A stretch of DNA of 64,000 bases from Deltaproteobacteria bacterium. Lineage in GTDB: Bacteria; Desulfobacterota; DSM-4660; Desulfatiglandales; HGW-15. The stretch covers positions 150,157 to 214,156 of the forward strand of contig JAGVAP010000031.1 of assembly GCA_020060215.1 (NCBI GenBank). The letters are read 5' to 3'. How positions within the stretch are numbered: the stretch's first letter is position 1; every line of letters starts with the position of its first letter. Of the stretch, positions 1 to 64,000 are shown piece after piece. A model generated the notes under the pieces. The model did no database searches. It worked only from the letters and a program-made list of their open reading frames with translations, and was not told the DNA's origin. Position numbers and translations under genes: made by a program.

Positions 1-374
1 TCGTTGATCTCGTAGGCGAGCTCCTCCCCTTTGAATCGGGTATTGAGCGGAACCGCGACGGCGCCGAGCTTCATCAAGGCAAAAAAACTCCATGGAAATT
101 CGATCTGCACCCCCATGAGCAGGGCCACATGATCTCCCGGTTTCACGCCGTGGCCGAAGAGGCCCGCAGCCACCCTGTTCACGACCTGATCGAACTGGCT
201 GAAGGTCCACCTCCGGTCCCCGTCGATGAACCCGACCTCGTCCGGATGCGCTGCGACGGTCCTTTCCAGCACCTCCACGATGCTCTTCGGCCTGTTTTTG
301 AAGACCTCGCCCTTGAAATCGGGCCATTCCTCTTCAACGATCTCCCACCCCGAGTTCGTCGGTATCGCTTCCAT
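1..374 (-). CDS. AMP-dependent acyl-CoA synthetase, N-terminal part (cut by window edge)
   Basis: This is the first 124 codons of an acyl-CoA ligase of the ANL superfamily, which activates a carboxylic acid to its CoA thioester through an acyl-adenylate. I translated the reverse strand from the ATG at 374. The protein has the usual N-terminal layout: a segment reading DRRWTFSQFDQVVNRVAAGL, then KPGDHVALLMGVQIEFP, then MKLGAVAVPLNTRFKGEE. The AMP-binding and catalytic motifs lie beyond the edge, so the substrate is unknown. It starts 3 nt after the thiolase stop, so it is the last visible gene of the hbd-tetR-thiolase operon. A role in activating a fatty or aromatic acid for the same pathway is inferred. 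Confidence 0.85.
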   Translation of the reverse strand, partial: MEAIPTNSGWEIVEEEWPDFKGEVFKNRPKSIVEVLERTVAAHPDEVGFIDGDRRWTFSQFDQVVNRVAAGLFGHGVKPGDHVALLMGVQIEFPWSFFALMKLGAVAVPLNTRFKGEELAYEIN

Positions 375-377
375 CCC

Positions 378-1553
378 TTACGTCCTCTCCACGATCAGTG
401 CAAAGCCCTGGCCCCCTCCTGCGCAGAGGGTGGCAAGCCCCCTCTGAACGTTCTTCTTTCCCATTTCGTGAAGAAGGGTCACCACGAGCCTGGCGCCGGT
501 GGCGCCGATCGGGTGCCCGAGCGAAATGCCGCTTCCGTTGACGTTGACGATGTCGCGGTTCCATCCCAGCTCCCGCTCACACGAGAGGTACTGGGCGGCA
601 AACGCCTCGTTGATCTCGATGAGGTCGATGTCCTCGATCTTGAGGCCGGCTCGCTTGAGCGCCTTGCGGGTCGCCGGAACCGGGCCGATCCCCATGTAGG
701 CGGGGTCCACGCCCACCACCGCATAGCTGACAATGCGCGCCAGGGGCTTCAGGCCGGCCCGGCTCGCCTTTTCTCGGGTCATCAGGATGAGGGCGGCCGC
801 CGCGTCGTTGATCCCGCAGGAGTTGCCCGCGGTAACGGTTCCGTTCTTCTTGAAGGCGGGCGGCAGCTGGGCAAGCTTCTCCAGGGTGACATCCGGCTTG
901 GGGTGCTCGTCCGTGTCGAACATCTTCGGCGGTCCTTTGCGCTGGGGGACCGGATAGGGCGAGATCTCCTCCCGGAAGCGCCCTTCCCCGATCGCGCGGC
1001 CGGCGCACTGCTGGCTCCTCAGCGCGAATGCGTCCTGCTCCTCACGGGAGATCTTGTACTGCTCCGCCAGGTTCTCCGCGGTCATCCCCATCCCCCCACC
1101 GATGGGATGTTCCTGCATCGATTTCCAGATCATGTCCACGCAGCTCTGGTGCTGCAGCCGCATTCCCCAGCGTGCCGTGGTCAGCAGGTAGGGTGCCGTG
1201 CTCATGCTCTCCACCCCGCCGGCGATGACACAGTCGGCATTGTCATCCGAGATGGATTGAAGGCCAGAGATGATCGCCTGCATCCCCGACCCGCATGTGG
1301 CGACGATATGGAAGGCGGTGGTCTCCAGGGGGAGCCCCGCCTTGACCAGGCCGATTCTCGCAACATTGTGGTCGATGGGTTCGAAACAGTTGCCCAGGAT
1401 CACCTGGTCGACCGTACCCTTGTCGATCCCCGTCTTCTGGATGACCGATTCGATGATGAACTGTGAAAGCTGGATTGCGGTAACATCCCTCAGGGAGCCG
1501 CCGAACGTCCCGATGGGCGTGCGCGTGGCTCCGACAATGACCACGTCCTTCAT
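378..1553 (-). CDS. Acetyl-CoA acetyltransferase (thiolase), 391 aa
   Basis: Thiolases cleave a 3-oxoacyl-CoA with CoA, or condense two acetyl-CoA. The catalytic set is complete: the nucleophile Cys87 in VATCGSGMQA, the NEAFAAQ box at about 315-321, His347 in GISLGHPIGATGAR, and Cys377 in LCAGGGQG. The length of 391 residues is standard for bacterial AtoB/PhaA-type enzymes. The start ATG is preceded by a good Shine-Dalgarno (GAAGGAGGAA). It lies 79 nt after the TetR gene and 3 nt before an acyl-CoA ligase, in an operon with a 3-hydroxyacyl-CoA dehydrogenase. The likely role is the last steps of beta-oxidation, for example acetoacetyl-CoA to acetyl-CoA. Chain-length preference cannot be read from the sequence. 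Confidence 0.93.
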   Translation of the reverse strand: MKDVVIVGATRTPIGTFGGSLRDVTAIQLSQFIIESVIQKTGIDKGTVDQVILGNCFEPIDHNVARIGLVKAGLPLETTAFHIVATCGSGMQAIISGLQSISDDNADCVIAGGVESMSTAPYLLTTARWGMRLQHQSCVDMIWKSMQEHPIGGGMGMTAENLAEQYKISREEQDAFALRSQQCAGRAIGEGRFREEISPYPVPQRKGPPKMFDTDEHPKPDVTLEKLAQLPPAFKKNGTVTAGNSCGINDAAAALILMTREKASRAGLKPLARIVSYAVVGVDPAYMGIGPVPATRKALKRAGLKIEDIDLIEINEAFAAQYLSCERELGWNRDIVNVNGSGISLGHPIGATGARLVVTLLHEMGKKNVQRGLATLCAGGGQGFALIVERT

Positions 1554-1632
1554 AGATTCCTCCTTCCCGGAAGGGGCTGGTGTTTACTGTCGATTTCAAA
1601 TGGGAGCACCGGGCTCCGGATCAGGTGCGGAA

Positions 1633-2256
1633 TTACGCCGGTTCCTGATTCAGGATGCCATGGAGGAAGATCTTTCGAAAAACCTTGGCATAATCCGCGC
1701 CGTCGATCGATTTGCGGTTCAATACCCACTGATGCAGGGCACCGTCATGCAACGCAATAAAAGAGAGCGCCGCCAGGTCGGGATCGATATCCTTCTTGAT
1801 GAGCCCTTCCTCGATCCCCTGACGGATCAGACTGCTTACGAACTTCCGGTATTGGCGGTAGACCTTCTTCAAGGCGGGTTCGAAATCCACATCCGCCTTC
1901 AGCTCGGTGGTGAGGAACGTGAGAAAAACCACAAGGTTCTGATGCTCGTAGGCGAAGCGGGAGTTGAAGGAGAAGGTGCGATGGAGCTTGTCGACCGCAT
2001 TGCCCGAGGATCCGTTGATGCTCCTGATCATCACGTCGATGTTGCGGAACTTGTACTCTTCGATGATCCGGAGGAGCAGTTCGCCCTTGGATCGGAAGTG
2101 GGCGTAGAGGGCCCCCTTGGTGAGGCCCACCTCCCGCATGATGCGGCTGATGGAGGTGGCATGGTAGCCGTTGCGCACGAACAGGGCCAGCGCGGCCTCG
2201 ATGATCTTCTGTTCGCTGGAATCGCTTCGCTTCATCCTGGGATGGGTGGCGATCAC
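1633..2256 (-). CDS. TetR/AcrR family transcriptional regulator, 207 aa
   Basis: The N-terminal 60 residues form a TetR helix-turn-helix: IIEAALALFVRNGY, then TSISRIMREVGLTKGALYAHF, then SKGELL. The remainder is the variable ligand-binding and dimerisation domain. Its ATG overlaps the stop of the upstream dehydrogenase gene (ATGA), so the regulator is co-transcribed with the genes it probably controls. An 18-bp near-palindrome typical of TetR operators sits over the predicted start of the operon promoter at 3315-3332. The simplest reading is autoregulated repression of hbd-tetR-thiolase-ligase, relieved by an acyl-CoA or a related ligand. The ligand is inferred, not seen. Confidence 0.92.
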   Translation of the reverse strand: MIATHPRMKRSDSSEQKIIEAALALFVRNGYHATSISRIMREVGLTKGALYAHFRSKGELLLRIIEEYKFRNIDVMIRSINGSSGNAVDKLHRTFSFNSRFAYEHQNLVVFLTFLTTELKADVDFEPALKKVYRQYRKFVSSLIRQGIEEGLIKKDIDPDLAALSFIALHDGALHQWVLNRKSIDGADYAKVFRKIFLHGILNQEPA

Positions 2257-3158
2257 AGGTGGAGACCGAGGTCCGCGGGAACCGGATTCTTCGGGTCCGA
2301 CCAGTCGTAGAAACCTCTCCCGGACTTGAGGCCCAGATACCCCAGGTCCACCATCCTCTTCAGGAGGGGGGGAGGGGCATAGCGCTTGTCGTGATACTCC
2401 TCAAACATGGTCGTCGCCCCCTTGCGAAGGACGTCGAGCCCGATGAAGTCGGCCAGCATGAGAGGGCCCATGGGATGGTTGCAGCCCAGTTTCATGGCCG
2501 TATCGATGTGTTCGATCGAGGCCACCCCTTCGCCCAGGGCCCGCACGGCATCCATGAGGTAAGGCGTGAGGAGCAGATTGACGATGAACCCGGCACTGTC
2601 TGCGGCCACCACCGGCACCTTTCCCAGGGACTTCGTGAAGTCCAGCGCGTTCTGAAGGACTTCGGGGCTGGTGGCGACGGTCTTGACCACCTCGACCAGG
2701 GGCATCACCGGAGCCGGCTGAAAGAAGTGCATGCCCACGAACCGATCTCGCCTGGAAGTGGCTGCAGCCATGCTGGTGATGGAGAGAGAGGAGGTGTTGC
2801 TGGCAAAGAGGGTGTCTTTCCTGCAGAGCGGGTCCAGGGTCTTGAACAGATCGACCTTCAACTGCAGATCCTCAAAGACCGCTTCTATGATCAGGTCGCA
2901 GTCCCGCAAGGACTCCAGAGAAACCTCCCCCGTGAGCCGCTTCAGCGTCGCGTCCCTGGACTCCGTCGTCATCCCCTGTTTCTTGACGAGCTTTTCGAAG
3001 GAGGCCTGGACCCTGTCCAGCCCTTTGATCAGGAGTTGTTCATCGGTTTCCCGCACCGTGACGTCATACCCGCCCTGGAGCACGACCTGCACGATCCCTG
3101 CGCCCATGGTCCCGCACCCGACGATTCCGACCTTTCTGATTTTCACCTTGGCCTCCAT
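2253..3158 (-). CDS. hbd: 3-hydroxyacyl-CoA dehydrogenase (Hbd/PaaH type), 301 aa
   Basis: This NAD(P)-dependent enzyme interconverts 3-hydroxyacyl-CoA and 3-oxoacyl-CoA. The Rossmann motif is at the N-terminus (VGIVGCGTMGAGI). The FASNTSSLSIT segment, the catalytic His in VGMHFFQPAPVMPLVEVV, and the C-terminal domain (NHPMGPLMLADFIGLDV, then GLKSGRGFYDW) are all present. The length fits single-domain butyryl-type enzymes. I prefer the ATG at 3158, which has GGTGAG just upstream; the in-frame ATG at 3170 would add four residues but has a weaker ribosome site. It is the first gene of the operon, overlaps tetR by 4 nt, and probably works with the downstream thiolase on acetoacetyl-CoA-level intermediates. 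Confidence 0.93.
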   Translation of the reverse strand: MEAKVKIRKVGIVGCGTMGAGIVQVVLQGGYDVTVRETDEQLLIKGLDRVQASFEKLVKKQGMTTESRDATLKRLTGEVSLESLRDCDLIIEAVFEDLQLKVDLFKTLDPLCRKDTLFASNTSSLSITSMAAATSRRDRFVGMHFFQPAPVMPLVEVVKTVATSPEVLQNALDFTKSLGKVPVVAADSAGFIVNLLLTPYLMDAVRALGEGVASIEHIDTAMKLGCNHPMGPLMLADFIGLDVLRKGATTMFEEYHDKRYAPPPLLKRMVDLGYLGLKSGRGFYDWSDPKNPVPADLGLHL

Positions 3159-3314
3159 GGTCTCACCCATTCAATCGGCGCCACCGGACCGGCTGTTCTC
3201 CGCGACCTTTTCGTCCGTTCCCGCAAGAAATCCCCTCTGTCTCCCCTCTCAGAGAGGGCTTGCCGAATGTCCCCCTCCAGTAGAGGGTGCCAGAAGGAGT
3301 TCGCGCATTCGAAA

Positions 3315-3332
3315 ACTAACCGATCGGTAAGT
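3315..3332. promoter_or_regulatory. TetR-family operator (palindrome)
   Basis: ACTAACCGATCGGTAAGT is symmetric at 16 of 18 positions around the central AT, with the core ACCGATCGGT. Its form is typical of TetR/FadR-like operators. It overlaps the predicted transcription start (about 3330) of the leftward operon that contains a tetR gene, which supports repression of that operon by the tetR product at 1633-2256. Confidence 0.7.
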
Positions 3333-3336
3333 GCTG

Positions 3337-3366
3337 ATACTAAAAGGCAACGGGACATGAAGTCAA
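3337..3366 (-). promoter_or_regulatory. Predicted sigma-70-type promoter of the hbd operon
   Basis: On the minus strand a -35 TTGACT (3361-3366) and a -10 TAGTAT (3337-3342) are separated by 18 nt. Transcription would start near 3330, inside the palindromic operator. The match is decent rather than perfect. Its position relative to the operator is what makes it credible. Confidence 0.5.
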
Positions 3367-3599
3367 TGATTTTGAGTCCGGGGGGAATAAACTCCCCGAG
3401 AGATCCTGTAACTGCCCGCAGGCCACCAGGTCTCTCCCTCCGTTCGAAATGAGCAAAAGAGCAAGGACTTTCCGTGAATCGGGACGATTTCCGGTCACTG
3501 GGCTTCAGGTCACTTGAAAACCAAAAGAGACATGACAATTTCATTCCCTCTCGATACAATCGATTCGGAGACGCCTTATCCTTCTCAGGAGATCGAACG

Positions 3600-4868
3600 A
3601 TGAAGATTGCCTTTCCATGCGGTCATGAAAAAGTCCTTTTGACGCTACCCCCCGGTGCCGAGGTCCTCGAGCCAAGGCCTGTGCCGGTGCTGGAGGATCC
3701 GGTGGGATCGGTCGAGGCGGCCCTTGCGGCCCCGGCGGAGGGGCCGCCGCTGGCGGAGCTGGCCAAGGGGCGAAAAACGGCCTGCGTCGTCATTTCGGAC
3801 ATCACCCGTCCGGTCCCCAACCGCCTGATCCTCCCCCCCCTCCTGAGGAGCCTCGAAGAGGCCGGCATCGATCGGAGCCGGATCCACATTCTCATCGCCA
3901 CGGGCACCCATCGCCCCAACCTGGGCGAGGAGCTCACGGCCCTCGTGGGAAACGACATCGCTGCGAACTACAGGGTGGTCAACCACGACTGTCAAGATCG
4001 GGACAGCCTCCGCCGCATCGGGGAGGTGGACGGCGTGGCCGTCGAAATCAATACCACCTACCTGGACGCGGACCTCAAGATCCTCACCGGCCTCATCGAG
4101 CCCCATCCCTATGCCGGCTATTCGGGCGGCGCAAAGAGCATCCTTCCGGGGCTCTCCAGCCTCGAGACCATGAAATACATGCACTCGTTCAAGATGATCG
4201 CCAGCCCCAAGATCGGCAACAGCGTCCTGGAGGGCAACCCCTTCTATGCGGCTACCGTGAACGCGGGCCGGATGGCCGGGGTCGATTTCATCGTCAATGC
4301 GGTCATCAACAAGGAGAAGGAGCCGTGCGGTTTTTTTGCGGGCGCGCTGAAAGGCGCCCACGACGCAGGCTGCCGCATGGCGGGTGAGGTCTCCGTGGTC
4401 CGCATCGAGAGGCCGGCCGATCTGGTGATCACCTCGGGCGGGGGCGCGCCCATGGATGCGACCTTCTATCAGTGCGGGAAAGGGATGATCGGGGCCAAGG
4501 ACATCTGCCGTCCCGGAGCCACGGTGATCCTGGTCTGCGGGTGCACCCTGGGCATCGGAAGCGGGACTTATGCGGAGATGGTGAGGGACTGCGGCACCTT
4601 CGAGGTCTTCAAACGCAGACACGGCGACCCCCGGGATTTCGTCATGGACCAGTGGGCGGCGCAATGCTACCTGGAGGCCCTGGGCAGGATCGGCCGTGTG
4701 CTGGTCTACTCTCCCGGACTCACGGCCGAGGAACTGAGACCCTTCGGCGCCGATAAAATCGACGACCTTCAGGGGGAGGTGGAGAGGCTTCTGAAGGATC
4801 ATCCGCGGGTGGCGGCCGTGCCCCACGGGCCCTATGTGGTGGGGGTGGTCGGTGGAGAACGCGGGTAG
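3600..4868 (+). CDS. LarA-family (nickel-pincer) racemase/epimerase-like protein, 422 aa
   Basis: This protein belongs to the LarA/DUF2088 family, whose founding member is the nickel-pincer lactate racemase. The key residues are all conserved at nearly LarA spacing: His104 in IATGTHRPN, His169 in EPHPYAGYSGGAKSILPG, Lys179 (cofactor attachment position) in the same block, and His195 in KYMHSF. In Lactobacillus LarA these are 108, 174, 184 and 200. The start is the ATG at 3600 with AGGAG upstream. No larB, larC or larE cofactor genes lie in the window. Many LarA homologues act on 2-hydroxy acids other than lactate, so the substrate is open. It is monocistronic here and divergent from the hbd operon. 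Confidence 0.85.
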   Translation: MKIAFPCGHEKVLLTLPPGAEVLEPRPVPVLEDPVGSVEAALAAPAEGPPLAELAKGRKTACVVISDITRPVPNRLILPPLLRSLEEAGIDRSRIHILIATGTHRPNLGEELTALVGNDIAANYRVVNHDCQDRDSLRRIGEVDGVAVEINTTYLDADLKILTGLIEPHPYAGYSGGAKSILPGLSSLETMKYMHSFKMIASPKIGNSVLEGNPFYAATVNAGRMAGVDFIVNAVINKEKEPCGFFAGALKGAHDAGCRMAGEVSVVRIERPADLVITSGGGAPMDATFYQCGKGMIGAKDICRPGATVILVCGCTLGIGSGTYAEMVRDCGTFEVFKRRHGDPRDFVMDQWAAQCYLEALGRIGRVLVYSPGLTAEELRPFGADKIDDLQGEVERLLKDHPRVAAVPHGPYVVGVVGGERG

Positions 4869-4945
4869 GTCTGACCCATGTCTTTGCCTGGACGCCGGAT
4901 GCTGAACGCCGGACACAAAAGGACCACCCCGGGGGCCCCCTAGAG

Positions 4946-5248
4946 ATGCCTTTCATCGTCTGCCAGCGAAAGAAGTCCAGGCCCAGGGTCAGCGTCGAGG
5001 CGTGCCGGAAGTGCAGGAAAGCGGCCTCCTGTGAAGCCTACCGCCGCTACCGGGAGCCTTTTCTCTTCCGGGAGATGAACAGGATTGCGGTGGGCACGAA
5101 GAAGAGGCGCGTCCGCTCCGGCAGGGAGAAGAGAAGCCCCGGGCCTGGCTCCGGCAAGGGACCGGAGGGGCAGACACAGGAGCAGACAGGACTCTGGCAG
5201 CGGCCGTCCAGAGGCGCGAGCACTTGCTGCCGGAAAGGTGGGGGGTGA
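4946..5248 (+). CDS. Small Cys-rich basic protein, doubtful ORF, 100 aa
   Basis: The first 40 residues look protein-like: a short N-terminus, then a cysteine cluster of the form C-x2-C-x5-C (Cys20, Cys23, Cys29) within a basic helix-like segment. The C-terminal half is dominated by Arg, Gly, Ser and Pro and looks like an open frame in GC-rich DNA. No good Shine-Dalgarno precedes the ATG. I do not recognise the family. It lies between the LarA-like gene and lpdA on the same strand. It may be real only for its N-terminal half, or not real at all; the rest of 4869-5306 shows nothing else. Confidence 0.35.
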   Translation: MPFIVCQRKKSRPRVSVEACRKCRKAASCEAYRRYREPFLFREMNRIAVGTKKRRVRSGREKRSPGPGSGKGPEGQTQEQTGLWQRPSRGASTCCRKGGG

Positions 5249-5306
5249 ACGCTCCGCCCCGTGGCGAAAACGACGGCTCCTATCCGGTGAGTGGGGGGGA
5301 GAGGTG

Positions 5307-6686
5307 GTGCGAGAATTCGATGTGGTTGTCCTCGGAGGAGGCCCCGGAGGGTACGTCGCTGCCGTCCGATCCAGTCAGCTGGGTTTCCGCACGGCCCTGG
5401 TGGAGAAGGAGAATCTCGGCGGTGTTTGTCTGAACTGGGGGTGCGTCCCTACCAAGGCGCTGCTCCAAAATGCCGAGGTCGTTCATCTGATGTCCAGAGG
5501 AAGAGTCTTCGGTTTCGCCTGTGATGGCGTATCCAGCCGTTTCGAAGAAGCCCACAGGAGGAGCAGGAGCATTGTGGCTCGCCAGGTCAGGCGCATTCAG
5601 CTCCTGATGAAGAGCCGCAATGTCACCGTGTTCCAGGGCAGTGGGAGATTGAGAAGCGGGGACGAGGTGGAGGTCGCCCCTCGCGGGGAGATCCTGAAGG
5701 GAAGGAGTATCATCCTGGCCACGGGTTCGAGGCCGAGATCCCTTCCGGAGGCCCCTTTCGATGATGAACGGGTGATCCATTATCGCACCGCGGTGGAACT
5801 TCGGGAGGTACCTGGGGCGGTGGTCATTGTCGGTGGGGGCCCCATCGGCATGGAGTTCGCCACCCTCTGGAGCCGTTACGGGGCGAAGGTCACGGTCGTG
5901 GAGATGATGCCCCATGTCCTGCCGCTGGAGGACGAGGCGATCTCCAGGGAGGCGGAGCGGCAGCTCACAAGGGCGGGCATCCAGGTGGTCACATCGGCGC
6001 GGGTGGAGGAGATCCGAAAGCAGGAGGAAGGGACCCGGGTCGCGTATCGATCGGGCGGGACCCGGGACGAGCTCGCGGCAGAGAAGGTCCTGGTGGCCGT
6101 CGGCTTTTCCCCGAACACCGGTGACCTGGGACTCGAGGAGGCGGGGGTCCGTACGGTTCAGGGATTTGTCGTCATCGATGATCGCATGGGCACCTCCGTT
6201 CCGAACGTCTATGCCATCGGCGACGTGACCGGTAAACTGAACCTGGCCCACACCGCGTCCGCACAGGGCATCATCGCCGCGGAAGCGATTGCGGGAAACC
6301 CCACAGAGGTGTTGGAGTACAGCGCTATTCCTCGATGCACCTACGGGTATCCGGAGATCGCCTCGGTAGGTCTGGCGGAGAACCAGGCACGAGAGCAGGG
6401 GTACGATGTGAGGGTCGCCCAGTGTCCCTTTGCCGCCAATGCCAAGGCCCTGGCCATGGACGAGAATTTCGGGTTTGCCAAGGTCGTCGGAGATGCGGAA
6501 GGGAAGCTCCTGGGCGTTCACCTCATCGGAGCGCACGTGACGGAACTGATCGCGGGGCCGGCGGCACTGATTCGACGGAAGGCAAGGGTCGAAGAGCTCG
6601 GGCGCACGGTGCATCCCCACCCCAGCCTGAGCGAGGCGCTCATGGAGGCGGCGCACGCGCTGATGGGTCAGGCGATTCATCTGTAG
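5307..6686 (+). CDS. lpdA: Dihydrolipoyl dehydrogenase (E3), 459 aa
   Basis: This FAD disulfide oxidoreductase re-oxidises dihydrolipoamide with NAD+ in 2-oxoacid dehydrogenase or glycine cleavage complexes. It has the N-terminal FAD motif VVLGGGPGGYVAA, the redox disulfide Cys41/Cys46 in CLNWGCVPTK, the NAD motif VVIVGGGPIGMEFA, the second FAD motif VYAIGDVTG, and the C-terminal active-site HPHPSLSE. The open frame extends upstream to 5085, but that part is Arg/Gly-rich with no family similarity. I start at the GTG at 5307 (or 5304) because a GGGGGGAGAG ribosome site lies just before it. No E1/E2 genes are adjacent; an E1 pair lies about 42 kb away. It ends 7 nt from the convergent MFS gene. 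Confidence 0.93.
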   Translation: MREFDVVVLGGGPGGYVAAVRSSQLGFRTALVEKENLGGVCLNWGCVPTKALLQNAEVVHLMSRGRVFGFACDGVSSRFEEAHRRSRSIVARQVRRIQLLMKSRNVTVFQGSGRLRSGDEVEVAPRGEILKGRSIILATGSRPRSLPEAPFDDERVIHYRTAVELREVPGAVVIVGGGPIGMEFATLWSRYGAKVTVVEMMPHVLPLEDEAISREAERQLTRAGIQVVTSARVEEIRKQEEGTRVAYRSGGTRDELAAEKVLVAVGFSPNTGDLGLEEAGVRTVQGFVVIDDRMGTSVPNVYAIGDVTGKLNLAHTASAQGIIAAEAIAGNPTEVLEYSAIPRCTYGYPEIASVGLAENQAREQGYDVRVAQCPFAANAKALAMDENFGFAKVVGDAEGKLLGVHLIGAHVTELIAGPAALIRRKARVEELGRTVHPHPSLSEALMEAAHALMGQAIHL

Positions 6687-6693
6687 CGGGGAG

Positions 6694-7950
6694 CTACTTC
6701 TTCCGGAGCAGCATCGCAAACCCGCCCCCGGCCGCGGAGACGGCGGCCGAGAGGAGAAAGGCCCACGAAAAGGTCCCGCTGCAATCCTTGATCCACCCTG
6801 CCACGGCAGGTCCGAGAGACTGGCCGATGCCGAACATGAGCGTAATGAAACCCAAGCCGGCCGGGGCAAGCCGCCCACCGACCACGTCCCCCACCGCCGC
6901 GGCCACGATCGCCGGTATGGAGGATACGGCCGCGCCGAACAGGATGGCGGATACGTAAAGGGCGGGGACGCTCTTTCCCTCCGCAAAGACGACATAGGAA
7001 GCGACGAGGGTCAGGAGTGCGAGCAGCGTGCCGTTTCTTCTGCCCAGGACATCCGATATCCAACCCCAAAGGACGCCGCTGAGGATGCTGGCCAGGCCGA
7101 GCACCGCGAACATCCCCCCCGCTTTTCGGGGGAGAAGTGCGGCCTCACTCGTGAGGTAGGCGACAAAAAAGGTCATGTAGATGATGTAAGAGAAGCCGAA
7201 GGTGAAGTAGACGACCCCCAGCTTCCAGATCTCCCGCTCTCTGACCACAACCGCCCATGCGGACAACAACCCCTGGTCCAGGGGAGCGTTTCCGGGTTCT
7301 CCGGACCCGTACATGGTCGTGTCCTTCTCCCCTGGATCGTCCCGCAGGAACGCATAGCAGACAAAGGAGAAGGCAAAGACCAGGACGCCGAGCAGAAACC
7401 ATGCATACCGCCATCCTTCGGGACCGATCCCGGCGATCAGTCCGGGGATGAGGATCCCCACGATCGAAAGTCCCACACCCGTTCCGATGGTGATGACCCC
7501 CGCAGCGAGTCCTCTTTTGTTCGCGGCAAACCAGGCGGCGGGAAGGGCCATCATGGGCACCACTGTGCTGCCGTGCCCGATTCCGGTCAACAGCCTCATC
7601 AGCAGGGCAGCGGTGAACGAATCGGAAAGTCCGGTCAGGAACAAGCCGATCCCCATGATGATCAGAGATACGAAGATGGTCCTTCTCGCCCCGAATCGGA
7701 CGGCGAGAAATCCGCCGATCACTGCAAGGCCGAGGTATCCCGCGAAGTTGGCTGTCCCGATCAGGCCCGCCTGCGTATACGAGAGGGAGAGTCCTTCCTT
7801 CATGGAGGGGAGGATGACCGAATAGGACATCCTCCCGAACCCGTGAGCAAGCAGGAGCACGAGGGTCCCTGTGAAGGCAATAAACCATGCGTAATGGATC
7901 ACCGGCTTCTTCTCCGACAGGTCGCTGCTGCGTAAGGCCGCTATGTCCAA
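6694..7950 (-). CDS. MFS transporter (YbfB/YjiJ-like), 418 aa
   Basis: A 12-helix major facilitator permease of the inner membrane. The first helix is AWFIAFTGTLVLLLAHGF. The loop after helix 2 carries the family-type basic motif (GGFLAVRFGARR). The central loop at about 190-215 is charged and cytoplasmic, and helices 7-12 follow. The GFGRMSY segment and overall pattern resemble YbfB/YjiJ-type carriers or oxalate/formate-antiporter-like members; substrate is unknown. It is divergent from the GntR regulator that heads the nicotinate-type run, so uptake of nicotinate or a related acid is possible but only inferred from position. Confidence 0.88.
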   Translation of the reverse strand: MDIAALRSSDLSEKKPVIHYAWFIAFTGTLVLLLAHGFGRMSYSVILPSMKEGLSLSYTQAGLIGTANFAGYLGLAVIGGFLAVRFGARRTIFVSLIIMGIGLFLTGLSDSFTAALLMRLLTGIGHGSTVVPMMALPAAWFAANKRGLAAGVITIGTGVGLSIVGILIPGLIAGIGPEGWRYAWFLLGVLVFAFSFVCYAFLRDDPGEKDTTMYGSGEPGNAPLDQGLLSAWAVVVREREIWKLGVVYFTFGFSYIIYMTFFVAYLTSEAALLPRKAGGMFAVLGLASILSGVLWGWISDVLGRRNGTLLALLTLVASYVVFAEGKSVPALYVSAILFGAAVSSIPAIVAAAVGDVVGGRLAPAGLGFITLMFGIGQSLGPAVAGWIKDCSGTFSWAFLLSAAVSAAGGGFAMLLRKK

Positions 7951-8186
7951 TCCCTTGAATGGACGGGTATCCGCAAGGTGGACACCATACCATCATTTTC
8001 ATGGCAGGAGAAGGCAGTTGAGGGACGGGAGAATGCCCGCCGCGAAGGCGTGCTCGAGGGAATCGCATTCGGTCCGCTCCGGTAGAGCAAGAACCGGAGC
8101 GGCGGATTGCTCATAGACGGCTTTTCGTACTTGACAGCGAGGCCCAGGATTGCCGACAATAGACAATCTCCCGAGGAGGGGCGGTT

Positions 8187-8870
8187 TTGATCAGGGTCGA
8201 GTCCATCGTAGACAGCGCCAGGAAGTATCTGGAGGCGTGCATCATTCGCGGGGAGTACAAGCCGGGCCAGCAGGTCAAGGAGCAGGAGGTCGCTTCGTCC
8301 CTGGGGATCAGCCGTCCCCCCATCCGGGAGGCCTTTAAGCTCCTCGAGGCCGAGGGATTTCTGCGCAGGGAACCGCGGCGGGGCGTCTTTGTTTCGGAGT
8401 TCAGCAGCCGCGACATCTGGGAGATCTACACGTTGAAGATCGCCCTGTACACCCTGTCGGTCACCCTGGCCATGGAGAAGGTCTCCAAGGCCGACCTCGA
8501 CAGGCTCGAGGCCATCGTCAAGGAGATGGAGCGGGTGGTCTTCGGCCCCGGCAAGAAGGACCTCATGAGGTATGATGAGCTCAACCATCTCTTTCATGAA
8601 GCCACCGCGGAGATCTCCGGGCACCGCAGGCTCAAGAGGATCCAGGAGTCGCTGAACAACCAGATCAAGAGGATCGCCCTGGGATCCTTTGCGGAGCCGA
8701 AACATCTCAGGGCCTCCTGCCGCTTTCACCGGAAGATCCTGGAGGCCATCAAGGCGGGAGACAGGGAACTGGCGGAGAGCCTGACCCGGGAACACATCCT
8801 CAGGGGCCTGGCGGTCCAGGAAGAGCTTTGCAGGAAGAACGGGTGCCGATCCCATAGAGGTACCCTGTAG
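8187..8870 (+). CDS. GntR family regulator, FadR/FCD subfamily, 227 aa
   Basis: A winged-helix GntR domain occupies about residues 10-75 (KEQEVASSLGISRPPIREAF, then LEAEGFLRREPRRGVFV). An all-helical FCD ligand domain follows to about 215, with the metal/ligand-type histidines in LNHLFHEA and CRFHRKILEA. The start is a TTG at 8187, fixed by a strong GAGGAGG at 8173-8179 seven bases upstream. FCD regulators usually bind small organic acids. It lies 52 nt upstream of the MmsA-like dehydrogenase gene and leads the plus-strand nicotinate-type run, so it probably controls that run and perhaps the divergent MFS gene. Confidence 0.92.
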   Translation: MIRVESIVDSARKYLEACIIRGEYKPGQQVKEQEVASSLGISRPPIREAFKLLEAEGFLRREPRRGVFVSEFSSRDIWEIYTLKIALYTLSVTLAMEKVSKADLDRLEAIVKEMERVVFGPGKKDLMRYDELNHLFHEATAEISGHRRLKRIQESLNNQIKRIALGSFAEPKHLRASCRFHRKILEAIKAGDRELAESLTREHILRGLAVQEELCRKNGCRSHRGTL

Positions 8871-8922
8871 GAGCGGGCTCCAGCTCGCGATTTGTTCAGA
8901 ACGATCTTGGAGGATATGAAGG

Positions 8923-10404
8923 ATGTTGCTGGAGGAAGTGAAGAAACACTACGGCCGACTCAAGTTGCTGATCGACGGCGAGTGGGTCGAGTCCAAATCG
9001 ACCGAGATTCACAAGGATAGGAACCCTGCCACCGATGAGGAGATCGCGGAGTTTCCCACCGCCACCAGGGAGGAAATCAACCAGGCGGTCGAAGCGGCCC
9101 AGAGGGGCTTTCAGGTGTGGAGAAACGTGCCCCTCCGGGAGAGGGCCTACATGCTCTTCAGCATGCACGGGAAGTTCCGGCAGCGGTTCGAGGAGATGTG
9201 CCGCATCCTTACCCAGGACCATGGGAGAACCATCGATGAGGCAAGGGGTTCGGTGGCCAGGGTCCTCGAGAACATCGAGTCGGCATGCTCTGCGGTGTAT
9301 GGGCTCCCCAAGGAAAACGAGTTCGTATTCAACCTGGCCAACGGGATCGACGAATATCTTCATTGGGAGCCCCTGGGTCCATTCCTGATCATCACCCCCA
9401 GCAACATCCCCATGCACGCGTGGTCCTCCTTTGTCCCCTACGCCCTTGCCGCCGGATGTCCGGTGGTCATCAGCCCCAGCCGGCAGGATCCCCTGGCCGC
9501 GGAGACCATCAACAGGGTGGCGCTGGAGGCGGGCTTCCCCAAGGGCGTGATCAACATGGTCTATGGCGGAAGGACGATCAACAAGGAGATCCTCTCGCAC
9601 CCCTCCATCAAGGGGGTCGGTTTTATCGGATCCAACAGGGCGGGACATGAGCTCTTCGAGCTCTGCGGCAAGCTGAGGAAGACGTCTTCCATCAATGGAA
9701 ACGGCAAGAATGCAGTCGTGATCATGCCCGATGCGGATGTGGATGCAGCGATCCCCTGGCTGCTCAGGGCCTGCTTCGGGATGACCGGCCAGCGTTGCCT
9801 GGGGGTCGACAACGTCATCGTCATAGGGTCCGCGTACGATGAAGTGAAAAGCAAGTTCAAAGAGGCCGCCTCCAGGATGAAGTTGGGCTACGGCCTGGAC
9901 ACGGATACGACCATGGGGCCGTACACGACCCCCGAAGGGAGGCAGAGCATCCTGCGCTGGACCGAGCAGGCGCTCAAGGACGGGGCTACGATGGTCCTCG
10001 ACGGCAGGACGGCCAGGGTGAAGGATTACCCGAAAGGGTACTTCCTGGGGCCGATCCTTCTCGAAGACGTGAATGTGGACATGCCGAGCGCCAAGGAAGA
10101 GGCCTTCGGCGCCGTGGCGGCCCTGATTCGAGGCGAGAGCATGGATCAGGCGATCGAGTGGATCAACACGAAGACCCATCTGGGCCACTCCGCCTGTATC
10201 ATGACGTCCAGCGGCAAGAGTGCGAGGAAGTTCATCCGGGAGGTGAATGTCGGGAACGTCGGGGTCAACGTCGGCGTGGCCCAGCCCTATGCCTTTTTCC
10301 CCCTGGGTTCGAGGCGGGACTCCTTCGTGGGGACCGCCAAATCGCGGCTGGCCTCCATGAGGATGTTCATGGATGAGAAGACGGTGACGGCGAGATGGGT
10401 CTAG
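8923..10404 (+). CDS. MmsA-like CoA-acylating aldehyde dehydrogenase, 493 aa
   Basis: An aldehyde dehydrogenase superfamily enzyme with the catalytic Cys292 in GMTGQRCLGVD. The position of the usual general-base glutamate block (ELGGK) reads NGNGKNAVVIMPDAD, as in methylmalonate-semialdehyde dehydrogenase, which acylates CoA instead of hydrolysing the thioester. The C-terminus also carries the MmsA-type block NVGVNVGVAQPYAFFPLGSR, then SFVG. MmsA converts a 2-substituted malonate semialdehyde, CoA and NAD+ into an acyl-CoA, CO2 and NADH. 2-Formylglutarate, the product of the enamidase encoded 4 kb downstream, is such a substrate and would give glutaryl-CoA. That assignment is inference; an ordinary aldehyde dehydrogenase role is the alternative. 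It follows the GntR gene by 52 nt. Confidence 0.85.
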   Translation: MLLEEVKKHYGRLKLLIDGEWVESKSTEIHKDRNPATDEEIAEFPTATREEINQAVEAAQRGFQVWRNVPLRERAYMLFSMHGKFRQRFEEMCRILTQDHGRTIDEARGSVARVLENIESACSAVYGLPKENEFVFNLANGIDEYLHWEPLGPFLIITPSNIPMHAWSSFVPYALAAGCPVVISPSRQDPLAAETINRVALEAGFPKGVINMVYGGRTINKEILSHPSIKGVGFIGSNRAGHELFELCGKLRKTSSINGNGKNAVVIMPDADVDAAIPWLLRACFGMTGQRCLGVDNVIVIGSAYDEVKSKFKEAASRMKLGYGLDTDTTMGPYTTPEGRQSILRWTEQALKDGATMVLDGRTARVKDYPKGYFLGPILLEDVNVDMPSAKEEAFGAVAALIRGESMDQAIEWINTKTHLGHSACIMTSSGKSARKFIREVNVGNVGVNVGVAQPYAFFPLGSRRDSFVGTAKSRLASMRMFMDEKTVTARWV

Positions 10405-10589
10405 GTCGGTAGGCAGTAAGCCCGCAGGCGGTCCGCAGCCATCGATACCGCGGGTTCGCTGCGGGGACATATGGAAGAGAGTTGGCAGCGCCGCATCCCG
10501 GGCCGCAGCATCAATCGCATGCAGGGTTCGTCTCTCAGGAGAAAGGAGCATGCAGCAAGAGGGCTTGGAGGCAGCGGAGGAGAAAAGGA

Positions 10590-11084
10590 ATGATCGAACC
10601 TCTCAGGAGAGTGCCGATCTCGTTCGAGGTGAACGGCCGTCCGGTCTCGATGGACGTGGAGGCCGGCGAGACGGCGTTGCATGCCGTCCGGGAAAGGCTC
10701 CGTCTCACGGGCGCCAAAGAAGGGTGCGGGATAGGGGAATGCGGCGCATGCACGATCCTCGTGGATGGAAAGGCCGTCCACGCCTGCCTGATGCTCGCCG
10801 CCCAGCTCGACGGGACCAGCGTACAAACGGTGGAAGGCCTCGCCCAAGGGGAGTCCCTCCATCCCCTCCAGCAGGCCTTTCTCGACCACCACGCGGTGCA
10901 GTGCGGCTTCTGCACGCCCGGACTCCTCATGAGCGCGGTGGCCCTGCTCGAGGAGCATCCACGCCCCGATCTCAAGACGATATCGGACGGGCTTTCGGGC
11001 AACCTCTGCCGCTGCACCGGCTACAGGCAGATCTTTGAGGCCGTGCAGGCGGCAGCGGAAGAGAAAGAGGGGAACAAGCGGTGA
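10590..11084 (+). CDS. Molybdenum hydroxylase 2Fe-2S subunit (nicotinate dehydrogenase-like), 164 aa
   Basis: The small iron-sulfur subunit of a xanthine dehydrogenase-family molybdoenzyme. It carries the plant-ferredoxin-type cluster motif (GCGIGECGACTILVDGK with a fourth Cys in VHAC) and the helical-domain cluster motif (QCGFCTPG, then NLCRCTGY). It passes electrons between the molybdenum centre and FAD. The frame is open from 10482, but the ATG at 10590 has GGAGGAGAAAAGG directly upstream and gives the normal family N-terminus. Its stop overlaps the GTG of the FAD subunit by 4 nt. Context (enamidase and 6-hydroxynicotinate reductase downstream) points to nicotinate hydroxylation at C6. Confidence 0.93.
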   Translation: MIEPLRRVPISFEVNGRPVSMDVEAGETALHAVRERLRLTGAKEGCGIGECGACTILVDGKAVHACLMLAAQLDGTSVQTVEGLAQGESLHPLQQAFLDHHAVQCGFCTPGLLMSAVALLEEHPRPDLKTISDGLSGNLCRCTGYRQIFEAVQAAAEEKEGNKR

Positions 11085-11941
11085 AGTCGGACGTGGCCTA
11101 TCTCAGGCCTTCCAACCTCAAGGAGGCCGTCGCTTTCCTGTCCCGTCACGGACCCGACACGAGGCCGCTTGCCGGCGGGACAGACCTGCTGATCGGCCTG
11201 CGAGCCGGGGAGCTGAAGGCCCGCTACATCATGGATGTGAACCGGATCCCCGAACTGAGGGGGATCGCAGTTACGGAAGAGGGCCTTTCCATCGGGGCGG
11301 GGGCGAAGATCTCCGAGATCGCGGGTTCGGAAGAAGTCAGGCGTTCGGCCCCGGTGCTCCGAAAATCCTGTCTCACCTTCGGAGGCCCGCAGGTCCGAAA
11401 CGCGGCGACCATCGGAGGGAACATCGCGAACGCTTCCCCTTCCGCAGACACCTTCCCCCCCCTGATCGTCCATGAAGCCGTGGCCGTGCTCGCAGGGCCG
11501 CACGGCGAGAGGCGCATACCGGTCGAGCGGTCGGCGGCCGGACCGTACCGGAGCCAGGTCGGGATCGACGAACTGATCGTGCGGTTCATCCTGAAGCCGG
11601 CCGAAGGACAGTACGGTGAGTTCCTGAAGATCGGCAGGCGAAAGGCCCTTTCGATCGCACGGGTCAATATGGCCGTGCTGCTGGAAAAGGACGGCCGGGG
11701 GGCGGTCCGCTTCATCCGGTTCTCTCTCGGCTCGTGCACCCCGGTCCCCTGCCGGATCAGAGAAGTGGAGGAGTATCTGACCGGGAAGGTCCTCGATGAA
11801 ACGGCGGTGGCCGAAGGGGGGCGGCTTGCGGCCGAAAAGATGATCGCGCTCAGCGGCAGGAGACCCACGGCGGTCTACAAAGAGCCGGCCGTGAAGGGGC
11901 TTTTCATGCGGCTGCTTCATCCGATGGTGAAAAATGACTGA
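11081..11941 (+). CDS. Molybdenum hydroxylase FAD subunit, 286 aa
   Basis: The flavin subunit of the same enzyme, of the CoxM/XdhB type: a PCMH-fold FAD-binding domain over about residues 1-170 and a CO dehydrogenase-flavoprotein C-terminal domain. FAD contacts are recognisable in LAGGTDLLIG and NAATIGGNIANASPSAD. It lacks the extra cysteine insertion that carries a 4Fe-4S cluster in 4-hydroxybenzoyl-CoA reductase, which argues against that enzyme. The start is a GTG in the GTGA overlap with the iron-sulfur subunit. The 3' end overlaps the large subunit by 8 nt, so the three subunits are tightly coupled in translation. Confidence 0.92.
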   Translation: MKSDVAYLRPSNLKEAVAFLSRHGPDTRPLAGGTDLLIGLRAGELKARYIMDVNRIPELRGIAVTEEGLSIGAGAKISEIAGSEEVRRSAPVLRKSCLTFGGPQVRNAATIGGNIANASPSADTFPPLIVHEAVAVLAGPHGERRIPVERSAAGPYRSQVGIDELIVRFILKPAEGQYGEFLKIGRRKALSIARVNMAVLLEKDGRGAVRFIRFSLGSCTPVPCRIREVEEYLTGKVLDETAVAEGGRLAAEKMIALSGRRPTAVYKEPAVKGLFMRLLHPMVKND

Positions 11942-14216
11942 GAACGGCGAAGTGATCGGCACCAGTGTCCCTCGAAGGGGCGCCGTCGAGCGTCTGACCG
12001 GGGCGTGCATGTTCAGCTCGGACTACGGTCTCGAAAACCCGCTGACGCTCAAGGTCGTGCGAAGCCCCCATCCCCATGCCCGCATCCTTGGGGTGGACAC
12101 CGCAGAGGCCTCACGGGTTCCGGGGGTGGTGCGGATCTTCACGGCCGGGGACATCCCCGGTAAGAACCTCACCGGGATCATCAACAAGGACCGGCCTCTC
12201 CTGGTCGCAGACAAGGCCCGCTTCTCCGGGGACTCCGTCGCACTCGTGGCCGCCGAGAGCGAAGAGGCAGCGGATAGGGGCGCGGCCGCAGTGAAAGTCG
12301 CCTACGAGAACCTGCCCGCCGTTTACGATCCGGCCGAAGCGCTGGGCGACGGCGCTCCGGCCATACACGAGAAAGGCAACCTGCTCTTCAGGCGAAGGGT
12401 GGTCAGAGGAGATGCGGAAGCCGCCTTTTCATCCTGCGCGGCTGTCGTGGAGGAGACCTACCGGACCTCGTTTCTGGAGCACGCATACCTGGAGCCGGAC
12501 GCAGGGGCCGGCTGGGTGGACGCCGACGGCACCCTGGTGATCATCGCCTCCACCCAGAACCCCCACTACGACCATTCCGAGGTCGTAGCCCTCCTCGGGG
12601 TGGAAGGGGACCGGGTAAGGATCATACAGGCCGCCACGGGGGGCGGCTTCGGCTCCAAGCTGGACCTCAACATGCAGGGGTTCATCGGGCTCGCTCTCTA
12701 CCATCTCCAGAGACCCGTACGCTGCGTGTACAGCCGGGAGGAAACGTTCGCCGCCACCAGCAAGCGCCATCCCCTGATCATGAGGATGAAGACCGGGGCA
12801 GGAAAGGACGGCAGGCTCCAGGCGATGAAATGCCGCATCCTCTGCGACACGGGGGCGTATGGTTCCTACGGCATGGCCGTCGCCTCCCGGGCCGCAGTGC
12901 ATGCGGCCGGGCCCTACCAGATCGGGCACGTAGATACCGAGGCCCTCTGCGTTTACACGAACAACCCGGTCGCGGGCGCCATGCGGGGCTTCGGAACCCC
13001 CCAGATCGCCTTCGCGCACGAAAGCCAGATGGACATGCTGGCCGAAAGGCTGGGCATGGACCCGCTGGAGATCAGGCGGCGCAATGCGCTACGGGTGGGC
13101 TCCGTAACCGCCACCGGCCAGAAGCTTGCGGCCAGCGTCGGCCTGGGGGAATGCCTGGACGCGGTCAGGCCAAGCTATGAAAAGGCGCGAACTTCCAGGA
13201 GCGAGAAAAACCGCTCCCCGTTCACGCGCCGCGGGGTCGGGGTCGGGGCCATGTGGTACGGAATAGGGAACACCGGGGTGCAGAACCCCTCCACCGCTCA
13301 GATCGAGATGGATCTCGATGGGGGGGTCACCCTGTACACCGGGTGCGCGGACATCGGGCAGGGTTCGACGACGGTCCTCGGTCAGATCGCAGGGGGGACC
13401 CTGGGCCTAGCTCCGGACGATATCCGCATGATCGTCGGGGATACGAAACTGACCACCAACGCAGGGGCCAGTTCGGCGAGCAGGCAGACCTACATCTCGG
13501 GAAATGCGGTGAGGGATGCCGCGGCCAAACTGGCGGACGTACTGCTCACGGAGGCGGTCGACCTCATGAAGCTCCCGAAGAGCTCGCTCGCGGTCCAAGG
13601 GGGATTCGTGGTTGACAGGGACGACCCCGGCCGTCGCGTGCCTTTCTCGAAACTGGCGGCCCGCGCACACCGGAGGGGAATCCCGCTGCGTTGGCAGGGC
13701 TACTTCGATCCGGTCACCAGCCCTCTCGACCCGGAGACCGGCCAGGGCGAGCCGTACGCAACCTATGCCTACGCATGCCACGTCGCCGAGGTGACGGTGG
13801 ACATCACCACCGGGGAGGTGACGGTGGATCGGGTGGTCGCCGCCCACGACGTCGGCAGGGCCATTCACCCGGAGGCGGTGGTGGGCCAGATCTGCGGGGG
13901 GGTGGCCATGGGCGTGGGCTTTGCGCTGATGGAGGAGTTTACGCCCGGTGCGACGGCCTCGTACAAGGATTACCACATTCCCACGGCGAACGACATGCCC
14001 GAGGTGGTGCCGATCATTGTGGAGTCGGCCGAACCGACAGGGCCGTTCGGAGCCAAGGGGGTCGGCGAACCTGCGCTCATCCCCACCGCCCCGGCCGTGC
14101 TGAATGCCATCTCGGACGCATTGGGGAAAAGAATCGTCCATCTTCCGGCCAATCTGGAACGGGTGCTGGAGGCGGCATCCGGGAAGCCGCAATGCCAAAG
14201 ATCAAAGGACAGATGA
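11934..14216 (+). CDS. Molybdenum hydroxylase molybdopterin subunit (nicotinate dehydrogenase-like), 760 aa
   Basis: The large catalytic subunit that binds the molybdopterin-cytosine-type cofactor. The family motifs are in order: GGGFGSK at about 237-242, AMRGFGTPQ at about 349-356, a GQGSTTV glycine loop, and GAKGVGEPAL with the catalytic-position Glu712. The AYRCSFR loop of aerobic CO dehydrogenase is absent, so it is not CoxL. In Eubacterium barkeri nicotinate dehydrogenase this subunit is split into two polypeptides (and uses selenium); here it is a single chain. The adjacent enamidase and 6-hydroxynicotinate reductase genes make nicotinate the best substrate guess, though another N-heterocycle or aldehyde is possible. 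No XdhC-type maturation gene is seen nearby. Confidence 0.9.
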   Translation: MTENGEVIGTSVPRRGAVERLTGACMFSSDYGLENPLTLKVVRSPHPHARILGVDTAEASRVPGVVRIFTAGDIPGKNLTGIINKDRPLLVADKARFSGDSVALVAAESEEAADRGAAAVKVAYENLPAVYDPAEALGDGAPAIHEKGNLLFRRRVVRGDAEAAFSSCAAVVEETYRTSFLEHAYLEPDAGAGWVDADGTLVIIASTQNPHYDHSEVVALLGVEGDRVRIIQAATGGGFGSKLDLNMQGFIGLALYHLQRPVRCVYSREETFAATSKRHPLIMRMKTGAGKDGRLQAMKCRILCDTGAYGSYGMAVASRAAVHAAGPYQIGHVDTEALCVYTNNPVAGAMRGFGTPQIAFAHESQMDMLAERLGMDPLEIRRRNALRVGSVTATGQKLAASVGLGECLDAVRPSYEKARTSRSEKNRSPFTRRGVGVGAMWYGIGNTGVQNPSTAQIEMDLDGGVTLYTGCADIGQGSTTVLGQIAGGTLGLAPDDIRMIVGDTKLTTNAGASSASRQTYISGNAVRDAAAKLADVLLTEAVDLMKLPKSSLAVQGGFVVDRDDPGRRVPFSKLAARAHRRGIPLRWQGYFDPVTSPLDPETGQGEPYATYAYACHVAEVTVDITTGEVTVDRVVAAHDVGRAIHPEAVVGQICGGVAMGVGFALMEEFTPGATASYKDYHIPTANDMPEVVPIIVESAEPTGPFGAKGVGEPALIPTAPAVLNAISDALGKRIVHLPANLERVLEAASGKPQCQRSKDR

Positions 14217-14313
14217 ATGCCCCGATTCCGGTTTCAGCAGCCTCTTAGATTGGGGCTTCGACATCCGGAGTTTGGTTGATCCCGTTCCGTCGAAATCTCA
14301 AAGGAGGTCGCGC

Positions 14314-15474
14314 ATGCCTACTCTGTTGCTGAAGAATATCGGCACCCTCGTGAGCGGCGAGATCGCAAATCCGTTGCTCAAGGCGGACGCCGTCTGGATC
14401 GAGGACGGGGTGATCAGGAAGGTCGGTCTTCTGAAGGACATGGACGAAGGATCAGCGAGCCAGGTGGTCGACTGTGCGGGGAGCACGGTAGCGCCGGGCC
14501 TCATCGACTCCCATGTCCATCCTGTGCTGGGCGACTTCACCCCCAGGCAGAAGCAGCAGGACTTCCTCGAGAGCGAGGTTCACGGCGGCGTGACCACGGC
14601 GATCTCGGCAGGAGAAGTCCATCTCCCGGGGAGACCCAAGGATCCTGCCGGGACCAAGGCCCTCGCGATCCTGGCCGCCAAGTCCTTTGCCGGATTCAGG
14701 CCCGGCGGCATGAAGGTGCTGGGCGGCAGCGTGATCCTCGAGAAGGGCCTGGTCGAAAAGGATTTCGAAGAGATGGCCAGGGAAGGGGTGCGGGTGGTTG
14801 GGGAAATCGGTCTCGGCTCCGTCAAGTCCCCTGAGGAGGCGGCGCCCATGGTGAAATGGGCCAGGAACCACGGCATGGTCGTCATGATGCACACCGGAGG
14901 GACCTCCATCCCCGGAAGCACGACGGTGGGCCTGGAGCAGGTCCTCGGTGCCGATCCGGACATCGTATCTCACATCAACGGCGGCCCCACCGCCTGTTCG
15001 CTGGAAGAAGCGGAAAAACTCATCGCCAAGACCAACATGGCCGTGGAGGTTGTCCATTGCGGCAACATGAAGACCGCAGTGGAGATCGGTTCCCTGCTGG
15101 TCAAACACAACGCCCTCCATCGTGCAATCCTAGGCAACGACGCCCCTTCGGGGACCGGTGTCGTGCCCCTCGGCATCCTCCGGGTGGCCAGCCTGCTTGC
15201 CGGCCTGACCCCGGTCAAACCGGAAGAGGCCCTCTGCATGGCCAGCGGCAATACGGCCAGGCTCTACAAGCTCAATCGAGGCGTCCTCGAACCGGGCAGG
15301 GAAGCGGACATCGTCGTCATGGACACCCCCATGGGTTCCGTGGGAAAGGACGCGCTCGCCGCCCTTGCCGCGGGCGATGTCCCGGCCGTCTCCATGGTGC
15401 TGGTGGACGGCAAGATCGTCGTCCATATCAGCCGCAACACGCCGCCCCCGGTGCGAAAGCCGACGGTGAAATGA
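14314..15474 (+). CDS. ena: Enamidase (6-oxo-1,4,5,6-tetrahydronicotinate hydrolase), 386 aa
   Basis: An amidohydrolase that opens 1,4,5,6-tetrahydro-6-oxonicotinate to 2-formylglutarate and ammonia in nicotinate fermentation. From memory it matches Eubacterium barkeri enamidase closely in length and in long diagnostic stretches: LPGRPKDPAGTKALAI, MHTGGTSIPGS, SHINGGPTA, GNDAPSGTG and SRNTPP. The binuclear-metal residues are visible: His67 and His69 in DSHVH, Glu164 in GEIGLG, His193, His220 and Asp276. The start ATG at 14314 has an ideal AAAGGAGG, although the frame is open upstream to 14104. It follows the molybdenum hydroxylase genes by 97 nt and precedes the 6-hydroxynicotinate reductase gene. 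Confidence 0.93.
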   Translation: MPTLLLKNIGTLVSGEIANPLLKADAVWIEDGVIRKVGLLKDMDEGSASQVVDCAGSTVAPGLIDSHVHPVLGDFTPRQKQQDFLESEVHGGVTTAISAGEVHLPGRPKDPAGTKALAILAAKSFAGFRPGGMKVLGGSVILEKGLVEKDFEEMAREGVRVVGEIGLGSVKSPEEAAPMVKWARNHGMVVMMHTGGTSIPGSTTVGLEQVLGADPDIVSHINGGPTACSLEEAEKLIAKTNMAVEVVHCGNMKTAVEIGSLLVKHNALHRAILGNDAPSGTGVVPLGILRVASLLAGLTPVKPEEALCMASGNTARLYKLNRGVLEPGREADIVVMDTPMGSVGKDALAALAAGDVPAVSMVLVDGKIVVHISRNTPPPVRKPTVK

Positions 15475-15679
15475 AAGAGTCTTGACAGGATAACAGGATG
15501 AACAGGATTGTTTGTAAAAGAAAATCCATCCGTTGCCGACATGTCGACGCTGATCCTGTCCAATTTCTTCTTGGCAGTTTCTTGGAAGAGGTGAAGTCAT
15601 AGAGGGGAATGGAAGAACATCAGATATCGGGTAAGTGACCAAAATGAATCACCCTGTAGATCCTGTTAATCCTGTCTAA
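15475..15679. repeat. Intergenic element with inverted ACAGGAT arms
   Basis: Beginning right after the enamidase stop, the left arm (15475-15509) contains iterated ACAGGAT units. The right arm (15653-15679) contains the reverse complement (ATCCTGT, twice), and a further copy lies at 15552-15560. The 5' end of the left arm (AAGAGTCTTGACAGGAT) recurs almost exactly at 29074-29090. The 232-nt gap 15475-15706 therefore holds a dispersed, partly inverted repeat element rather than a gene. It could form a long-range hairpin between ena and hnr. Confidence 0.6.
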
Positions 15680-15706
15680 TGTTTCTTTAGTCTTCTGGGT
15701 TGAAAC

Positions 15707-17218
15707 ATGAAAGTTGACGAAGACAAGTGCATCGGGTGCGGGTATTGCGTGAGGGACTGCCCCCTGGGGGCCGTCCGCCTGCAGGAGAAGAAGGCGGTTT
15801 TCCTGGAAAACTGCACCGAATGCGGCGCATGTATCAGGATCTGCGGGCAGGGGGCCATCCTGCGCGAGGCTGCACCCTCCGCCGATGGCCTCACATGCGG
15901 TTCCTGTCCGATCAACTGCCGGATCAGGCAAGGGAACATCGGCGCCTGCCAGAGGTACCGGAACGACGGGGGCAGGCTTGTCCGGATCACACCCCTCCAC
16001 CCCTTCGAGGAGGTGAAAGAGGTCGTCGGGCCCGAGCCTGCAGAGTCCATCCGAACCCCTCTCGTCACGGGCATCGGGGCGGGCACCACCTATCCGGACT
16101 GCAAGCCTGCCCCTGTGATCCTCCGCGGGAGACGGAGGGACGTGGACGTGGTCACCGTGGCGACCGAGGCCCCCCTGAGCTACAGCGGGATCATGGTCAA
16201 GATCGATACCGATGTGGGGGTCGGTGAAGAGGGTTCCGACGTCCTCGTCGGCAAGAGGAAGGTCGGGATGCTCGTGACCGAGCAGTATGGGTCCAAGATG
16301 CTCTCCATCGGCGGTGTGAACCTCCTGACCGGGAAGGACGGTCTCGTGGTTGCAAGGACCGTCGCCGATCTCGCCAACAGGAAGTCGGTGAGGGTGGCCG
16401 TGCGGGGGGGGGCCGGGCTGGAGATCCAGGTGGGTCGGCCGCCGGTCATCGACGGCGAAACACCGTCGAACATGAGGGTCGGATGCGGAAGCGCCACTCT
16501 GGGCTTGTTCGCCCCTATCCTCGAGGCCGCGGCCGACGAGGTGATCATCCTCGATTCCCATCTCACGAGCCTGATGAGCGAGCATGCGGCCGGCGTTTTC
16601 GCGGGCGCCAGGCCCTCCGGGCTCAAGCTCAAGTTCAGGATGAGCACTCCGGGCCGCTACTTCGGAGACCACGGCGGCGGGTGGGGGGGCACCTCCATCG
16701 TCAACCCCCTTGACGTGATCGCGGGCGTGGATCGACCGTCGGCCCGACCCGGGATGCGCGTCCTGATCACGGAGACGACGGGGCAGAGGGGATCCCTGTT
16801 CGAGCTCACCGGCGAGGGATCGTTCCTGGAGATCCCCATGAGCGAAGAATGCATGGAGGCGCTGAGGGCCATCTCCTCCAGCTGCGAGCCGTCGCGGGTG
16901 TCGGCCATGTACATGGGCGGTTCAGGGGGAAGCGCAAGGGCCGGGGTTGCCCTTTACCCGGTCAAGCTTACGCAGGCCGTTCATGCTGCAAAGGCCCACC
17001 TGACGATCGGCGGCGCCCCGGCGTTCGTGATGCCGGGCGGGGGCATCAACTTCATGGTGGACGTCGAACGGGTGAAGAAGGGCTCCTTCTACTGGACCCC
17101 GACGCCGGCCACGATCTGCCCGATCGAGTACACCATGGAGGTCGGGGAGTACGAGGCCATGGGCGGGCACGTGGAGGCCATGAAACCGTTTGGCACCGGT
17201 CATCGACCATTCGACTGA
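15707..17218 (+). CDS. hnr: 6-Hydroxynicotinate reductase, 503 aa
   Basis: This ferredoxin-dependent reductase converts 6-hydroxynicotinate to 1,4,5,6-tetrahydro-6-oxonicotinate, the step between nicotinate dehydrogenase and enamidase. The N-terminal 50 residues hold two 4Fe-4S motifs (Cys8/11/14/18 and Cys36/39/42/46). Four further cysteines (64, 67, 71, 81) follow in TCGSCPINC and nearby, suggesting another cluster. The rest is a glycine-rich family-specific catalytic region, recognisable in MRVGCGSATLGLF, MYMGGSGGSARAG and GGAPAFVMPGGGINFM. Length and architecture fit the Eubacterium barkeri enzyme as I remember it. It is 232 nt after ena and 227 nt before the UPF0280 gene. The ribosome site before the ATG is weak. 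Confidence 0.9.
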   Translation: MKVDEDKCIGCGYCVRDCPLGAVRLQEKKAVFLENCTECGACIRICGQGAILREAAPSADGLTCGSCPINCRIRQGNIGACQRYRNDGGRLVRITPLHPFEEVKEVVGPEPAESIRTPLVTGIGAGTTYPDCKPAPVILRGRRRDVDVVTVATEAPLSYSGIMVKIDTDVGVGEEGSDVLVGKRKVGMLVTEQYGSKMLSIGGVNLLTGKDGLVVARTVADLANRKSVRVAVRGGAGLEIQVGRPPVIDGETPSNMRVGCGSATLGLFAPILEAAADEVIILDSHLTSLMSEHAAGVFAGARPSGLKLKFRMSTPGRYFGDHGGGWGGTSIVNPLDVIAGVDRPSARPGMRVLITETTGQRGSLFELTGEGSFLEIPMSEECMEALRAISSSCEPSRVSAMYMGGSGGSARAGVALYPVKLTQAVHAAKAHLTIGGAPAFVMPGGGINFMVDVERVKKGSFYWTPTPATICPIEYTMEVGEYEAMGGHVEAMKPFGTGHRPFD

Positions 17219-17305
17219 GCTCATCCTAGACCTGGGACCCCGGTTTTCATCGGGATGACGACTTCTTACGGGAACGTCCATGTTCACCTCATGGATGCAT
17301 AGAAC

Positions 17306-17390
17306 AAGGGCAATGTCGTCTTCGCAAATGGGGAGGCTACAATGAATTGTGGAGGAATATTGTCGGTCATGAATACCGAGCATTGCCCCT
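17306..17390. repeat. Inverted repeat in the hnr-UPF0280 gap
   Basis: AAGGGCAATG at 17306-17315 faces CATTGCCCCT at 17381-17390, giving a 9 to 10 bp stem across about 65 nt. The surrounding gap (17219-17445) is otherwise non-coding as far as I can see. It may be part of a decayed mobile or dispersed element. No T-run follows, so it is not called a terminator. Confidence 0.35.
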
Positions 17391-17445
17391 GTCGATCTCA
17401 CTGCCGGTGAATTCCTATTTGTGCAACGCCAGGGTCAAATAACCC

Positions 17446-18303
17446 ATGATCACGGCTTACGAGCGAAACATCCATGTGCTTGAAGGCGGCTCGATCATGG
17501 CCGAGTGCGGTCCCATGCGTCTGGTGATCTCATCCCATCTGGGGCGGGTGCCGCAGCGGGAGATGAACCTCGAGGCGGCCAGGGTCTCTTTCGGATTGCT
17601 GGAGCGGGTTGCACGGCTCCAGCACATCCTGAAACAGAGACAGGACCGTCTGCCTCCCCGTCTCGAAGATCCCCTGGGCGCCGGGATGATCCGGAGTGTC
17701 CTGGATATCGGGGACGAGGACCTCACCCCGATGGCTGCCGTGGCCGGGACGATCGCAGATGCCGTGGCCGATTTTCTGCTGGAGCGCGGTATGACCAAGG
17801 TGGTCGTCAACAACGGGGGGGATATCGCGATCCGTCTTCAGGAGGGGCAGTCGGCCAGGGTGGGGATCCGCACGGATGTGACCAGGGGGGATTACGAGCA
17901 CGTCATCGCACTGGACGCGGGCCGCGCATCATGGGGCGTTGCGACCAGCGGGCTTGGAGGAAGGAGCCTCACACGGGGCGTTGCCTCTGCCGCCACCGTG
18001 GTCGCCTCGACCGCCTCTCTGGCCGATGCCGGGGCCACCGCGACCGCCAATGCGAGTCTTGTGGAGGATCCGCAGATCGTCCAGCGGCCTGCCGAAGAGG
18101 TGGATCCCCACACGGACATCCGCTCCCTTCCGGTGACCGTGAGCATAGGGTCGCTCAGCCCCGAGAAAAAAAGGGAGGCCGTCTCGAAGGCCATGGCCAG
18201 GGCTGAGGAACTGGTGTCGAGGGGTGTCATACTCGGGGCCCTTGTCGCAGTGGGTGGCGAGTTGGGAATGACCTCTTTCATGAAAGAAAGGTTGGCAGGA
18301 TGA
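17446..18303 (+). CDS. UPF0280 family protein (ApbE-like fold), 285 aa
   Basis: A conserved protein of the UPF0280 family, related in fold to ApbE/thiamine-type flavin transferases. Family stretches are clear: MLRLV-like N-terminus (CGPMRLVISSHLG), DLTPMAAVAGTIADAVADFL at about 90-110, KVVVNNGGDIAIRL, and SWGVATSGLGGRS. Its biochemical function is not established. The family is often a neighbour of 6-hydroxynicotinate reductase and the 'amino acid synthesis' family, as here, so a role in maturing or assisting the reductase (for example flavin attachment) is a reasonable inference. The ATG at 17446 has only a weak ribosome site. Confidence 0.82.
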   Translation: MITAYERNIHVLEGGSIMAECGPMRLVISSHLGRVPQREMNLEAARVSFGLLERVARLQHILKQRQDRLPPRLEDPLGAGMIRSVLDIGDEDLTPMAAVAGTIADAVADFLLERGMTKVVVNNGGDIAIRLQEGQSARVGIRTDVTRGDYEHVIALDAGRASWGVATSGLGGRSLTRGVASAATVVASTASLADAGATATANASLVEDPQIVQRPAEEVDPHTDIRSLPVTVSIGSLSPEKKREAVSKAMARAEELVSRGVILGALVAVGGELGMTSFMKERLAG

Positions 18304-18427
18304 CGAAATCCTCAGGCGATGCCCTTCGATCCCTCGGGGCAGGCCGGGGGCGAACGGGAAAGGTGCGGCAGCTTACCCCCGTTCTCCTGTTCGACATACG
18401 GTGAACCCGGGAAAGGAGAGAGCAGCT

Positions 18428-19006
18428 ATGGAAGTGAGAAAGTATGTGACGATGGTGGAGGAGATCCATTCCGAAGGGGGACGCCCTGTAAACCCCCCTC
18501 AGAGAAGGGCCGCTGCCGTGGCCGTGATCAAGAACCCCTTTGCCGGGAAATATGCGGAAGACCTGACCCCCCTCATCGACATCGGGGATCGACTCGGTGG
18601 AATCCTCGCGAAGATGGCGGTCGACGCGCTCGGGATCAAGCCGGAGGCTGCCGAAGGATATGGCAAGGCTGCGATCGTGGGTGAAAACGGGGAGAGAGAA
18701 CATGCCGCAGCCATCCTGCACCCCAAGCTGGGGACCCCTATGAGGAATGCCGTAGGAGGGGGAAAGGCGATCATCCCGTCGGCCAAGAAGATCGGAGGCA
18801 TGGGGACGGAGATCGATGTGCCGACTCATTTCAAAGATGCGGCCTTTGTGCGCAGCCACTTCGACGCCATGGCGGTACGCATCGACGATGCCCCACGGGC
18901 GGATGAAATCGTGGTGGCCGTGGTCGTTACGAATTGCGGGAGACCGCATCCCCGCATCGGCGGCCTCAAGAAGGAGGAGGCCAGGAAGGAAGACGGGCTG
19001 AGGTGA
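18428..19006 (+). CDS. 'Amino acid synthesis' (PF06684-type) family protein, 192 aa
   Basis: A small conserved protein whose family name does not reflect a proven function. Recognisable stretches include VRKYVTMVEEIHSEGG at the N-terminus, AVIKNPFAGKYAEDL at about 38-52, EHAAAILHPKLGTPMRNAVGGGKAIIPS at about 90-117 (conserved His, Lys), and VTNCGRPHPRIGG near the end. The start ATG at 18428 has AAAGGAGAGAG upstream. It follows UPF0280 by 124 nt. The trio hnr/UPF0280/this family suggests a shared role in N-heterocycle breakdown. I cannot assign a reaction. Confidence 0.82.
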   Translation: MEVRKYVTMVEEIHSEGGRPVNPPQRRAAAVAVIKNPFAGKYAEDLTPLIDIGDRLGGILAKMAVDALGIKPEAAEGYGKAAIVGENGEREHAAAILHPKLGTPMRNAVGGGKAIIPSAKKIGGMGTEIDVPTHFKDAAFVRSHFDAMAVRIDDAPRADEIVVAVVVTNCGRPHPRIGGLKKEEARKEDGLR

Positions 19007-19027
19007 CATTTATCGTTGGTCATTGGT

Positions 19028-19060
19028 CATTGCTCATTTAACATGGGTCGATGAGCAATG
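19028..19060. repeat. Perfect 10-bp hairpin downstream of the PF06684-type gene
   Basis: CATTGCTCAT (19028-19037) and ATGAGCAATG (19051-19060) form a perfect stem with a 13-nt loop, just past the stop at 19006. Tandem GGTCATT units precede it. No U-tract follows, so it may be an mRNA-stabilising or processing hairpin between the nicotinate-type genes and the TRAP operon rather than a classical terminator. Confidence 0.45.
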
Positions 19061-19225
19061 AAGGAGGATCCATGATCGATGATCGAGGGGACCCGTTGCA
19101 ACCACTGGACGGATTTGCTGTTCAACGCGGTGGCGCCCTGCCGGCCTGGGGCGCGGGCAAAAAGGCGTCGCCCATTCCTTTCCCGAACCCCCGGTGCGGG
19201 AGAGGAAGAAAAGGAGGAGCAGGAT

Positions 19226-20305
19226 ATGTGTGAAAACCACGGTATGAGCAGGCGTAACTTCTTGAAGGCGTCGTTGATCGGCGGGGCGGGGCTCGCGGCC
19301 GGGCTGGGCCACGGCCACCTGGATCTGAGCCATGCACAGTCGGCCAACATACGGTTCAGCACCTGGCACGTTCCTGTCGGCTACGAGGTGAAGACCGTCT
19401 GGGAGCCTATGCTGGCGCAGCTCAAGAAGAAGAGCCAGGACAAGATCACGTCCACCATGTTTCCCGGCGGGGCTCTGGGAAAAGGGCCTGAGCACTACGA
19501 CATCGTGGCGAAAGGCCTCTCCGACATGGGTTATTTCACCGCCACCTGGACCCCCGGCCGGTTTCCTCTGACCGATGTGCTCTCCATGGCTGCGTGGGTG
19601 GACGGGAAGGACATTGCCACGGACATCGGAAACGCCATGTACAAGAGGATCCTCCACAAGGAGTTCGAGGCCGTGAAGGTGGTCGAGCTGAACGGCTGTA
19701 TCCAGGCCTTCCTGTGGACCAAGAAGCCGGTCAAGAGCCTGGACGACGTGAAAGGCATGAAGGTCCGGAGCCCCGGCGGTCAGCAGACGAACTACATCAA
19801 GGCCATCGGGGCGGAACCCATCTTCATGCCCCTGGGCGATGTCTACATGGCCATGGAAACCGGCACCATCGACGGCATCGTCACCTGTCCTCCCCTGATC
19901 CTCTCCTTTAAACTCCACGAGGTGGCCAAGCATGCCGTGGTCACCACCTTCGGGTGCGTTTCCGAGGGCGTGGTGATGAACAAGGACAGCTGGAACAAGA
20001 TCCCGGACAACCTCAAGCCCGTGGTGGACGAGGTCTGCCAGAACCCGTTCAAAAGCACAGGGGGGCTGACACGGGATGTCTACAAATCCATGATGAAAGA
20101 GGTCACGGACAAGAAGGTGAACCTCTATGAGCTGCCTTCTCAGGAGGCGGAAAAGTGGTACGAGCGGTTCCAGGAGGTGACCAGGAAGTGGGTCGCGGAC
20201 CTGGAGGCGAAGAACCTCCCTGCCAAGGAAACGGTCAAGATGTACAACGAGGAATGCGAGAAGCGGGGCGTCAAGGTCGTGGCCTTCCCGAAGGAGTGGA
20301 AGTAA
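19226..20305 (+). CDS. dctP: TRAP transporter substrate-binding protein (DctP), Tat-type signal, 359 aa
   Basis: The periplasmic solute receptor of a tripartite ATP-independent transporter, which delivers an organic acid to the QM membrane pair. The N-terminus carries a twin-arginine motif (SRRNFLKASLIGGAGLAAG), so export is probably by Tat. The mature part has the DctP pattern: a KGPEHYDIVAKGLSDMGY block, KGMKVRSPGGQQTNYIKAIGAEP with the carboxylate-binding Arg, and VYMAMETGTIDGI. The start ATG at 19226 is set by AGGAGG at 19212-19217; the upstream open frame is not used. It is 219 nt downstream of the nicotinate-type genes and leads P-Q-M, so nicotinate or a related acid is a plausible ligand. 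Confidence 0.93.
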   Translation: MCENHGMSRRNFLKASLIGGAGLAAGLGHGHLDLSHAQSANIRFSTWHVPVGYEVKTVWEPMLAQLKKKSQDKITSTMFPGGALGKGPEHYDIVAKGLSDMGYFTATWTPGRFPLTDVLSMAAWVDGKDIATDIGNAMYKRILHKEFEAVKVVELNGCIQAFLWTKKPVKSLDDVKGMKVRSPGGQQTNYIKAIGAEPIFMPLGDVYMAMETGTIDGIVTCPPLILSFKLHEVAKHAVVTTFGCVSEGVVMNKDSWNKIPDNLKPVVDEVCQNPFKSTGGLTRDVYKSMMKEVTDKKVNLYELPSQEAEKWYERFQEVTRKWVADLEAKNLPAKETVKMYNEECEKRGVKVVAFPKEWK

Positions 20306-20332
20306 CCAACCGGATCGGAGGGGATGAACCAC

Positions 20333-20824
20333 ATGGGATGGACCGAGGTCCGACAGGGTACCCGGCGGCTCAGTTTCTACGCGTGCGCCGTGGGCATGGC
20401 CATGCTCATACCGCTCATGCTACTCACCTTCGCAGACGTTGCGCTGAGGGGTTTTCTGAACAAGCCGATCCCCGGCACCTTTGAGCTGTCCCAGTATATC
20501 CTGGCCGTCTTCATCCTGCTGGGTGCCGCGTACACCCAGCAGGTGAAAGGCCATGTGGGGGTGGATTTCGTGACCTCCCGTCTGTCCCCGCGCATCCGGG
20601 TGATCTGCGAAATCGTCACCACCCTGTTGAGCCTCTTCATCATCGCGGTGGTGGTGTGGCAAGGGTGGGTGCAGGGGATTTCGGAGAAGGCCGTTTCGGA
20701 CCAGCTTCGAATCCCCCAGTACCCGTTCCGGATCCTGGTTTCCGTCGGAGGACTCCTCCTGTGGTTTGAACTGCTCATCGACCTCATCGATTCTTTCGGC
20801 AGACTCAGGAGGAGTGAACGTTGA
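20333..20824 (+). CDS. dctQ: TRAP transporter small membrane subunit (DctQ), 163 aa
   Basis: The four-helix small permease subunit. Hydrophobic segments lie at about 16-40 (SFYACAVGMAMLIPLMLLTF), 55-75 (ILAVFILLGAAYTQQ), 95-120 and 135-155. The family motif with VKGHVGVDF follows helix 2. The frame offers ATGs at 20324 and 20333; I choose 20333 because GGAGGGG (20317-20323) abuts the first one but is well placed for the second. The stop overlaps the TTG start of the large subunit (TTGA). Confidence 0.9.
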   Translation: MGWTEVRQGTRRLSFYACAVGMAMLIPLMLLTFADVALRGFLNKPIPGTFELSQYILAVFILLGAAYTQQVKGHVGVDFVTSRLSPRIRVICEIVTTLLSLFIIAVVVWQGWVQGISEKAVSDQLRIPQYPFRILVSVGGLLLWFELLIDLIDSFGRLRRSER

Positions 20825-22128
20825 GCCCCATTACCATCGGAATCCTCGGAAGCGTCCTGCTGCTGGTTCTTCTCTTCCTCGGGATGCCCATCGCCTTTGT
20901 CATGATGTTCGTCGGATTTCTCGGAATCGGGTACCTGGCCTCCTTCAGCGCCGCGCTGCCCGTGGTGGCCAATACCGTCTACGAGACCGCCTCCTACTAT
21001 CCGTACACCATCATCCCCCTGTTCATTCTGATGGGGGCCTTTGCGGGAAGCGCGGGGATCACCGCCAAACTATACCAGTCCTTTGACAAGTGGTTCCGGA
21101 GACTCCCCGGGGGGTTGGGAATCGCGACCATCGCGGCGTGCGCGTGCTTCGCCGCGCTGAGCGGCTCTTCCGTGGCGGCGGCTGCGGCCATGGGGACCAT
21201 TGCCATCCCCGAGATGCGCCGTTTCAAGTACGATCCCAGCCTTGCCGTGGGCGTCGTAGCGGCAGGGGGGACCCTCAGCTTCCTCATCCCCCCCTCTCTC
21301 GGGTTCGTGGTGTACGGGATGCTGACGGAGCAGTCGATCGGCAAGCTGCTGGTCTCAGGGATCCTGCCCGGCCTGCTCCTTTCCTTCGCATTCATTGCCG
21401 TGGTGGTCGCCAAGGTGAAGATCAATCCCGATCTCGCGCCTATGACACCGGGGAAGATCCGCTGGCGGGAAAAGGTTCGGGCCTTCGGAGGGGTTTGGGA
21501 GACGCTCCTGGTTTTTCTGATCGTCATGGGCGGGATCTATCTCGGTTTCGTCAACCCCACGGAGGCGGGAGCGATCGGCGCCATGGCCCTGCTGCTCATC
21601 GTCCTCGGCAAGATGAAATTGACCTGGAAGAGCCTGTCGGCCGCCCTTTTCGAGGCCGCCAGGATCTCCATCCTGGTCCTCTTTCTGGTGGCCGGAGCCA
21701 ACGTCTTCAGCTATTTTCTCGCGCTCTCCACGATCCCTACCAGCGTCTCCTCGTGGCTGGCCGGGCTCGGGATCTCCCCCTACTTCGTGCTCTTGATCAT
21801 TGTGTTGATCTACCTCGTCCTCGGATGCTTCCTCGATGCCATCTCCATGATGGTGTTGACCATGCCCGTCATCTTCCCCGTGGTCAAGACCCTGGGATTC
21901 GATCCGATCTGGTTCGGCGTCGTCTGCGTGATCATGATGGAGGCGGGCCTCATCACGCCGCCGGTAGGACTCAATGTCTATACCCTGGCCGGTGTGGTGA
22001 AAGACGTTCCCATGACGACCATCTTCAGGGGGGCCTATCCGTTCCTGTTTGCGATGTTCGTCGTCACCTTCCTGATCGCCGTGTTTCCCGGCATATGCCT
22101 CTATCTCCCCTCCCTGATGGGGAGATGA
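20821..22128 (+). CDS. dctM: TRAP transporter large permease subunit (DctM), 435 aa
   Basis: The main sodium-driven permease of the TRAP system, with about 12 membrane helices. It shows the ion-transporter family pattern: LFLGMPIAFVMMFVGFLG at the start, PLFILMGAFAGSAGI, GGTLSFLIPPSLGFVVYG, and LITPPVGLNVYTLAGV near the end. The TTG start at 20821 sits in a 4-nt TTGA overlap with the DctQ stop and has AGGAGGAG upstream, so translation is coupled. It closes the plus-strand run that started at the GntR gene. Confidence 0.92.
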   Translation: MSPITIGILGSVLLLVLLFLGMPIAFVMMFVGFLGIGYLASFSAALPVVANTVYETASYYPYTIIPLFILMGAFAGSAGITAKLYQSFDKWFRRLPGGLGIATIAACACFAALSGSSVAAAAAMGTIAIPEMRRFKYDPSLAVGVVAAGGTLSFLIPPSLGFVVYGMLTEQSIGKLLVSGILPGLLLSFAFIAVVVAKVKINPDLAPMTPGKIRWREKVRAFGGVWETLLVFLIVMGGIYLGFVNPTEAGAIGAMALLLIVLGKMKLTWKSLSAALFEAARISILVLFLVAGANVFSYFLALSTIPTSVSSWLAGLGISPYFVLLIIVLIYLVLGCFLDAISMMVLTMPVIFPVVKTLGFDPIWFGVVCVIMMEAGLITPPVGLNVYTLAGVVKDVPMTTIFRGAYPFLFAMFVVTFLIAVFPGICLYLPSLMGR

Positions 22129-22220
22129 GGACTTCCCTGAGGAGAAGGCGAGGGCAGGGTTGACCTCACAGGTGCCTGTGGCTATCTTTGCACCAGCAGG
22201 GATGGACAGGTGCGGGAACC

Positions 22221-22661
22221 ATGAAATCCAAGTTGCATGCAGCGTGGGCATGTACGGCCGGTGCGGCGGTTTTCCTGCTCCTTGGCGGTTGCGCGGTGAC
22301 GGGGGTGGAGAGGGCCGGTCCCTTTGACCCCGGGAAAGTGTTTCAGACCGTTCAGGTCCTTCCCACCTATGGCGGCAACCCCGACTGCAACAGGGAGTTC
22401 TGCGCGGTTCTCTTCACGGACGGGAACGTCGGTCTCTATGTTCCCAGGGTGGAAACAAGGGGGCCCGGCGCCCCTCGGAATTACAATCTGGACGGCTTGT
22501 GGGCGCATCGGGTCAGCGACGGGAGCCTCCTCTTCGCAGCGCCGGGGTCCAGGCCGACCGAATACGGGACGGGAACCGGAGCCATTCGCATAGAATTCCA
22601 GGCACTGATAGGACCGGAACAGGATCGTCGGGAGACCGGAGGTGTTTTCAAGGGTTTTTGA
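22221..22661 (+). CDS. Predicted lipoprotein of unknown function, 146 aa
   Basis: The protein starts with a basic residue-rich end, a hydrophobic stretch and a lipobox (FLLLGGC, Cys at about 21), so it is probably a lipid-anchored envelope protein. The mature part (about 125 residues) is rich in Gly and aromatic residues, with two nearby cysteines (DCNREFC) that could form a disulfide. I do not recognise a family. I start at the ATG at 22221 instead of 22188 because that places the signal sequence at the N-terminus. It is monocistronic between the TRAP operon and a convergent metallopeptidase-like gene. Confidence 0.65.
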   Translation: MKSKLHAAWACTAGAAVFLLLGGCAVTGVERAGPFDPGKVFQTVQVLPTYGGNPDCNREFCAVLFTDGNVGLYVPRVETRGPGAPRNYNLDGLWAHRVSDGSLLFAAPGSRPTEYGTGTGAIRIEFQALIGPEQDRRETGGVFKGF

Positions 22662-22746
22662 TGGTCTGGTCCGCCCCGGGGCTCCTCGGTGCCCTCGGGT
22701 TTCCGCTCCGCTCCACCCGTCCTGCCTTGGCGGCAAGCTTCGCGGC

Positions 22747-23850
22747 TCAGTCCTTGCCGGGGGGCAGGCTCTTCGGGCTTGATCCGCCCCGCTCCTCGAT
22801 CCCTCGGCAGATCACCAGCTCCCGACCGATCTTCATGCCGTCGCGCAGTACCCGCTCATCTCTCCGGACCGCCCGGCCTTTGATCCTTCTCAGGTGAGGG
22901 TAGCGGTACGCCACTTCGCTCTCGAGCTCCTTGTCCTCGATCTTCATGAGGGAGAGGCTTCCCTCTCCTTCGTCCTGGCGGGCAACCTCCTGCTCGAGCC
23001 TTTTTCTGAATCCGTCTATGATGCCGAGGGCAAAGTCGCTCTTTCGATAGCGGCCGAGTCGCTTCTTTCTGTTGTACGCGAGCCACTGGACATCGATGGT
23101 CCGGGTGACGAATCCGTGGACGTAGCGTGCGATCTTGACGTTCCGGGTTCGCCCTGTGATCTCCAGCACCGTGCCCATCCGCCCTCTCGCCACCACGTAG
23201 GCGGGGACCCATATGCCGCAGACAAAGTAGAAGTCCTGAAGGAGACTGGCGATGCGGTATTCCTCGCGGAAGTGGCGCAGGCCCGGTGCACCCACGAAGA
23301 CGCTGATCAGCTCGTCGCGTTCCGGTCCGGTGGTGAAATCCACCTGGTACCTTCTCAGGAGCTCGTGGGCCTTGTTCATGGCCGCCTCTGCCTCGAAACG
23401 ATTGGAGCTCTGGGCAAGGGCCATCAGCTTCCGGATCCTGGCCGGGATCCCCCCCTCCTTTTGCGAAGCCCCATCCGAAAGCCTCTGATCCAGGAGGGGG
23501 TAATCGGCGGCGGCCCTGGGGTTCGCCCTCAAGAGACGGCAGGCCTTCTTGAAGCCGGGCCCGTGGTCGGTTTCATGGCGGGCGCACAGCACCTCGTCCG
23601 CATATTGATGGGCCATCTCATGGAGCAGGACCTCCCGGACGGCGTCCCAGGGGTGTTTGCGGACGAGCTCCGAGCTGAGAGAGATCTCCCTGCGGCCGGA
23701 AGACCATGTGCCCCACTTGCCTTTGAAATCGCGGATCGCAAACAGAGGCTTGAGAAGCCCCTTCCTTTCCCGCCCCAACTGCATGGCAGCCGTATCCCAT
23801 TCACAGCCAAGGCCGTGAAGGATGAGCGTTTCCATCTCCTCCCGGATCAT
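22747..23850 (-). CDS. SprT-like/DUF2786 zinc-protein, 367 aa
   Basis: The N-terminal 100 residues resemble SprT-like zinc proteins, with the HExxH motif (HEMAH at 77-81) and a downstream HGPGF His at about 96 that could be the third ligand. A DUF2786-type helical segment follows (RIRKLMALAQSSNRFEAEAA, then AHELLRRYQVDF at about 130-165), then a basic C-terminal region of unknown fold. The function of DUF2786 proteins is not established, though DNA-linked roles are proposed for SprT relatives. The ATG at 23850 has AGAGGAG 5 nt upstream; the frame is open to 23979 without support. It is convergent with the lipoprotein gene and divergent from ettA. Confidence 0.8.
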   Translation of the reverse strand: MIREEMETLILHGLGCEWDTAAMQLGRERKGLLKPLFAIRDFKGKWGTWSSGRREISLSSELVRKHPWDAVREVLLHEMAHQYADEVLCARHETDHGPGFKKACRLLRANPRAAADYPLLDQRLSDGASQKEGGIPARIRKLMALAQSSNRFEAEAAMNKAHELLRRYQVDFTTGPERDELISVFVGAPGLRHFREEYRIASLLQDFYFVCGIWVPAYVVARGRMGTVLEITGRTRNVKIARYVHGFVTRTIDVQWLAYNRKKRLGRYRKSDFALGIIDGFRKRLEQEVARQDEGEGSLSLMKIEDKELESEVAYRYPHLRRIKGRAVRRDERVLRDGMKIGRELVICRGIEERGGSSPKSLPPGKD

Positions 23851-24101
23851 CGATTCTCCTCTTCGCAACGGTGCTCCGGACATTACCACGAAACGGGGCC
23901 GGCGCAACCCCCTTTTCAGCCGAACGGATTCACACCCCCGAGACATCGATCCGGCACCCCCCGGGTTGACATTGTCCATGGCCCATGCTTTCTTAAGAAA
24001 CGCCGGGGGAACGGGTTTCCAGGCCGCGGATGCATTTCCCTGCCGACGGCGGAGGAGCCCCCGCCCGCATTCACCATTATGACCGAGGAGCCCTCAAGCC
24101 G

Positions 24102-25787
<1,686 letters not shown>

Positions 25788-26034
25788 AAGCCACAAAGAG
25801 ATCTTGGTTTGACATGATGGAACAGTGGAATATGGGGAAAACCACCGACATTGAACCACGGACAAGGAGCTATTCGCCCGCAAAGACGTTCTCTTGTCTT
25901 GAAAACCCATGATTCCACCGTTTGGCTGTCCTTCCAGGAGCTCGTTCTCCGGCAGGGCGAAGGGTCCCTGCCCTGGCCCAAAGGACCAGGTTTTCCGCAG
26001 TGCAACAAACCTACGCCCTCATGTGGGAGGAACC

Positions 26035-27021
26035 ATGAAAAAGACCTTCGCCTTCTGTACAGCAGCGCTGACCGTGTTCGCGCTGACTGTTCCCGTCTCG
26101 GCCCGGTACAAGGCGTCCCTGAAGCTCGCGAGCGCCACCGCCCCGGATCACCCTTACAACACCGGCGCACAGAAGTTCGCGGACCTGATCAAGGAAAGGA
26201 CCGGCGGCCGCATCCAGATCAGGATCTACCCCTCCCTCCAGCTGGGCAAAGGCGAGCGGGAGATGCTGGAGGGGGTGCAGCAGGGTGCGATCGATCTGCT
26301 GGTGACTTCCACCGGTCCCCTGGGTGGATTCAGTCCTTCGATCAACATCCTGGACTTCCCTTTCCTGTTTCGCGGCTTCAGCCATGTGGATCTGGTCATG
26401 GACGGCCCCATCGGCCGCAGGCTGCTCGACGACTTTGAGAAGGTCAGCGTGAAAGGGCTGGCCTTCTGGGAGAACGGGTTTCGCCATCTGAGCAATTCCA
26501 GGGTCGTGGTGAAGACGGTCGAGGACGGGAAGGGGCTCAAGATACGAACCATGGAGAACAAGGTGCACCTGGCTGCGTGGAAGAGCGCAGGGTTCAACCC
26601 GACTCCCATGGCCTGGGGCGAGGTCTTCACGGCCATGCAGCAGGGCGTCATAGACGGGCAGGAAAACCCCATCGCCGTCTACTACACCTCCAAGCTCTGG
26701 GATGCGAGGCAGAAGCACCTGTCCCTCACCGGGCATGTGTACTCCCCGGCCCCCATCCTCATGAGCAAGAAGACCTTTGATTCCATGCCGAAGGAGGAGC
26801 AGGAGCTGTTCCTGAAGACCGCCTTGGAAGTGGCCCGGTTCCAGCGCAGGATCAACCGCGATGCGGAGGAGAGCCGGTTGATCGAGGTCTCCGGAAAAGG
26901 CGTCACGGTGGTGCGCGAGGTGGACCGGGAGAGTTTCAGGAAGGCCATGGCGCCCGTTTACGAGCAGTTCAGCGCCCAGTTTCCAGAGGCTGAAATCGAG
27001 ACCATCATGAAGGCCGATTAG
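26035..27021 (+). CDS. dctP: TRAP transporter substrate-binding protein (DctP), second system, 328 aa
   Basis: A periplasmic solute receptor with a classical Sec signal peptide (MKKTFAFCTAALTVFAL to about residue 23). The mature protein has DctP features: ASATAPDHPYNTGAQKFADL, QLGKGEREMLEGVQQGAIDL, the KGLKIRTMENKVHLAAWKS block with the substrate-binding Arg, and GEVFTAMQQGVIDGQENP. The ATG at 26035 has GGGAGG upstream; the preceding 247 nt (25788-26034) shows no gene. It is separated from its DctQ partner by a repeat element. Substrate is probably an organic acid. Confidence 0.93.
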   Translation: MKKTFAFCTAALTVFALTVPVSARYKASLKLASATAPDHPYNTGAQKFADLIKERTGGRIQIRIYPSLQLGKGEREMLEGVQQGAIDLLVTSTGPLGGFSPSINILDFPFLFRGFSHVDLVMDGPIGRRLLDDFEKVSVKGLAFWENGFRHLSNSRVVVKTVEDGKGLKIRTMENKVHLAAWKSAGFNPTPMAWGEVFTAMQQGVIDGQENPIAVYYTSKLWDARQKHLSLTGHVYSPAPILMSKKTFDSMPKEEQELFLKTALEVARFQRRINRDAEESRLIEVSGKGVTVVREVDRESFRKAMAPVYEQFSAQFPEAEIETIMKAD

Positions 27022-27089
27022 TTGTCACCAAACCCTCCAACTCTGGTGGAGGACCCGGAGAGGTTCTACCGATCCGCGGTAGTCGCCTG

Positions 27090-27251
27090 AAAATCCGAAT
27101 ATCGAATCTCGAAATTCGAAACAAATGAGTTCAAATCGGAATGTTCAAATGGAAGAAAGTCGGGATCCAACGCCATGATCTTCCGATTTGATCATTTGGA
27201 TTTTGGTCATTTGAAACGGTTTCGGATTTCGAGCTCCGGGTTTCGGATTTC
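27090..27251. repeat. Dispersed AT-rich inverted-repeat element
   Basis: Between dctP and dctQ of the second TRAP system lies an AT-rich block with iterated units. The left arm (27090-27152) reads AATCCGAATATCGAA and CTCGAAATTCGAAACAAATG-like words. The right arm (27182-27251) is an imperfect reverse complement with CATTTGGATTTTGGTCATTTG and TTTCGGATTTC words. Similar elements are common in gaps of environmental bacterial genomes. It could fold into a long imperfect hairpin and thereby uncouple the receptor gene from the permease genes. Confidence 0.65.
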
Positions 27252-27292
27252 TTCTCTACACTACCGGTCCCCGAGACTACAGAGGCAGGGCC

Positions 27293-27784
27293 ATGCAGAC
27301 CTTGCAGCGCTTCAATGAGATCCTGGTGAAGGTGGGGAGCTGGGGAACCGTGCTTTTCATGGCCGTGATGGCCGTGGTCATCCCCTATGAGGTCGTCGGG
27401 CGATACGTGTTCCAGAGCATGAGCATCTGGTCGGGCGAGGTATCCACCTACTCCCTGGCGTGGGCCTCGATGCTCGGCGGCGCCGTGGGCCTGAAGAAGG
27501 GGTACCAGGTCAACCTGAATTCCGTCGTGGAGTCGGTCCCGCAGGACGTCGCCAGGGCGCTCAAGCTGGCGGCATACGCGTTCACCCTGTTCTTTTTCGG
27601 GGCCATGTTCTACTACGGCCTGTATCAGACCGTATATAACGCCAGCCAGTTCTCACCCGCCATGGAGCTGGTCATGAGCGTCCCCTATGCCGCCCTGCCC
27701 ACCGGCTTCTTTCTCATGTTCTTTTTCACGCTGGAGGAGTTCCTGGAGTTCATGGGGTTCGGCGCGGGAGAAGAGGCGGTATGA
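27293..27784 (+). CDS. dctQ: TRAP transporter small membrane subunit (DctQ), second system, 163 aa
   Basis: A small four-helix permease subunit. Hydrophobic segments lie at about 18-38 (TVLFMAVMAVVIPYEVVGRY), 50-70 (STYSLAWASMLGGAVGL), 87-110 and 128-150. The conserved GLKKGYQVNL loop follows helix 2. It ends in an ATGA overlap with the large subunit gene. It completes the dctP gene 271 nt upstream. Confidence 0.9.
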   Translation: MQTLQRFNEILVKVGSWGTVLFMAVMAVVIPYEVVGRYVFQSMSIWSGEVSTYSLAWASMLGGAVGLKKGYQVNLNSVVESVPQDVARALKLAAYAFTLFFFGAMFYYGLYQTVYNASQFSPAMELVMSVPYAALPTGFFLMFFFTLEEFLEFMGFGAGEEAV

Positions 27785-29058
27785 TCCTCTTTGCAGGCTC
27801 CTTTCTCCTGCTGCTTATCGTCTCTGCGCCCATCATGGTCGCCCTGGGCGGCTGCGCCCTGGTGTACGCCCTGGTCGGCGGCGCTGCCCCGATCACCACC
27901 CTGATTCAGACCACCTTCGGGGGGTTGGCCTCGTTCCCACTGCTGGCGATCCCGCTCTTCATGCTGGCGGGAAATCTCATGAACCAGGGGGGGCTCACTC
28001 CCGACCTGGTCCGGTTTGCCCGCCTGCTCCTGGGGCACCTCCGGGGCGGTATCGGACATGCCACCATCCTGGCATGCGCCGTATTCTCTGCGATCTCCGG
28101 GTCCGCCGTGGCCACGGTGGTCGCGATCGGGATCGTCATGATCCCGGCCATGAAGAAGGCCGGCTACGGCGAGGATGTTGCGGCGTCGATCACCAGCACC
28201 GCGGCCTGTCTGGGGCCCATCATCCCTCCCAGCATCCCCTTCATCATCTATGGCGTGACGGCCAACGTCTCGATTGCCGGGCTCTTCCTGGGGGGCATCC
28301 TCCCCGGCATCCTGCTGGCGTCCTTTCTCATGATCTACATGGTTCTCCTCTCCAGGCGGAAGGAGTATCCCCGCGATCCGAGGCCCTCGGCCAGGGAAAT
28401 CACGATCGCCGCCTGGAGGGCGCTGCCGGCCCTGTTCATGCCGGTGATGATCATAGGCGGCATCCTGAGCGGCATATTCACGCCCACCGAGGCGGCCGGC
28501 GTCGCGGTGGTCTATGCAGCGGGGGTCGGTGCCCTCTACTATCGCAAGCTCACGCTTAAGGGGCTGCACAAGGGGCTCCTGGCCTCAGGCCTTGAGTCCG
28601 GGATGGTGATGCTGCTCATCGCCATGTCGGAGCCTTTCGCCTGGTTCGTCGCCCTGGACCAGGTCCCGCAGCTTATGGTCGAATGGATCTCTCATCTGAC
28701 CACCTCGCCGACCATGATCCTGCTGCTTTTCAACCTCTTCCTCCTTCTCCTGGGCATTCCCATGGAGACCGCCCCCGCGCTGGTCATCGTCACCCCTGTG
28801 CTTGCCCCTGTCGCCGCGGCGGTCGGCATCGATCCGATCCATTTCGGTGTGGTGATCTGCATGAACCTGGTCCTGGGCCTGATCACACCCCCGGTGGGGG
28901 CCGTGCTCTTCGCGGTCTGCGGTACGACGAACATTCCCCTCGATCGGTTGAGCAGGGCCATCTGGCCCCCGTTCCTCGTATCGGTCGCCGTCCTGGCCGT
29001 GGTGACCTATGTGCCCTGGCTCAGCACGTATCTTCCCAGGATGCTCCTCGGCCCCTGA
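27781..29058 (+). CDS. dctM: TRAP transporter large permease subunit (DctM), second system, 425 aa
   Basis: A 12-helix permease with the DctM pattern: SFPLLAIPLFMLAGNLMNQGG at about 50-70, GPIIPPSIPFIIYGV in the conserved half-loop, and LGLITPPVGAVLFAVCG in the second one near 360-376. The start ATG lies within the ATGA overlap with dctQ, indicating coupled translation. As a P-Q-M set it imports an unknown organic acid with a sodium gradient. Confidence 0.92.
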   Translation: MILFAGSFLLLLIVSAPIMVALGGCALVYALVGGAAPITTLIQTTFGGLASFPLLAIPLFMLAGNLMNQGGLTPDLVRFARLLLGHLRGGIGHATILACAVFSAISGSAVATVVAIGIVMIPAMKKAGYGEDVAASITSTAACLGPIIPPSIPFIIYGVTANVSIAGLFLGGILPGILLASFLMIYMVLLSRRKEYPRDPRPSAREITIAAWRALPALFMPVMIIGGILSGIFTPTEAAGVAVVYAAGVGALYYRKLTLKGLHKGLLASGLESGMVMLLIAMSEPFAWFVALDQVPQLMVEWISHLTTSPTMILLLFNLFLLLLGIPMETAPALVIVTPVLAPVAAAVGIDPIHFGVVICMNLVLGLITPPVGAVLFAVCGTTNIPLDRLSRAIWPPFLVSVAVLAVVTYVPWLSTYLPRMLLGP

Positions 29059-29073
29059 CATCCGCAGAACCCT

Positions 29074-29112
29074 CAAGAGTCTCGACAGGATGAACAGGAT
29101 CGACAGGATTTA
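29074..29112. repeat. Second copy of the ACAGGAT element
   Basis: AAGAGTCTCGACAGGAT followed by two more ACAGGAT units repeats the left arm found after the enamidase gene at 15475. It again lies just downstream of a stop codon (dctM, 29058). The next bases (29148-29166) resemble another common intergenic word, TCTTGGTGGCGGA, of which a variant occurs at 43980-43997. Confidence 0.55.
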
Positions 29113-29189
29113 GGTCCTTACGTTAGAACTTCTCTGAAACGATCTTCCTTGGTGTCTTGGTGGCGGAATCTGGCGGAGGATGTGGACAG

Positions 29190-29591
29190 GTGCAATACTC
29201 TAATCACTGGACGCGAACAGCACATGCGCTGCCGGCGCTGGTCATGGCAGGGGCCATCTTCTATTTCTCCTCGCTGGAGAAAATAGACCTGCCTCTCGGA
29301 GAGATCGCATTCAACGACCTGCTGCTGCACTGGGCGGCCTATCTCGTGTTCGGCGTGACCCTCCTGATTGCGGTCCGGCCTTCCGAGCGGCTGAGGGAAA
29401 AGCCTGCCATGATGTACGCCACCGTCCTGGCCATCGGGGCGGCCTATGCGCTTTCAGACGAGATCCACCAGTACTTTGTGCCGAACCGCTCCTGTTCCCC
29501 GGCCGATTTTATTGCCGATACCGTGGGTGTTCTATCGGCTCTCGTCGGAAGACATCTCCTGTGGAGGCGTTGGAAGCGCAGGGAAAGATGA
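29190..29591 (+). CDS. VanZ-like family membrane protein, 133 aa
   Basis: A small membrane protein of the VanZ-like family. Helices are visible at about 10-28, 48-68, 74-92 and 105-122. The family motif SDEIHQYFVPNRSCSPADFIADTVG carries the conserved acidic and His residues. I choose the GTG at 29190 because GGAGGA (29175-29180) is well spaced; an upstream GTG at 29157 would add 11 unlikely residues. Function in non-resistant bacteria is unclear; there is no glycopeptide-resistance context here. Confidence 0.8.
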   Translation: MQYSNHWTRTAHALPALVMAGAIFYFSSLEKIDLPLGEIAFNDLLLHWAAYLVFGVTLLIAVRPSERLREKPAMMYATVLAIGAAYALSDEIHQYFVPNRSCSPADFIADTVGVLSALVGRHLLWRRWKRRER

Positions 29592-29694
29592 CCCCTCCCG
29601 TCCTGTCCGCCGAAGATCTCGTGCCGGACACGGGGGCATCCAGGAGAGTTCGAAAACACTCTCCCCACCGGAATGAAGAAGAGTGGGCCGTTTT

Positions 29695-29726
29695 TGTAGG
29701 ATGGGTGGAGCGGAGCGAAACCCATC
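29695..29726. repeat. Short GATGGGT/ACCCATC hairpin of the common intergenic type
   Basis: TGTAGGATGGGT, then GGAGCGGAGCGAA, then ACCCATC forms a 7-bp stem. The same arrangement is seen in widespread intergenic repeats of many proteobacterial genomes. It lies between the convergent VanZ-like and peptidase genes, so it could act as a weak bidirectional stop. Confidence 0.45.
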
Positions 29727-29798
29727 GGTCCCAGGGCCCGACCGTTTGAAGAGATGAAGGGGCGGGGAAGATTTCCCCGGATCCGGTAGGGCACATCC

Positions 29799-32711
29799 CT
29801 ACAGCAGCTTCACCACCTCCATGCCGGGCAGGGTCGACGCATATTCCCCGATCGACTCAGGGGAGCCGAGGACCTTGATGAAGCCGCTCTCCCGTCCGCT
29901 CCTGAGGACGCGACCGAAGGATCGGAAGTCCTCCGGCGCGGTTCCGAGCACCTGCTCCCTGATGATCTGCCGAGCCTCATCCGTCTCGCCCGTGATATGG
30001 TGCACCATCGAGGTATAGCCCTTCGCGTCGGGGAGCTGGTATTGATCGATATCCCCGACGGCGCCGATGATCGCCTTCGTGAGCTCCTCCTTGGACATAT
30101 CCAGCCCCTCCAGGAACTCCGCGGTCCGGTCGAAGGCCTCGATCGTTCGGGCGATGTTGGGGTCCCTGTAAGAGACAAAGGTGAGCACCCCGCTCAGACG
30201 GTCGAACATGCAGAACGCGCCATAGGCCCCACCCTGGACACGAACACGATCCCACAGCCAGCCGTTGCGTACGTACCGGGTGACCACGCGGGCGGAGCCA
30301 TGGTACTCATATCCGAAGCCGTAAAGGTTGAACCCCTTGCCGACGTAATGGACATGGGCGGGGATCGTGAATCCTTCGTGAGGGGACGGCCGCTCAAGGG
30401 TCCAATCCCTCGGCCGGACGGGGGGTGCGGGCAGGTCGTCCAGGAAGCTTCTCAGCGCAGGTTCAAAGCCGGACCACCCCTCCTGATTCAAGGTGACATT
30501 CGCAAGGGCGTTCCCGCCGCTGAGGATAAAGGACCTGATCCCTTCCAGGTCCTCGAGCACACGGGGCCAATCGGAATCGATCTTGGAGGCGAGATCCCTC
30601 AGAAAGAAGAGCTGGCTCATCCCCTTCATCTGCTCGACCATCCAGCCGGCCTCGTCATGATGGGCCCTGAGCCGTATATTGATCATCTGGTGGCCGGCAG
30701 GGACCAGCTTCTGCTCCAACCGCGCCTTGGCTTCAAGCACCATCTGTTTGAAACGGTCCTGGTTGTCCAGCCGCACCCGGAGCAGCACATCGCGAAGGAT
30801 GTCCAGGAGCTCGTCCGATTGATTCAGCATGGCCTTGCCTCTCAGGAACAGCCAAGCGGCGGACCGGTCGCTTCCCTTGACGGACGAGGAGAGGATGTTC
30901 GGGGAGATCCCGCCGGTCTTCCTGCTGATCCGTTGGGTGAGGCTCACGTAATCCTCTTTTTCCGTGCCCATCTCCAGGAGGGCCCTGCCGAAGAGGGGAA
31001 CGTAAGGGAGCAGGACCTGTGGAAGGGTGTGGAGATTGAGGCCGAGATCGAGATAAACGATCCCGCCGGTAAAGAGATCATGGTAAAGGACCTCCGCCGC
31101 TCCCTCGCGGAGGGCGGAGACAGGGATGCACTGGTTGTATCGGTTCAGATCCTCCAATCCCAGGGCCGGGATGGAAGCGATCGCCTCGGGCGGATCCGGA
31201 GCCTCCTGCATCTCCTTCAGTTTCTGGGCATTCGCCTTCACCTCTTCAAGCTGGGCGCCGGTCATGGACGACGTGAGCTGTAGGAGCCGCGCCCTCTCCG
31301 CTTCCTCCTCTCTCCTGCCCATCTCCGGATCCGGCTTCAGCAGGAGCAGTGCGCGATGCCGGTTTCCGAGGAAGTCGTTCTTGATCAGGGACTCGAAGAA
31401 GTCCTTCTCCTTGGAGATCCTGTTCTTCACCCGGGCCAGGGGTTGCTCAAAGGCGATGAGCGCCAGGGGATCCCCGTCATACAGCCAGGTGGTGAGGGCG
31501 CGAAGCATCAAGCCCAGCCCCCGAGGATAGCTCCCCGTGTTGTTCTCCCGCAGCGCGAACTCGATGCTGTTTACGGCGGCCTCGATGGTGAGTGGATCGA
31601 TCCCTTCCCCGGCCAGGTTGGTCAAGGTGTCGAGGATCAGGCGCTCGACCCGGTCCGCGTGATCAGGATCGATCCCCTTCAACCCCGTGGAAAAATACAT
31701 CTGCCTGATCTCCGCGTCCAGGCCCTGGCCGGCGAGGTCTTCGCCGAGTCCGGAATCGATCAAGGCCTTTCGAAGGGGAGATCCCGGCATGCCCAGGAGG
31801 ATATATTCCAGCATGTGCAAGGCAAGGTTCCGCTCCGCGTCCGTGGTCTCCCCCAGCAGCCAGTTGAGGGTGACCATGCCCCTCGGAGAGGGGTGTCCGT
31901 CCCCCGCCGCGAACGTGCGGACCACGCGCACGGGCTCCTCGAACGAGGGCTGGAGATCTACCGCCGAGTCGACCCGGATCCGGCCGAAGTCACGAAGGTA
32001 GGAGTCGCAGAAGCGCAGTCTGGTTTCAGGTTCGTCGTTGCCGTAGAAAAAGATCCTGGCATTGGAAGGGTGATAATACTTCTGATGAAAGGCCCTGAAC
32101 TGCTCGTAGGTGAGGTCGGTGATCTTGAGGGGAGCCCCCCCTGCATCGAGACCGTAGGTGTTTCCGGGGAAAAGGACTCGCCGCGAATACTCACCCAGGA
32201 GACTGTCCGGCGAGGAGTAGACCCCCTTCATTTCACTGAACACCACGCCCTTGAACGTCAAACCCTTTCCATCGTCGTCCGGCTCCAGGTGCCACCCTTC
32301 CTGCTGGAAGATGAAGGGCGTGATCCTTGGATAGAACACGGCATCCATATACACGTCGACCAGGTTGTACAGATCCTGGACATTCTGGCTGGCCACGGGG
32401 TAGCAGGTCTTGTCCGGATAGGTCATTGCGTTGAGGAAGGTCTGGAGGGAGCTCTTCAGCAGCTCGACGAACGGCTCCTTGGCGGGGTATTTGCGGGAAC
32501 CGCAGAGGACGGAGTGTTCCAGGATGTGCGGCACGCCGGTGGAATCCGCAGGGGGCGTGCGGAAGGATATGCCGAAGACCTTGTTTTCGTCTTCACTGAT
32601 CAGGGAAAGGAGCTCGGCGCCCGTTTTCACATGCCTGTACAACTCCGCCTTTGCGTTGACCTCGGGGATATCCTGCGCCCGCAGCAGCTCGAAGCCGTGG
32701 ATTTCAGCCAT
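29799..32711 (-). CDS. M16C-family metallopeptidase (presequence protease/PreP-like), 970 aa
   Basis: A large zinc peptidase of the pitrilysin clan. It has the inverted zinc motif HxxEH (HILEH at 62-66), followed by SVLCGSRKYPAKEPFVELLK as in PreP/Cym1 proteins. It has the full two-halves architecture with an M16C-associated middle domain (charged coiled region around 440-540). The start ATG at 32711 has AGGAGAG 6 nt upstream; extra upstream codons to 32840 have no support. PreP enzymes degrade short unfolded peptides in an enclosed chamber. No signal peptide is seen, so a cytoplasmic place is likely. It stands alone between VanZ-like and Nudix genes. Confidence 0.93.
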   Translation of the reverse strand: MAEIHGFELLRAQDIPEVNAKAELYRHVKTGAELLSLISEDENKVFGISFRTPPADSTGVPHILEHSVLCGSRKYPAKEPFVELLKSSLQTFLNAMTYPDKTCYPVASQNVQDLYNLVDVYMDAVFYPRITPFIFQQEGWHLEPDDDGKGLTFKGVVFSEMKGVYSSPDSLLGEYSRRVLFPGNTYGLDAGGAPLKITDLTYEQFRAFHQKYYHPSNARIFFYGNDEPETRLRFCDSYLRDFGRIRVDSAVDLQPSFEEPVRVVRTFAAGDGHPSPRGMVTLNWLLGETTDAERNLALHMLEYILLGMPGSPLRKALIDSGLGEDLAGQGLDAEIRQMYFSTGLKGIDPDHADRVERLILDTLTNLAGEGIDPLTIEAAVNSIEFALRENNTGSYPRGLGLMLRALTTWLYDGDPLALIAFEQPLARVKNRISKEKDFFESLIKNDFLGNRHRALLLLKPDPEMGRREEEAERARLLQLTSSMTGAQLEEVKANAQKLKEMQEAPDPPEAIASIPALGLEDLNRYNQCIPVSALREGAAEVLYHDLFTGGIVYLDLGLNLHTLPQVLLPYVPLFGRALLEMGTEKEDYVSLTQRISRKTGGISPNILSSSVKGSDRSAAWLFLRGKAMLNQSDELLDILRDVLLRVRLDNQDRFKQMVLEAKARLEQKLVPAGHQMINIRLRAHHDEAGWMVEQMKGMSQLFFLRDLASKIDSDWPRVLEDLEGIRSFILSGGNALANVTLNQEGWSGFEPALRSFLDDLPAPPVRPRDWTLERPSPHEGFTIPAHVHYVGKGFNLYGFGYEYHGSARVVTRYVRNGWLWDRVRVQGGAYGAFCMFDRLSGVLTFVSYRDPNIARTIEAFDRTAEFLEGLDMSKEELTKAIIGAVGDIDQYQLPDAKGYTSMVHHITGETDEARQIIREQVLGTAPEDFRSFGRVLRSGRESGFIKVLGSPESIGEYASTLPGMEVVKLL

Positions 32712-32924
32712 CTGTCTCTCCTGTCTTCTCGGGGGCCCGCTATAAAGTCGGAAGGCACCGCCCTTTTGCGAGCCCGTCCATTTTGGTGATGCGACTATCT
32801 TAACACCCGAGGATCGATGATTCAAATGGACCCCGGTCAAACCATAACCACTTCGACCGCGAAGAGCACGGGCGGGGAATGGAAAAGCGTGTCCGGGGTG
32901 AGGGCCGTCGGACCATGGACGTCG

Positions 32925-33479
32925 TTACCTCCCGGCCGGCAGGTACTCCATGTAGAAGCGGTAGAAGGCGGCCAGCACCAGGGAGTGGGAGATCTGCCCC
33001 TCCCGGATCAGCGCCGGAATATCCCCGACCGGCCTCAGGAGGACCTCGATATCTTCCTTGTCATCCTGGCGCTGGTCTCCCGCTCTGAACACATCCCTGG
33101 CGACGAAGGTATGGCACCGGTTGTTCAGAAAGGCGGGGTTCGGATGGACGTGGCCCAGGGGGACCATCTCCGTCTCGCAGAAGCCGGTCTCTTCCCGAAG
33201 CTCCCTCCGGGCCGCTTCCTCGGGCGTGTCCCCATGCTCCACGATCCCCCCGGGGATCTCCAGGGTGATGTCCCCGATCCCGTGCCGATACTGCCTGATC
33301 AGGACGATCCGGTGGTCCGGTGTAAGGGGTATCACGTTTACCCAGTCCGCGGATTCCAGGATGTAGAACTCGTGGACCTCGTCGGTCCGGGGTGAGCGGG
33401 CGCGGTCTATCCGAAGATCGAAGATCCGGAAGGAGCTGTTCTTCAGGGTGGAGATCAAGGTCCATGGCTTCAGCTTCAT
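32925..33479 (-). CDS. Nudix hydrolase (ADP-ribose pyrophosphatase-like), 184 aa
   Basis: The Nudix box is at 78-100 (GGIVEHGDTPEEAARRELRE, then ETGF). The first acidic position of the consensus is Asp84 instead of Glu; the metal-binding RExxxEE set is intact. The preceding IRQYRHGIGDITLEIPGG segment is typical of ADP-ribose pyrophosphatases, which cleave ADP-ribose to AMP and ribose phosphate. It lies between the M16C peptidase and the DinG-like helicase, same strand, but with gaps of over 90 nt. Confidence 0.9.
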   Translation of the reverse strand: MKLKPWTLISTLKNSSFRIFDLRIDRARSPRTDEVHEFYILESADWVNVIPLTPDHRIVLIRQYRHGIGDITLEIPGGIVEHGDTPEEAARRELREETGFCETEMVPLGHVHPNPAFLNNRCHTFVARDVFRAGDQRQDDKEDIEVLLRPVGDIPALIREGQISHSLVLAAFYRFYMEYLPAGR

Positions 33480-33573
33480 CGATGGTAAAACCTCTCAAAG
33501 GGTGAAATCGCCGGTGCGGCGAAGGGACAAGGGGTCAAAGGGACCAAAGGGACCGCCTCTGCGTGTTCGCGGT

Positions 33574-35514
33574 TCAGCCGTCCTGTTCCTTTCCGAAAAA
33601 TCGCCTCACTTCCTCCAGGTCGCTCGTCAGCGGGATCTTGGGCAGGCTTTCGAAGAAGAAGCGACCGTAGCGGCTCGTGAGGAGCCGGACATCGAGGACC
33701 GAGAGCAGGCCCCGGTCCGCGGTGCTCCTGATCAGCCTTCCGAGGCCCTGCTTGAGGGCGATGATGGCCGAGGGAAGCTGATACTTCATGAAAGGGTTCT
33801 CCTGTCTCGATCGGATGAGGTCGATGCGAGCCGCCACGAGGGGATCCCCCGGGGAGTCGAAGGGCAGTTTGTCGATGATCAGGGAGCTGAGGGATTCCCC
33901 CGGCACATCCACCCCTTCCCAGAACGATCCGGTGGCCAGCAGCACGGAGTGGGTGTCGTTTCTGAACTCCTCCAGGAGGATCGACCGGGGGGCGTCCCCC
34001 TGTTTCAGGAGGACATAAGGGATCTCTCCGGCCAGGTGATCGTAGACCATTCTCAGGTTCTGGTAACTCGTGAAGAGCACAAGGGCCCTTCCGTCCGTGA
34101 TCCTCAGCAGCAGGGCGATCCTTTCGGCGATCCTGGTGCCGAATTCATGGTCTCCCGGGAGCGGCAGGTCTCCGGGGACATAGAGCAGGGACTGCCCCTG
34201 GAAATCGAAATGGGAGGGATAGACGGCCGTCAGCACCTCCTGTTCCAGTCCCAGTCGCTCCTTGAGGTAATCGAAGTTCCCCCCGGTGGAAAGCGTTGCA
34301 GAGGTGAAGAGGACCCGGGTGGTCTTCCGGTAGAGGAGCTCCTTCATGCTTTCTGCGATCTCCAGCGGCGATGCATGGAGCACCAGGGTCTTCCTCCGGT
34401 TCTCGAACCAGCTCAGCCATTGAGCGTCCTGATGCGACAGGATCCGTTCCAAGGCCCCGTCCAGCTCCGCGCCCCTCTTGAGCAGGGGCGGGATCGCCCC
34501 TTCATGACGGATCAGGTCGGGCGGGAGCTCCCTCAGAGCGGATCTCAGCCCTTCCCGGATCTCCCGCCCGGGACCTTCCCTGATGAGACCTGCGGTCTCC
34601 GGGTCCAGCCTTCCCCTTTCATCTCCCCGGATGAGCATCTCCCTCAGGTGCTCGCAGCCGGCCCTGATCAGGTCCTGGCCGGTCTCCATCCTTTTTCGAC
34701 CGGACCTCCCGCGCTTTCCTGTCTCGTTGTCCAGGTCGTCGGCGAAGTTGAGCAGCTGGCTTGTGCTGACGCTGATCCCGAGGTATGTGGTTGCGATCTC
34801 CTCGAGGGAGTGGGCCTCGTCGAACAGGACGACCTGGAACCGGGGGATGATCTCCCCGAACCCGCTCTTCTTGACCATGATGTCTGCGAAGAAGAGGTGG
34901 TGGTTCACGATGACGAACTGGGCCTTCGCAGCGCTCCACCGGAGGGTATTGAGATAGCACCCTCCCCAGTCCGGGCACTCGGAGCCGAGGCATTGGTCCG
35001 AGTTGGCGGAAATCGCGTCCCAGAGCGGGTCGTCATCCCTCATCCAGGGGAGCTCGGAGCGGTCCGCAAAGGCCGTGAGCTCCAGCCAACGCTCGATGCG
35101 ATCCTGCAGGACCGACCTCCCGGCCCCGAAGAGGGTGGGCCTCGCGAGGTGCTGGTGATATCTGTAGAGGCAGAGATAGTTTTTCCTGCCCTTCATGAGC
35201 AGGGCATCGATCCGGATGCCTGTCGCCGAGGAGAGCAGGGGGATGTCTTTGGAGAAGATCTGGTCCTGAAGGGTCTTGGTCGCGGTGGAAACGACCGCCT
35301 TCTTGCCGCTGAGCAGGAGGGGGACAAGGTACCCCAGGGTCTTGCCCGTTCCGGTGCCCGCCTCGATCAGGGCGGGCGTCTTCTCCTCCAGGGCGCGCTC
35401 AATCAGCCGGGCCATCCGGAGCTGAGACGGGCGGTACTCGAAGGACCGGAGCGACCGGGCCAGGGAACCGTCCATCCCGAGGATCTGCACAATGGGATCA
35501 GGGTCGTTGTTCAT
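33574..35514 (-). CDS. dinG: DinG/XPD-like ATP-dependent DNA helicase, 646 aa
   Basis: A superfamily 2 5'-3' helicase. Motif I (Walker A) is EAGTGTGKT at 51-59. Motif Ia is STATKTLQDQ. The DEAH box is at 232-235. The four cysteines expected for the XPD-type 4Fe-4S cluster are visible at 115, 175, 180 and 186, between motifs Ia and II. C-terminal motifs include LFTSATLSTGG, ALVLFTSYQNLR, GSFWEGVDVPG and QGLGRLIRS. It is DinG-like in length and lacks an exonuclease domain. Likely role is in DNA repair or R-loop resolution. The promoter region is divergent from the kinase gene. Confidence 0.9.
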   Translation of the reverse strand: MNNDPDPIVQILGMDGSLARSLRSFEYRPSQLRMARLIERALEEKTPALIEAGTGTGKTLGYLVPLLLSGKKAVVSTATKTLQDQIFSKDIPLLSSATGIRIDALLMKGRKNYLCLYRYHQHLARPTLFGAGRSVLQDRIERWLELTAFADRSELPWMRDDDPLWDAISANSDQCLGSECPDWGGCYLNTLRWSAAKAQFVIVNHHLFFADIMVKKSGFGEIIPRFQVVLFDEAHSLEEIATTYLGISVSTSQLLNFADDLDNETGKRGRSGRKRMETGQDLIRAGCEHLREMLIRGDERGRLDPETAGLIREGPGREIREGLRSALRELPPDLIRHEGAIPPLLKRGAELDGALERILSHQDAQWLSWFENRRKTLVLHASPLEIAESMKELLYRKTTRVLFTSATLSTGGNFDYLKERLGLEQEVLTAVYPSHFDFQGQSLLYVPGDLPLPGDHEFGTRIAERIALLLRITDGRALVLFTSYQNLRMVYDHLAGEIPYVLLKQGDAPRSILLEEFRNDTHSVLLATGSFWEGVDVPGESLSSLIIDKLPFDSPGDPLVAARIDLIRSRQENPFMKYQLPSAIIALKQGLGRLIRSTADRGLLSVLDVRLLTSRYGRFFFESLPKIPLTSDLEEVRRFFGKEQDG

Positions 35515-35828
35515 ACGGTACCGGCCATGTCATCTATCTGACACAGCGTCAATTTTCGAAGAACTCCTCTCTCTTCCCTCCATCGCCCTTCCCCTTCGGT
35601 TGCCGGGGACCGTCCTTCCTGAGATGGGGGGGCTTCCTTCATTTTAATCCTTTATCCGGGAGGTTAACAAGGACTCTCCTTCTTTTCCCTGCAGAGGGGC
35701 GGGGGAGCCCCCTTTGGCACGAGCCGTGCTAAGTGTGAAGTGGGCGCTCCTTCACCTGGAAGACAAGGGAGATCCAGACAGGGAAGATAGCGTAATCGAA
35801 CAGGAATAGCAATTTGGGGGCAACTACA
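35515..35828. other. Divergent promoter region between dinG and the kinase gene
   Basis: This 314-nt gap shows no gene. Its rightward half contains a sigma-54-like element (35715-35730, listed separately). AGGA (35802) and GGGGG (35816-35820) stretches can serve as ribosome sites for the kinase gene. Confidence 0.5.
35715..35730 (+). promoter_or_regulatory. Candidate sigma-54 promoter upstream of the kinase-HDOD gene
   Basis: TGGCACGAGCCGTGCT has GG and GC dinucleotides exactly 10 nt apart and a perfect -24 box (TGGCACG). The -12 box is GTGC instead of TTGC. It would start transcription near 35741, about 90 nt before the coding start. Because the core is also a small palindrome (GCACG, AGC, CGTGC), it could instead be an operator or hairpin. 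Confidence 0.4.
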
Positions 35829-38243
35829 TTGAAGTCGATGCCTGAGCGGATCGGGCGGTTCAAGGTCTTGAAGGAACTGGGCAAGGGCTCCCAGGGCGTC
35901 GTCTACCTTGCCAACGATCCGCAACTGGACAGGAATGTCGCCATAAAGACCATTCATCTCCGCCCCTCCCGGGACAGCAAGGAGCAGCAGCAGGTGATCA
36001 TCCGGGAGGCCAGGACCGTCAGCAAACTGCAGCACCCCAACATCATCGCGGTTTACGAAGCCGGAGAATCCGAAGACGGACCCTACGTGGTATTCGAATA
36101 TGTGGACGGGGTCTCCCTCCGCAACCTGGTCAAGGGCAACGGCGGGCTCAGTGTGGGCCAGGCCTCCAAGCTCATGAGCCAGATCCTCGAGGGGATCGCT
36201 TACGCCCATGAGCAGGGGGTCGTCCATCGGGACATCAGTCCGGCCAATATCCTGGTCAGCAGGAACGGCATCCCGCGCATCATGGATTTCGGGGTATCCA
36301 TCAAGACGGGTGGAGAGGGGGGCATGCCCAGAGACATCTCCGGGACGCCCTGCTACATGTCACCGGAGCATTTCTCCGTCAGGAACATGGGGCCGCAGTC
36401 GGATATCTTCTCCCTGGGGCTTGTGCTTTATGAGATGCTGACCGGCAAACCGGCCGTCCGGGCGGACAACGAATTCGCCACCATGTACAAGATCGCCAAC
36501 GAGCCCCTGCCGCCCCCTTCCTCGGAGAACCCCAACATCGATGGTGAACTGGACCGGATCGTTCTGAGGGCGATTGCCAAGGACCTGAATTCCCGATATG
36601 GCTCCGCCTCCGAGATGAAAAGGGACCTGGACAACTACCTGGGTCCGGAGACGATCGAGGAGCCCAAGGCCGAAGACTCCCACGTCACCCTGGACTTCCT
36701 GCTCCGGCGCATGAAGCACAAGAGCGATTTTCCGACCTTCTCCCAGTACATCGTGGAGATCAATCAGAAGGCGTCGGTGAGGGAAAGGAACTTCACATCC
36801 GCCTCTCAGCTCTCCAATGTCATCATCAAGGATCTGGCCCTCACCAACAAACTGCTGAAGCTCGTCAACTCGGCATTCTACAAGACCAGCGGAGGCCAGG
36901 TCACCACCGTTTCCAGGGCGGTCGTCATCCTGGGTTTCGAACAGGTCCGGCTGGCGGCGGCCAGCCTCATGCTCTTCGACCACCTGCAGAACAAGTCTCA
37001 AAAGGCGGAACTGCAGGAATCTGCAGCGAGCTCCTTCATGAGCGGGCTCATTGCGAAGGACCTTGCGGAAAGGATGCGGGTACGCTCCACGGAGGAGGCC
37101 TTCATCTGCGCCATGCTGCACCGGCTCGGCAAGCACCTGGTGATCTTCTACTTCCCCGAGGAGTACGAGCAGATCAAACGGCTGATGGCCAAGAAGGAGA
37201 TCGACGAGAACGCCGCATGCAGGGCGGTGCTCGGGATCTCCTACGACGAAATAGGGAGCGGTGTGGCCAGGGCCTGGAAGTTCCCCGAGAAGATCATCCG
37301 GAGCATGCAGAGCGCGCCCCGCGGGAGGGTCGAGAGGCCCACCTGCGAGGAGGACCAGCTGCAGGTGCTCTCCGCCTTTTCGAACGAGCTCTGTCACATC
37401 GTGAGCACCGCGGAAGGGGAGGAGGGAGGCAAGGCGATCGCTTCACTGATGAAGCGGTTTGACGAGAGCATCCCCGTTCCGAAGGAAAGGGTCGTCGATC
37501 TTCTGGAGTCCGCAAAGGAGAAGATGGAGGACTACTCCGAGATCCTGAACATCAAGCCGAACAAGAGCCGATTCCTCGCAAAGGTCGAGAGCTATTCCAA
37601 GGCGGAGAAGGCGGAGGCGGAAAAGGAAGCCGCAAAGAAGCTGGAGGAAAAGGGGCCGGACACCATCCTGTACGAGACCCTGCAGGTTCCGGACCCCGTT
37701 TCAGCCGCGAAGGACGAGGAAGACCCCGACACCATCCTCCTGAACGGCATCCAGGAGATCACCAACACCCTCCTGGAGGATTACGAAATCAACGATATCG
37801 TGACCATGATCCTGGAGACCATGTACCGGGGCTTCCGATTCCACCATGTCCTTCTGTGCCTGCTGGACAAGAAGCGGACAAACGTGGCGGCCCGGTTCGG
37901 TTTCGGGGAAAACATGGACAAGATCATCGAGGTGTTTCATTTCCCGGTCAACCCCAAGTCGGCGGACATCTTCAACCTGGCCCTGACGCAGGAAAAGGAC
38001 CTGGGGATCGAGGATGCGGACGACCCCCGGATCAGAAAAGGGCTGCCGGAATGGTATCTGAAGACGGTCTCGGCCCCCGCCTTCGTCCTCTGCCCCATCG
38101 TCGTGAACGGGGCTCCGGTCGGGCTGGTCTACGCGGATCGAAATGTCAAAGGAAGGGTCATCACGGGCAACCAGATCAAGTACATGAAGACTCTCTGCAA
38201 TCAGGCGGTCCTGGCGATGAAGCAGCTCAGGAGGCGTTCCTAG
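35829..38243 (+). CDS. Ser/Thr protein kinase - HDOD - GAF signalling protein, about 804 aa
   Basis: Three signalling modules in one chain. A Hanks-type kinase spans about 8-270: glycine loop GKGSQGVV, Lys40 in VAIK, HRDISPAN with Asp135/Asn140, DFG at 153-155 and GTPCYMSPEH. All catalytic residues are kept. An HDOD domain follows (about 285-495), recognisable from DLALTNKLLKLVNSAFY, VSRAVVILGF and ICAMLHRLGKHLV. A Lys/Glu-rich linker leads to a GAF-like domain (about 620-800; HHVLLCLLDKKRTNVAARFG). No membrane segment is seen. The start is uncertain: TTG at 35814, TTG at 35829 (GGGGG 8 nt upstream, preferred) or ATG at 35838. It probably links an input sensed by GAF to phosphorylation. Confidence 0.9.
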   Translation: MKSMPERIGRFKVLKELGKGSQGVVYLANDPQLDRNVAIKTIHLRPSRDSKEQQQVIIREARTVSKLQHPNIIAVYEAGESEDGPYVVFEYVDGVSLRNLVKGNGGLSVGQASKLMSQILEGIAYAHEQGVVHRDISPANILVSRNGIPRIMDFGVSIKTGGEGGMPRDISGTPCYMSPEHFSVRNMGPQSDIFSLGLVLYEMLTGKPAVRADNEFATMYKIANEPLPPPSSENPNIDGELDRIVLRAIAKDLNSRYGSASEMKRDLDNYLGPETIEEPKAEDSHVTLDFLLRRMKHKSDFPTFSQYIVEINQKASVRERNFTSASQLSNVIIKDLALTNKLLKLVNSAFYKTSGGQVTTVSRAVVILGFEQVRLAAASLMLFDHLQNKSQKAELQESAASSFMSGLIAKDLAERMRVRSTEEAFICAMLHRLGKHLVIFYFPEEYEQIKRLMAKKEIDENAACRAVLGISYDEIGSGVARAWKFPEKIIRSMQSAPRGRVERPTCEEDQLQVLSAFSNELCHIVSTAEGEEGGKAIASLMKRFDESIPVPKERVVDLLESAKEKMEDYSEILNIKPNKSRFLAKVESYSKAEKAEAEKEAAKKLEEKGPDTILYETLQVPDPVSAAKDEEDPDTILLNGIQEITNTLLEDYEINDIVTMILETMYRGFRFHHVLLCLLDKKRTNVAARFGFGENMDKIIEVFHFPVNPKSADIFNLALTQEKDLGIEDADDPRIRKGLPEWYLKTVSAPAFVLCPIVVNGAPVGLVYADRNVKGRVITGNQIKYMKTLCNQAVLAMKQLRRRS

Positions 38244-38455
38244 TCGGTCGTCACTCCCCCCTTCCGCTCCTTTCCCGCATACATCTGACACTCCAACCCC
38301 GAGGCGGACCTGACCTCCAGGGCGGGGGGTATCCTGCTCTTGAATCCCATGGCCCTGCAGCCGTGGGGAAAGGCCGCATCCCAGGTCACGTAATAGTGCC
38401 TGCACTGACCGCACCTTACCGGTGCCGTTTCATCCTGTCTGGAATCGCCGTCCAT
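38240..38455 (-). CDS. Conserved small Cys protein, 71 aa
   Basis: A short protein with a CGQCRHYYVTWDAAFPHGCR segment and a later Cys (LEC). The C-x2-C and HGC pattern suggests a small zinc ribbon. From memory it matches a widespread family of 50-70 residue hypothetical proteins with the words HYYVTWD, PHGCRAMGFKSR and SGLEC. Function is unknown. It is convergent with the kinase gene and overlaps its stop by 4 nt. Confidence 0.75.
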   Translation of the reverse strand: MDGDSRQDETAPVRCGQCRHYYVTWDAAFPHGCRAMGFKSRIPPALEVRSASGLECQMYAGKERKGGVTTD

Positions 38456-38741
38456 CTCCTCCCGCCTTCTCTTCTTTCCGCCTTGCGAATTCCCGATTCC
38501 CGGTTCCCCATTTCTTCGGGACTATGTCACGCTGCTCCGGAGTTGTCAAAAGGAGGCGGGAGGATGGACCCTTTCAATGGACAGAGAGCCCGCAGAGGGG
38601 GAAAAAGGAGGAAATTGCCAAATGCCGGGTTTTCTGATATGGAACCTGGAGTTCACGGAGTCCGGTCACGCCTCCAACCATCCACGGGAACCCGCATCCG
38701 GAAACAGGATGCGCCAATCGGTAAGGAAAGGATGTACAATC

Positions 38742-39419
38742 ATGAAGAAGGCCTTTTGCCTGTGGTTCGTTCTGTTCACCATGTCCATGACCGGCTCCTC
38801 GGCCCTGGCCGGGAGCAGGGATGAAGCCGATCTCCTCATGGACAAGGCGCGGATCGTCATCGAGGACATGGTGACCAGCAGAGACAAGGTGGTTCCCGAA
38901 GACCTCCTCAGGGACTGTGCAGGGCTGGCCATCATTCCCGGGATGTTCAAGGGCGGGTTCATCGTCGGTGGATCTTACGGCAAGGGCGTTGTCCTGGCCC
39001 ATCGAGACGGCAAATGGACTGGCCCCGCCTTCACCTATCTCGGATCAGGGAGCGTCGGTTTTCAGATCGGAGTGGAGTCCATCGACCTGATCCTGGTGAT
39101 TATCGGACAGAAGGCCATGGACTCGTTCCTGAGGACGTCCTTCAAACTCGGCGGGGACGTGGCGATTGCAGCAGGACCGATCGGCGCGCAGGCCTCCGCC
39201 GCGACGGACATCATGCTGCACGGGGGGATCTTCTCTTATTCCAGAGCGAAGGGGTTGTTTGCCGGGATTTCCCTGGAGGGGGCCGTCATGGGGAGCCAGT
39301 GGGAACTGAACGAGGCGCTCTACCGCACCGGGAATATCAAGTCCATCCTGTACGGACAGGTGGAAGCGCCCGGTTCTGCAACGCGGCTCGTGGATTCCAT
39401 TGGCAAACTCAAGAAATGA
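38742..39419 (+). CDS. SYLF-domain (Ysc84-like) lipid-binding protein, 225 aa
   Basis: An N-terminal Sec signal peptide (MKKAFCLWFVLFTMSMTGSSALA) precedes a SYLF/Ysc84-type domain. The family words are clear: CAGLAIIPGMFKGGFIVGGSYGKG, GFQIGVESIDLILVI, FKLGGDVAIAAGPIG and SYSRAKGLFAGISLEG. SYLF proteins bind membrane lipids; in bacteria they are periplasmic or outer-membrane-associated with unclear role. The ATG at 38742 puts the signal peptide first; the open frame from 38577 is not used. It lies 36 nt upstream of the phosphoglycerate dehydrogenase-like gene. Confidence 0.88.
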   Translation: MKKAFCLWFVLFTMSMTGSSALAGSRDEADLLMDKARIVIEDMVTSRDKVVPEDLLRDCAGLAIIPGMFKGGFIVGGSYGKGVVLAHRDGKWTGPAFTYLGSGSVGFQIGVESIDLILVIIGQKAMDSFLRTSFKLGGDVAIAAGPIGAQASAATDIMLHGGIFSYSRAKGLFAGISLEGAVMGSQWELNEALYRTGNIKSILYGQVEAPGSATRLVDSIGKLKK

Positions 39420-39455
39420 GATCAGAGGGGTTCCATACGAAAAGGAGGGGCTGAG

Positions 39456-40382
39456 ATGCAGGAGAAGGTGCTCATAGCGACAGAAAAGCCGTTTGCCGAA
39501 TCGGCCAGAAACAGCATGGTCCAGATGTTTGAGGATGCGGGCCTGAAGCCCGTGGTCCTGGAGAAGTACAAGGATTCGAAAGATCTCCTCGCTGCGGTCT
39601 CCGAGGTGGCCGCCGCGGTGGTCCGCAGCGACATCATCGATGAGGAGGTCCTCGAGGCGGCGAAGAGGCTGAGACTCGTGGTCCGCGCCGGGGCCGGGTA
39701 CGACAACATCGACTGCGCTGCGGCCAAGGCGCGCAAGGTCATTGTTGAGAACACCCCGGGCCAGAACGCCAATGCCGTGGCGGAGCTTACCTTTGGTCTC
39801 ATGATCATGATCGCAAGGGGAAAGTACAGCGGCAAGTCGGGGACCGAGCTGAGGGGAAAGAGCCTGGGCGTCCATGCCCTGGGGAATATCGGCAAGATCG
39901 TGGCCGCCCTGGGCAGGGCGTTCGGCATGGAAGTCTGCGGCTTCGACCCCTTTGTAGACCAGTGCGTCTTCGACGACTGCTGTGCGGCCCGCGTTCAGAC
40001 CATTGAAGACCTCTACTCCAAGAGCGATTACGTCTCCATCCACATCCCCAAGACCCCCCAGACGGTCAAGTCCGTGAACCACGCGCTCCTTTCGAAGATG
40101 AAGAAAGGAGGGACGCTGGTGAACACGGCCAGGGCCGAGGTGATCCACGAGGAAGACCTGCTGCGGATCATGGGAGAAAGGCTGGACATCAAGTATGCAT
40201 CCGACATCGCTCCGACGAACGCAGCCCTTTTCCTCGAAAAGTTCGCCGATCGGGTATTCTTCACGCCGAAGAAGATGGGGGCGCAGACCGCCGAGGCGAA
40301 CACGAATGCGGGGATCGCCGCGGCCAGGCAGGTCATCGCATACCTGAAAGAAGGGAAAGTACTGAATCAGGTCAATCCCTAG
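39456..40382 (+). CDS. serA: D-2-hydroxyacid dehydrogenase, phosphoglycerate dehydrogenase (lysine type), 308 aa
   Basis: An NAD-dependent D-2-hydroxyacid dehydrogenase, best matched to short 3-phosphoglycerate dehydrogenases that make 3-phosphohydroxypyruvate for serine synthesis. Visible features are RAGAGYDNID, PGQNANAVAELTFGLM, the nucleotide-binding ALGNIGKIVA, and the catalytic Arg226 in NTARAEV. The position of the usual catalytic His (TPH) is Lys272 in FFTPKKMGAQTAEA, which fits the lysine-type (IIIK) subgroup known from Entamoeba and Bacteroidetes-like enzymes. No ACT domain is present. The ribosome site is AAAGGAGG. It is 5 nt before the SDR gene, so the two are probably co-transcribed. 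No serC or serB is adjacent. Confidence 0.8.
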   Translation: MQEKVLIATEKPFAESARNSMVQMFEDAGLKPVVLEKYKDSKDLLAAVSEVAAAVVRSDIIDEEVLEAAKRLRLVVRAGAGYDNIDCAAAKARKVIVENTPGQNANAVAELTFGLMIMIARGKYSGKSGTELRGKSLGVHALGNIGKIVAALGRAFGMEVCGFDPFVDQCVFDDCCAARVQTIEDLYSKSDYVSIHIPKTPQTVKSVNHALLSKMKKGGTLVNTARAEVIHEEDLLRIMGERLDIKYASDIAPTNAALFLEKFADRVFFTPKKMGAQTAEANTNAGIAAARQVIAYLKEGKVLNQVNP

Positions 40383-40387
40383 AAGCC

Positions 40388-41233
40388 ATGCAGGATCTCA
40401 AGGACAAGGTGGCGGTGATTACCGGCGCAGCCAGCGGCATCGGTCGGGCCATTGCGGATGGCTGCGCACGGGAAGGCATGAAGGTGGTGTTGGCCGACAT
40501 CGAAAGAGAACCCCTGGCCCGTGCGGAGCGTGAACTGAGAGATGGGGGGGCGACGGTTACGGCCGTACAGACCGATGTCTCCAGGGCCTGCGACGTGGAG
40601 GCGTTGGCGCGCAAGACCCTGGATTCCTTCAACGCGGTGCATCTCTTGTGCAACAATGCGGGCGTCGGACCACTTCATCCCATCCTGGGGAGCACTGCCG
40701 CGGACTGGGAGTGGATCATGGGGGTCAACCTCTGGAGCGTGATCCACGGCGTCCGTGTCTTCCTTCCCATCATGATGGAACAGGATACGGAATGCCATAT
40801 CGTCAACACCGCTTCCAGGGCCGGTCTGATCTGCGGCCCGACCCTGGGGATCTACCGCGTCACCAAGCACGGGGTCGTGGCCCTCTCCGAGACCCTGTAC
40901 CACGAGCTGATGGAAAAAGGGGCAAAGATCATGGTCTCCGTTCTCTGCCCCTCTTTTGTGAACACCCGGATCCTGGACGCGGAACGAAACCGACCGCTCG
41001 AGCTCCGGAACCTTTCGGGCGGAATGGACGTTTCGGAAAAGGAGGCCCTGGAGGAGAAGATCCGGGAAGGGCTGGAAAAGGCCATACCTCCCGCCCCTGT
41101 CGCGGATCTTGTCCTGGACGCCGTCCGGCAGCGGAAGTTCTACATCTTTCCCCACCCTGAATTGAAGGAGCTGGTCCGGCTGCGGATGGAGGATATCCTT
41201 CTGGAGCGAAACCCGACGAGCCCCCCGGCATAG
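40388..41233 (+). CDS. Short-chain dehydrogenase/reductase, 281 aa
   Basis: A classical SDR with the nucleotide motif TGAASGIG (13-20), NNAG (89-92), catalytic Ser143, and Tyr156/Lys160 in YRVTK. The acidic residue at the end of beta-2 (ADIE) favours NAD+. It oxidises or reduces an alcohol/ketone pair that cannot be specified. The start is 5 nt after the serA-like stop. Its 3' end is convergent with an alpha/beta hydrolase gene. Confidence 0.88.
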   Translation: MQDLKDKVAVITGAASGIGRAIADGCAREGMKVVLADIEREPLARAERELRDGGATVTAVQTDVSRACDVEALARKTLDSFNAVHLLCNNAGVGPLHPILGSTAADWEWIMGVNLWSVIHGVRVFLPIMMEQDTECHIVNTASRAGLICGPTLGIYRVTKHGVVALSETLYHELMEKGAKIMVSVLCPSFVNTRILDAERNRPLELRNLSGGMDVSEKEALEEKIREGLEKAIPPAPVADLVLDAVRQRKFYIFPHPELKELVRLRMEDILLERNPTSPPA

Positions 41234-41245
41234 TTGTGCGCCATC

Positions 41246-41956
41246 CTACACGCGGGCCGCAACCTGGTGGAGCATGGCGGCGAGCACCTCGGGCGCAGTG
41301 ATGTGAGGGCTGTGGCTTGCATCCATTTCCATGAATGGCCAGCCCAGGGACCTCGCCAGATCGGCAAAGGGCCTGAAGACGTCGAGGGGAGCCGTACGTC
41401 TGCAATAGATGTAGGTCCTCATCACCTGCTCTCCCGCGCCGCTCAATCGCACCGGATCCTCAAAGGTCCTGATCGGCTGCATGACCCTGCGAGGCATGAT
41501 CCAGGTTGTGTCCGGTTCGCTTGTGTCCGGGGGCAGGGGATTGGGCGGGATCCGCCATCCGTCGCCGGATTTCTGCGCCGCATTGCGCATGGCGTCCCGA
41601 ACTTCGGCAGGCTGAAGATCGAACAGAGACTGGCCGTCCCGGGGGACGAAGGCATCCAGGTACACCAGGTGCGCCAGCCGTTCAGGGGCCCTGTCGGCAA
41701 CGGCGGTTGCAACCATGCCCCCGTAGCTGTGGCCGATGAGCACGATGTTCCGGAGGTCCTCGAACTGGAGGACGCCCAGGATGTCGGCGATGTGCGTTTC
41801 CAGCCCGACCTCCGGCCCTGCAAGGTGCACCCGTTCCCCGATCCCGGTGTAGGTGGGGGTAAAGAGCTCGTGTCCCAGTCTCTGGAGGAGGGGCCGCATT
41901 TTTTTCCAGCACCATCCTGCGGACCATGCGCCATGCGCTACCAGGAATGTCGCCAC
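41246..41956 (-). CDS. Alpha/beta hydrolase (esterase-like), 236 aa
   Basis: A compact alpha/beta hydrolase of the plant methyl-esterase/hydroxynitrile-lyase-like group: FLVAHGAW oxyanion block at 4-11, nucleophile Ser77 in GHSYGG, and the late His in MDASHSPHITAPEVL. The frame is open to 42028, but I start at the GTG at 41956 because AAGGAG sits 5-6 nt upstream and the protein then begins directly at the first strand. It is convergent with the SDR gene and divergent from the CocE-like gene. Substrate is unknown. Confidence 0.85.
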   Translation of the reverse strand: MATFLVAHGAWSAGWCWKKMRPLLQRLGHELFTPTYTGIGERVHLAGPEVGLETHIADILGVLQFEDLRNIVLIGHSYGGMVATAVADRAPERLAHLVYLDAFVPRDGQSLFDLQPAEVRDAMRNAAQKSGDGWRIPPNPLPPDTSEPDTTWIMPRRVMQPIRTFEDPVRLSGAGEQVMRTYIYCRRTAPLDVFRPFADLARSLGWPFMEMDASHSPHITAPEVLAAMLHQVAARV

Positions 41957-42155
41957 ATTCGCTCCTTTCCGCTTTCCACGATCTGACGGGTTCGCAACGT
42001 CTTGTCCATTATCCGTCGCGAGAACCACGACGTCAACTCCATAGCGAACATCCGCTCAATCATGCACCCAATCATGCACCGACATTGACGGGCCGGTCGA
42101 AAACTCATACAATTCGCCAGCCGTAGAACAGGACGCTTCTTGAAAGGAGACCGGC

Positions 42156-43856
42156 ATGACCGCTAGGCCGAGGAGAAAGAAGGGATTGGGAATGCGTGTG
42201 GAGAAGGATGTCCATGTCCCCATGCGCGATGGTGTACGCCTCACCGTCGACGTCTACCGCCCGGACGGGCCGGGCAGATTCCCCGGGCTGCTTGCGATCT
42301 CCACCTATGGAAAGGAGACGCAGCTGATGCCGATCCCTTCCGTTCCCGACCGGGGGATTGCTCCATGGGATGGGAATATCGAGGCCGGGGACAGCCACCA
42401 GATCGTCGAACGCGGGTATGTGCACATCGTGGCCGATTGCAGGGGGACGGGCTATTCCGAGGGAGAAGCCCTTGGGGTGAGCGGCAGGGGATCGGGATGG
42501 GCAAAAGACGCGCCACCGGACGAGTACGACCTGATCGAGTGGATCGCACGGCAGCCCTGGTGCGACGGGAATGTCGGGATGTTCGGCATCTCCCAATTCG
42601 GGGCGGCCCAGACCCGCGCCGCCATCCAGCAGCCTCCGCACCTCAAGGCCATTTCGCCGATCGAGTTCCACCTGGACCTGTATCGGGACCTATGCTACCA
42701 CGGCGGCGTTCACAGCGGCTTCGGACACGAGCTCTACAGCGGGGGCGGCGCCTTCACGAGCGGCTGGGCCCCTAAGAACGTCGTCTCCGAGATGATGAAG
42801 AGGCCGAAGAAGGAGTATGAACGGATGCTGGCGAAGGCGCTGAACGACCGGGATATCGGCCATTACTCGGTCCTCTATCACCTGCTCAAGTATCCTTACA
42901 AGAACCCCAGCCACTTCGATGTGATGCTGAATCCGCTCGATGGGCCGTTCTATCGGGAGAAGTCGGCCGGCACCAAGCTCGACCGGATCCAGGTCCCGGT
43001 CTATGCCGGGAACCTCTGGGGACATACCTCATACACCAGGGGGGCCCTCGATCTCTACCGCCGGTACCGGGGGCCGAAGAAGCTCATCATGATGCCCCAC
43101 GATATCCTTGATCAGCGGCCATGGCGCTCTTTTCACCACACCCTCCTGCGGTGGTACGACCATTGGCTCAAGGGCATCGACACCGGGATGATGGACGAGC
43201 CTCCCATGCGGCTCTGGGTGAGCGGAGCGGAAAAGTGGCGCGACGAATACGAGTGGCCCCTCCCGAACACGCGATGGACGAAGTTCTACCTACGCTCCTG
43301 GGAGGGGTTGTCCCTCGAGCCCGAGCTGCACAGCGACGAGCCGGACTGCTATCTGCAGCAGCCGCTTTTCGTCTCGTCCAAGAGGGACTCGGTCAAGTAC
43401 GTCACACCGCCTCTCCCGCAGGACCTGAGCGTCATCGGGCCGATCGCTCTCCACATGCATGCGGCCATCGACCAGGACGATACGAACTTCCAGGTCATCC
43501 TCTCCGACGTCGGTGAGGGGGGGAATGCGCGCACCTTGACCCAGGGCTGGCTGAAGGCCTCGCACAGAAGGCTGAACGAGGCCAAGTCGAGCCCGGGGGA
43601 ACCGTACCATCCTCACGACAGGGTGGAACCCGCGGTCCCCGGTGAGATCCATGAGTACGCGGTCGGCCTTTCGCCTACGGCGCACATGTTCAAGGCGGGG
43701 CACCGCATCCAGGTGCAGGTCCTGAGCATGGATTCCATCCGCGACCCGGGGCAGCACCACGGCGTTTTCCACCTGCCGATCAGCCGGACCACCCTGCACA
43801 AGGTCTACCGTGACCGCAGGCATCAATCCCACCTGCTGCTGCCGGTGGTGCCCTAG
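42156..43856 (+). CDS. CocE/NonD family hydrolase, first copy, 566 aa
   Basis: An acyl esterase/peptidase of the X-Pro dipeptidyl-peptidase (S15)-like family. The N-terminal alpha/beta hydrolase part begins with RMRDGVRL-type wording (VPMRDGVRLTVDVYRP). The nucleophile elbow is GISQFG with Ser146. The C-terminal part is a galactose-binding-like beta domain (GPIALHMHAAIDQDDTNFQV, then TQGWLKASHR). There is no signal peptide, so it is cytoplasmic. Ribosome site AAAGGAG precedes the ATG. A distant second copy lies at 49246-50988. Family members hydrolyse esters or amides; substrate is unknown. Confidence 0.88.
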   Translation: MTARPRRKKGLGMRVEKDVHVPMRDGVRLTVDVYRPDGPGRFPGLLAISTYGKETQLMPIPSVPDRGIAPWDGNIEAGDSHQIVERGYVHIVADCRGTGYSEGEALGVSGRGSGWAKDAPPDEYDLIEWIARQPWCDGNVGMFGISQFGAAQTRAAIQQPPHLKAISPIEFHLDLYRDLCYHGGVHSGFGHELYSGGGAFTSGWAPKNVVSEMMKRPKKEYERMLAKALNDRDIGHYSVLYHLLKYPYKNPSHFDVMLNPLDGPFYREKSAGTKLDRIQVPVYAGNLWGHTSYTRGALDLYRRYRGPKKLIMMPHDILDQRPWRSFHHTLLRWYDHWLKGIDTGMMDEPPMRLWVSGAEKWRDEYEWPLPNTRWTKFYLRSWEGLSLEPELHSDEPDCYLQQPLFVSSKRDSVKYVTPPLPQDLSVIGPIALHMHAAIDQDDTNFQVILSDVGEGGNARTLTQGWLKASHRRLNEAKSSPGEPYHPHDRVEPAVPGEIHEYAVGLSPTAHMFKAGHRIQVQVLSMDSIRDPGQHHGVFHLPISRTTLHKVYRDRRHQSHLLLPVVP

Positions 43857-44040
43857 GTCTTTGCAGAGAAGATCCGCCATGAAATCAATACCGCCGTCGC
43901 GACGGCGCTGCGCGTGCGCGGCTCTCGCGTCACCAAGGCGGAAGTCACAAAGAGAACCAATATGCCCTTCTTGATGTCTTTGCGTCTTAGTGGCGGGAGT
44001 TGGTCGCGGCCGTAGGCCATCGAAGGGCAAACGGGGCCGA

Positions 44041-45354
44041 TCATCCCATCAGGCTCGGAAGCCACAGCACAATGGAGGGAAAGGCCAGCATCAGGGACAT
44101 TACGATCGCGTCGCACAGGAGATAGGGCAGGGCGGCCAGGTATATGTCCCATATCGTGACCTCCTCCCTGGTGACCCCCTTCATGATGAACAGGCAAAGA
44201 CCGAAGGGCGGGGTGGTCATGGCCATCTCTATGTTGAGAAGGGTCATCGCCCCGAACCAGACCGGGCTGAAGCCCAGAGAAACGATAAAGGGAACAAAGA
44301 TGGGCAGGGTGATCATCAGGATGGCCACCGGATCCATAAAGCAGCCCATCATCAGGATGACGATCTGCATACAGATGATCAATACAATGGGCGGCAGGGG
44401 GAGCGCGGTGGCGAATTCCGTTAACCCCAGGGTCGCGCCGCTGAAGGAGAGGATCTGGCTGAAGGCGTTCGCAGCGGCGATGATGATAAACAGCATCCCA
44501 GAGACGGTCAGCGTTCCGGTGATCGATTTCTTGACGAGATCCCACGTGAACCGCCGGTACAGGAGAATGATGATGACCATGCCGATGGTTCCGCTGGCAG
44601 CCGACTCGGAGGGGGTGGCTACACCCAGGAGAATGAGACCGATTACGAGGAAGATGATGATCCCGGTGGGGAGGACGTATTTCGCGAATCCAACGATCTT
44701 CTCTCGCCAGGATGTCTTTGCCACATCATAGGCGGGGGCGAGGGACGGCTTGAGGAGAGAGACTGTCAGAACGTAGCCCCCATAACAGCAGGCCATCAGG
44801 ATGCCGGGGACGATGATGCCGATCAGGGTCTGCCCGATGGGGATCTCGCCGATGGAACAGAGAATGATGGCCATGGCGCTGGGGGGGATCATCATGGCGA
44901 GACCGCCGCTCCCAAGAATGGGGCCGAGGATCATGTGCTTGTGGTAACCCCGGCTTTCCATTTCGGGGACCAGAACGGATCCCATCATGGCCACGCTCGC
45001 GATAGAGGAACCGGTCAGGGTGGACAGGATCGCCCCTGCAGCGACCGTAAGCAGGCACAGCCTGCCCGGGATGCGCCCCATCCACTTCCCCAGCACGTCG
45101 ATAATATTGATGGCCACTCCTGAATGGACCATTAACTCACCCATGAGGACGAAGAGCGGGATGGGGAGAATCGTGAATGAAGTCATGGTCGTGAAGATAC
45201 TGAGGATGAGTTGTTCCAGACCTATGACGCCGCCGAAGAATACATAGGCGCCTACGATGACGATGGCCATCAAGCTGATGGCGATCGGCATCCCTGTCGC
45301 CATCAGGACGACCATGCCGCCGAAGACAAGCAGAAGCAGTAAATACCATTCCAT
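44041..45354 (-). CDS. dctM: TRAP transporter large permease subunit (DctM), third system, 437 aa
   Basis: A permease with about 12 helices. The DctM pattern is seen in PIPLFVLMGELMVHSGVAINI, GGLAMMIPPSAMAIILCSIG and MAMTTPPFGLCLFIMKGV. It is the last gene of the minus-strand P-Q-M set, 39 nt after dctQ. The 184-nt gap between it and the CocE gene contains a decayed intergenic repeat word (TTTGCGTCTTAGTGGCGGG at 43979-43997) and no gene. Confidence 0.92.
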   Translation of the reverse strand: MEWYLLLLLVFGGMVVLMATGMPIAISLMAIVIVGAYVFFGGVIGLEQLILSIFTTMTSFTILPIPLFVLMGELMVHSGVAINIIDVLGKWMGRIPGRLCLLTVAAGAILSTLTGSSIASVAMMGSVLVPEMESRGYHKHMILGPILGSGGLAMMIPPSAMAIILCSIGEIPIGQTLIGIIVPGILMACCYGGYVLTVSLLKPSLAPAYDVAKTSWREKIVGFAKYVLPTGIIIFLVIGLILLGVATPSESAASGTIGMVIIILLYRRFTWDLVKKSITGTLTVSGMLFIIIAAANAFSQILSFSGATLGLTEFATALPLPPIVLIICMQIVILMMGCFMDPVAILMITLPIFVPFIVSLGFSPVWFGAMTLLNIEMAMTTPPFGLCLFIMKGVTREEVTIWDIYLAALPYLLCDAIVMSLMLAFPSIVLWLPSLMG

Positions 45355-45393
45355 GGATGATTTGATCCCTTAGATTTCAGTTCGCTGCAATGC

Positions 45394-45885
45394 TCATTCG
45401 TTATTCCCGAAGGCTTTCAGCGAACCACATGCCTTCCGGAGAAACTGGACCATAAAGAGAAGACTCCCGAAGATCATTACTAGCATCAGCGGTGATTTGG
45501 GTATCTCCAGATACGTCGTCGTATAGGTATTGGCCTGGTAGAGTTCCCAGGTGACCTTGATGCCGAACCATGTGAGAATAAAGCAGACGGTTGCCCCCAG
45601 GATGGAGCTGAAGAGTTCGAGGATTCGCTGCAGCCTTAGGCTGAGAGACGCAAACACGATGTCCATCTTCACGTGTGCGTCCTTTCTGAGGACCCAGGCC
45701 GCCGTAAGAAAGGTGATATGAAGCAGGATATATTCATTCACCTCCACGACCCACCCCAGTGGACGGTTCAGAAAATATCTCGAAAAGATCATGGCGCCCA
45801 CACTGAGGGAAGAGAAGGCGAGCATAATGCCGGCGATCACGAACAAGCCGTCGAGAAGGCGGTCAAAAGCGGTCATGACCTTCAT
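45394..45885 (-). CDS. dctQ: TRAP transporter small membrane subunit (DctQ), third system, 163 aa
   Basis: A four-helix subunit: segments at about 10-35 (LLDGLFVIAGIMLAFSSLSV), 45-65, 90-110 and 130-150, with the loop VLRKDAHVKMDIVF typical of the family. I place the start at the ATG at 45885 because AAGGGAG is 6 nt upstream; the frame is open to 45936 but gives a non-hydrophobic lead. It lies between dctP and dctM of the same system. Confidence 0.88.
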   Translation of the reverse strand: MKVMTAFDRLLDGLFVIAGIMLAFSSLSVGAMIFSRYFLNRPLGWVVEVNEYILLHITFLTAAWVLRKDAHVKMDIVFASLSLRLQRILELFSSILGATVCFILTWFGIKVTWELYQANTYTTTYLEIPKSPLMLVMIFGSLLFMVQFLRKACGSLKAFGNNE

Positions 45886-46018
45886 AGCCACTCCCTTGGA
45901 ATGTGAGTTCATGTTGAACGTCCGGATTTTCAACATTCATTCATTCGTGACCATCGGCCATGAACGGCCTCAGACCGATGGTCACGTTCGTTGAGAGGTC
46001 GACAGGGTTCCAATCACC

Positions 46019-47017
46019 TCACTTGGGCATGAGTTTCCGAAATTCGGTAACGATTTGGCCGTACCTCTTTTCTTCATGCGCCCAGCAGGCGTTGTACAGG
46101 GTATCTTGGTACCACTTGGCCATCTCCGGAGGGAACTTGTAGAACTTGACCCCTATGTCGATCATCTTCTTCTTGGCCTCTTCCTGCTTGTCGATCTCCG
46201 GCTGTACCTGCTCCACTTCGTACTCGACCATTCTCTTCATGATGAGGTCCTGTAAATCCTTCGGGAGCTTGTTCCAGCTCTTCAAATTGGCCAGGAGAAG
46301 CCCCGTGCTCTGAAAGTACGGATGGTCGGGGACGAACTTGGTCTTTTCATGGCACCCCCAGGCGATCCAGGCGGCCGGCGGGACGGCGGTAATGCCGTCC
46401 ACGAGGTTCTTTTCCATGGCGCTGTAATATTCGCTGAGCTTCAATGTCACGACGCCCGCCCCCATGGCCTCCACCGCAGGCTTGGCCGACCCGGCCGCTC
46501 CAAGCCTGAGCCCCTTGAAGTCCTCCGGTTTTTCCACCTTCTTGGTCATATAAGTGTAAAAATAGGTGTCTCTTCCGGGATTGGGCCTTCCGAGGTACTT
46601 GATGCCGCTCTTCTGATGCATGGCATCGAGGTAGGCGTAGACGCCGTTCTTTCGTTCTTCTGCAGGCAGATAGGGGGAAAATCTGGAAATGGCAGCCCCC
46701 GGGACGAGGTCCTGGTAAAAAGTAACCAGGCCCGTGATGATGTCCACGATCCCTTTGGATACGGCATTCCCGATGTCCCGTTCAGGAAGGGTCTCCGGTC
46801 CGCCTCGATACTTGATGTGAAGTTTCCCCTTTCCTATTTCGTTGATCCTGTCGAAAAACACCTTCTGGAGAAACACGGTTTCAGGGTGGGTCTTGGGAAG
46901 GAAGGATGCCCAATTGAGGACCACCTCGTCGGCATAGGCGGTGCCGGCAGGGATGGTCAGAGCCGTCAAAGAGAAGACGAAACAGGTTGCCATCATGAAC
47001 CATCTCAGCTTCTTCAT
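46019..47017 (-). CDS. dctP: TRAP transporter substrate-binding protein (DctP), third system, 332 aa
   Basis: A periplasmic receptor with a Sec signal peptide ending near AYADE (about residue 30). The mature part carries the family words WASFLPKTHPETVFLQKVFF, KGIVDIITGLVTFYQDL, the FKGLRLGAAGSAKPAVEAMG block and YYSAMEKNLVDGIT. The start ATG has an excellent AGGAGG. It is 130 nt after the E1 beta stop on the same strand, so it may be part of the same long transcript. It binds an unknown organic acid. Confidence 0.92.
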   Translation of the reverse strand: MKKLRWFMMATCFVFSLTALTIPAGTAYADEVVLNWASFLPKTHPETVFLQKVFFDRINEIGKGKLHIKYRGGPETLPERDIGNAVSKGIVDIITGLVTFYQDLVPGAAISRFSPYLPAEERKNGVYAYLDAMHQKSGIKYLGRPNPGRDTYFYTYMTKKVEKPEDFKGLRLGAAGSAKPAVEAMGAGVVTLKLSEYYSAMEKNLVDGITAVPPAAWIAWGCHEKTKFVPDHPYFQSTGLLLANLKSWNKLPKDLQDLIMKRMVEYEVEQVQPEIDKQEEAKKKMIDIGVKFYKFPPEMAKWYQDTLYNACWAHEEKRYGQIVTEFRKLMPK

Positions 47018-47147
47018 ACAAACCTCCTGTTATATCGTTAGTGGGTTAATGAGGTATGAAAAGCCGTTCAGACTGCTCTTTCCTGAGATCACCTCCTCCC
47101 TCTTTTCGTTTGTAACCCCGGCGCAAAAACGCGAGCGCGGAGTTCGG

Positions 47148-48119
47148 TCACTTCTCATCCAACAGCCCCTTGACGGCACTGACGATCTTCTCCCGGTCCG
47201 GCAGGTAGAGCCTCTCGTAGGGTTTACGGGGAAGAGGGGTGAAAGGAGCTCCGACCCTGACAATCGGAGAGCGCAGGGAGTCAAACGCATGCTCCGCGAT
47301 CATGGCCGCGATTTCACCGCCCACGCCGCCGGTCTTCGGGGCTTCGTGTACGATCACCGCGCACCCGGTCTTGGCGACTGAATTCAGGATGGCCTCCCGG
47401 TCCAAGGGGAGTATGGAGCGTGGGTCGATCACCTCGCAGCTTATCCCCTCCTTCGCCAGTTCCTCCGCAGCCTCCAGGGCGTGGTAAACCATGATCCCCA
47501 AGGCCACAACAGTGACGTCCTTCCCTTCCCTCTTGATGTCGGCTTTGCCGAGGGGGATCGTATATTCCTCCTCGGGCACCCCCCCTTCCCTGTCGTAACC
47601 GTACTTGCTTTCAAAGTAGATGACAGGATCATTGTCCCGAATGGCGGCCTTCAGCAGCCCCTTTGCGTCGAAGGGAGTCGAAGGCATGACGAGCTTCAGC
47701 CCCGGGATGTTTTGAAAGCAGGCCTCCAGGGACTGCCCGTGGTGGGGGCCGATTCCCCTCGCCCCAGAAGGGGCCCGGATGGTGATGGGAACGCCGACTT
47801 GGCCCCCGGAGAGAAACCGCTGCTTGGCCGCCCAGTTACAAATACCATCCATGCAGATAAAGATAAAGTCCACATGCATGATCTCCGCTACCGGCCGGAG
47901 GCCTCCAATTGCGGCTCCTATCGCCGATCCGACGATGGCGGTTTCGGCGATGGGCATATCGATGACCCTCTCCTCGCCGAATCTTCCCTGCAGCCCCTTG
48001 GTCACCCCGCCGACGCCGCCCGGACCGATGTCTTCGCCCAGCAGGATGACGTTCCTGTCGTTTGCCATTTCCTCGGCCAGGGCTTCATTGATGGCGGATC
48101 TGCAGTTGATCACCCTCAT
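47148..48119 (-). CDS. 2-Oxoacid/acetoin dehydrogenase E1 component, beta subunit, 323 aa
   Basis: The beta chain of a thiamine-diphosphate-dependent E1 enzyme. Family stretches are in order: INEALAEEM at the start, VILLGEDIG, DMPIAETAIVGSAIGAAIGG (with the TPP-activating Glu), QSLEACFQNIPGLKLVMPSTPFDAKGLL, and the C-terminal transketolase domain with VVALGIMVYHALEAAEEL and CEVIDPRSILPLD. The start is set by the ATGA overlap with the alpha gene and GGAGGTG upstream. No E2 (lipoyl acyltransferase) gene is adjacent; an E3 gene lies at 5307-6686. Pyruvate, acetoin or a branched 2-oxoacid are all possible substrates. Confidence 0.9.
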   Translation of the reverse strand: MRVINCRSAINEALAEEMANDRNVILLGEDIGPGGVGGVTKGLQGRFGEERVIDMPIAETAIVGSAIGAAIGGLRPVAEIMHVDFIFICMDGICNWAAKQRFLSGGQVGVPITIRAPSGARGIGPHHGQSLEACFQNIPGLKLVMPSTPFDAKGLLKAAIRDNDPVIYFESKYGYDREGGVPEEEYTIPLGKADIKREGKDVTVVALGIMVYHALEAAEELAKEGISCEVIDPRSILPLDREAILNSVAKTGCAVIVHEAPKTGGVGGEIAAMIAEHAFDSLRSPIVRVGAPFTPLPRKPYERLYLPDREKIVSAVKGLLDEK

Positions 48120-49108
48120 GATTGCACCTCCAGACCATCCGCATAGACATCCCTGAATACGTCCTCCGGAGGCGCATAGGGGCTCCGCTCGGCAAACGCA
48201 AACGCCTCGTCCACGTCCTTCTGGAACTGTCTCCGGAGAGCGCCGATCTCTTCGGCCGTCATCCATCCGCGCTCGATCAGTTGTTCCGAAAGACGCTTCA
48301 CCGGATCCTTCTTCTTCCATTCCTCGATCACCTCGTTCGGCAAGACCTTCTCAGGGCCGGCCTCGCTGGGCATCTCAGACATGGGTCTGATCCTGCAGGT
48401 CTTGCATTCGACGAGGGTCGGGCCCAGGCCGGCCCTGGCCCTTTCAACCGCTTCCTGAGCCGTCTCATAGACCGCTATCACATCGTTCCCATCCGTAATC
48501 TTCCCTGGGATTCCAAAGGCAAGTGCCCTGTCGGCGATGTTCTCTATGGGCATGAACTTCCTGATGGGCGTGAACTCGGCGATTTGGTTGTTCTCTACGA
48601 CATAGATGACGGGTAGCTTTTTGAGGGCGGCAAAATTCAGTCCGCTGTAAAACTCCTCCCTGCAGGAGGCTCCGTCTCCAAAGAAGCAGACGGCCACTTG
48701 ATTTGTCTTCTTATAGGTCGCTGCAAGCCCAAGCCCGGCTGCCACCGTGATCGTGCCTGCCAGCACGCCGGTCCCGCCGATGATCCCCAGCTCCGGGCAG
48801 GTCATCAGGGCGGAGATCTCGCGCCCGTTGCTGAGTCCCCCGACCCTGCCGTACATCTCTGCGGCAATCGTCTTCAAGGGCAATCCTTTCACGATATCCG
48901 CAGCCCAGGCCGACCGGATGGAGGGAAGGATATAGTCGTCCTTTCCCAGTCCGTAGCAGAAGCCTACCGGGATCGCCTCCTGGCCCAGACACGACGTGGG
49001 TTTGATATCCGTTCTCGCGATTTCATTCGCCAGATCCGTCTTTTTCTCCTCAAAGACCCTGGCCAGCAGCAGGGCTCTGAAGAGCCCCCTTTTCGTCACC
49101 TTGTCCAA
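48116..49108 (-). CDS. 2-Oxoacid/acetoin dehydrogenase E1 component, alpha subunit, 330 aa
   Basis: The alpha chain of the E1 enzyme, with the thiamine-diphosphate motif GDG (144-146) to NN (173-174) in VAVCFFGDGASCREEFYSG, then VIYVVENN. The GQEAIPVGFCYGL and MYGRVGGLSNGR (phosphorylation-loop type) regions are present. The frame is open to 49243, but the TTG at 49108 has GGAAGGAGG 8 nt upstream and gives the usual start. Short acetoin/pyruvate-type E1 alpha chains are about this length. Its 3' end overlaps the beta gene by 4 nt. In operon with beta but without E2. Confidence 0.88.
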   Translation of the reverse strand: MDKVTKRGLFRALLLARVFEEKKTDLANEIARTDIKPTSCLGQEAIPVGFCYGLGKDDYILPSIRSAWAADIVKGLPLKTIAAEMYGRVGGLSNGREISALMTCPELGIIGGTGVLAGTITVAAGLGLAATYKKTNQVAVCFFGDGASCREEFYSGLNFAALKKLPVIYVVENNQIAEFTPIRKFMPIENIADRALAFGIPGKITDGNDVIAVYETAQEAVERARAGLGPTLVECKTCRIRPMSEMPSEAGPEKVLPNEVIEEWKKKDPVKRLSEQLIERGWMTAEEIGALRRQFQKDVDEAFAFAERSPYAPPEDVFRDVYADGLEVQS

Positions 49109-49245
49109 GCTTTCGACCTCCTTCCGAGAAGTGGTGCCGCATCCATGATTCCGTCTCACACGACTCCCGTCGCAATGCTCAAGCCGCTGCGGGCTGCAGC
49201 CCCTCCACACCCCCAAAACCCCCGTGCCGGTCCTGGGACCCAAGC

Positions 49246-50988
49246 TCAGCCTTCCGGTATCAGCGGCACGAGGAGGTGAGACGGGTACTGCTCACAACGG
49301 TAGATCTTATGGACGACCGTCTTGCTCGAGCAGATGTGGTAGGGGACATATTCCACGGCGCTGTCCCCGGCAATACCGGTAGGCACATCCATGGCCGTGA
49401 TCTCCAGGCACAGACGGTGATCCTTCCTGAAGACGTTCGAGGTCGGCGCGATCTCGACGTCGTATCGTATGATCTTCCCGGGCTCGACCGGCTTCTGGGC
49501 GCTGCGCGTGAGGGGATGGAACGGCTGCCCCGGCAGGGACCTTCCTTCATCGACCTCCCTGTGCGAAGCCTTCAGCCACCCCCTGGTGACCTCCCTCTCG
49601 TACACCTGCGGGCGTTCCCACTCCCCCTCTCTTGCCGTCTGGACCGATACATCCGGTCCCAGGTCCTTGATCACGATGATCCAGCTCGTGTCCTCCTGAT
49701 CGATCTCCGCCCAGAAATGGAGAGAAAGGGGGCCGGTAACCTCGAGATCTCGCGGAAGGGGGTCGGTCACGTATCTCAGCTTCTGAACGGTTCTGGTCTG
49801 AGACAGGGGCATCTGGGCAAAGCAGTCCGGCGCATTGAGGCCGTCTCGGCTGGAAGGGGTGAACGGCTCCCATCGCAAGCGCTCCCAGCAGTCCAGGTAG
49901 AGTTTCGTCCAGCGGGTCTCCTTCAGGGGCCAATCGTCCGAGGTGCGCCACCGGTTCGCGCCCATGACCCAGATCTTCACCCGCGGCTCATCCAGGATGC
50001 CCGTATCCATGCCCTTGAGCCAGTAGTCGTACCAGCGGAGGGCTTCATCGTGGAGGTCCATCCACGGCCTCGGCTTGTGGGCGGGCCCGGTGAGGAGCAG
50101 TTTCTTGAACGGGCTCTTCCTGCACTTCTGCCAGTATCTCAACGCGCCGAAGAGATGGATCTTGTAGGTGTACCCGTACCAGCCCGCCCCCGTGTAAAAG
50201 GGGATGTCGATCTTGTCGAGCTCGGCTTCCACCGCCTCATCGTCTTCCGGCTCGTAAGGGTTGATCAGTTCGCTGAAAAAGGCACGAGCCAGCTTTCCCC
50301 TTCTCTCCAGGACATTGAAGATGTGCGGGTACATCCTGTAATCCGGGCTCTCGTAAGCCTTCTTCCACCAAGTCTCCTCCTCAGGGGAGAGCGTGCGCTC
50401 CTGCGGGTTTTCCGCGCTGAACTTCAGCAGGTGCAAGCGAAAGGTGTGAGTGACCCCGCCGGGGCAGAGATCGCGGTAGGAGATCAGGGACGGATCATAG
50501 GGGAAGATGGCCTTCAGATGGGGCGGCCGTGTCCTGGCTGCAATCATCTGGTTCTGGCCGAAGGCGGATATCCCGATCATCCCGACATGACCGTTGCACC
50601 AGGGCTGTCTCGCGATCCATTCAATAAGGTCATAGCCGTCGGTAACCCCCTGGGTCCACGGGTCCCCGGGCTCGGAGTTCCCGAACCCCCTGGGGTTGGC
50701 GGTGATGTGCACGTACCCCCTCGAGGTGAAGAAGGTGGTGTCCCCTCCCTCGGCAGGACCGCACCAGAGGGGGGCCCAGGCCGGCTGGTTGCTGCAGGCC
50801 TCGGCGACCTCCGGGCTCTGCAGAAACTTGTTGTGGTAGGCCAACGCGAGCAGGGCCGGGAAGCGGCCTTGGCCGTCCGGCCGGAAGATATCGACGGCCA
50901 CCCTGACCCCGTCCCGCATGGGAACCATCCTGTTTCTGCCTTCGACCCTGGTGCTGTAAATCGGCTCCGACCCTTCACGCTTACTCAT
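49246..50988 (-). CDS. CocE/NonD family hydrolase, second copy, 580 aa
   Basis: Same family and layout as the protein at 42156-43856: MVPMRDGVRVAVDIFRPDG near the N-terminus, nucleophile elbow GISAFG with Ser141, and a C-terminal beta domain (GPLSLHFWAEIDQEDTSWIIV, then RGWLKASHRE). No signal peptide. The two copies share word order throughout (WIARQPWC, HDEALRWYDYWLKGMDTG) and so are paralogues. It sits in the minus-strand catabolic run between UbiD-like and E1 genes, so it may release the acid or alcohol that enters this pathway. AAGGGG precedes the ATG. Confidence 0.88.
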   Translation of the reverse strand: MSKREGSEPIYSTRVEGRNRMVPMRDGVRVAVDIFRPDGQGRFPALLALAYHNKFLQSPEVAEACSNQPAWAPLWCGPAEGGDTTFFTSRGYVHITANPRGFGNSEPGDPWTQGVTDGYDLIEWIARQPWCNGHVGMIGISAFGQNQMIAARTRPPHLKAIFPYDPSLISYRDLCPGGVTHTFRLHLLKFSAENPQERTLSPEEETWWKKAYESPDYRMYPHIFNVLERRGKLARAFFSELINPYEPEDDEAVEAELDKIDIPFYTGAGWYGYTYKIHLFGALRYWQKCRKSPFKKLLLTGPAHKPRPWMDLHDEALRWYDYWLKGMDTGILDEPRVKIWVMGANRWRTSDDWPLKETRWTKLYLDCWERLRWEPFTPSSRDGLNAPDCFAQMPLSQTRTVQKLRYVTDPLPRDLEVTGPLSLHFWAEIDQEDTSWIIVIKDLGPDVSVQTAREGEWERPQVYEREVTRGWLKASHREVDEGRSLPGQPFHPLTRSAQKPVEPGKIIRYDVEIAPTSNVFRKDHRLCLEITAMDVPTGIAGDSAVEYVPYHICSSKTVVHKIYRCEQYPSHLLVPLIPEG

Positions 50989-51060
50989 GAGATTGGACCC
51001 CTTTTGCAGAGATGCCGATCTTTTCCGCGACCGACCGGATGGTTTTGAGCTGAATCCGCT

Positions 51061-52452
51061 TCATTGGTAATCCTCGGGGTTGGGGACATAATCCTTTAGA
51101 TCGATCCGGTTCATCACATCTTCAGGAATCCTCCTCTCGGGAGGAAGGTCCTTTCTGAAAGGTTTTGCCGTTGCATCGATCCCTACCTTCGTTAGAACCG
51201 ATTCTTGCGGCGCCGATATATCGAGGTCCGATCCCAGTACGCCAGGGAAGATCATGATGTCGCGTTCGGCTTGAACCCTTGTCGTGAGAGCCCATGCGAT
51301 CTCACCGCCTCTATCCAAGTCAATGTCCGTGTCGAAACATATGACATATTTCAGATAAAGGTCATGGGCGAAGGCGGCCAGGATCGCCTGTTTGGGCTGG
51401 CCTATATGCTTTTTGTCGAGCGTGATATAGCCTACCATCATTGGTCCGAATCGGAAGGACTTAACATCCGGGACCACTTCTTTGATCTGCCTGGCCATCC
51501 AGCCCGCCTGGGGTATTCGGTTCATGATGTTGAACCCCGTGCCCGGCCAAGCACCCATGTCGTGGACAACGGGATTGTTGCGGTGGGTGATCGCCTTGAT
51601 CCGGACGGGGTTTCTCTGGGCCGCCTGGTGGTAGCGGCTGAAGTCGCCCCACGGTCCTTCCTTCTCCATGATATTGGGAGGGATCTCTCCCTCGATGATG
51701 ATCTCGGCCCAGGCCGGTACCAGCACATCGATGGTTTCACAGCGCACCATTTCCACAGGTTCCTTGAGCAGGGTGCCGGCAATGTCGAGTTCCGAAGGCG
51801 GGTGGGCAATCCTGCTCTGCGACGCCATGGCCAGGGCGGGATGGATTCCCAGGACAAAGGCTATCTCCAGGGGCCTATTCTCGGCACACTTTTTATTCCA
51901 GAGGTCCCAAAGATGCTTGCCCGGTGTCAGATGAGTCACCCCCAGGTCGGATTCCTTGATCATAAGACGGTAATGGGCCGCATGGGGGCATTCGGCCGCT
52001 CCGAACGAGGCCACACCGATGGCCCGCGTCAGATAAGGAACCTCGTTTTCGTGATGCGTAAGGAAAGGAAAGTCATACAGGCTGGCTTCCTTGCCGATTT
52101 TGATCACATCCTTGCAGGGGGCGTGGGCCTTGTCCACTTCCTTCATGGAATATGGATTGCGCCTAAGGGTCTCCTCTTCGCACCGGTCGTAGTACTCCTG
52201 CACTTCGACGGGTTTGGGCGGGATACCTAGCGCAAGGCCGAATTTCCCCCACGAGTCGTCCGTGTTGCACACGACGGCCGAGTCATAGCCTTTGACCCTT
52301 TCGAAGTAGATGAGAGGATGCTTCCCCATCAGATCGAATTTCTTCACGATCACTGTCATTTCAAACCGGGGGTCGACCTCCTTCGATATCCTCACAAACT
52401 CCTTAGGCAACTTCTTCTCGCACTCGTTGATGAACTGTCTAAGATCCTGCAT
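51061..52452 (-). CDS. UbiD family (prenylated-FMN) decarboxylase, 463 aa
   Basis: A reversible decarboxylase of the UbiD family, which uses prenylated FMN on unsaturated or aromatic acids. The diagnostic EGPWGDFSRYHQ box (EGPFGDHTGYY in E. coli UbiD) follows IIIEGEIPP, giving the Glu residues of the catalytic set. Other family parts are ALGIPPKPVEV, HYRLMIKESDLGVTH, and DKKHIGQPKQAILAAFAHDL, then KYVICFDTDIDLD. No ubiX (prenyltransferase) gene is in the window, so the cofactor must come from elsewhere. It lies between TTT transporter genes and a CocE hydrolase, all on one strand. Substrate may be an aromatic or hydroxy-aromatic carboxylate, but this is inference. Confidence 0.9.
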   Translation of the reverse strand: MQDLRQFINECEKKLPKEFVRISKEVDPRFEMTVIVKKFDLMGKHPLIYFERVKGYDSAVVCNTDDSWGKFGLALGIPPKPVEVQEYYDRCEEETLRRNPYSMKEVDKAHAPCKDVIKIGKEASLYDFPFLTHHENEVPYLTRAIGVASFGAAECPHAAHYRLMIKESDLGVTHLTPGKHLWDLWNKKCAENRPLEIAFVLGIHPALAMASQSRIAHPPSELDIAGTLLKEPVEMVRCETIDVLVPAWAEIIIEGEIPPNIMEKEGPWGDFSRYHQAAQRNPVRIKAITHRNNPVVHDMGAWPGTGFNIMNRIPQAGWMARQIKEVVPDVKSFRFGPMMVGYITLDKKHIGQPKQAILAAFAHDLYLKYVICFDTDIDLDRGGEIAWALTTRVQAERDIMIFPGVLGSDLDISAPQESVLTKVGIDATAKPFRKDLPPERRIPEDVMNRIDLKDYVPNPEDYQ

Positions 52453-52532
52453 ACCTATCCACCTTTTCTCTTTTTTTTCTCACGGGCAGAGATTGCGTAT
52501 CCTTACGGGGCCTTCCTCCAAAGGGCTTTCGC

Positions 52533-54065
52533 TTACAGCACATCCTCCCCCGTCGCGCGAAACTTCCCGCTGGCGCGTTCTTTCCTCTTGGGCTTCGTGA
52601 GATACGGCACGAGGGAAGAGATGATCATCAGTAGCGCAATGATCAGCAGGCTCGCCGAAATAGGCCGGGAAAGGAAGATCAGGAAATTTCCTTGTGACAT
52701 GAGAAGGGATTGCCGAAGGTTCGTCTCCACCATTGGACCCAGGACAAAGGCAAGGATCAATGGCGCGGGTCCATATTCAAATTTCTTGAAGAGGTATCCC
52801 AGCAATCCAAAAACCATCAGGATCATCAGGTCAAATGTATTGTTTCTAAGGCTGTAGGTGCCGATGATGCAGAAGAGCAGGATGAGCGGAAAGAGGACCG
52901 TGTAGGGAATCCTCAAGATCTGCACCCAGATTGGAATGAGGGGAAGATTGAGAACCAACAACATCACATTTCCGATGTACATGGAGGTGATGATTCCCCA
53001 GAAGAAATCCGGCTGCTCGGCCAGGAGCTGGGGTCCCGGCCGCATGCCATGGATCATGAGTGCCCCGAACATCAATGCCATAATGGAATTAGCGGGGATT
53101 CCAAGAATGAAGAGCGGAATAAATCCCCCCGCCGTCGCCGAATTGTTTGCCGCTTCCGGGCCCGCAACTCCTTCGATAGCCCCCCTCCCGAACCTCTCTG
53201 GCGTCTTGGAGACCCTCTTCTCGACACCGTAGGAGAGGAAGGAGGCAATGACGGGGTGTCCCCCCGGAAGAATGCCGATGAAGAATCCGAGGACCGAGCC
53301 CCTCAAAATGGGCCATTTGGCCTGGATCCAGTCCGTGAGCGTCGGGAAAAAGCTCTTGATCTTTGCTTTGAGCGTTTTTCGAACCTCCGTCTTTTCAATA
53401 TTTTCCAGAACTTCAGGGATGCCAAACAGGCCCATGGCGATAGGGATGATGCTGATCCCCTCCCAGAGTTCCATCCTATCGAAGGTCATCCGGGCGGATC
53501 CGTGGATAACGTCCAGGCCGATGCAGCTGAGAATCAGGCCGAAAGCGGCCATGATCATCGCCTTGAGGGCAGAGCCCGCCGAAAGAAAGGTGACCAGGCT
53601 TAAGCCGAGAACGCACAATCCAAAATATTCCGGAGAGCCGAACCGCAATGCGAAACGGGCGAGAGGCACAGCGAGGAGAGTTACCCCGAGTACCCCGAAT
53701 GTCCCGGCAATAAAGGAGCCGAAGGCAGCCATCCCCAGCGCAGGACCGGCCCGTCCCCGCTTGGCCATTTCGTGACCGTCCAGACAGGTCACCACGGATG
53801 CCGCCTCTCCCGGGATGTTGACCAGAATGGAGGTGGTGGATCCGCCGTACATGGCGCCGTAATAGATGCCGGCGAGCATGATGATCGCAGCCGTCGGAGG
53901 CATATGGAAAGACACGGGTAGCAGGATGGCGATAGCGCCGATCGGTCCGATCCCCGGAAGCACCCCGATGAGCGTGCCTGCCAAGGCCCCCAGAAAGCAA
54001 AACACCAGATTGATGGGCTGCAGGGCCACGGAAAAGCCTTGGGCGAGGCTGTGGAAAATCTCCAT
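52533..54065 (-). CDS. tctA: Tripartite tricarboxylate transporter large permease (TctA), 510 aa
   Basis: A large membrane protein of the TTT family with about 12 helices. The family motif GVLPGIGPIGAIAILLP is at about 34-50, YGAMYGGSTTSILVNIPGEAASV at about 68-90, and the second-half repeat is recognisable as GSVLGFFIGILPGGHPVIASF with NNSATAGGFIPLFILGIP. It is downstream of tctB and tctC in a complete C-B-A set. Uptake of citrate-like or aromatic carboxylates is known for the family. A gap of 80 nt separates it from the UbiD gene. Confidence 0.92.
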   Translation of the reverse strand: MEIFHSLAQGFSVALQPINLVFCFLGALAGTLIGVLPGIGPIGAIAILLPVSFHMPPTAAIIMLAGIYYGAMYGGSTTSILVNIPGEAASVVTCLDGHEMAKRGRAGPALGMAAFGSFIAGTFGVLGVTLLAVPLARFALRFGSPEYFGLCVLGLSLVTFLSAGSALKAMIMAAFGLILSCIGLDVIHGSARMTFDRMELWEGISIIPIAMGLFGIPEVLENIEKTEVRKTLKAKIKSFFPTLTDWIQAKWPILRGSVLGFFIGILPGGHPVIASFLSYGVEKRVSKTPERFGRGAIEGVAGPEAANNSATAGGFIPLFILGIPANSIMALMFGALMIHGMRPGPQLLAEQPDFFWGIITSMYIGNVMLLVLNLPLIPIWVQILRIPYTVLFPLILLFCIIGTYSLRNNTFDLMILMVFGLLGYLFKKFEYGPAPLILAFVLGPMVETNLRQSLLMSQGNFLIFLSRPISASLLIIALLMIISSLVPYLTKPKRKERASGKFRATGEDVL

Positions 54066-54223
54066 TCATGATTCCTTTTCGGGGTGATCTTTGGATGCGG
54101 ATAAACCTTCACCCCTCAGAGAGGATGAAGATTAAGGTATGATCGACCCAGACCAAAGGCACATCGGTTTTCACTGCTCTGGATGGACTACTTCTTTCCT
54201 GAACACGCAATGCATTTCTACTC

Positions 54224-54682
54224 TTAGAAACCAAGGACCCCCTTCGGCAGTCTCATGTCGAGCAACATCTGAAAAAAGAGGTAGCTCGCCGATGTGACGA
54301 TCAGGGCGTTCACTCCCCGGACCCAAATCCTCGTCCCTCCGGCAGTACCGAACAATAGGGTCAACAACCCAAAGGTCGTGAGGAGGTATCCGAGGCGCGG
54401 TAGTAGTAGAACGTATACAAAGAGAGAAGACAGGACCAGGGCGGCCTTCGGCCATTCCAACCCTTTCCAGAGGTCAGCGATCTTCCTTTGGTCCGTTCTT
54501 TTCAAAAGGACGGGAATCAGAAGGAGGAACGCCAAGAAGCCAAGAAGAACTGCGGAAAGGAACGGAAAAAATCCGGGGCCGGGATAGGAAAAACTGCCGA
54601 ATTCATCCCGCATGGCCAGAAGGCAAACCACCATGGAAATTGCCAGCCAGAACAAGCCGCCCAGCAGATCGCGTCGATCCAT
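54224..54682 (-). CDS. tctB: Tripartite tricarboxylate transporter small permease (TctB), 152 aa
   Basis: The small four-helix subunit of the TTT transporter. Helices lie at about 8-25, 40-62 (FFPFLSAVLLGFLAFLLLIPVLL), 75-110 and 120-140. The PGPGFFPF motif after helix 1 is typical of TctB. I start at the ATG at 54682 because AAGGA is well spaced there; a TTG at 54706 in the same frame has no ribosome site. Confidence 0.85.
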   Translation of the reverse strand: MDRRDLLGGLFWLAISMVVCLLAMRDEFGSFSYPGPGFFPFLSAVLLGFLAFLLLIPVLLKRTDQRKIADLWKGLEWPKAALVLSSLFVYVLLLPRLGYLLTTFGLLTLLFGTAGGTRIWVRGVNALIVTSASYLFFQMLLDMRLPKGVLGF

Positions 54683-54757
54683 AGGGTCCTTGATGAAGAG
54701 TGCCAAAGGGTTTTCCGGTTACGCCAGTGATAGGGGGAACCACCACCATCATGTGGG

Positions 54758-55735
54758 CTAATCCCCCCTAAAGATCCCTAGCTCCTTTAAAATGGGGACG
54801 CCGACTTCCGCACCCATACTGATCGACTCGACAATCACACCCGGCCCGTAGAATCTTGGTTCGTCGCCGATTTTTTCTACCCCTTTTCTGAATTCCGCAT
54901 CCTCGTACGCCATCTTGCAGGCGGCAAATAGGGTCTTCTTGATCTCTTCAGGCGTTTCTCTGTGAGCATATATCCCAAGCAGGGTTCTCATCTTCGCCGT
55001 CTCGGCAAACCCTAACTCCTTTGAACAGGGGACATCCGGCATATCACGATACCTTTCTTCGCCAAAGACGACTACATGTCTGAGTGTTCCAGCCTTGATC
55101 TGACCAGCCACAGCCCCATGGGGATAGCTGATGGCATCCAGATGCCCGCCCATCAACGCCGCGATTGCCTCGGGAGCGCCCTTGTACGGAATATCGATGG
55201 TCTTGATGCCCGCCTTTTCAAAAAGGAGTCGTGTGTTCAAATAGGTCGTCACCCCGCGACTCGCATGGCCCCACTTCAATTTCCCCGGATTGTTCTTTCC
55301 GTACTCCAACAGCTGGTCCAGGGTCTTGTAGGGGGAGTCGCCCTTCACCTGCAAACCGATCTTCAATTCAACCAGGTTGGCAATCGGAACGAGGTCACTG
55401 GGATCGAACGGGACCTTTTGGGTCTTTACGGTAGTGTAAAAGTAGACATTTCCCAGCACGCCGAGTTTATATCCATCTGGCTTGGAGCTGATTAAATCGG
55501 CAACGACGGTGCTCCCTCCCCCCCCCGGTTTATTGATCACGACCGCGGGCTGTCCCAGAATCTTCTCCAACTTCTCCGCAATCAGCCTGCTGTAGAGATC
55601 AAAATTCCCGCCGGCCGAATAGGGGCAGATCAGCTCGATCGTCCGGACCGGATATTCTTTGCCATTGGCGGGATGAATAGAAGTGGTTCCCAACAGGAAC
55701 GTCGCCATGAGTACGAGCAGTGCTTCCTTCCGCAT
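54758..55735 (-). CDS. tctC: Tripartite tricarboxylate transporter receptor (TctC/Bug family), 325 aa
   Basis: A periplasmic binding protein with a signal peptide (to about residue 24). Family words include YPVRTIELICPYSAGGNFDLYSRLIA, PAVVINKPGGGGSTVVADLISSKPDGY, LKWGHASRGVTTYLNT and GAPEAIAALMGGHLDAIS. The start ATG at 55735 has GGGAGGATTC upstream. It is the first TTT gene and directly follows the biotin carboxylase gene, so the transporter probably imports the substrate of the carboxylase/CoA pathway or a related acid. Confidence 0.92.
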   Translation of the reverse strand: MRKEALLVLMATFLLGTTSIHPANGKEYPVRTIELICPYSAGGNFDLYSRLIAEKLEKILGQPAVVINKPGGGGSTVVADLISSKPDGYKLGVLGNVYFYTTVKTQKVPFDPSDLVPIANLVELKIGLQVKGDSPYKTLDQLLEYGKNNPGKLKWGHASRGVTTYLNTRLLFEKAGIKTIDIPYKGAPEAIAALMGGHLDAISYPHGAVAGQIKAGTLRHVVVFGEERYRDMPDVPCSKELGFAETAKMRTLLGIYAHRETPEEIKKTLFAACKMAYEDAEFRKGVEKIGDEPRFYGPGVIVESISMGAEVGVPILKELGIFRGD

Positions 55736-55815
55736 CGATGAATCCTCCCTCCTTGATTTTACTCCTCGAAACGCATGGACAGGCAATTGAATTGCCACCG
55801 GTGCGGGCTTGCACT

Positions 55816-57186
55816 TCAAACCTCCCCTTTGGAAACATCCCGAAGAAGGACTTCTTCCACCCACCTCGTATGCACCTTGCCCGCCCTGTAGTCCGGGTGT
55901 TCCAGGATCGTCTCGTGAAAGGGGATGACCGTTTCGATCCCTCGAACGATGAAGTTGGAGAGCGCCCGTTTCATCCTGGCGGTCGCTTCGTCGCGGCTCT
56001 TTCCCCTGGCGATCAGCTTTGCGAGGAGGGAGTCATAGAAGGGCGGAACCATGTAGCCTGCATAACAGTGGGTGTCCAGGCGAATGTCGGGACCTTCGGG
56101 CGGGGTCCACTCCGTGATCCTCCCGGGGCACGGCCTGAAACCGTCTCCTGCGGACTCGGCGTTGATCCTGCACTCGATCGCATGCCCGTCCAGGCGCACC
56201 TCTTCCTGGGAGAAGCCGATGGACAATCCGGAGGCGATACGGATCTGCTCCTGGACGAGGTCGATCCCCGTGATCATCTCGGTCACGGGATGCTCCACCT
56301 GGATCCGCGTATTCATCTCCAGGAAGTAGAACTTCCCCTGGTCCTGATCCAGGATGAATTCCACGGTCCCCGCGTTCTCATAACGGATATGGCGCGCGAT
56401 CTTCAGGGCGGATTCACAGATCTCCTCTCTGAGCCCGGGCGAGAGCACGGGGCAGGGGGCCTCCTCCACCATCTTCTGGTGGCGCCGCTGCAGGGAGCAG
56501 TCCCGTTCGAACAGGTGGACCGCATTCCCGTGCCGGTCCCCGAGGATCTGGATCTCGACGTGGCGCGCATTCGGGATGAAGTGCTCGAGGTAGAGGCGGC
56601 TGTCGCCGAAGGCGGCCTGCGCCTCCCCCGAGGCCTCGTCCAAGGTCGACTTCATCTCTTCGGGCCCCCTGACGACCTTCATCCCTTTTCCGCCGCCCCC
56701 GGCAGCCGCCTTCAGAAGGACGGGGTACCCCACCTGGTCGGCCGCCTTCATCGCCCCCTGATGATCCAGCACCATCTCCGAGCCGGGGATCACCGGGATC
56801 CCCAGTTCGCCGGCCATCTTTCGGGCCACGATCTTGTCGCCCATGGTCCGGATATTCTCCGCCGTGGGCCCGATGAACCTGATCCCATAGCGGGCGCAGG
56901 CCTCGGGGAGCGCCGTCTGTTCCGCGAGAAAGCCGTAACCCGGGTGAACGGCATCTGCGCCGGTCCCCACGGCCGCCGTGATGATGGTCCCCACGCTGAG
57001 ATAGCTGTCGATGGATCTGGGAGGGCCGATGCATACGGCCCGGTCCGCCATCTGCGCCGGCATGCTCTCCCGGTCCGCCTCGGAGACGGTGACGACCGAT
57101 TCGATCCCCAGTGCCCGGCAGGCGCGAATGATGCGGACGGCAATCTCGCTTCGGTTGCAGATCAGGACGCGGGAGATACGGTTCAT
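55816..57186 (-). CDS. Biotin carboxylase subunit, 456 aa
   Basis: The ATP-dependent subunit that carboxylates biotin on its carrier. The ATP-grasp features are all present: VLICNRSEIAVRIIRACRALGI at the start, the glycine loop KAAAGGGGKGMKVV, the metal/bicarbonate block EMNTRIQVEHPVTEM, and the adenine-side ECRINAE region. Length is typical for AccC/PycA. The frame is open to 57366, but the ATG at 57186 overlaps the stop of the BCCP gene (ATGA). It belongs to a biotin-dependent carboxylase set with the BCCP and the unusual carboxyltransferase, and not to an acetyl-CoA carboxylase operon with accD/accA. Confidence 0.93.
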   Translation of the reverse strand: MNRISRVLICNRSEIAVRIIRACRALGIESVVTVSEADRESMPAQMADRAVCIGPPRSIDSYLSVGTIITAAVGTGADAVHPGYGFLAEQTALPEACARYGIRFIGPTAENIRTMGDKIVARKMAGELGIPVIPGSEMVLDHQGAMKAADQVGYPVLLKAAAGGGGKGMKVVRGPEEMKSTLDEASGEAQAAFGDSRLYLEHFIPNARHVEIQILGDRHGNAVHLFERDCSLQRRHQKMVEEAPCPVLSPGLREEICESALKIARHIRYENAGTVEFILDQDQGKFYFLEMNTRIQVEHPVTEMITGIDLVQEQIRIASGLSIGFSQEEVRLDGHAIECRINAESAGDGFRPCPGRITEWTPPEGPDIRLDTHCYAGYMVPPFYDSLLAKLIARGKSRDEATARMKRALSNFIVRGIETVIPFHETILEHPDYRAGKVHTRWVEEVLLRDVSKGEV

Positions 57187-57719
57187 GCGGCCTGCTCCCT
57201 CTCTTCTCCCGTCTCTTCCTCGATCAGAAACAGCACCTGCTTGTATTCGACCATCTGGGCATTCTCCACACAAATCCTGGCAATGCGCCCGCGCACCCCG
57301 GCCTTGACCGTATTGAAGAGCTTCATCACCTCGACAATGCAGACCAAATCCTCCTCCGTCACCCATTCCCCCACCTCCACGAAAGGAGGGGCATCCGGTT
57401 TGGGGGCACGGTAAAAGGTCCCCAGCATGGGAGAGCGGATCGCCCTGAACCCTTTTGGGACCACCTCCGCCTCCTTCTGCGAAGATCCGGGCGATGGGGC
57501 CGGTGTGGGGGGGGCCGCTGTCGCCGCGAAGGTCTTTTCGAGGGACGGCGGTCCGGCCGATGGCCTCGGAGCGGGCTCCTGCGCCCCGACAGGTGCGGTT
57601 CGGGCGTGCCTTCTCGCAATGAACTTGAGGTCACCGCTCTCCAGGTGAACTTCATCCAGTGTAGACTCCGAGACGATCTTCAGGAGCCGGATGATCTCTT
57701 CCTTGTCCATCCATCCCAT
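57183..57719 (-). CDS. Biotin carboxyl carrier protein, 178 aa
   Basis: An N-terminal AccB-like domain (KEEIIRLLKIVSESTLDEVH, then ESGDLKF) is followed by a Pro/Ala linker (about 40-85) and a biotinyl domain (90-165). The biotinylation site is Lys133 in EVMKLFN, against EAMKLMN in standard AccB. I start at the ATG at 57719 because GGAGGG is well placed; GTG at 57734 is the alternative. It overlaps the biotin carboxylase gene. Having an AccB-type carrier next to a pyruvate-carboxylase-type carboxyltransferase is a mixed arrangement. Confidence 0.9.
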   Translation of the reverse strand: MGWMDKEEIIRLLKIVSESTLDEVHLESGDLKFIARRHARTAPVGAQEPAPRPSAGPPSLEKTFAATAAPPTPAPSPGSSQKEAEVVPKGFRAIRSPMLGTFYRAPKPDAPPFVEVGEWVTEEDLVCIVEVMKLFNTVKAGVRGRIARICVENAQMVEYKQVLFLIEEETGEEREQAA

Positions 57720-57869
57720 ACCATGTCCCTCCACATGAAATACACCGCTTCAGCCTGGCCGGTCTTGAATCGTCCCCCCCCCGGAACTCCCTCTTACCCT
57801 AAGCGGGGGGGCTTCACTTCCATCGAGAGGAGGGCGGAGGATCTTCAGTCCCTTCCCCTGAATCCCGTT

Positions 57870-59387
57870 TCATGCGCCGAGCCCGGGGTCTCCAAATCTG
57901 ATGCGAAGGTTTCCCCGCTCCATCCCCACCATTCTGATATCCCGTCTCCCGGCCAGTTCCTGCACCAGGGCGGCCAGCGGGCTCTTCACCAGGGGGCGCG
58001 CAGGGATCTCCTTCTTGTTCCGGTAGAAGTTCTCCATGGTCTCCCTGGTGTTGAAGATGTGCAGCAGCATCTCCTCGTCGGACTTGAACGGCCCCTGCTC
58101 CGCGCGCACCCGTTTCAGGTACTGATCCTGGAATCCTTCCGCGGGATGGATCGGTGTGTGGTCAGCGCCAGCCAGGACGCGATCCATCACATCCGGATCG
58201 ATCGGGGCCGCGGTCTTCCCGTATGCCCCTCTCACATAGAGCCGCAGTTCCTGCGGCACGGTACGGTAACGCTCGCCTTCCATGACGTTGAACACCGCCT
58301 GCACCCCCACCCACTGGGAGAACGGGGTGACCATGATCGGATATCCCAGGTCCTTTCGCACGATCGCCGCTTCCTCGAGCACCTTCGGCAGCATGTGGAT
58401 GAGGCCCAGCTCCGAAAGCTGGTTCTCCAGGTTCGACATCATACCGCCGGGGATCTGGTGGGCGGCGAAGCGATGGTACTTGACGGGGTCGAACACCACG
58501 GGTCTTCCGATGGGCTTTTTCTCCTGGTAGGCGCTCCAATAGAAATAGTCGTCCATCTCCCTGATCCGTCTCTCGTCCAAAGTGACCGTGATCCCCAGTT
58601 CACGGGCTGCCAGAAGAACGTCTATAGAGGCCGGAAGGGAGTAGCCGTAGGATAGGGGGAGGGTGACGGTCTTCAGGGAGTCGATGCCTACTTCCATGGC
58701 CGCCCGATATTGATCGAGGGACAGCCCCGTGTTGGAATGGGCGAAGAAGGCCAGCCGGGCTTTTCCTTCCAGCGCCTCCCGCACCGCCAGGATCAGGGAT
58801 CGCAGCCTTTCCGGCAAGAGGACTCCGCAAGGGTCGGACAGGTTGACCACATCCACACCCAGCCCGATGAGGAACCTGGCCTTCTCCGCGTAATACGCAT
58901 CCGTGTGCACAGGGCTTTCATTATAAGAGAGCAGTGCGGTCGTCCGGAGACCCAGCCGCTTCGCCACGCGAAAGTGGAACTCGATGATCTCCAGGTCGTT
59001 GAGCCCGTCAAACACCTCGATCCACTCGAGGCCGGTCCGCTGGACGCATTTGAGGAAGAGCTCTACCACATCGTCCGGGAACATCTGCCACCCCATCAGA
59101 TTCCGGCTTCGGATGAAGAAATTCAGGGGTGTCTTCGGCATCGCCTGCCTCAAGAGCCGCAGCCGCTCCCATGGGTCTTCGTAGAGGTATTTGACTGCGG
59201 TCTCAAAGGCGGCGCCGCTGGTGACGCAGATCTTCGAAAACCCGGCTTCGTCCAGGGTCGGGGCGATGGACAGCATCGTCTCGGTCCTCATCCGGGTGGC
59301 CCAGAGGGACTGAGGCGCCGTCCGGAAGGTCTCGTCTTCGAATCGGACTTGGTTCATCGTTTTGTTCCAGGGGATCTTCCTTGTCAT
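57870..59387 (-). CDS. Pyruvate/oxaloacetate-type carboxyltransferase with altered metal site, 505 aa
   Basis: The overall match is to the HMGL-like carboxyltransferase of pyruvate carboxylase, OadA and the 5S transcarboxylase subunit: RMRTETMLSIAPTLDEAGF, EDPWERLRLLRQAMP, VFDGLNDL, SYNESPVH and the PYC-type C-terminal half. The metal-site residues differ from the family pattern. The usual DTTxRDAHQS block reads DETFRTAPQS (Asp18 kept; Asp and His replaced by Thr23 and Pro25). The carbamylated Lys (IKDMAG) reads LSDPCG with Ser184. The HTH pair reads FAH, with Phe215 in place of the first His and His217 kept. Substrate and mechanism may therefore differ from 2-oxoacid carboxylases. Its start overlaps the stop of a small BCCP-N-like gene. 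Confidence 0.88.
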   Translation of the reverse strand: MTRKIPWNKTMNQVRFEDETFRTAPQSLWATRMRTETMLSIAPTLDEAGFSKICVTSGAAFETAVKYLYEDPWERLRLLRQAMPKTPLNFFIRSRNLMGWQMFPDDVVELFLKCVQRTGLEWIEVFDGLNDLEIIEFHFRVAKRLGLRTTALLSYNESPVHTDAYYAEKARFLIGLGVDVVNLSDPCGVLLPERLRSLILAVREALEGKARLAFFAHSNTGLSLDQYRAAMEVGIDSLKTVTLPLSYGYSLPASIDVLLAARELGITVTLDERRIREMDDYFYWSAYQEKKPIGRPVVFDPVKYHRFAAHQIPGGMMSNLENQLSELGLIHMLPKVLEEAAIVRKDLGYPIMVTPFSQWVGVQAVFNVMEGERYRTVPQELRLYVRGAYGKTAAPIDPDVMDRVLAGADHTPIHPAEGFQDQYLKRVRAEQGPFKSDEEMLLHIFNTRETMENFYRNKKEIPARPLVKSPLAALVQELAGRRDIRMVGMERGNLRIRFGDPGLGA

Positions 59388-59554
59388 CCCTTGATCAGAG
59401 TCAGCTTCAGGTCTCCGACTTCCAGCCGGAGCTCCCTGCTTTCACAGCGGTCAATGACCTCGAGGATGTCCACCACGTCCTTGTAGGTTAGGGTATAGGT
59501 CAGATCGACCTCTCCATCAGGCCCCTCTTTCCCTACGGCATCCTTGTCGTCCAT
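59384..59554 (-). CDS. Free-standing BCCP N-terminal-domain-like peptide, 56 aa
   Basis: This short gene codes for 56 residues ending in TGA, which overlaps the ATG of the carboxyltransferase gene (ATGA). AAAGGA precedes its ATG. The segment YKDVVDILEVIDRCESREL, then RLEVGDLKLTLIKG, aligns with the N-terminal domain of the BCCP encoded 1.7 kb further on (KEEIIRLLKIVSESTLDEVH, then LESGDLKF). In AccB this region docks and dimerises the carrier. There is no biotin-attachment site. It may be an assembly subunit of the carboxylase, in the way small gamma or epsilon subunits serve other biotin enzymes. The homology is by eye. Confidence 0.75.
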   Translation of the reverse strand: MDDKDAVGKEGPDGEVDLTYTLTYKDVVDILEVIDRCESRELRLEVGDLKLTLIKG

Positions 59555-59761
59555 CTCTTTTCATCCTTTTTGCAGCACTGCAGCCGGGCACACGGGAAAG
59601 ACCGGAATCATGGGACCATGGAATACCGATGTTCCCGGAAAGGACCGGCTCAACCATTCCGTTCATGGAGCGTACTTCATCCGTTCACCCTGAGGTACCG
59701 AAGGGTGAACGCGACTCTTTACAGGAACATCAACACTGCTGCTTGCCAGCCGGCCAAGACA

Positions 59762-60910
59762 TCATATGGCCAGGATGTGCGTGGTGCATGCCGCGTGCTG
59801 GGTCCCCTGCAGGCCTCCTCCGGTCACCTGGGACATTGCGATCTTTGCATTCTCCACCTGGTACCCCTTGCACTGGCCGCGAAGCTGTTTGACATTGGCC
59901 GCGATCTGCGCGGCGCCGGAAGCGCCCATGGGATGGCCGTAAGACAGCATCCCTCCCCTTGGGCTGAAGACCACCTTTCCGCCGTGGGTGAGATCGCCGT
60001 CGCGCAGCATCTTGAGCCCTTCCCCCTTCCCGCAGAAGCCCATGGCCTCGCAGTACATCAGCTCGGTGATGGTAAAGGCATCGTGGCATTCGACCAGGTC
60101 GATGTCCTCGGGCCCCACTCCTGCCTCTTCATAAGCCTTCTGTGTTCCCAGGGTGATAATATCGTCTCCCGTCTCATCCTTGTGCCCGACGCTGAAAGGC
60201 CCCGAAACGAGGGCCGAGGCCAGGATCTTGACCGGTCTGGAGATCCCCAGCCTCTTCACCGCATCTTTCGATGCCACAATGACCGCACCCGCGCCGTCCG
60301 TCATCCCGCAACACTGCTCCAGGGTGAGAGGGGCGGCGATCAGTCTGGAGGCGAGGACCTCCTCGACCGTGATCTCTCCCCTTCTCCACGAAAAAGGGTT
60401 GTTCTTTGCGTGCCGCCTGTTCTTGACCGTCACCTGCGCCAGGTCCTCGGCGGTCGCGCCGGTTTCGTACATATACCGCTGGGCCCGCAATGCGTATTTT
60501 GCGACCATGACCGCGCCCAGGAACCCCTCGATGTCCGTCATGTCCGGTGAAGGGGCGGACCCGGGCTCCCTGTGCAGGGATGCGTTCTCGGCCCCCACCC
60601 CGATGGAGATCTCGTCGAGCCCGGTGGCCACCCTGATGTAGGCATTATGGACCGCCAGGGCACCGGCCGAACAGGCGCTCTCCACATTGCAGATGGGAAG
60701 CTTGCCGCACATCCCCAGGTCGCGAAAGATCCGCTGGCCGGTGACGATCCCGTTCGTCCCGTTCCCCACAAAGGCGCTGTCGATCTCGTTCCATTGAATC
60801 CCCGCATCGTTGATGGCGGCCCTAACTGCCCTCTGGCCCAGTATGTGGAAGTCGTCCTTGAGCATCCCGAACTGGACTTCACCGACTCCGATGATGAATA
60901 CTTCGCGCAT
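59762..60910 (-). CDS. Thiolase-like acyl-CoA acetyltransferase (SCP-x/lipid-transfer type), 382 aa
   Basis: A thiolase-superfamily protein of the SCP-x/archaeal type, with Cys80 in NVESACSAGALAVHNA, an ECHDAFTITEL block, and YGHPMGASGAAQI holding the catalytic His. The second active-site Cys block (CxGxG) is not the classical one; the end reads MSQVTGGGLQGTQHA. Such proteins usually work together with a DUF35 Zn-ribbon/OB-fold partner, and the gene for one lies 15 nt upstream (60926-61363). The pair may cleave or condense a 3-oxoacyl-CoA. The 207-nt gap between it and the small BCCP-like gene shows nothing else. Confidence 0.87.
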   Translation of the reverse strand: MREVFIIGVGEVQFGMLKDDFHILGQRAVRAAINDAGIQWNEIDSAFVGNGTNGIVTGQRIFRDLGMCGKLPICNVESACSAGALAVHNAYIRVATGLDEISIGVGAENASLHREPGSAPSPDMTDIEGFLGAVMVAKYALRAQRYMYETGATAEDLAQVTVKNRRHAKNNPFSWRRGEITVEEVLASRLIAAPLTLEQCCGMTDGAGAVIVASKDAVKRLGISRPVKILASALVSGPFSVGHKDETGDDIITLGTQKAYEEAGVGPEDIDLVECHDAFTITELMYCEAMGFCGKGEGLKMLRDGDLTHGGKVVFSPRGGMLSYGHPMGASGAAQIAANVKQLRGQCKGYQVENAKIAMSQVTGGGLQGTQHAACTTHILAI

Positions 60911-60925
60911 AGCTCCGATCCTCTC

Positions 60926-61363
60926 CTATGCCTGTGCTTTCTTGAATTTGTAGCTGATGATCGGCTTACCGTCCCGGTTGTTCCTGACAGGACCGGTGGT
61001 CAATTCCACCGTGTCCCCGCACCGGAAGGTCCCCAGTTCGCCCTCCATCTGGGCGAAAACCCTGATGCCTTCCGGCAGATCGATATACCCCATGGCCATG
61101 GGCATGTATTCCCGCATAGTGGGCTGGCCGATATACACATCCGTGACGCTGTAGAGTGTGCCCCTGCGGCTCAGCGGGACCACTTCCATATCTTCGGACC
61201 AGCAGTCGGGGTTCGGGCAGGGAACGAACTTGGGGAACCAGATCTTTCCGCAGTTCCTGCACTTGTACCCCTTCAGGAAAGGATCCCCTTTCTCAGGGAT
61301 TTCCAGCAGGTCGGGATGAAAAAAGGTGATCTCCTCTTCTTTCGCCTTCTTCTTGTCTGACAT
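60926..61363 (-). CDS. DUF35 OB-fold/zinc-ribbon protein, 145 aa
   Basis: An N-terminal helix-rich part is followed by a zinc ribbon with Cys35, Cys38, Cys49 and Cys54 (YKCRNCGKIWFP, then PCPNPDC), then an OB-fold with GTLYSVTDVYIG and FAQMEGELGTFRCGDTVEL. DUF35 proteins partner with SCP-x-type thiolases and can tether acyl-CoA chemistry between partners, as shown for archaeal thiolase/HMG-CoA synthase complexes. The ATG at 61363 has GGAG 8 nt upstream; GTG at 61372 is the alternative. It precedes the thiolase-like gene by 15 nt. Confidence 0.9.
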   Translation of the reverse strand: MSDKKKAKEEEITFFHPDLLEIPEKGDPFLKGYKCRNCGKIWFPKFVPCPNPDCWSEDMEVVPLSRRGTLYSVTDVYIGQPTMREYMPMAMGYIDLPEGIRVFAQMEGELGTFRCGDTVELTTGPVRNNRDGKPIISYKFKKAQA

Positions 61364-61408
61364 GACCGCCACTCCATTCCAATGGGTTGACTCCGTCGTG
61401 AGAACGGA

Positions 61409-62629
61409 TCAGATGACCTTGTCCTTGCGAAGCGCCGCGATCTGGTCGCTGCCATACTGGAGCAGGTCCTTCAGGAGGGTCTCCGTGTGCTGGCCCAGAT
61501 CGGGCGCGGTTGTCGAACGCGGTTCCTTGACCCCGGACATCCGGAAAGGTGACTTTGCAAAGAAACGTCTTCCCGCGATCGGGTCGTCGATCTCCAGCAG
61601 CATCTTCCTGGCTTTGAGGTGGGGGCACTTCAACAGGTCTTCCGTGTTCTGGACTTCGCCCACGGGGACCCCCTGTTTGAGGAGGGCCTCGACCGCCTCG
61701 CTCCGCGTCCGCTTCTCCATCCATTCCCTCACGACGGTCTCCAGGGCTTCCCTGTTCTTGACCCTCAGCCTCCCTTCCACGAACCTCGGATCCTTCTGCA
61801 GGTCCTCCCGCCCGATGGCCCTGCAGAACCTTTCCCACATGAGCTCATTCGCGACGATGAGGGCCACATAGCCGCCGTCCTTGACCCGGTATGTCCCAGC
61901 GGGTGCCTGGTACTTCAGGATCTGTCCCCGCGTCACGATCTCCCCGCTGAAGGAGTAGATCATGATCCCCATGGCATTCAGGGCGACCAGACTGTCGTAC
62001 ATGCTGGAATCGATGAACTGCCCCTCTCCGGTCTTTTCGCGCATGAACAGGGCCAGCATGATCGCATATCCCGTCACCACGCTCGTGAAGGCATCCGCGA
62101 GACCGGGGAACCCGTAGGACGGCGGCCCGTTCTCCTCTCCGATCTGGTCCATGATGCCGGCCATGGCCTGGATGACCGGGTCGAAAGCCGGTCTTTCCGA
62201 ATAGATTCCCTTGAACTCCGACAGCCTCCCGAATCCGCTGATCGCCGCGTAGATGAGCCTGGGATTGACCTTCTGCAGGACGTCATATCCGAGGCCGAGT
62301 TTCTCTACCGTGTGGGGCGCCATGTTTTCCACGACGACGTCGGCGTGTCTGACGAGCTCCTTGTAGATCTCTTTCCCTTTTTCGGACTGGATGTTCAGGG
62401 TGAAGCTCTTCTTGTTCCTGTTATAGATCTTGAATCCCCCGTAGGCCTTGTTCTTCTTTGCATCCTCGACGGCAGGGTGGTAGTTGCGCCTGGGGTCTCC
62501 TACACCGGGACGCTCGATCTTGATGACCTCGGCGCCCGAGTCCGCAAGCCACATGGTGCAGTCAGGCCCTGCGATGTACTGCTCCAGCGCAAGCACTCTG
62601 ATTCCTTCCAAGGGATATCCGCTCTTCAT
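61409..62629 (-). CDS. CaiB/BaiF-type (family III) CoA-transferase, 406 aa
   Basis: A family III CoA-transferase, which moves CoA from an acyl-CoA to a free acid through a mixed anhydride on an aspartate. The N-terminal words (LEGIRVLALEQYIAGPDCTM, then LADSGAEVIKIERPG) and the NIQSEKGKEIYKELVRHADV block are typical. The catalytic Asp179 lies in GLADAFTSVVTGY. The interlocked-dimer C-terminal part is present in full length. It is the first structural gene downstream of the sigma-54 promoter; GGAGAGG precedes the ATG. It probably activates the acid that enters the pathway. Substrates are unknown. Confidence 0.92.
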   Translation of the reverse strand: MKSGYPLEGIRVLALEQYIAGPDCTMWLADSGAEVIKIERPGVGDPRRNYHPAVEDAKKNKAYGGFKIYNRNKKSFTLNIQSEKGKEIYKELVRHADVVVENMAPHTVEKLGLGYDVLQKVNPRLIYAAISGFGRLSEFKGIYSERPAFDPVIQAMAGIMDQIGEENGPPSYGFPGLADAFTSVVTGYAIMLALFMREKTGEGQFIDSSMYDSLVALNAMGIMIYSFSGEIVTRGQILKYQAPAGTYRVKDGGYVALIVANELMWERFCRAIGREDLQKDPRFVEGRLRVKNREALETVVREWMEKRTRSEAVEALLKQGVPVGEVQNTEDLLKCPHLKARKMLLEIDDPIAGRRFFAKSPFRMSGVKEPRSTTAPDLGQHTETLLKDLLQYGSDQIAALRKDKVI

Positions 62630-63281
62630 GTTGTCCTCTCCACGTTCATTTTTTCCCGAGCGTCCGCCGCTCTTTCTTCGTCCTTTTGCCCGCCGCTACG
62701 GGCAGCGGGGGTCGACCGGTTCATGAAGGTCAGTCTCGGCGAACCTCGGATTCGCCACCGATGCCCCATTCCCTATCGAGGTCGCCAGAAACAGGCCGCG
62801 TGTCGGTTTGGGTGCGAACATGGCCGGTCAAACTCAGGAGAAGCGACCACACTCAAGACCGCAGGGCGCATCCCGTGGGAACCGGGGAACGGGTCTGTAG
62901 TATGGGGCTCACTTGCGATCTTACTGTTGGGATCATGCGACAAGGAGCTGTTCCTGTTCTTCGGCAACTCATGGTACCGGGGTTTGCACCCAGTCCAAGC
63001 AATAGTTGTGCCGTAGCGGGGAGCGACGCAACTCGGGAAGATAACAGCAAAAAATCGAGTGGAGCAGATGGCTTGGAGTAACCGGATGAGACCAATAATG
63101 GGCACACCAGCCTAGTTTTGGGCCGACGGCATTCCCTGCCTCAGCTTCTCAGATTCCACCTTCTGCCCCATCCCACAGGAGGCCGCTTCCGCTTCGCTCC
63201 AAACCTCCCCCGCGGGCCGTTCGGTCAAGGGTAAGTCAAGGTAAGGCCCCGGTGGTGGACGCGGACAGGTTCGCTGGAGGT
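62630..63281. other. Intergenic regulatory region between activator and CoA-transferase genes
   Basis: This 652-nt stretch holds the sigma-54 promoter at 62998-63013 and, I believe, no gene. Open frames across it do not resemble known proteins and lack ribosome sites. The 62760-63130 part is less GC-rich than its surroundings, consistent with a regulatory region. The leader between the predicted start (about 62988) and the CoA-transferase ATG is about 360 nt long. Activator-binding sites would be expected upstream of 63100; I could not pick out a convincing pair. Confidence 0.5.
62998..63013 (-). promoter_or_regulatory. Sigma-54 (RpoN) promoter of the carboxylase/CoA-transferase run
   Basis: On the minus strand CGGCACAACTATTGCT has the -24 element GGCAC and the -12 element TTGC, with GG and GC exactly 10 nt apart. 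Only one base of the usual TGGCAC box differs. It lies between the sigma-54 activator gene and the CoA-transferase gene, reading toward the latter. Transcription should start near 62988. Confidence 0.75.
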
Positions 63282-64000
63282 TCAGCCGTTCACGATCCCG
63301 AGTTTTCTCATCCTGTACTGAAGGGTCGTCCGTGGGATCCCCAACAGCCTTGCGGCGCCCCGCTTGCCCCCGATTATCCCTCGACAGCGCTTGAGGGCCT
63401 CCTGGATATGGGTCTTTTCCATCTCCTTCCGTGTAGGGAACGCTTGGGGGTTCATCTTTCCGCCGCCGACCTCGAAGGAATGAAGCAGGTGTTCGATCAC
63501 CGAACGATTGATGGTGTGGCCGCCTCTGAGGATCATGATCCTCTCGACCACATTCTGCAACTCCCTCACATTGCCGGGCCAGGGATAGGAGCACAACGCG
63601 TCAAGGGCCGAGGATGTATAGCGGGCGGCCGGCTTCTGCATCCTTGCGGCAAACTTGCCGGTGAAGGAGTTCACGAGGAGCGGTATGTCTTCAATCCGCT
63701 CCCGCAGGGGAGGGATGTGGATGCGCATGGTGCCCAGGCGATAGAAGAGATCGTTCCTGAATTTCTCCTCCCGGAGGTAGACGCCCAGGTCCTGGTTCGT
63801 GGCGGAGATCACCCGGAAGTCGACCGAGGTCGAGGTGCTCTCTCCGACCCTTTCGAAAGTCTTGTGCTCGAGGACCTGAAGGAGCTTGGCCTGGACGGGA
63901 AGCGGGAGCTCTCCGATTTCATCGAGAAAGATGGTGCCTCCGTCGGCCATTTCGAATCGGCCCGTCCGCTTGGTGTTTGCGCCGGTAAAGGACCCCTTGG
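63282..64000 (-). CDS. Sigma-54-dependent transcriptional activator, C-terminal part (cut by window edge)
   Basis: The visible 238 residues hold the rear half of the AAA+ domain and a Fis-type DNA-binding end. From the edge: the sigma-54 contact loop as GSFTGA (standard GAFTGA with Ser), Walker [12 protein letters not shown], the [11 protein letters not shown] sensor, [20 protein letters not shown], and [17 protein letters not shown]. The C-terminal helix-turn-helix reads [26 protein letters not shown]. The sensor domain lies outside the window. Its position next to a sigma-54 promoter makes it the probable activator of the minus-strand catabolic run. Confidence 0.93.

Follow-up and report, generated by a model that had tools for sequence, protein, structure and literature searches.

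The window, i.e. the whole stretch of 64,000 nucleotides that was analysed, carries a plus-strand cluster at positions 8923-19006 that encodes an MmsA-like aldehyde dehydrogenase (ALDH), a molybdenum enzyme of three subunits, an enamidase, 6-hydroxynicotinate reductase (HNR), an ApbE-like protein and a PF06684 family protein, followed by a TRAP transporter (Table 1). An earlier note on this DNA had the dehydrogenase heading the run, a position that belongs to a GntR/FCD-family regulator gene; a homologue of this regulator adjoins the ALDH gene in several relatives, e.g. in loci L001, L005, L007, L008, L009, L036 and L050. DctP homologues were found within or adjoining the cluster in several relatives. 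The presence of enamidase and HNR, also claimed in the earlier note, was confirmed. When the enamidase was aligned to the enamidase 2vun, the H-x-H, Glu, His, His and Asp motifs were kept; the mechanical ORF began at 14104, and the 2vun match fits the ATG at 14314. The HNR was 49-53% identical to the HNR of the Eubacterium barkeri-type clusters L056, L058 and L061. The set for the upper part of the anaerobic (E. barkeri-type) pathway, nicotinate dehydrogenase, HNR and enamidase, was complete in the window, and the gene order Mo hydroxylase, enamidase, HNR was kept in many relatives.

Table 1. Features of the nicotinate cluster and flanking genes in the window
Feature	Position	Strand	Basis
GntR/FCD-family regulator, 5' of ALDH	8187..8870	+	PF07729 and PF00392
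MmsA-like ALDH, putative CoA-acylating, decarboxylating 2-formylglutarate dehydrogenase	8923..10404	+	493 aa; PF00171, TIGR01722, 1t90, residues, tree
Mo hydroxylase [2Fe-2S] subunit	10590..11084	+	PF01799, PF00111; start codon picked by reading
Mo hydroxylase FAD subunit	11081..11941	+	PF00941, PF03450
Mo-binding subunit, nicotinate-dehydrogenase-like, single chain not two	11934..14216	+	best PDB match nicotinate dehydrogenase 3hrd_A, 400 bits; 3hrd_B, 255 bits
Enamidase	14314..15474	+	2vun, 475 bits, collinear across residues 4-381
6-Hydroxynicotinate reductase (HNR)	15707..17218	+	several close homologues so named by public sources
ApbE-like (UPF0280-type) protein after HNR	17446..18303	+	PF02424, 29.5 bits; NF003322, 199 bits, under cut-off 290
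PF06684 'amino acid synthesis' family protein	18428..19006	+	PF06684, 251 bits
TRAP solute-binding protein DctP, possible nicotinate uptake	19079..20305	+	PF03480, 137 bits
TRAP DctQ subunit	20324..20824	+	PF04290, 97 bits
TRAP DctM subunit	20821..22128	+	PF06808, 332 bits

Kitts 1992 and Alhapel 2006, the key papers on the nicotinate pathway, are cited here partly through PMC9304392 and PMC3511419. In the window, as in the known anaerobic pathway, the Mo hydroxylase would convert nicotinate to 6-hydroxynicotinate, HNR would convert this to 1,4,5,6-tetrahydro-6-oxonicotinate, and the enamidase would release 2-formylglutarate and ammonium from the latter.

The ALDH matched PF00171 with 380 bits. 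Its best NCBIfam model was TIGR01722 (CoA-acylating methylmalonate-semialdehyde dehydrogenase, MMSDH) with 364.5 bits, under the curated cut-off of 448.5, and its best PDB match was the MMSDH 1t90 (292 bits), which we take to be the B. subtilis enzyme. The motif N-G-N-G-K and the catalytic Cys292 of the earlier note were both found; the motif starts at residue 258. An alignment was constructed with 28 rows of this type (type I), namely the window and 27 of the 29 relatives carrying the ALDH among 49 HNR genomes; the truncated ALDH of L102 (G043) and the disrupted gene of G045 entered neither the tree nor the residue counts. The type I ALDH formed a distinct clade inside the MmsA-like acylating group (support 100/100), apart from 20 other MmsA-like paralogues taken from the genomes compared. 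Clusters L025, L026, L028 and L043 had a second MmsA-like clade, distinct from the first, that likewise lacks the Glu of the ELGGK motif. Active-site Cys, two Arg and Asn residues were present in all 28 type I rows, and the deacylating Glu of ELGGK was replaced by Asn in every one of them, so that the TIGR01722-type combination of a catalytic Cys, no deacylating Glu and two Arg occurred throughout. E. coli AldA and GabD retained the Glu and had neither Arg; we take the two Arg (Arg113 and Arg291 in the window) to be the active-site Arg of MmsA. The Lys conserved across ALDHs in general, presumably a contact of the cofactor ribose, was Ser184 in 28/28 type I rows and Lys in 33/33 others, and the neighbouring Glu position was Arg or Lys in 24/28, which makes NADH uncertain as the product.

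Relatives were compared through 70 HNR loci drawn by two peptide patterns, a selection rather than every HNR gene of the collection. Since the ORF caller was crude and gave wrong frames in some loci (the GcdA of L143 was first missed and later found), the counts of families shared across loci are lower bounds. The type I ALDH was encoded in 26 of the 70 loci, or 27 counting an edge fragment in L014. Desulfospira joergensenii DSM 10085 (L050) and strain NaphS2 (L006) each have an orthologue. Nicotinamidase-like genes were seen in 11 of the 70 loci and were counted in favour of the reading preferred below. Genome-wide, the type I ALDH was found in 29/49 HNR genomes and in 13/20 remaining ones, 42/69 in total, with no match in 27/69. 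The 49-genome tables cover 50 of the 70 loci (two in one genome) and were picked after the locus-level results were known; the remaining 20 loci, mostly on short contigs, were searched for the ALDH, and the seven belonging to the class of G003 for the mutase as well. In 28 of the first 29 carriers, the ALDH lay within about 13 kb on the HNR contig.

Two class samples were chosen without regard to HNR. The class of G003 (85 genomes) had 19 genomes with ALDH, 25 with HNR and 17 with both (Fisher 4.6e-10), and the class of G034 (389 genomes drawn) had 19, 19 and 15, respectively (Fisher 3.5e-20), p values that overstate the association because the genomes are not independent. In the class of G034, scoring was limited to 3 candidates per genome in one search and to at most 4 in the other, so misses are possible, and at the ALDH threshold of 1e-140 G077 (a 70% ALDH fragment) and G355 (the edge fragment in L014) were scored as negative. 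The two samples together contained 6 ALDH carriers without an HNR match and 12 HNR carriers without an ALDH match. The co-occurrence of the MmsA-like gene with HNR and enamidase across genomes, which the earlier note had proposed as a check, was observed; HNR was present in 17 of 19 and 15 of 19 ALDH carriers in the two classes. The arrangement of the MmsA-like ALDH with nicotinate genes is far beyond chance.

The genes of the clostridial lower route, described in the earlier note as missing from the window, were indeed not found there: at E 1e-15 the B12 mutase, GlmL, 2-hydroxymethylglutarate-dehydrogenase-like, PrpF-like, LeuC-like and LeuD-like queries detected no relatives. The genome-wide mutase search suggested in that note was carried out in relatives. 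B12 mutase was found in 9 of the 49 HNR genomes and in none of the 29 ALDH carriers among them (overlap 0; p 8e-5). The same query, able to detect the mutase in those nine genomes, had no match at 1e-60 in 85/85 genomes of the class of G003, nor in the nearest relatives found, G001 (ALDH identity 86%), G119 and G004. It is thus highly improbable that the window's genome encodes an E. barkeri-type lower route elsewhere and that the ALDH is a common MmsA from valine or inositol metabolism which came to lie here by chance. The absence of the mutase is read from relatives and not directly from the window's own genome, which speaks for this explanation, but none of the nearest relatives or class genomes gave a match, and the identity as an ordinary MmsA was rejected on the grounds that the clade stands apart from the 20 paralogues and tracks HNR.

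The ALDH might instead use a different aldehyde from this catabolon (e.g. one derived from a further pyridine carboxylate or from a side path), with 2-formylglutarate handled by genes elsewhere, which we consider improbable. The 12 HNR genomes without an ALDH match at threshold favour this explanation, as do some organisms with two HNR loci (L008 and L065 in G010; L063 and L140 in G046) and the genomes G069, G071 and G099, in which enamidase and HNR occur with no type I ALDH and no mutase. These three and G047, which likewise has enamidase and HNR, carried none of the alternatives found, and the same was true of G454, for which the search did not include the mutase. However, the bins G069, G071 and G099 measure 2.4 to 3.2 Mb and are possibly incomplete, ALDH and B12 mutase occurred together in 0/49 genomes, and an independent MmsA-like clade is found in clusters lacking the type I ALDH. 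The mutual exclusion with the B12 mutase and this independent clade suggest that the ALDH acts at the step after 2-formylglutarate.

On the glutaryl-CoA side, neither glutaryl-CoA dehydrogenase nor GcdA was found in the window at 1e-5. The glutaryl-CoA dehydrogenase of relatives, sought as the earlier note had advised, matched 3mpi, presumably the enzyme of Desulfococcus multivorans, with 642 bits. It was found in most carriers, with at least 65% identity in 20 of the 29 ALDH genomes and at 49-56% in 5 more, with none at threshold in the other four (G030, G033, G046 and G048); at 1e-115 it was found in 0/9 mutase genomes. Within the class of G003 it was present in 15/19 genomes with ALDH vs 47/66 without (p 0.36), and because it is common there with or without ALDH, the route requires it but gains little from its presence, and its value as specific support is weakened. 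The glutaconyl-CoA decarboxylase alpha subunit of a relative matched 1pix with 761 bits, and alpha subunits 68-100% identical to it lay beside glutaryl-CoA dehydrogenase in 5 of 6 stretches, including that of the closest relative. The thiolase/HBD operon 5 kb away, used in the earlier note in support of the route, was matched neither within 20 kb upstream of the ALDH in G001, the nearest relative, nor in any of the 70 loci; it is therefore weak evidence and was dropped.

From these results it is likely that the MmsA-like ALDH is a CoA-acylating, decarboxylating 2-formylglutarate dehydrogenase that forms glutaryl-CoA, which would constitute a third branch of the lower pathway. Against this stand the TIGR01722 score under the cut-off, the Ser in place of the cofactor Lys, the genomes with HNR or ALDH but no match for the other, and the four carriers in which glutaryl-CoA dehydrogenase was not found at threshold. 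This reading is based on gene content, linkage, mutual exclusion, MmsA-type residues and the glutaryl-CoA dehydrogenase and decarboxylase of relatives; from them we infer the substrate, the product, decarboxylation on the enzyme, the cofactor and the lower enzymes in the window's own genome. The ALDH would act on 2-formylglutarate as MmsA does on methylmalonate semialdehyde, in one step. Cys292 would form a hemithioacetal with the aldehyde and hydride would pass to NAD(P)+. Loss of CO2 from the 2-carboxy thioester, still bound to the enzyme, would follow, and the acyl group would be transferred to CoA. Glutaryl-CoA could proceed through crotonyl-CoA to acetyl-CoA via glutaryl-CoA dehydrogenase and the biotin-dependent glutaconyl-CoA decarboxylase. 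The MmsA-type route of the earlier note is thus partly supported, by HNR linkage and, as read from relatives, by mutase absence and the presence of glutaryl-CoA dehydrogenase, while its operon support is lost and its NADH product is in doubt.

The glutarate route of nicotinate breakdown in Azorhizobium was reportedly described by Kitts in 1992; it involves a separate decarboxylation, oxidation to free glutarate and CoA transfer. Likewise, 2-formylglutarate could first lose CO2 here, on its own or through the action of another enzyme, and yield glutarate semialdehyde, which the ALDH would oxidise to glutarate (with subsequent CoA transfer) or to glutaryl-CoA. Beta-aldehydo acids lose CO2 easily, and the pathway of Azorhizobium caulinodans and Bradyrhizobiaceae is summarised as 'via glutarate' in PMC3511419. 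We nevertheless consider this unlikely. Hydrolysis to free glutarate is disfavoured because the deacylating Glu is Asn in 28/28 rows, and both MmsA-type Arg are present in all of them. Moreover, four HNR stretches of proteobacterial plasmids (out of 28 records), each spanning about 29 kb, encoded no ALDH relative at 1e-5, and the gene families common to at least 3 loci (few of them profile-scanned, the rest judged by reading) included no recognisable CoA-transferase.

Returning to direct formation of glutaryl-CoA, we lean towards a dedicated clade of putative CoA-acylating, decarboxylating 2-formylglutarate dehydrogenases forming a third, B12-free branch in Desulfobacterota and in a small number of further phyla, with two MmsA-like clades recruited to the same place. 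In the first clade the cofactor loop is remodelled, with Ser replacing Lys and Arg or Lys replacing Glu, a change that may make the enzyme favour NADP+ or release its cofactor fast. We know of no described activity of this kind, and among open-licence papers no title or abstract start was found that proposes an MmsA-type step in nicotinate breakdown, nor was a gene-level account of the fate of 2-formylglutarate in nicotinate-degrading sulfate reducers. One such sulfate reducer, Desulfococcus niacini, was reportedly described in 1983 as degrading nicotinic acid. The putative glutaryl-CoA step would probably replace the longer vitamin-B12-dependent route known from E. barkeri, in a bacterium of the sulfate-reducer type. 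If so, one oxidative step would feed nicotinate into the glutaryl-CoA and crotonyl-CoA pool without B12 radical chemistry, and the ALDH gene could be used to trace this branch in metagenomes from sediments. Nicotinate breakdown would also be linked to glutaconyl-CoA decarboxylase, an enzyme type known as a sodium pump (PMC8473912).

Compared with known systems, the window shares HNR and ring hydrolysis as upper steps, and would share a C5 route through glutarate or glutaryl-CoA, with Azorhizobium caulinodans and Bradyrhizobiaceae; theirs is described as passing via glutarate, and the four plasmid stretches lacking an ALDH relative come from other Alpha- and Betaproteobacteria. Glutaryl-CoA dehydrogenase (3mpi) and the glutaconyl-CoA decarboxylase alpha subunit (1pix, 3gf3) have orthologue-level matches in the relatives of the window, whereas their counterparts in its own genome are expected outside the window. 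With MmsA/IolA (TIGR01722; 1t90, 4zz7) the ALDH shares the fold family, the Cys, the two Arg and the absence of the deacylating Glu, but its clade is separate and has Asn where they have Leu, Gln or Ala at the Glu position, Ser for the cofactor Lys and N-I-P for N-F-P, with a score under the family cut-off. The gene cluster of nicotinate fermentation in E. barkeri, reportedly described by Alhapel in 2006, has homologues of nicotinate dehydrogenase, HNR and enamidase in common with the window. In contrast to E. barkeri, the window is without methyleneglutarate mutase, GlmL, 2-hydroxymethylglutarate-dehydrogenase-like, isomerase-like and LeuC/LeuD-like genes; it has the MmsA-like dehydrogenase instead, and its Mo subunit is a single chain.

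The plus-strand gene run that carries the nicotinate cluster of the window is listed in the table together with the other features. The earlier note had put the MmsA-like dehydrogenase at the head of this run, a place that is held by a GntR/FCD regulator gene. Its reading of enamidase and 6-hydroxynicotinate reductase (HNR) as genes taking nicotinate to 2-formylglutarate was upheld. The enamidase scored 475 bits against 2vun, the enamidase of E. barkeri, over nearly its full length; the best solved relative of the Mo subunit was nicotinate dehydrogenase 3hrd, and several homologues of the HNR are so named in public sources, one of them with 88% identity from Deltaproteobacteria bacterium HGW-Deltaproteobacteria-15. 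Because of these homologies, the predicted conversion of nicotinate to 2-formylglutarate is well supported.

Features of the window
Feature	Position	Strand	Remark
Thiolase, TetR regulator, 3-hydroxyacyl-CoA dehydrogenase	378-3170	-	thiolase/HBD operon
Lactate-racemase-like (LarA) protein	3597-4868	+	PF09861, PF21113; between thiolase/HBD region and nicotinate cluster
GntR/FCD regulator	8187-8870	+	first gene of run
MmsA-like dehydrogenase	8923-10404	+	second gene of run
Three-subunit Mo hydroxylase	10590-14216	+
Enamidase	14314-15474	+
HNR	15707-17218	+
ApbE-like protein	17446-18303	+	3' of HNR
PF06684 protein	18428-19006	+	3' of ApbE-like gene
TRAP transporter	19079-22128	+
TRAP genes, 2-oxoacid dehydrogenase E1 alpha and beta, S15-family peptidase-like protein, UbiD, TctA/TctC, biotin carboxylase, PYC_OADA domain protein, thiolase-like protein	44041-60910	-	perhaps another acid-degradation operon

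The best model for the dehydrogenase was TIGR01722 (MMSDH) with 364.5 bits, under the cut-off of 448.5, and its ten best solved relatives were all named methylmalonate-semialdehyde dehydrogenase. Of the 61 rows in a tree, 28 (the window protein plus 27 relatives) formed a single clade (100/100 support), nested in a larger MmsA-like group and separate from 20 further MmsA-like paralogues of the same genome set. All 28 clade rows had the catalytic Cys and oxyanion Asn together with two Arg that serve in MmsA enzymes, and had Asn at the position of the hydrolytic Glu; E. coli AldA and GabD kept this Glu and lacked both Arg. Such a pattern makes an acylating enzyme more likely than a hydrolysing one. 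Unusually, residue 184 was Ser in 28/28 clade rows; the 33 others, among them AldA and GabD, all had the cofactor-ribose-binding Lys. Three residues on, at position 187, where a Glu sets NAD+ preference in many ALDHs, 24 of the 28 had Arg or Lys. These exchanges may reflect NADP+ use or fast cofactor release.

Searching one genome per species (84,980 species) for the HNR alignment via two peptide patterns gave 70 loci. Going by their titles, most belong to Deltaproteobacteria/Desulfobacterota and a few to Clostridia, while Armatimonadetes and Planctomycetes are represented by a single bin each. The dehydrogenase clade was represented in the fetched stretch of 26 loci (27 with an edge fragment in locus L014) and, genome-wide, in 29 of 49 HNR genomes and 13 of the remaining 20. 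In 28 of the 29 it lay within about 13 kb of HNR on the same contig; the exception, genome G026, had it on a 5.3-kb contig. Co-occurrence of the two genes across genomes, which the earlier note had proposed as a check, was borne out in two samples not chosen by HNR: all 85 genomes of the class of G003 (dehydrogenase 19, HNR 25, both 17; odds ratio 62, p = 4.6e-10) and 389 genomes drawn evenly from the class of G034 (19, 19 and 15; odds ratio 343, p = 3.5e-20), the p values being too small owing to kinship between genomes. The association recurs in distant lineages.

A B12 mutase, with the B12-binding domain at its C-terminal end and no NCBIfam match at 1e-20, was found in eight of the 70 loci, which also carried subsets of GlmL, a 3-hydroxyisobutyrate-dehydrogenase relative, a PrpF-like isomerase and LeuC/LeuD-like genes. 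From comparison of this gene set with the known pathway, these loci are read as the E. barkeri-type lower pathway. The mutase search suggested for the rest of the genome was run in the relatives: among the 49 HNR genomes, nine had the mutase, 29 the dehydrogenase, none both (p = 8e-5) and 11 neither. Among those with neither, the contig end of L042 had a truncated gene, a 55% relative of the E. barkeri-type dehydrogenase. In L025, L026, L028 and L043 the HNR cluster lacked the first MmsA-like clade and carried a distinct second one (about 180-1700); this adjoined branched-chain-type transporter genes, the same place as that of the first clade in L044 (Desulfomonile). G015 also had a member of this second clade (L104), and G049 a 35% ALDH relative. 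For L024, L037 and L038, each with an HNR homologue, the fetched stretch contained no match to enamidase; these loci may represent another ring-reduction pathway. None of these alternatives was found in G047. Among the other 20 genomes, enamidase and HNR were present and the dehydrogenase was not found in G069, G071, G099 and G454, nor the mutase in the first three; these bins of 2.4 to 3.2 Mb may be incomplete, and still count as exceptions.

2-Formylglutarate corresponds to malonate semialdehyde substituted by a carboxyethyl group, and the MmsA reaction on it would yield glutaryl-CoA and CO2. From the linkage with HNR, the exclusion of the mutase and the active-site residues, we infer that the dehydrogenase carries out this reaction. 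In the main rival scheme, which follows the one for Azorhizobium, 2-formylglutarate would first lose CO2 to give glutarate semialdehyde. The missing hydrolytic Glu makes free glutarate less likely, and the retained Arg pair suggests a substrate whose aldehyde has a neighbouring carboxylate.

For the proposed product glutaryl-CoA, the earlier note had looked to a glutaryl-CoA dehydrogenase in the genome. An acyl-CoA dehydrogenase of G004 gave 642 bits to glutaryl-CoA dehydrogenase 3mpi, over twice the next family. Orthologues of at least 65% identity were found in 20 of the 29 dehydrogenase genomes and a 49-56% relative in five; at 1e-115 none was detected in the other four (G030, G033, G046, G048) or in the nine mutase genomes. 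Because the gene was common in the class of G003 regardless of the ALDH (15/19 carriers vs 47/66 others, p = 0.36), its presence should not be over-read. A glutaconyl-CoA decarboxylase alpha subunit lay within 2 kb of it in five of six neighbourhoods (L135, L143, L144, L145, L146), including that of the window's closest relative, G001 (L143). The L135 subunit gave 761 bits to 1pix, and those in the five were 68-100% identical to it; the sixth, L138 (G008), had a 23% carboxyltransferase relative only. Neither the glutaryl-CoA dehydrogenase gene nor the decarboxylase gene was found in the window. The nearby thiolase/HBD operon, cited earlier as support, lost this role: it had no match in 20 kb upstream of the closest relative's ALDH or in any of the 70 loci. 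Apart from a 35% relative in L008, nothing was found to tie the LarA-like gene to the nicotinate cluster.

Relatives of the ApbE-like and PF06684 genes occurred near HNR in dehydrogenase-type as well as mutase-type clusters, so both are probably part of the upper steps common to the two types. E. barkeri HNR carries covalent flavin, and the ApbE-like protein could attach a flavin to the HNR here. Because a nicotinamidase-like gene sits inside the cluster in 11 loci (e.g. L012:8118-8762), some organisms may feed in nicotinamide; the one scanned gave 173.8 bits to PRK11609 against a cut-off of 174. Two genomes had two HNR clusters, G010 (L008 and L065) and G046 (L063 and L140). One of each pair was strongly diverged (HNR 44-45%, enamidase 39-42%), as was L064; this divergence may point to a related pathway that acts on a different pyridine carboxylate.

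The upper pathway is already known from E. barkeri and Azorhizobium (excerpts of PMC9304392 and PMC3511419), and the lower route of the latter is summarised in the excerpt of PMC3511419 as 'via glutarate'. Out of 28 matching records, the four plasmid HNR stretches analysed, from Alpha- and Betaproteobacteria, had no ALDH relative at 1e-5. The annotation of three of them (L071, L072, L073) includes hydantoinase or acetophenone-carboxylase subunits, and that of L073 and of L074 a pair of 'amino acid synthesis' genes; L074 also encoded a 51% enamidase relative. No report of an MmsA-type enzyme in nicotinate breakdown was found among the titles and abstract openings of the open-licence papers searched. 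The most surprising features were the independent second recruitment of an MmsA-like clade and the remodelled cofactor loop; we rate the proposed alternative lower branch as a known fold and known chemistry on a new substrate.
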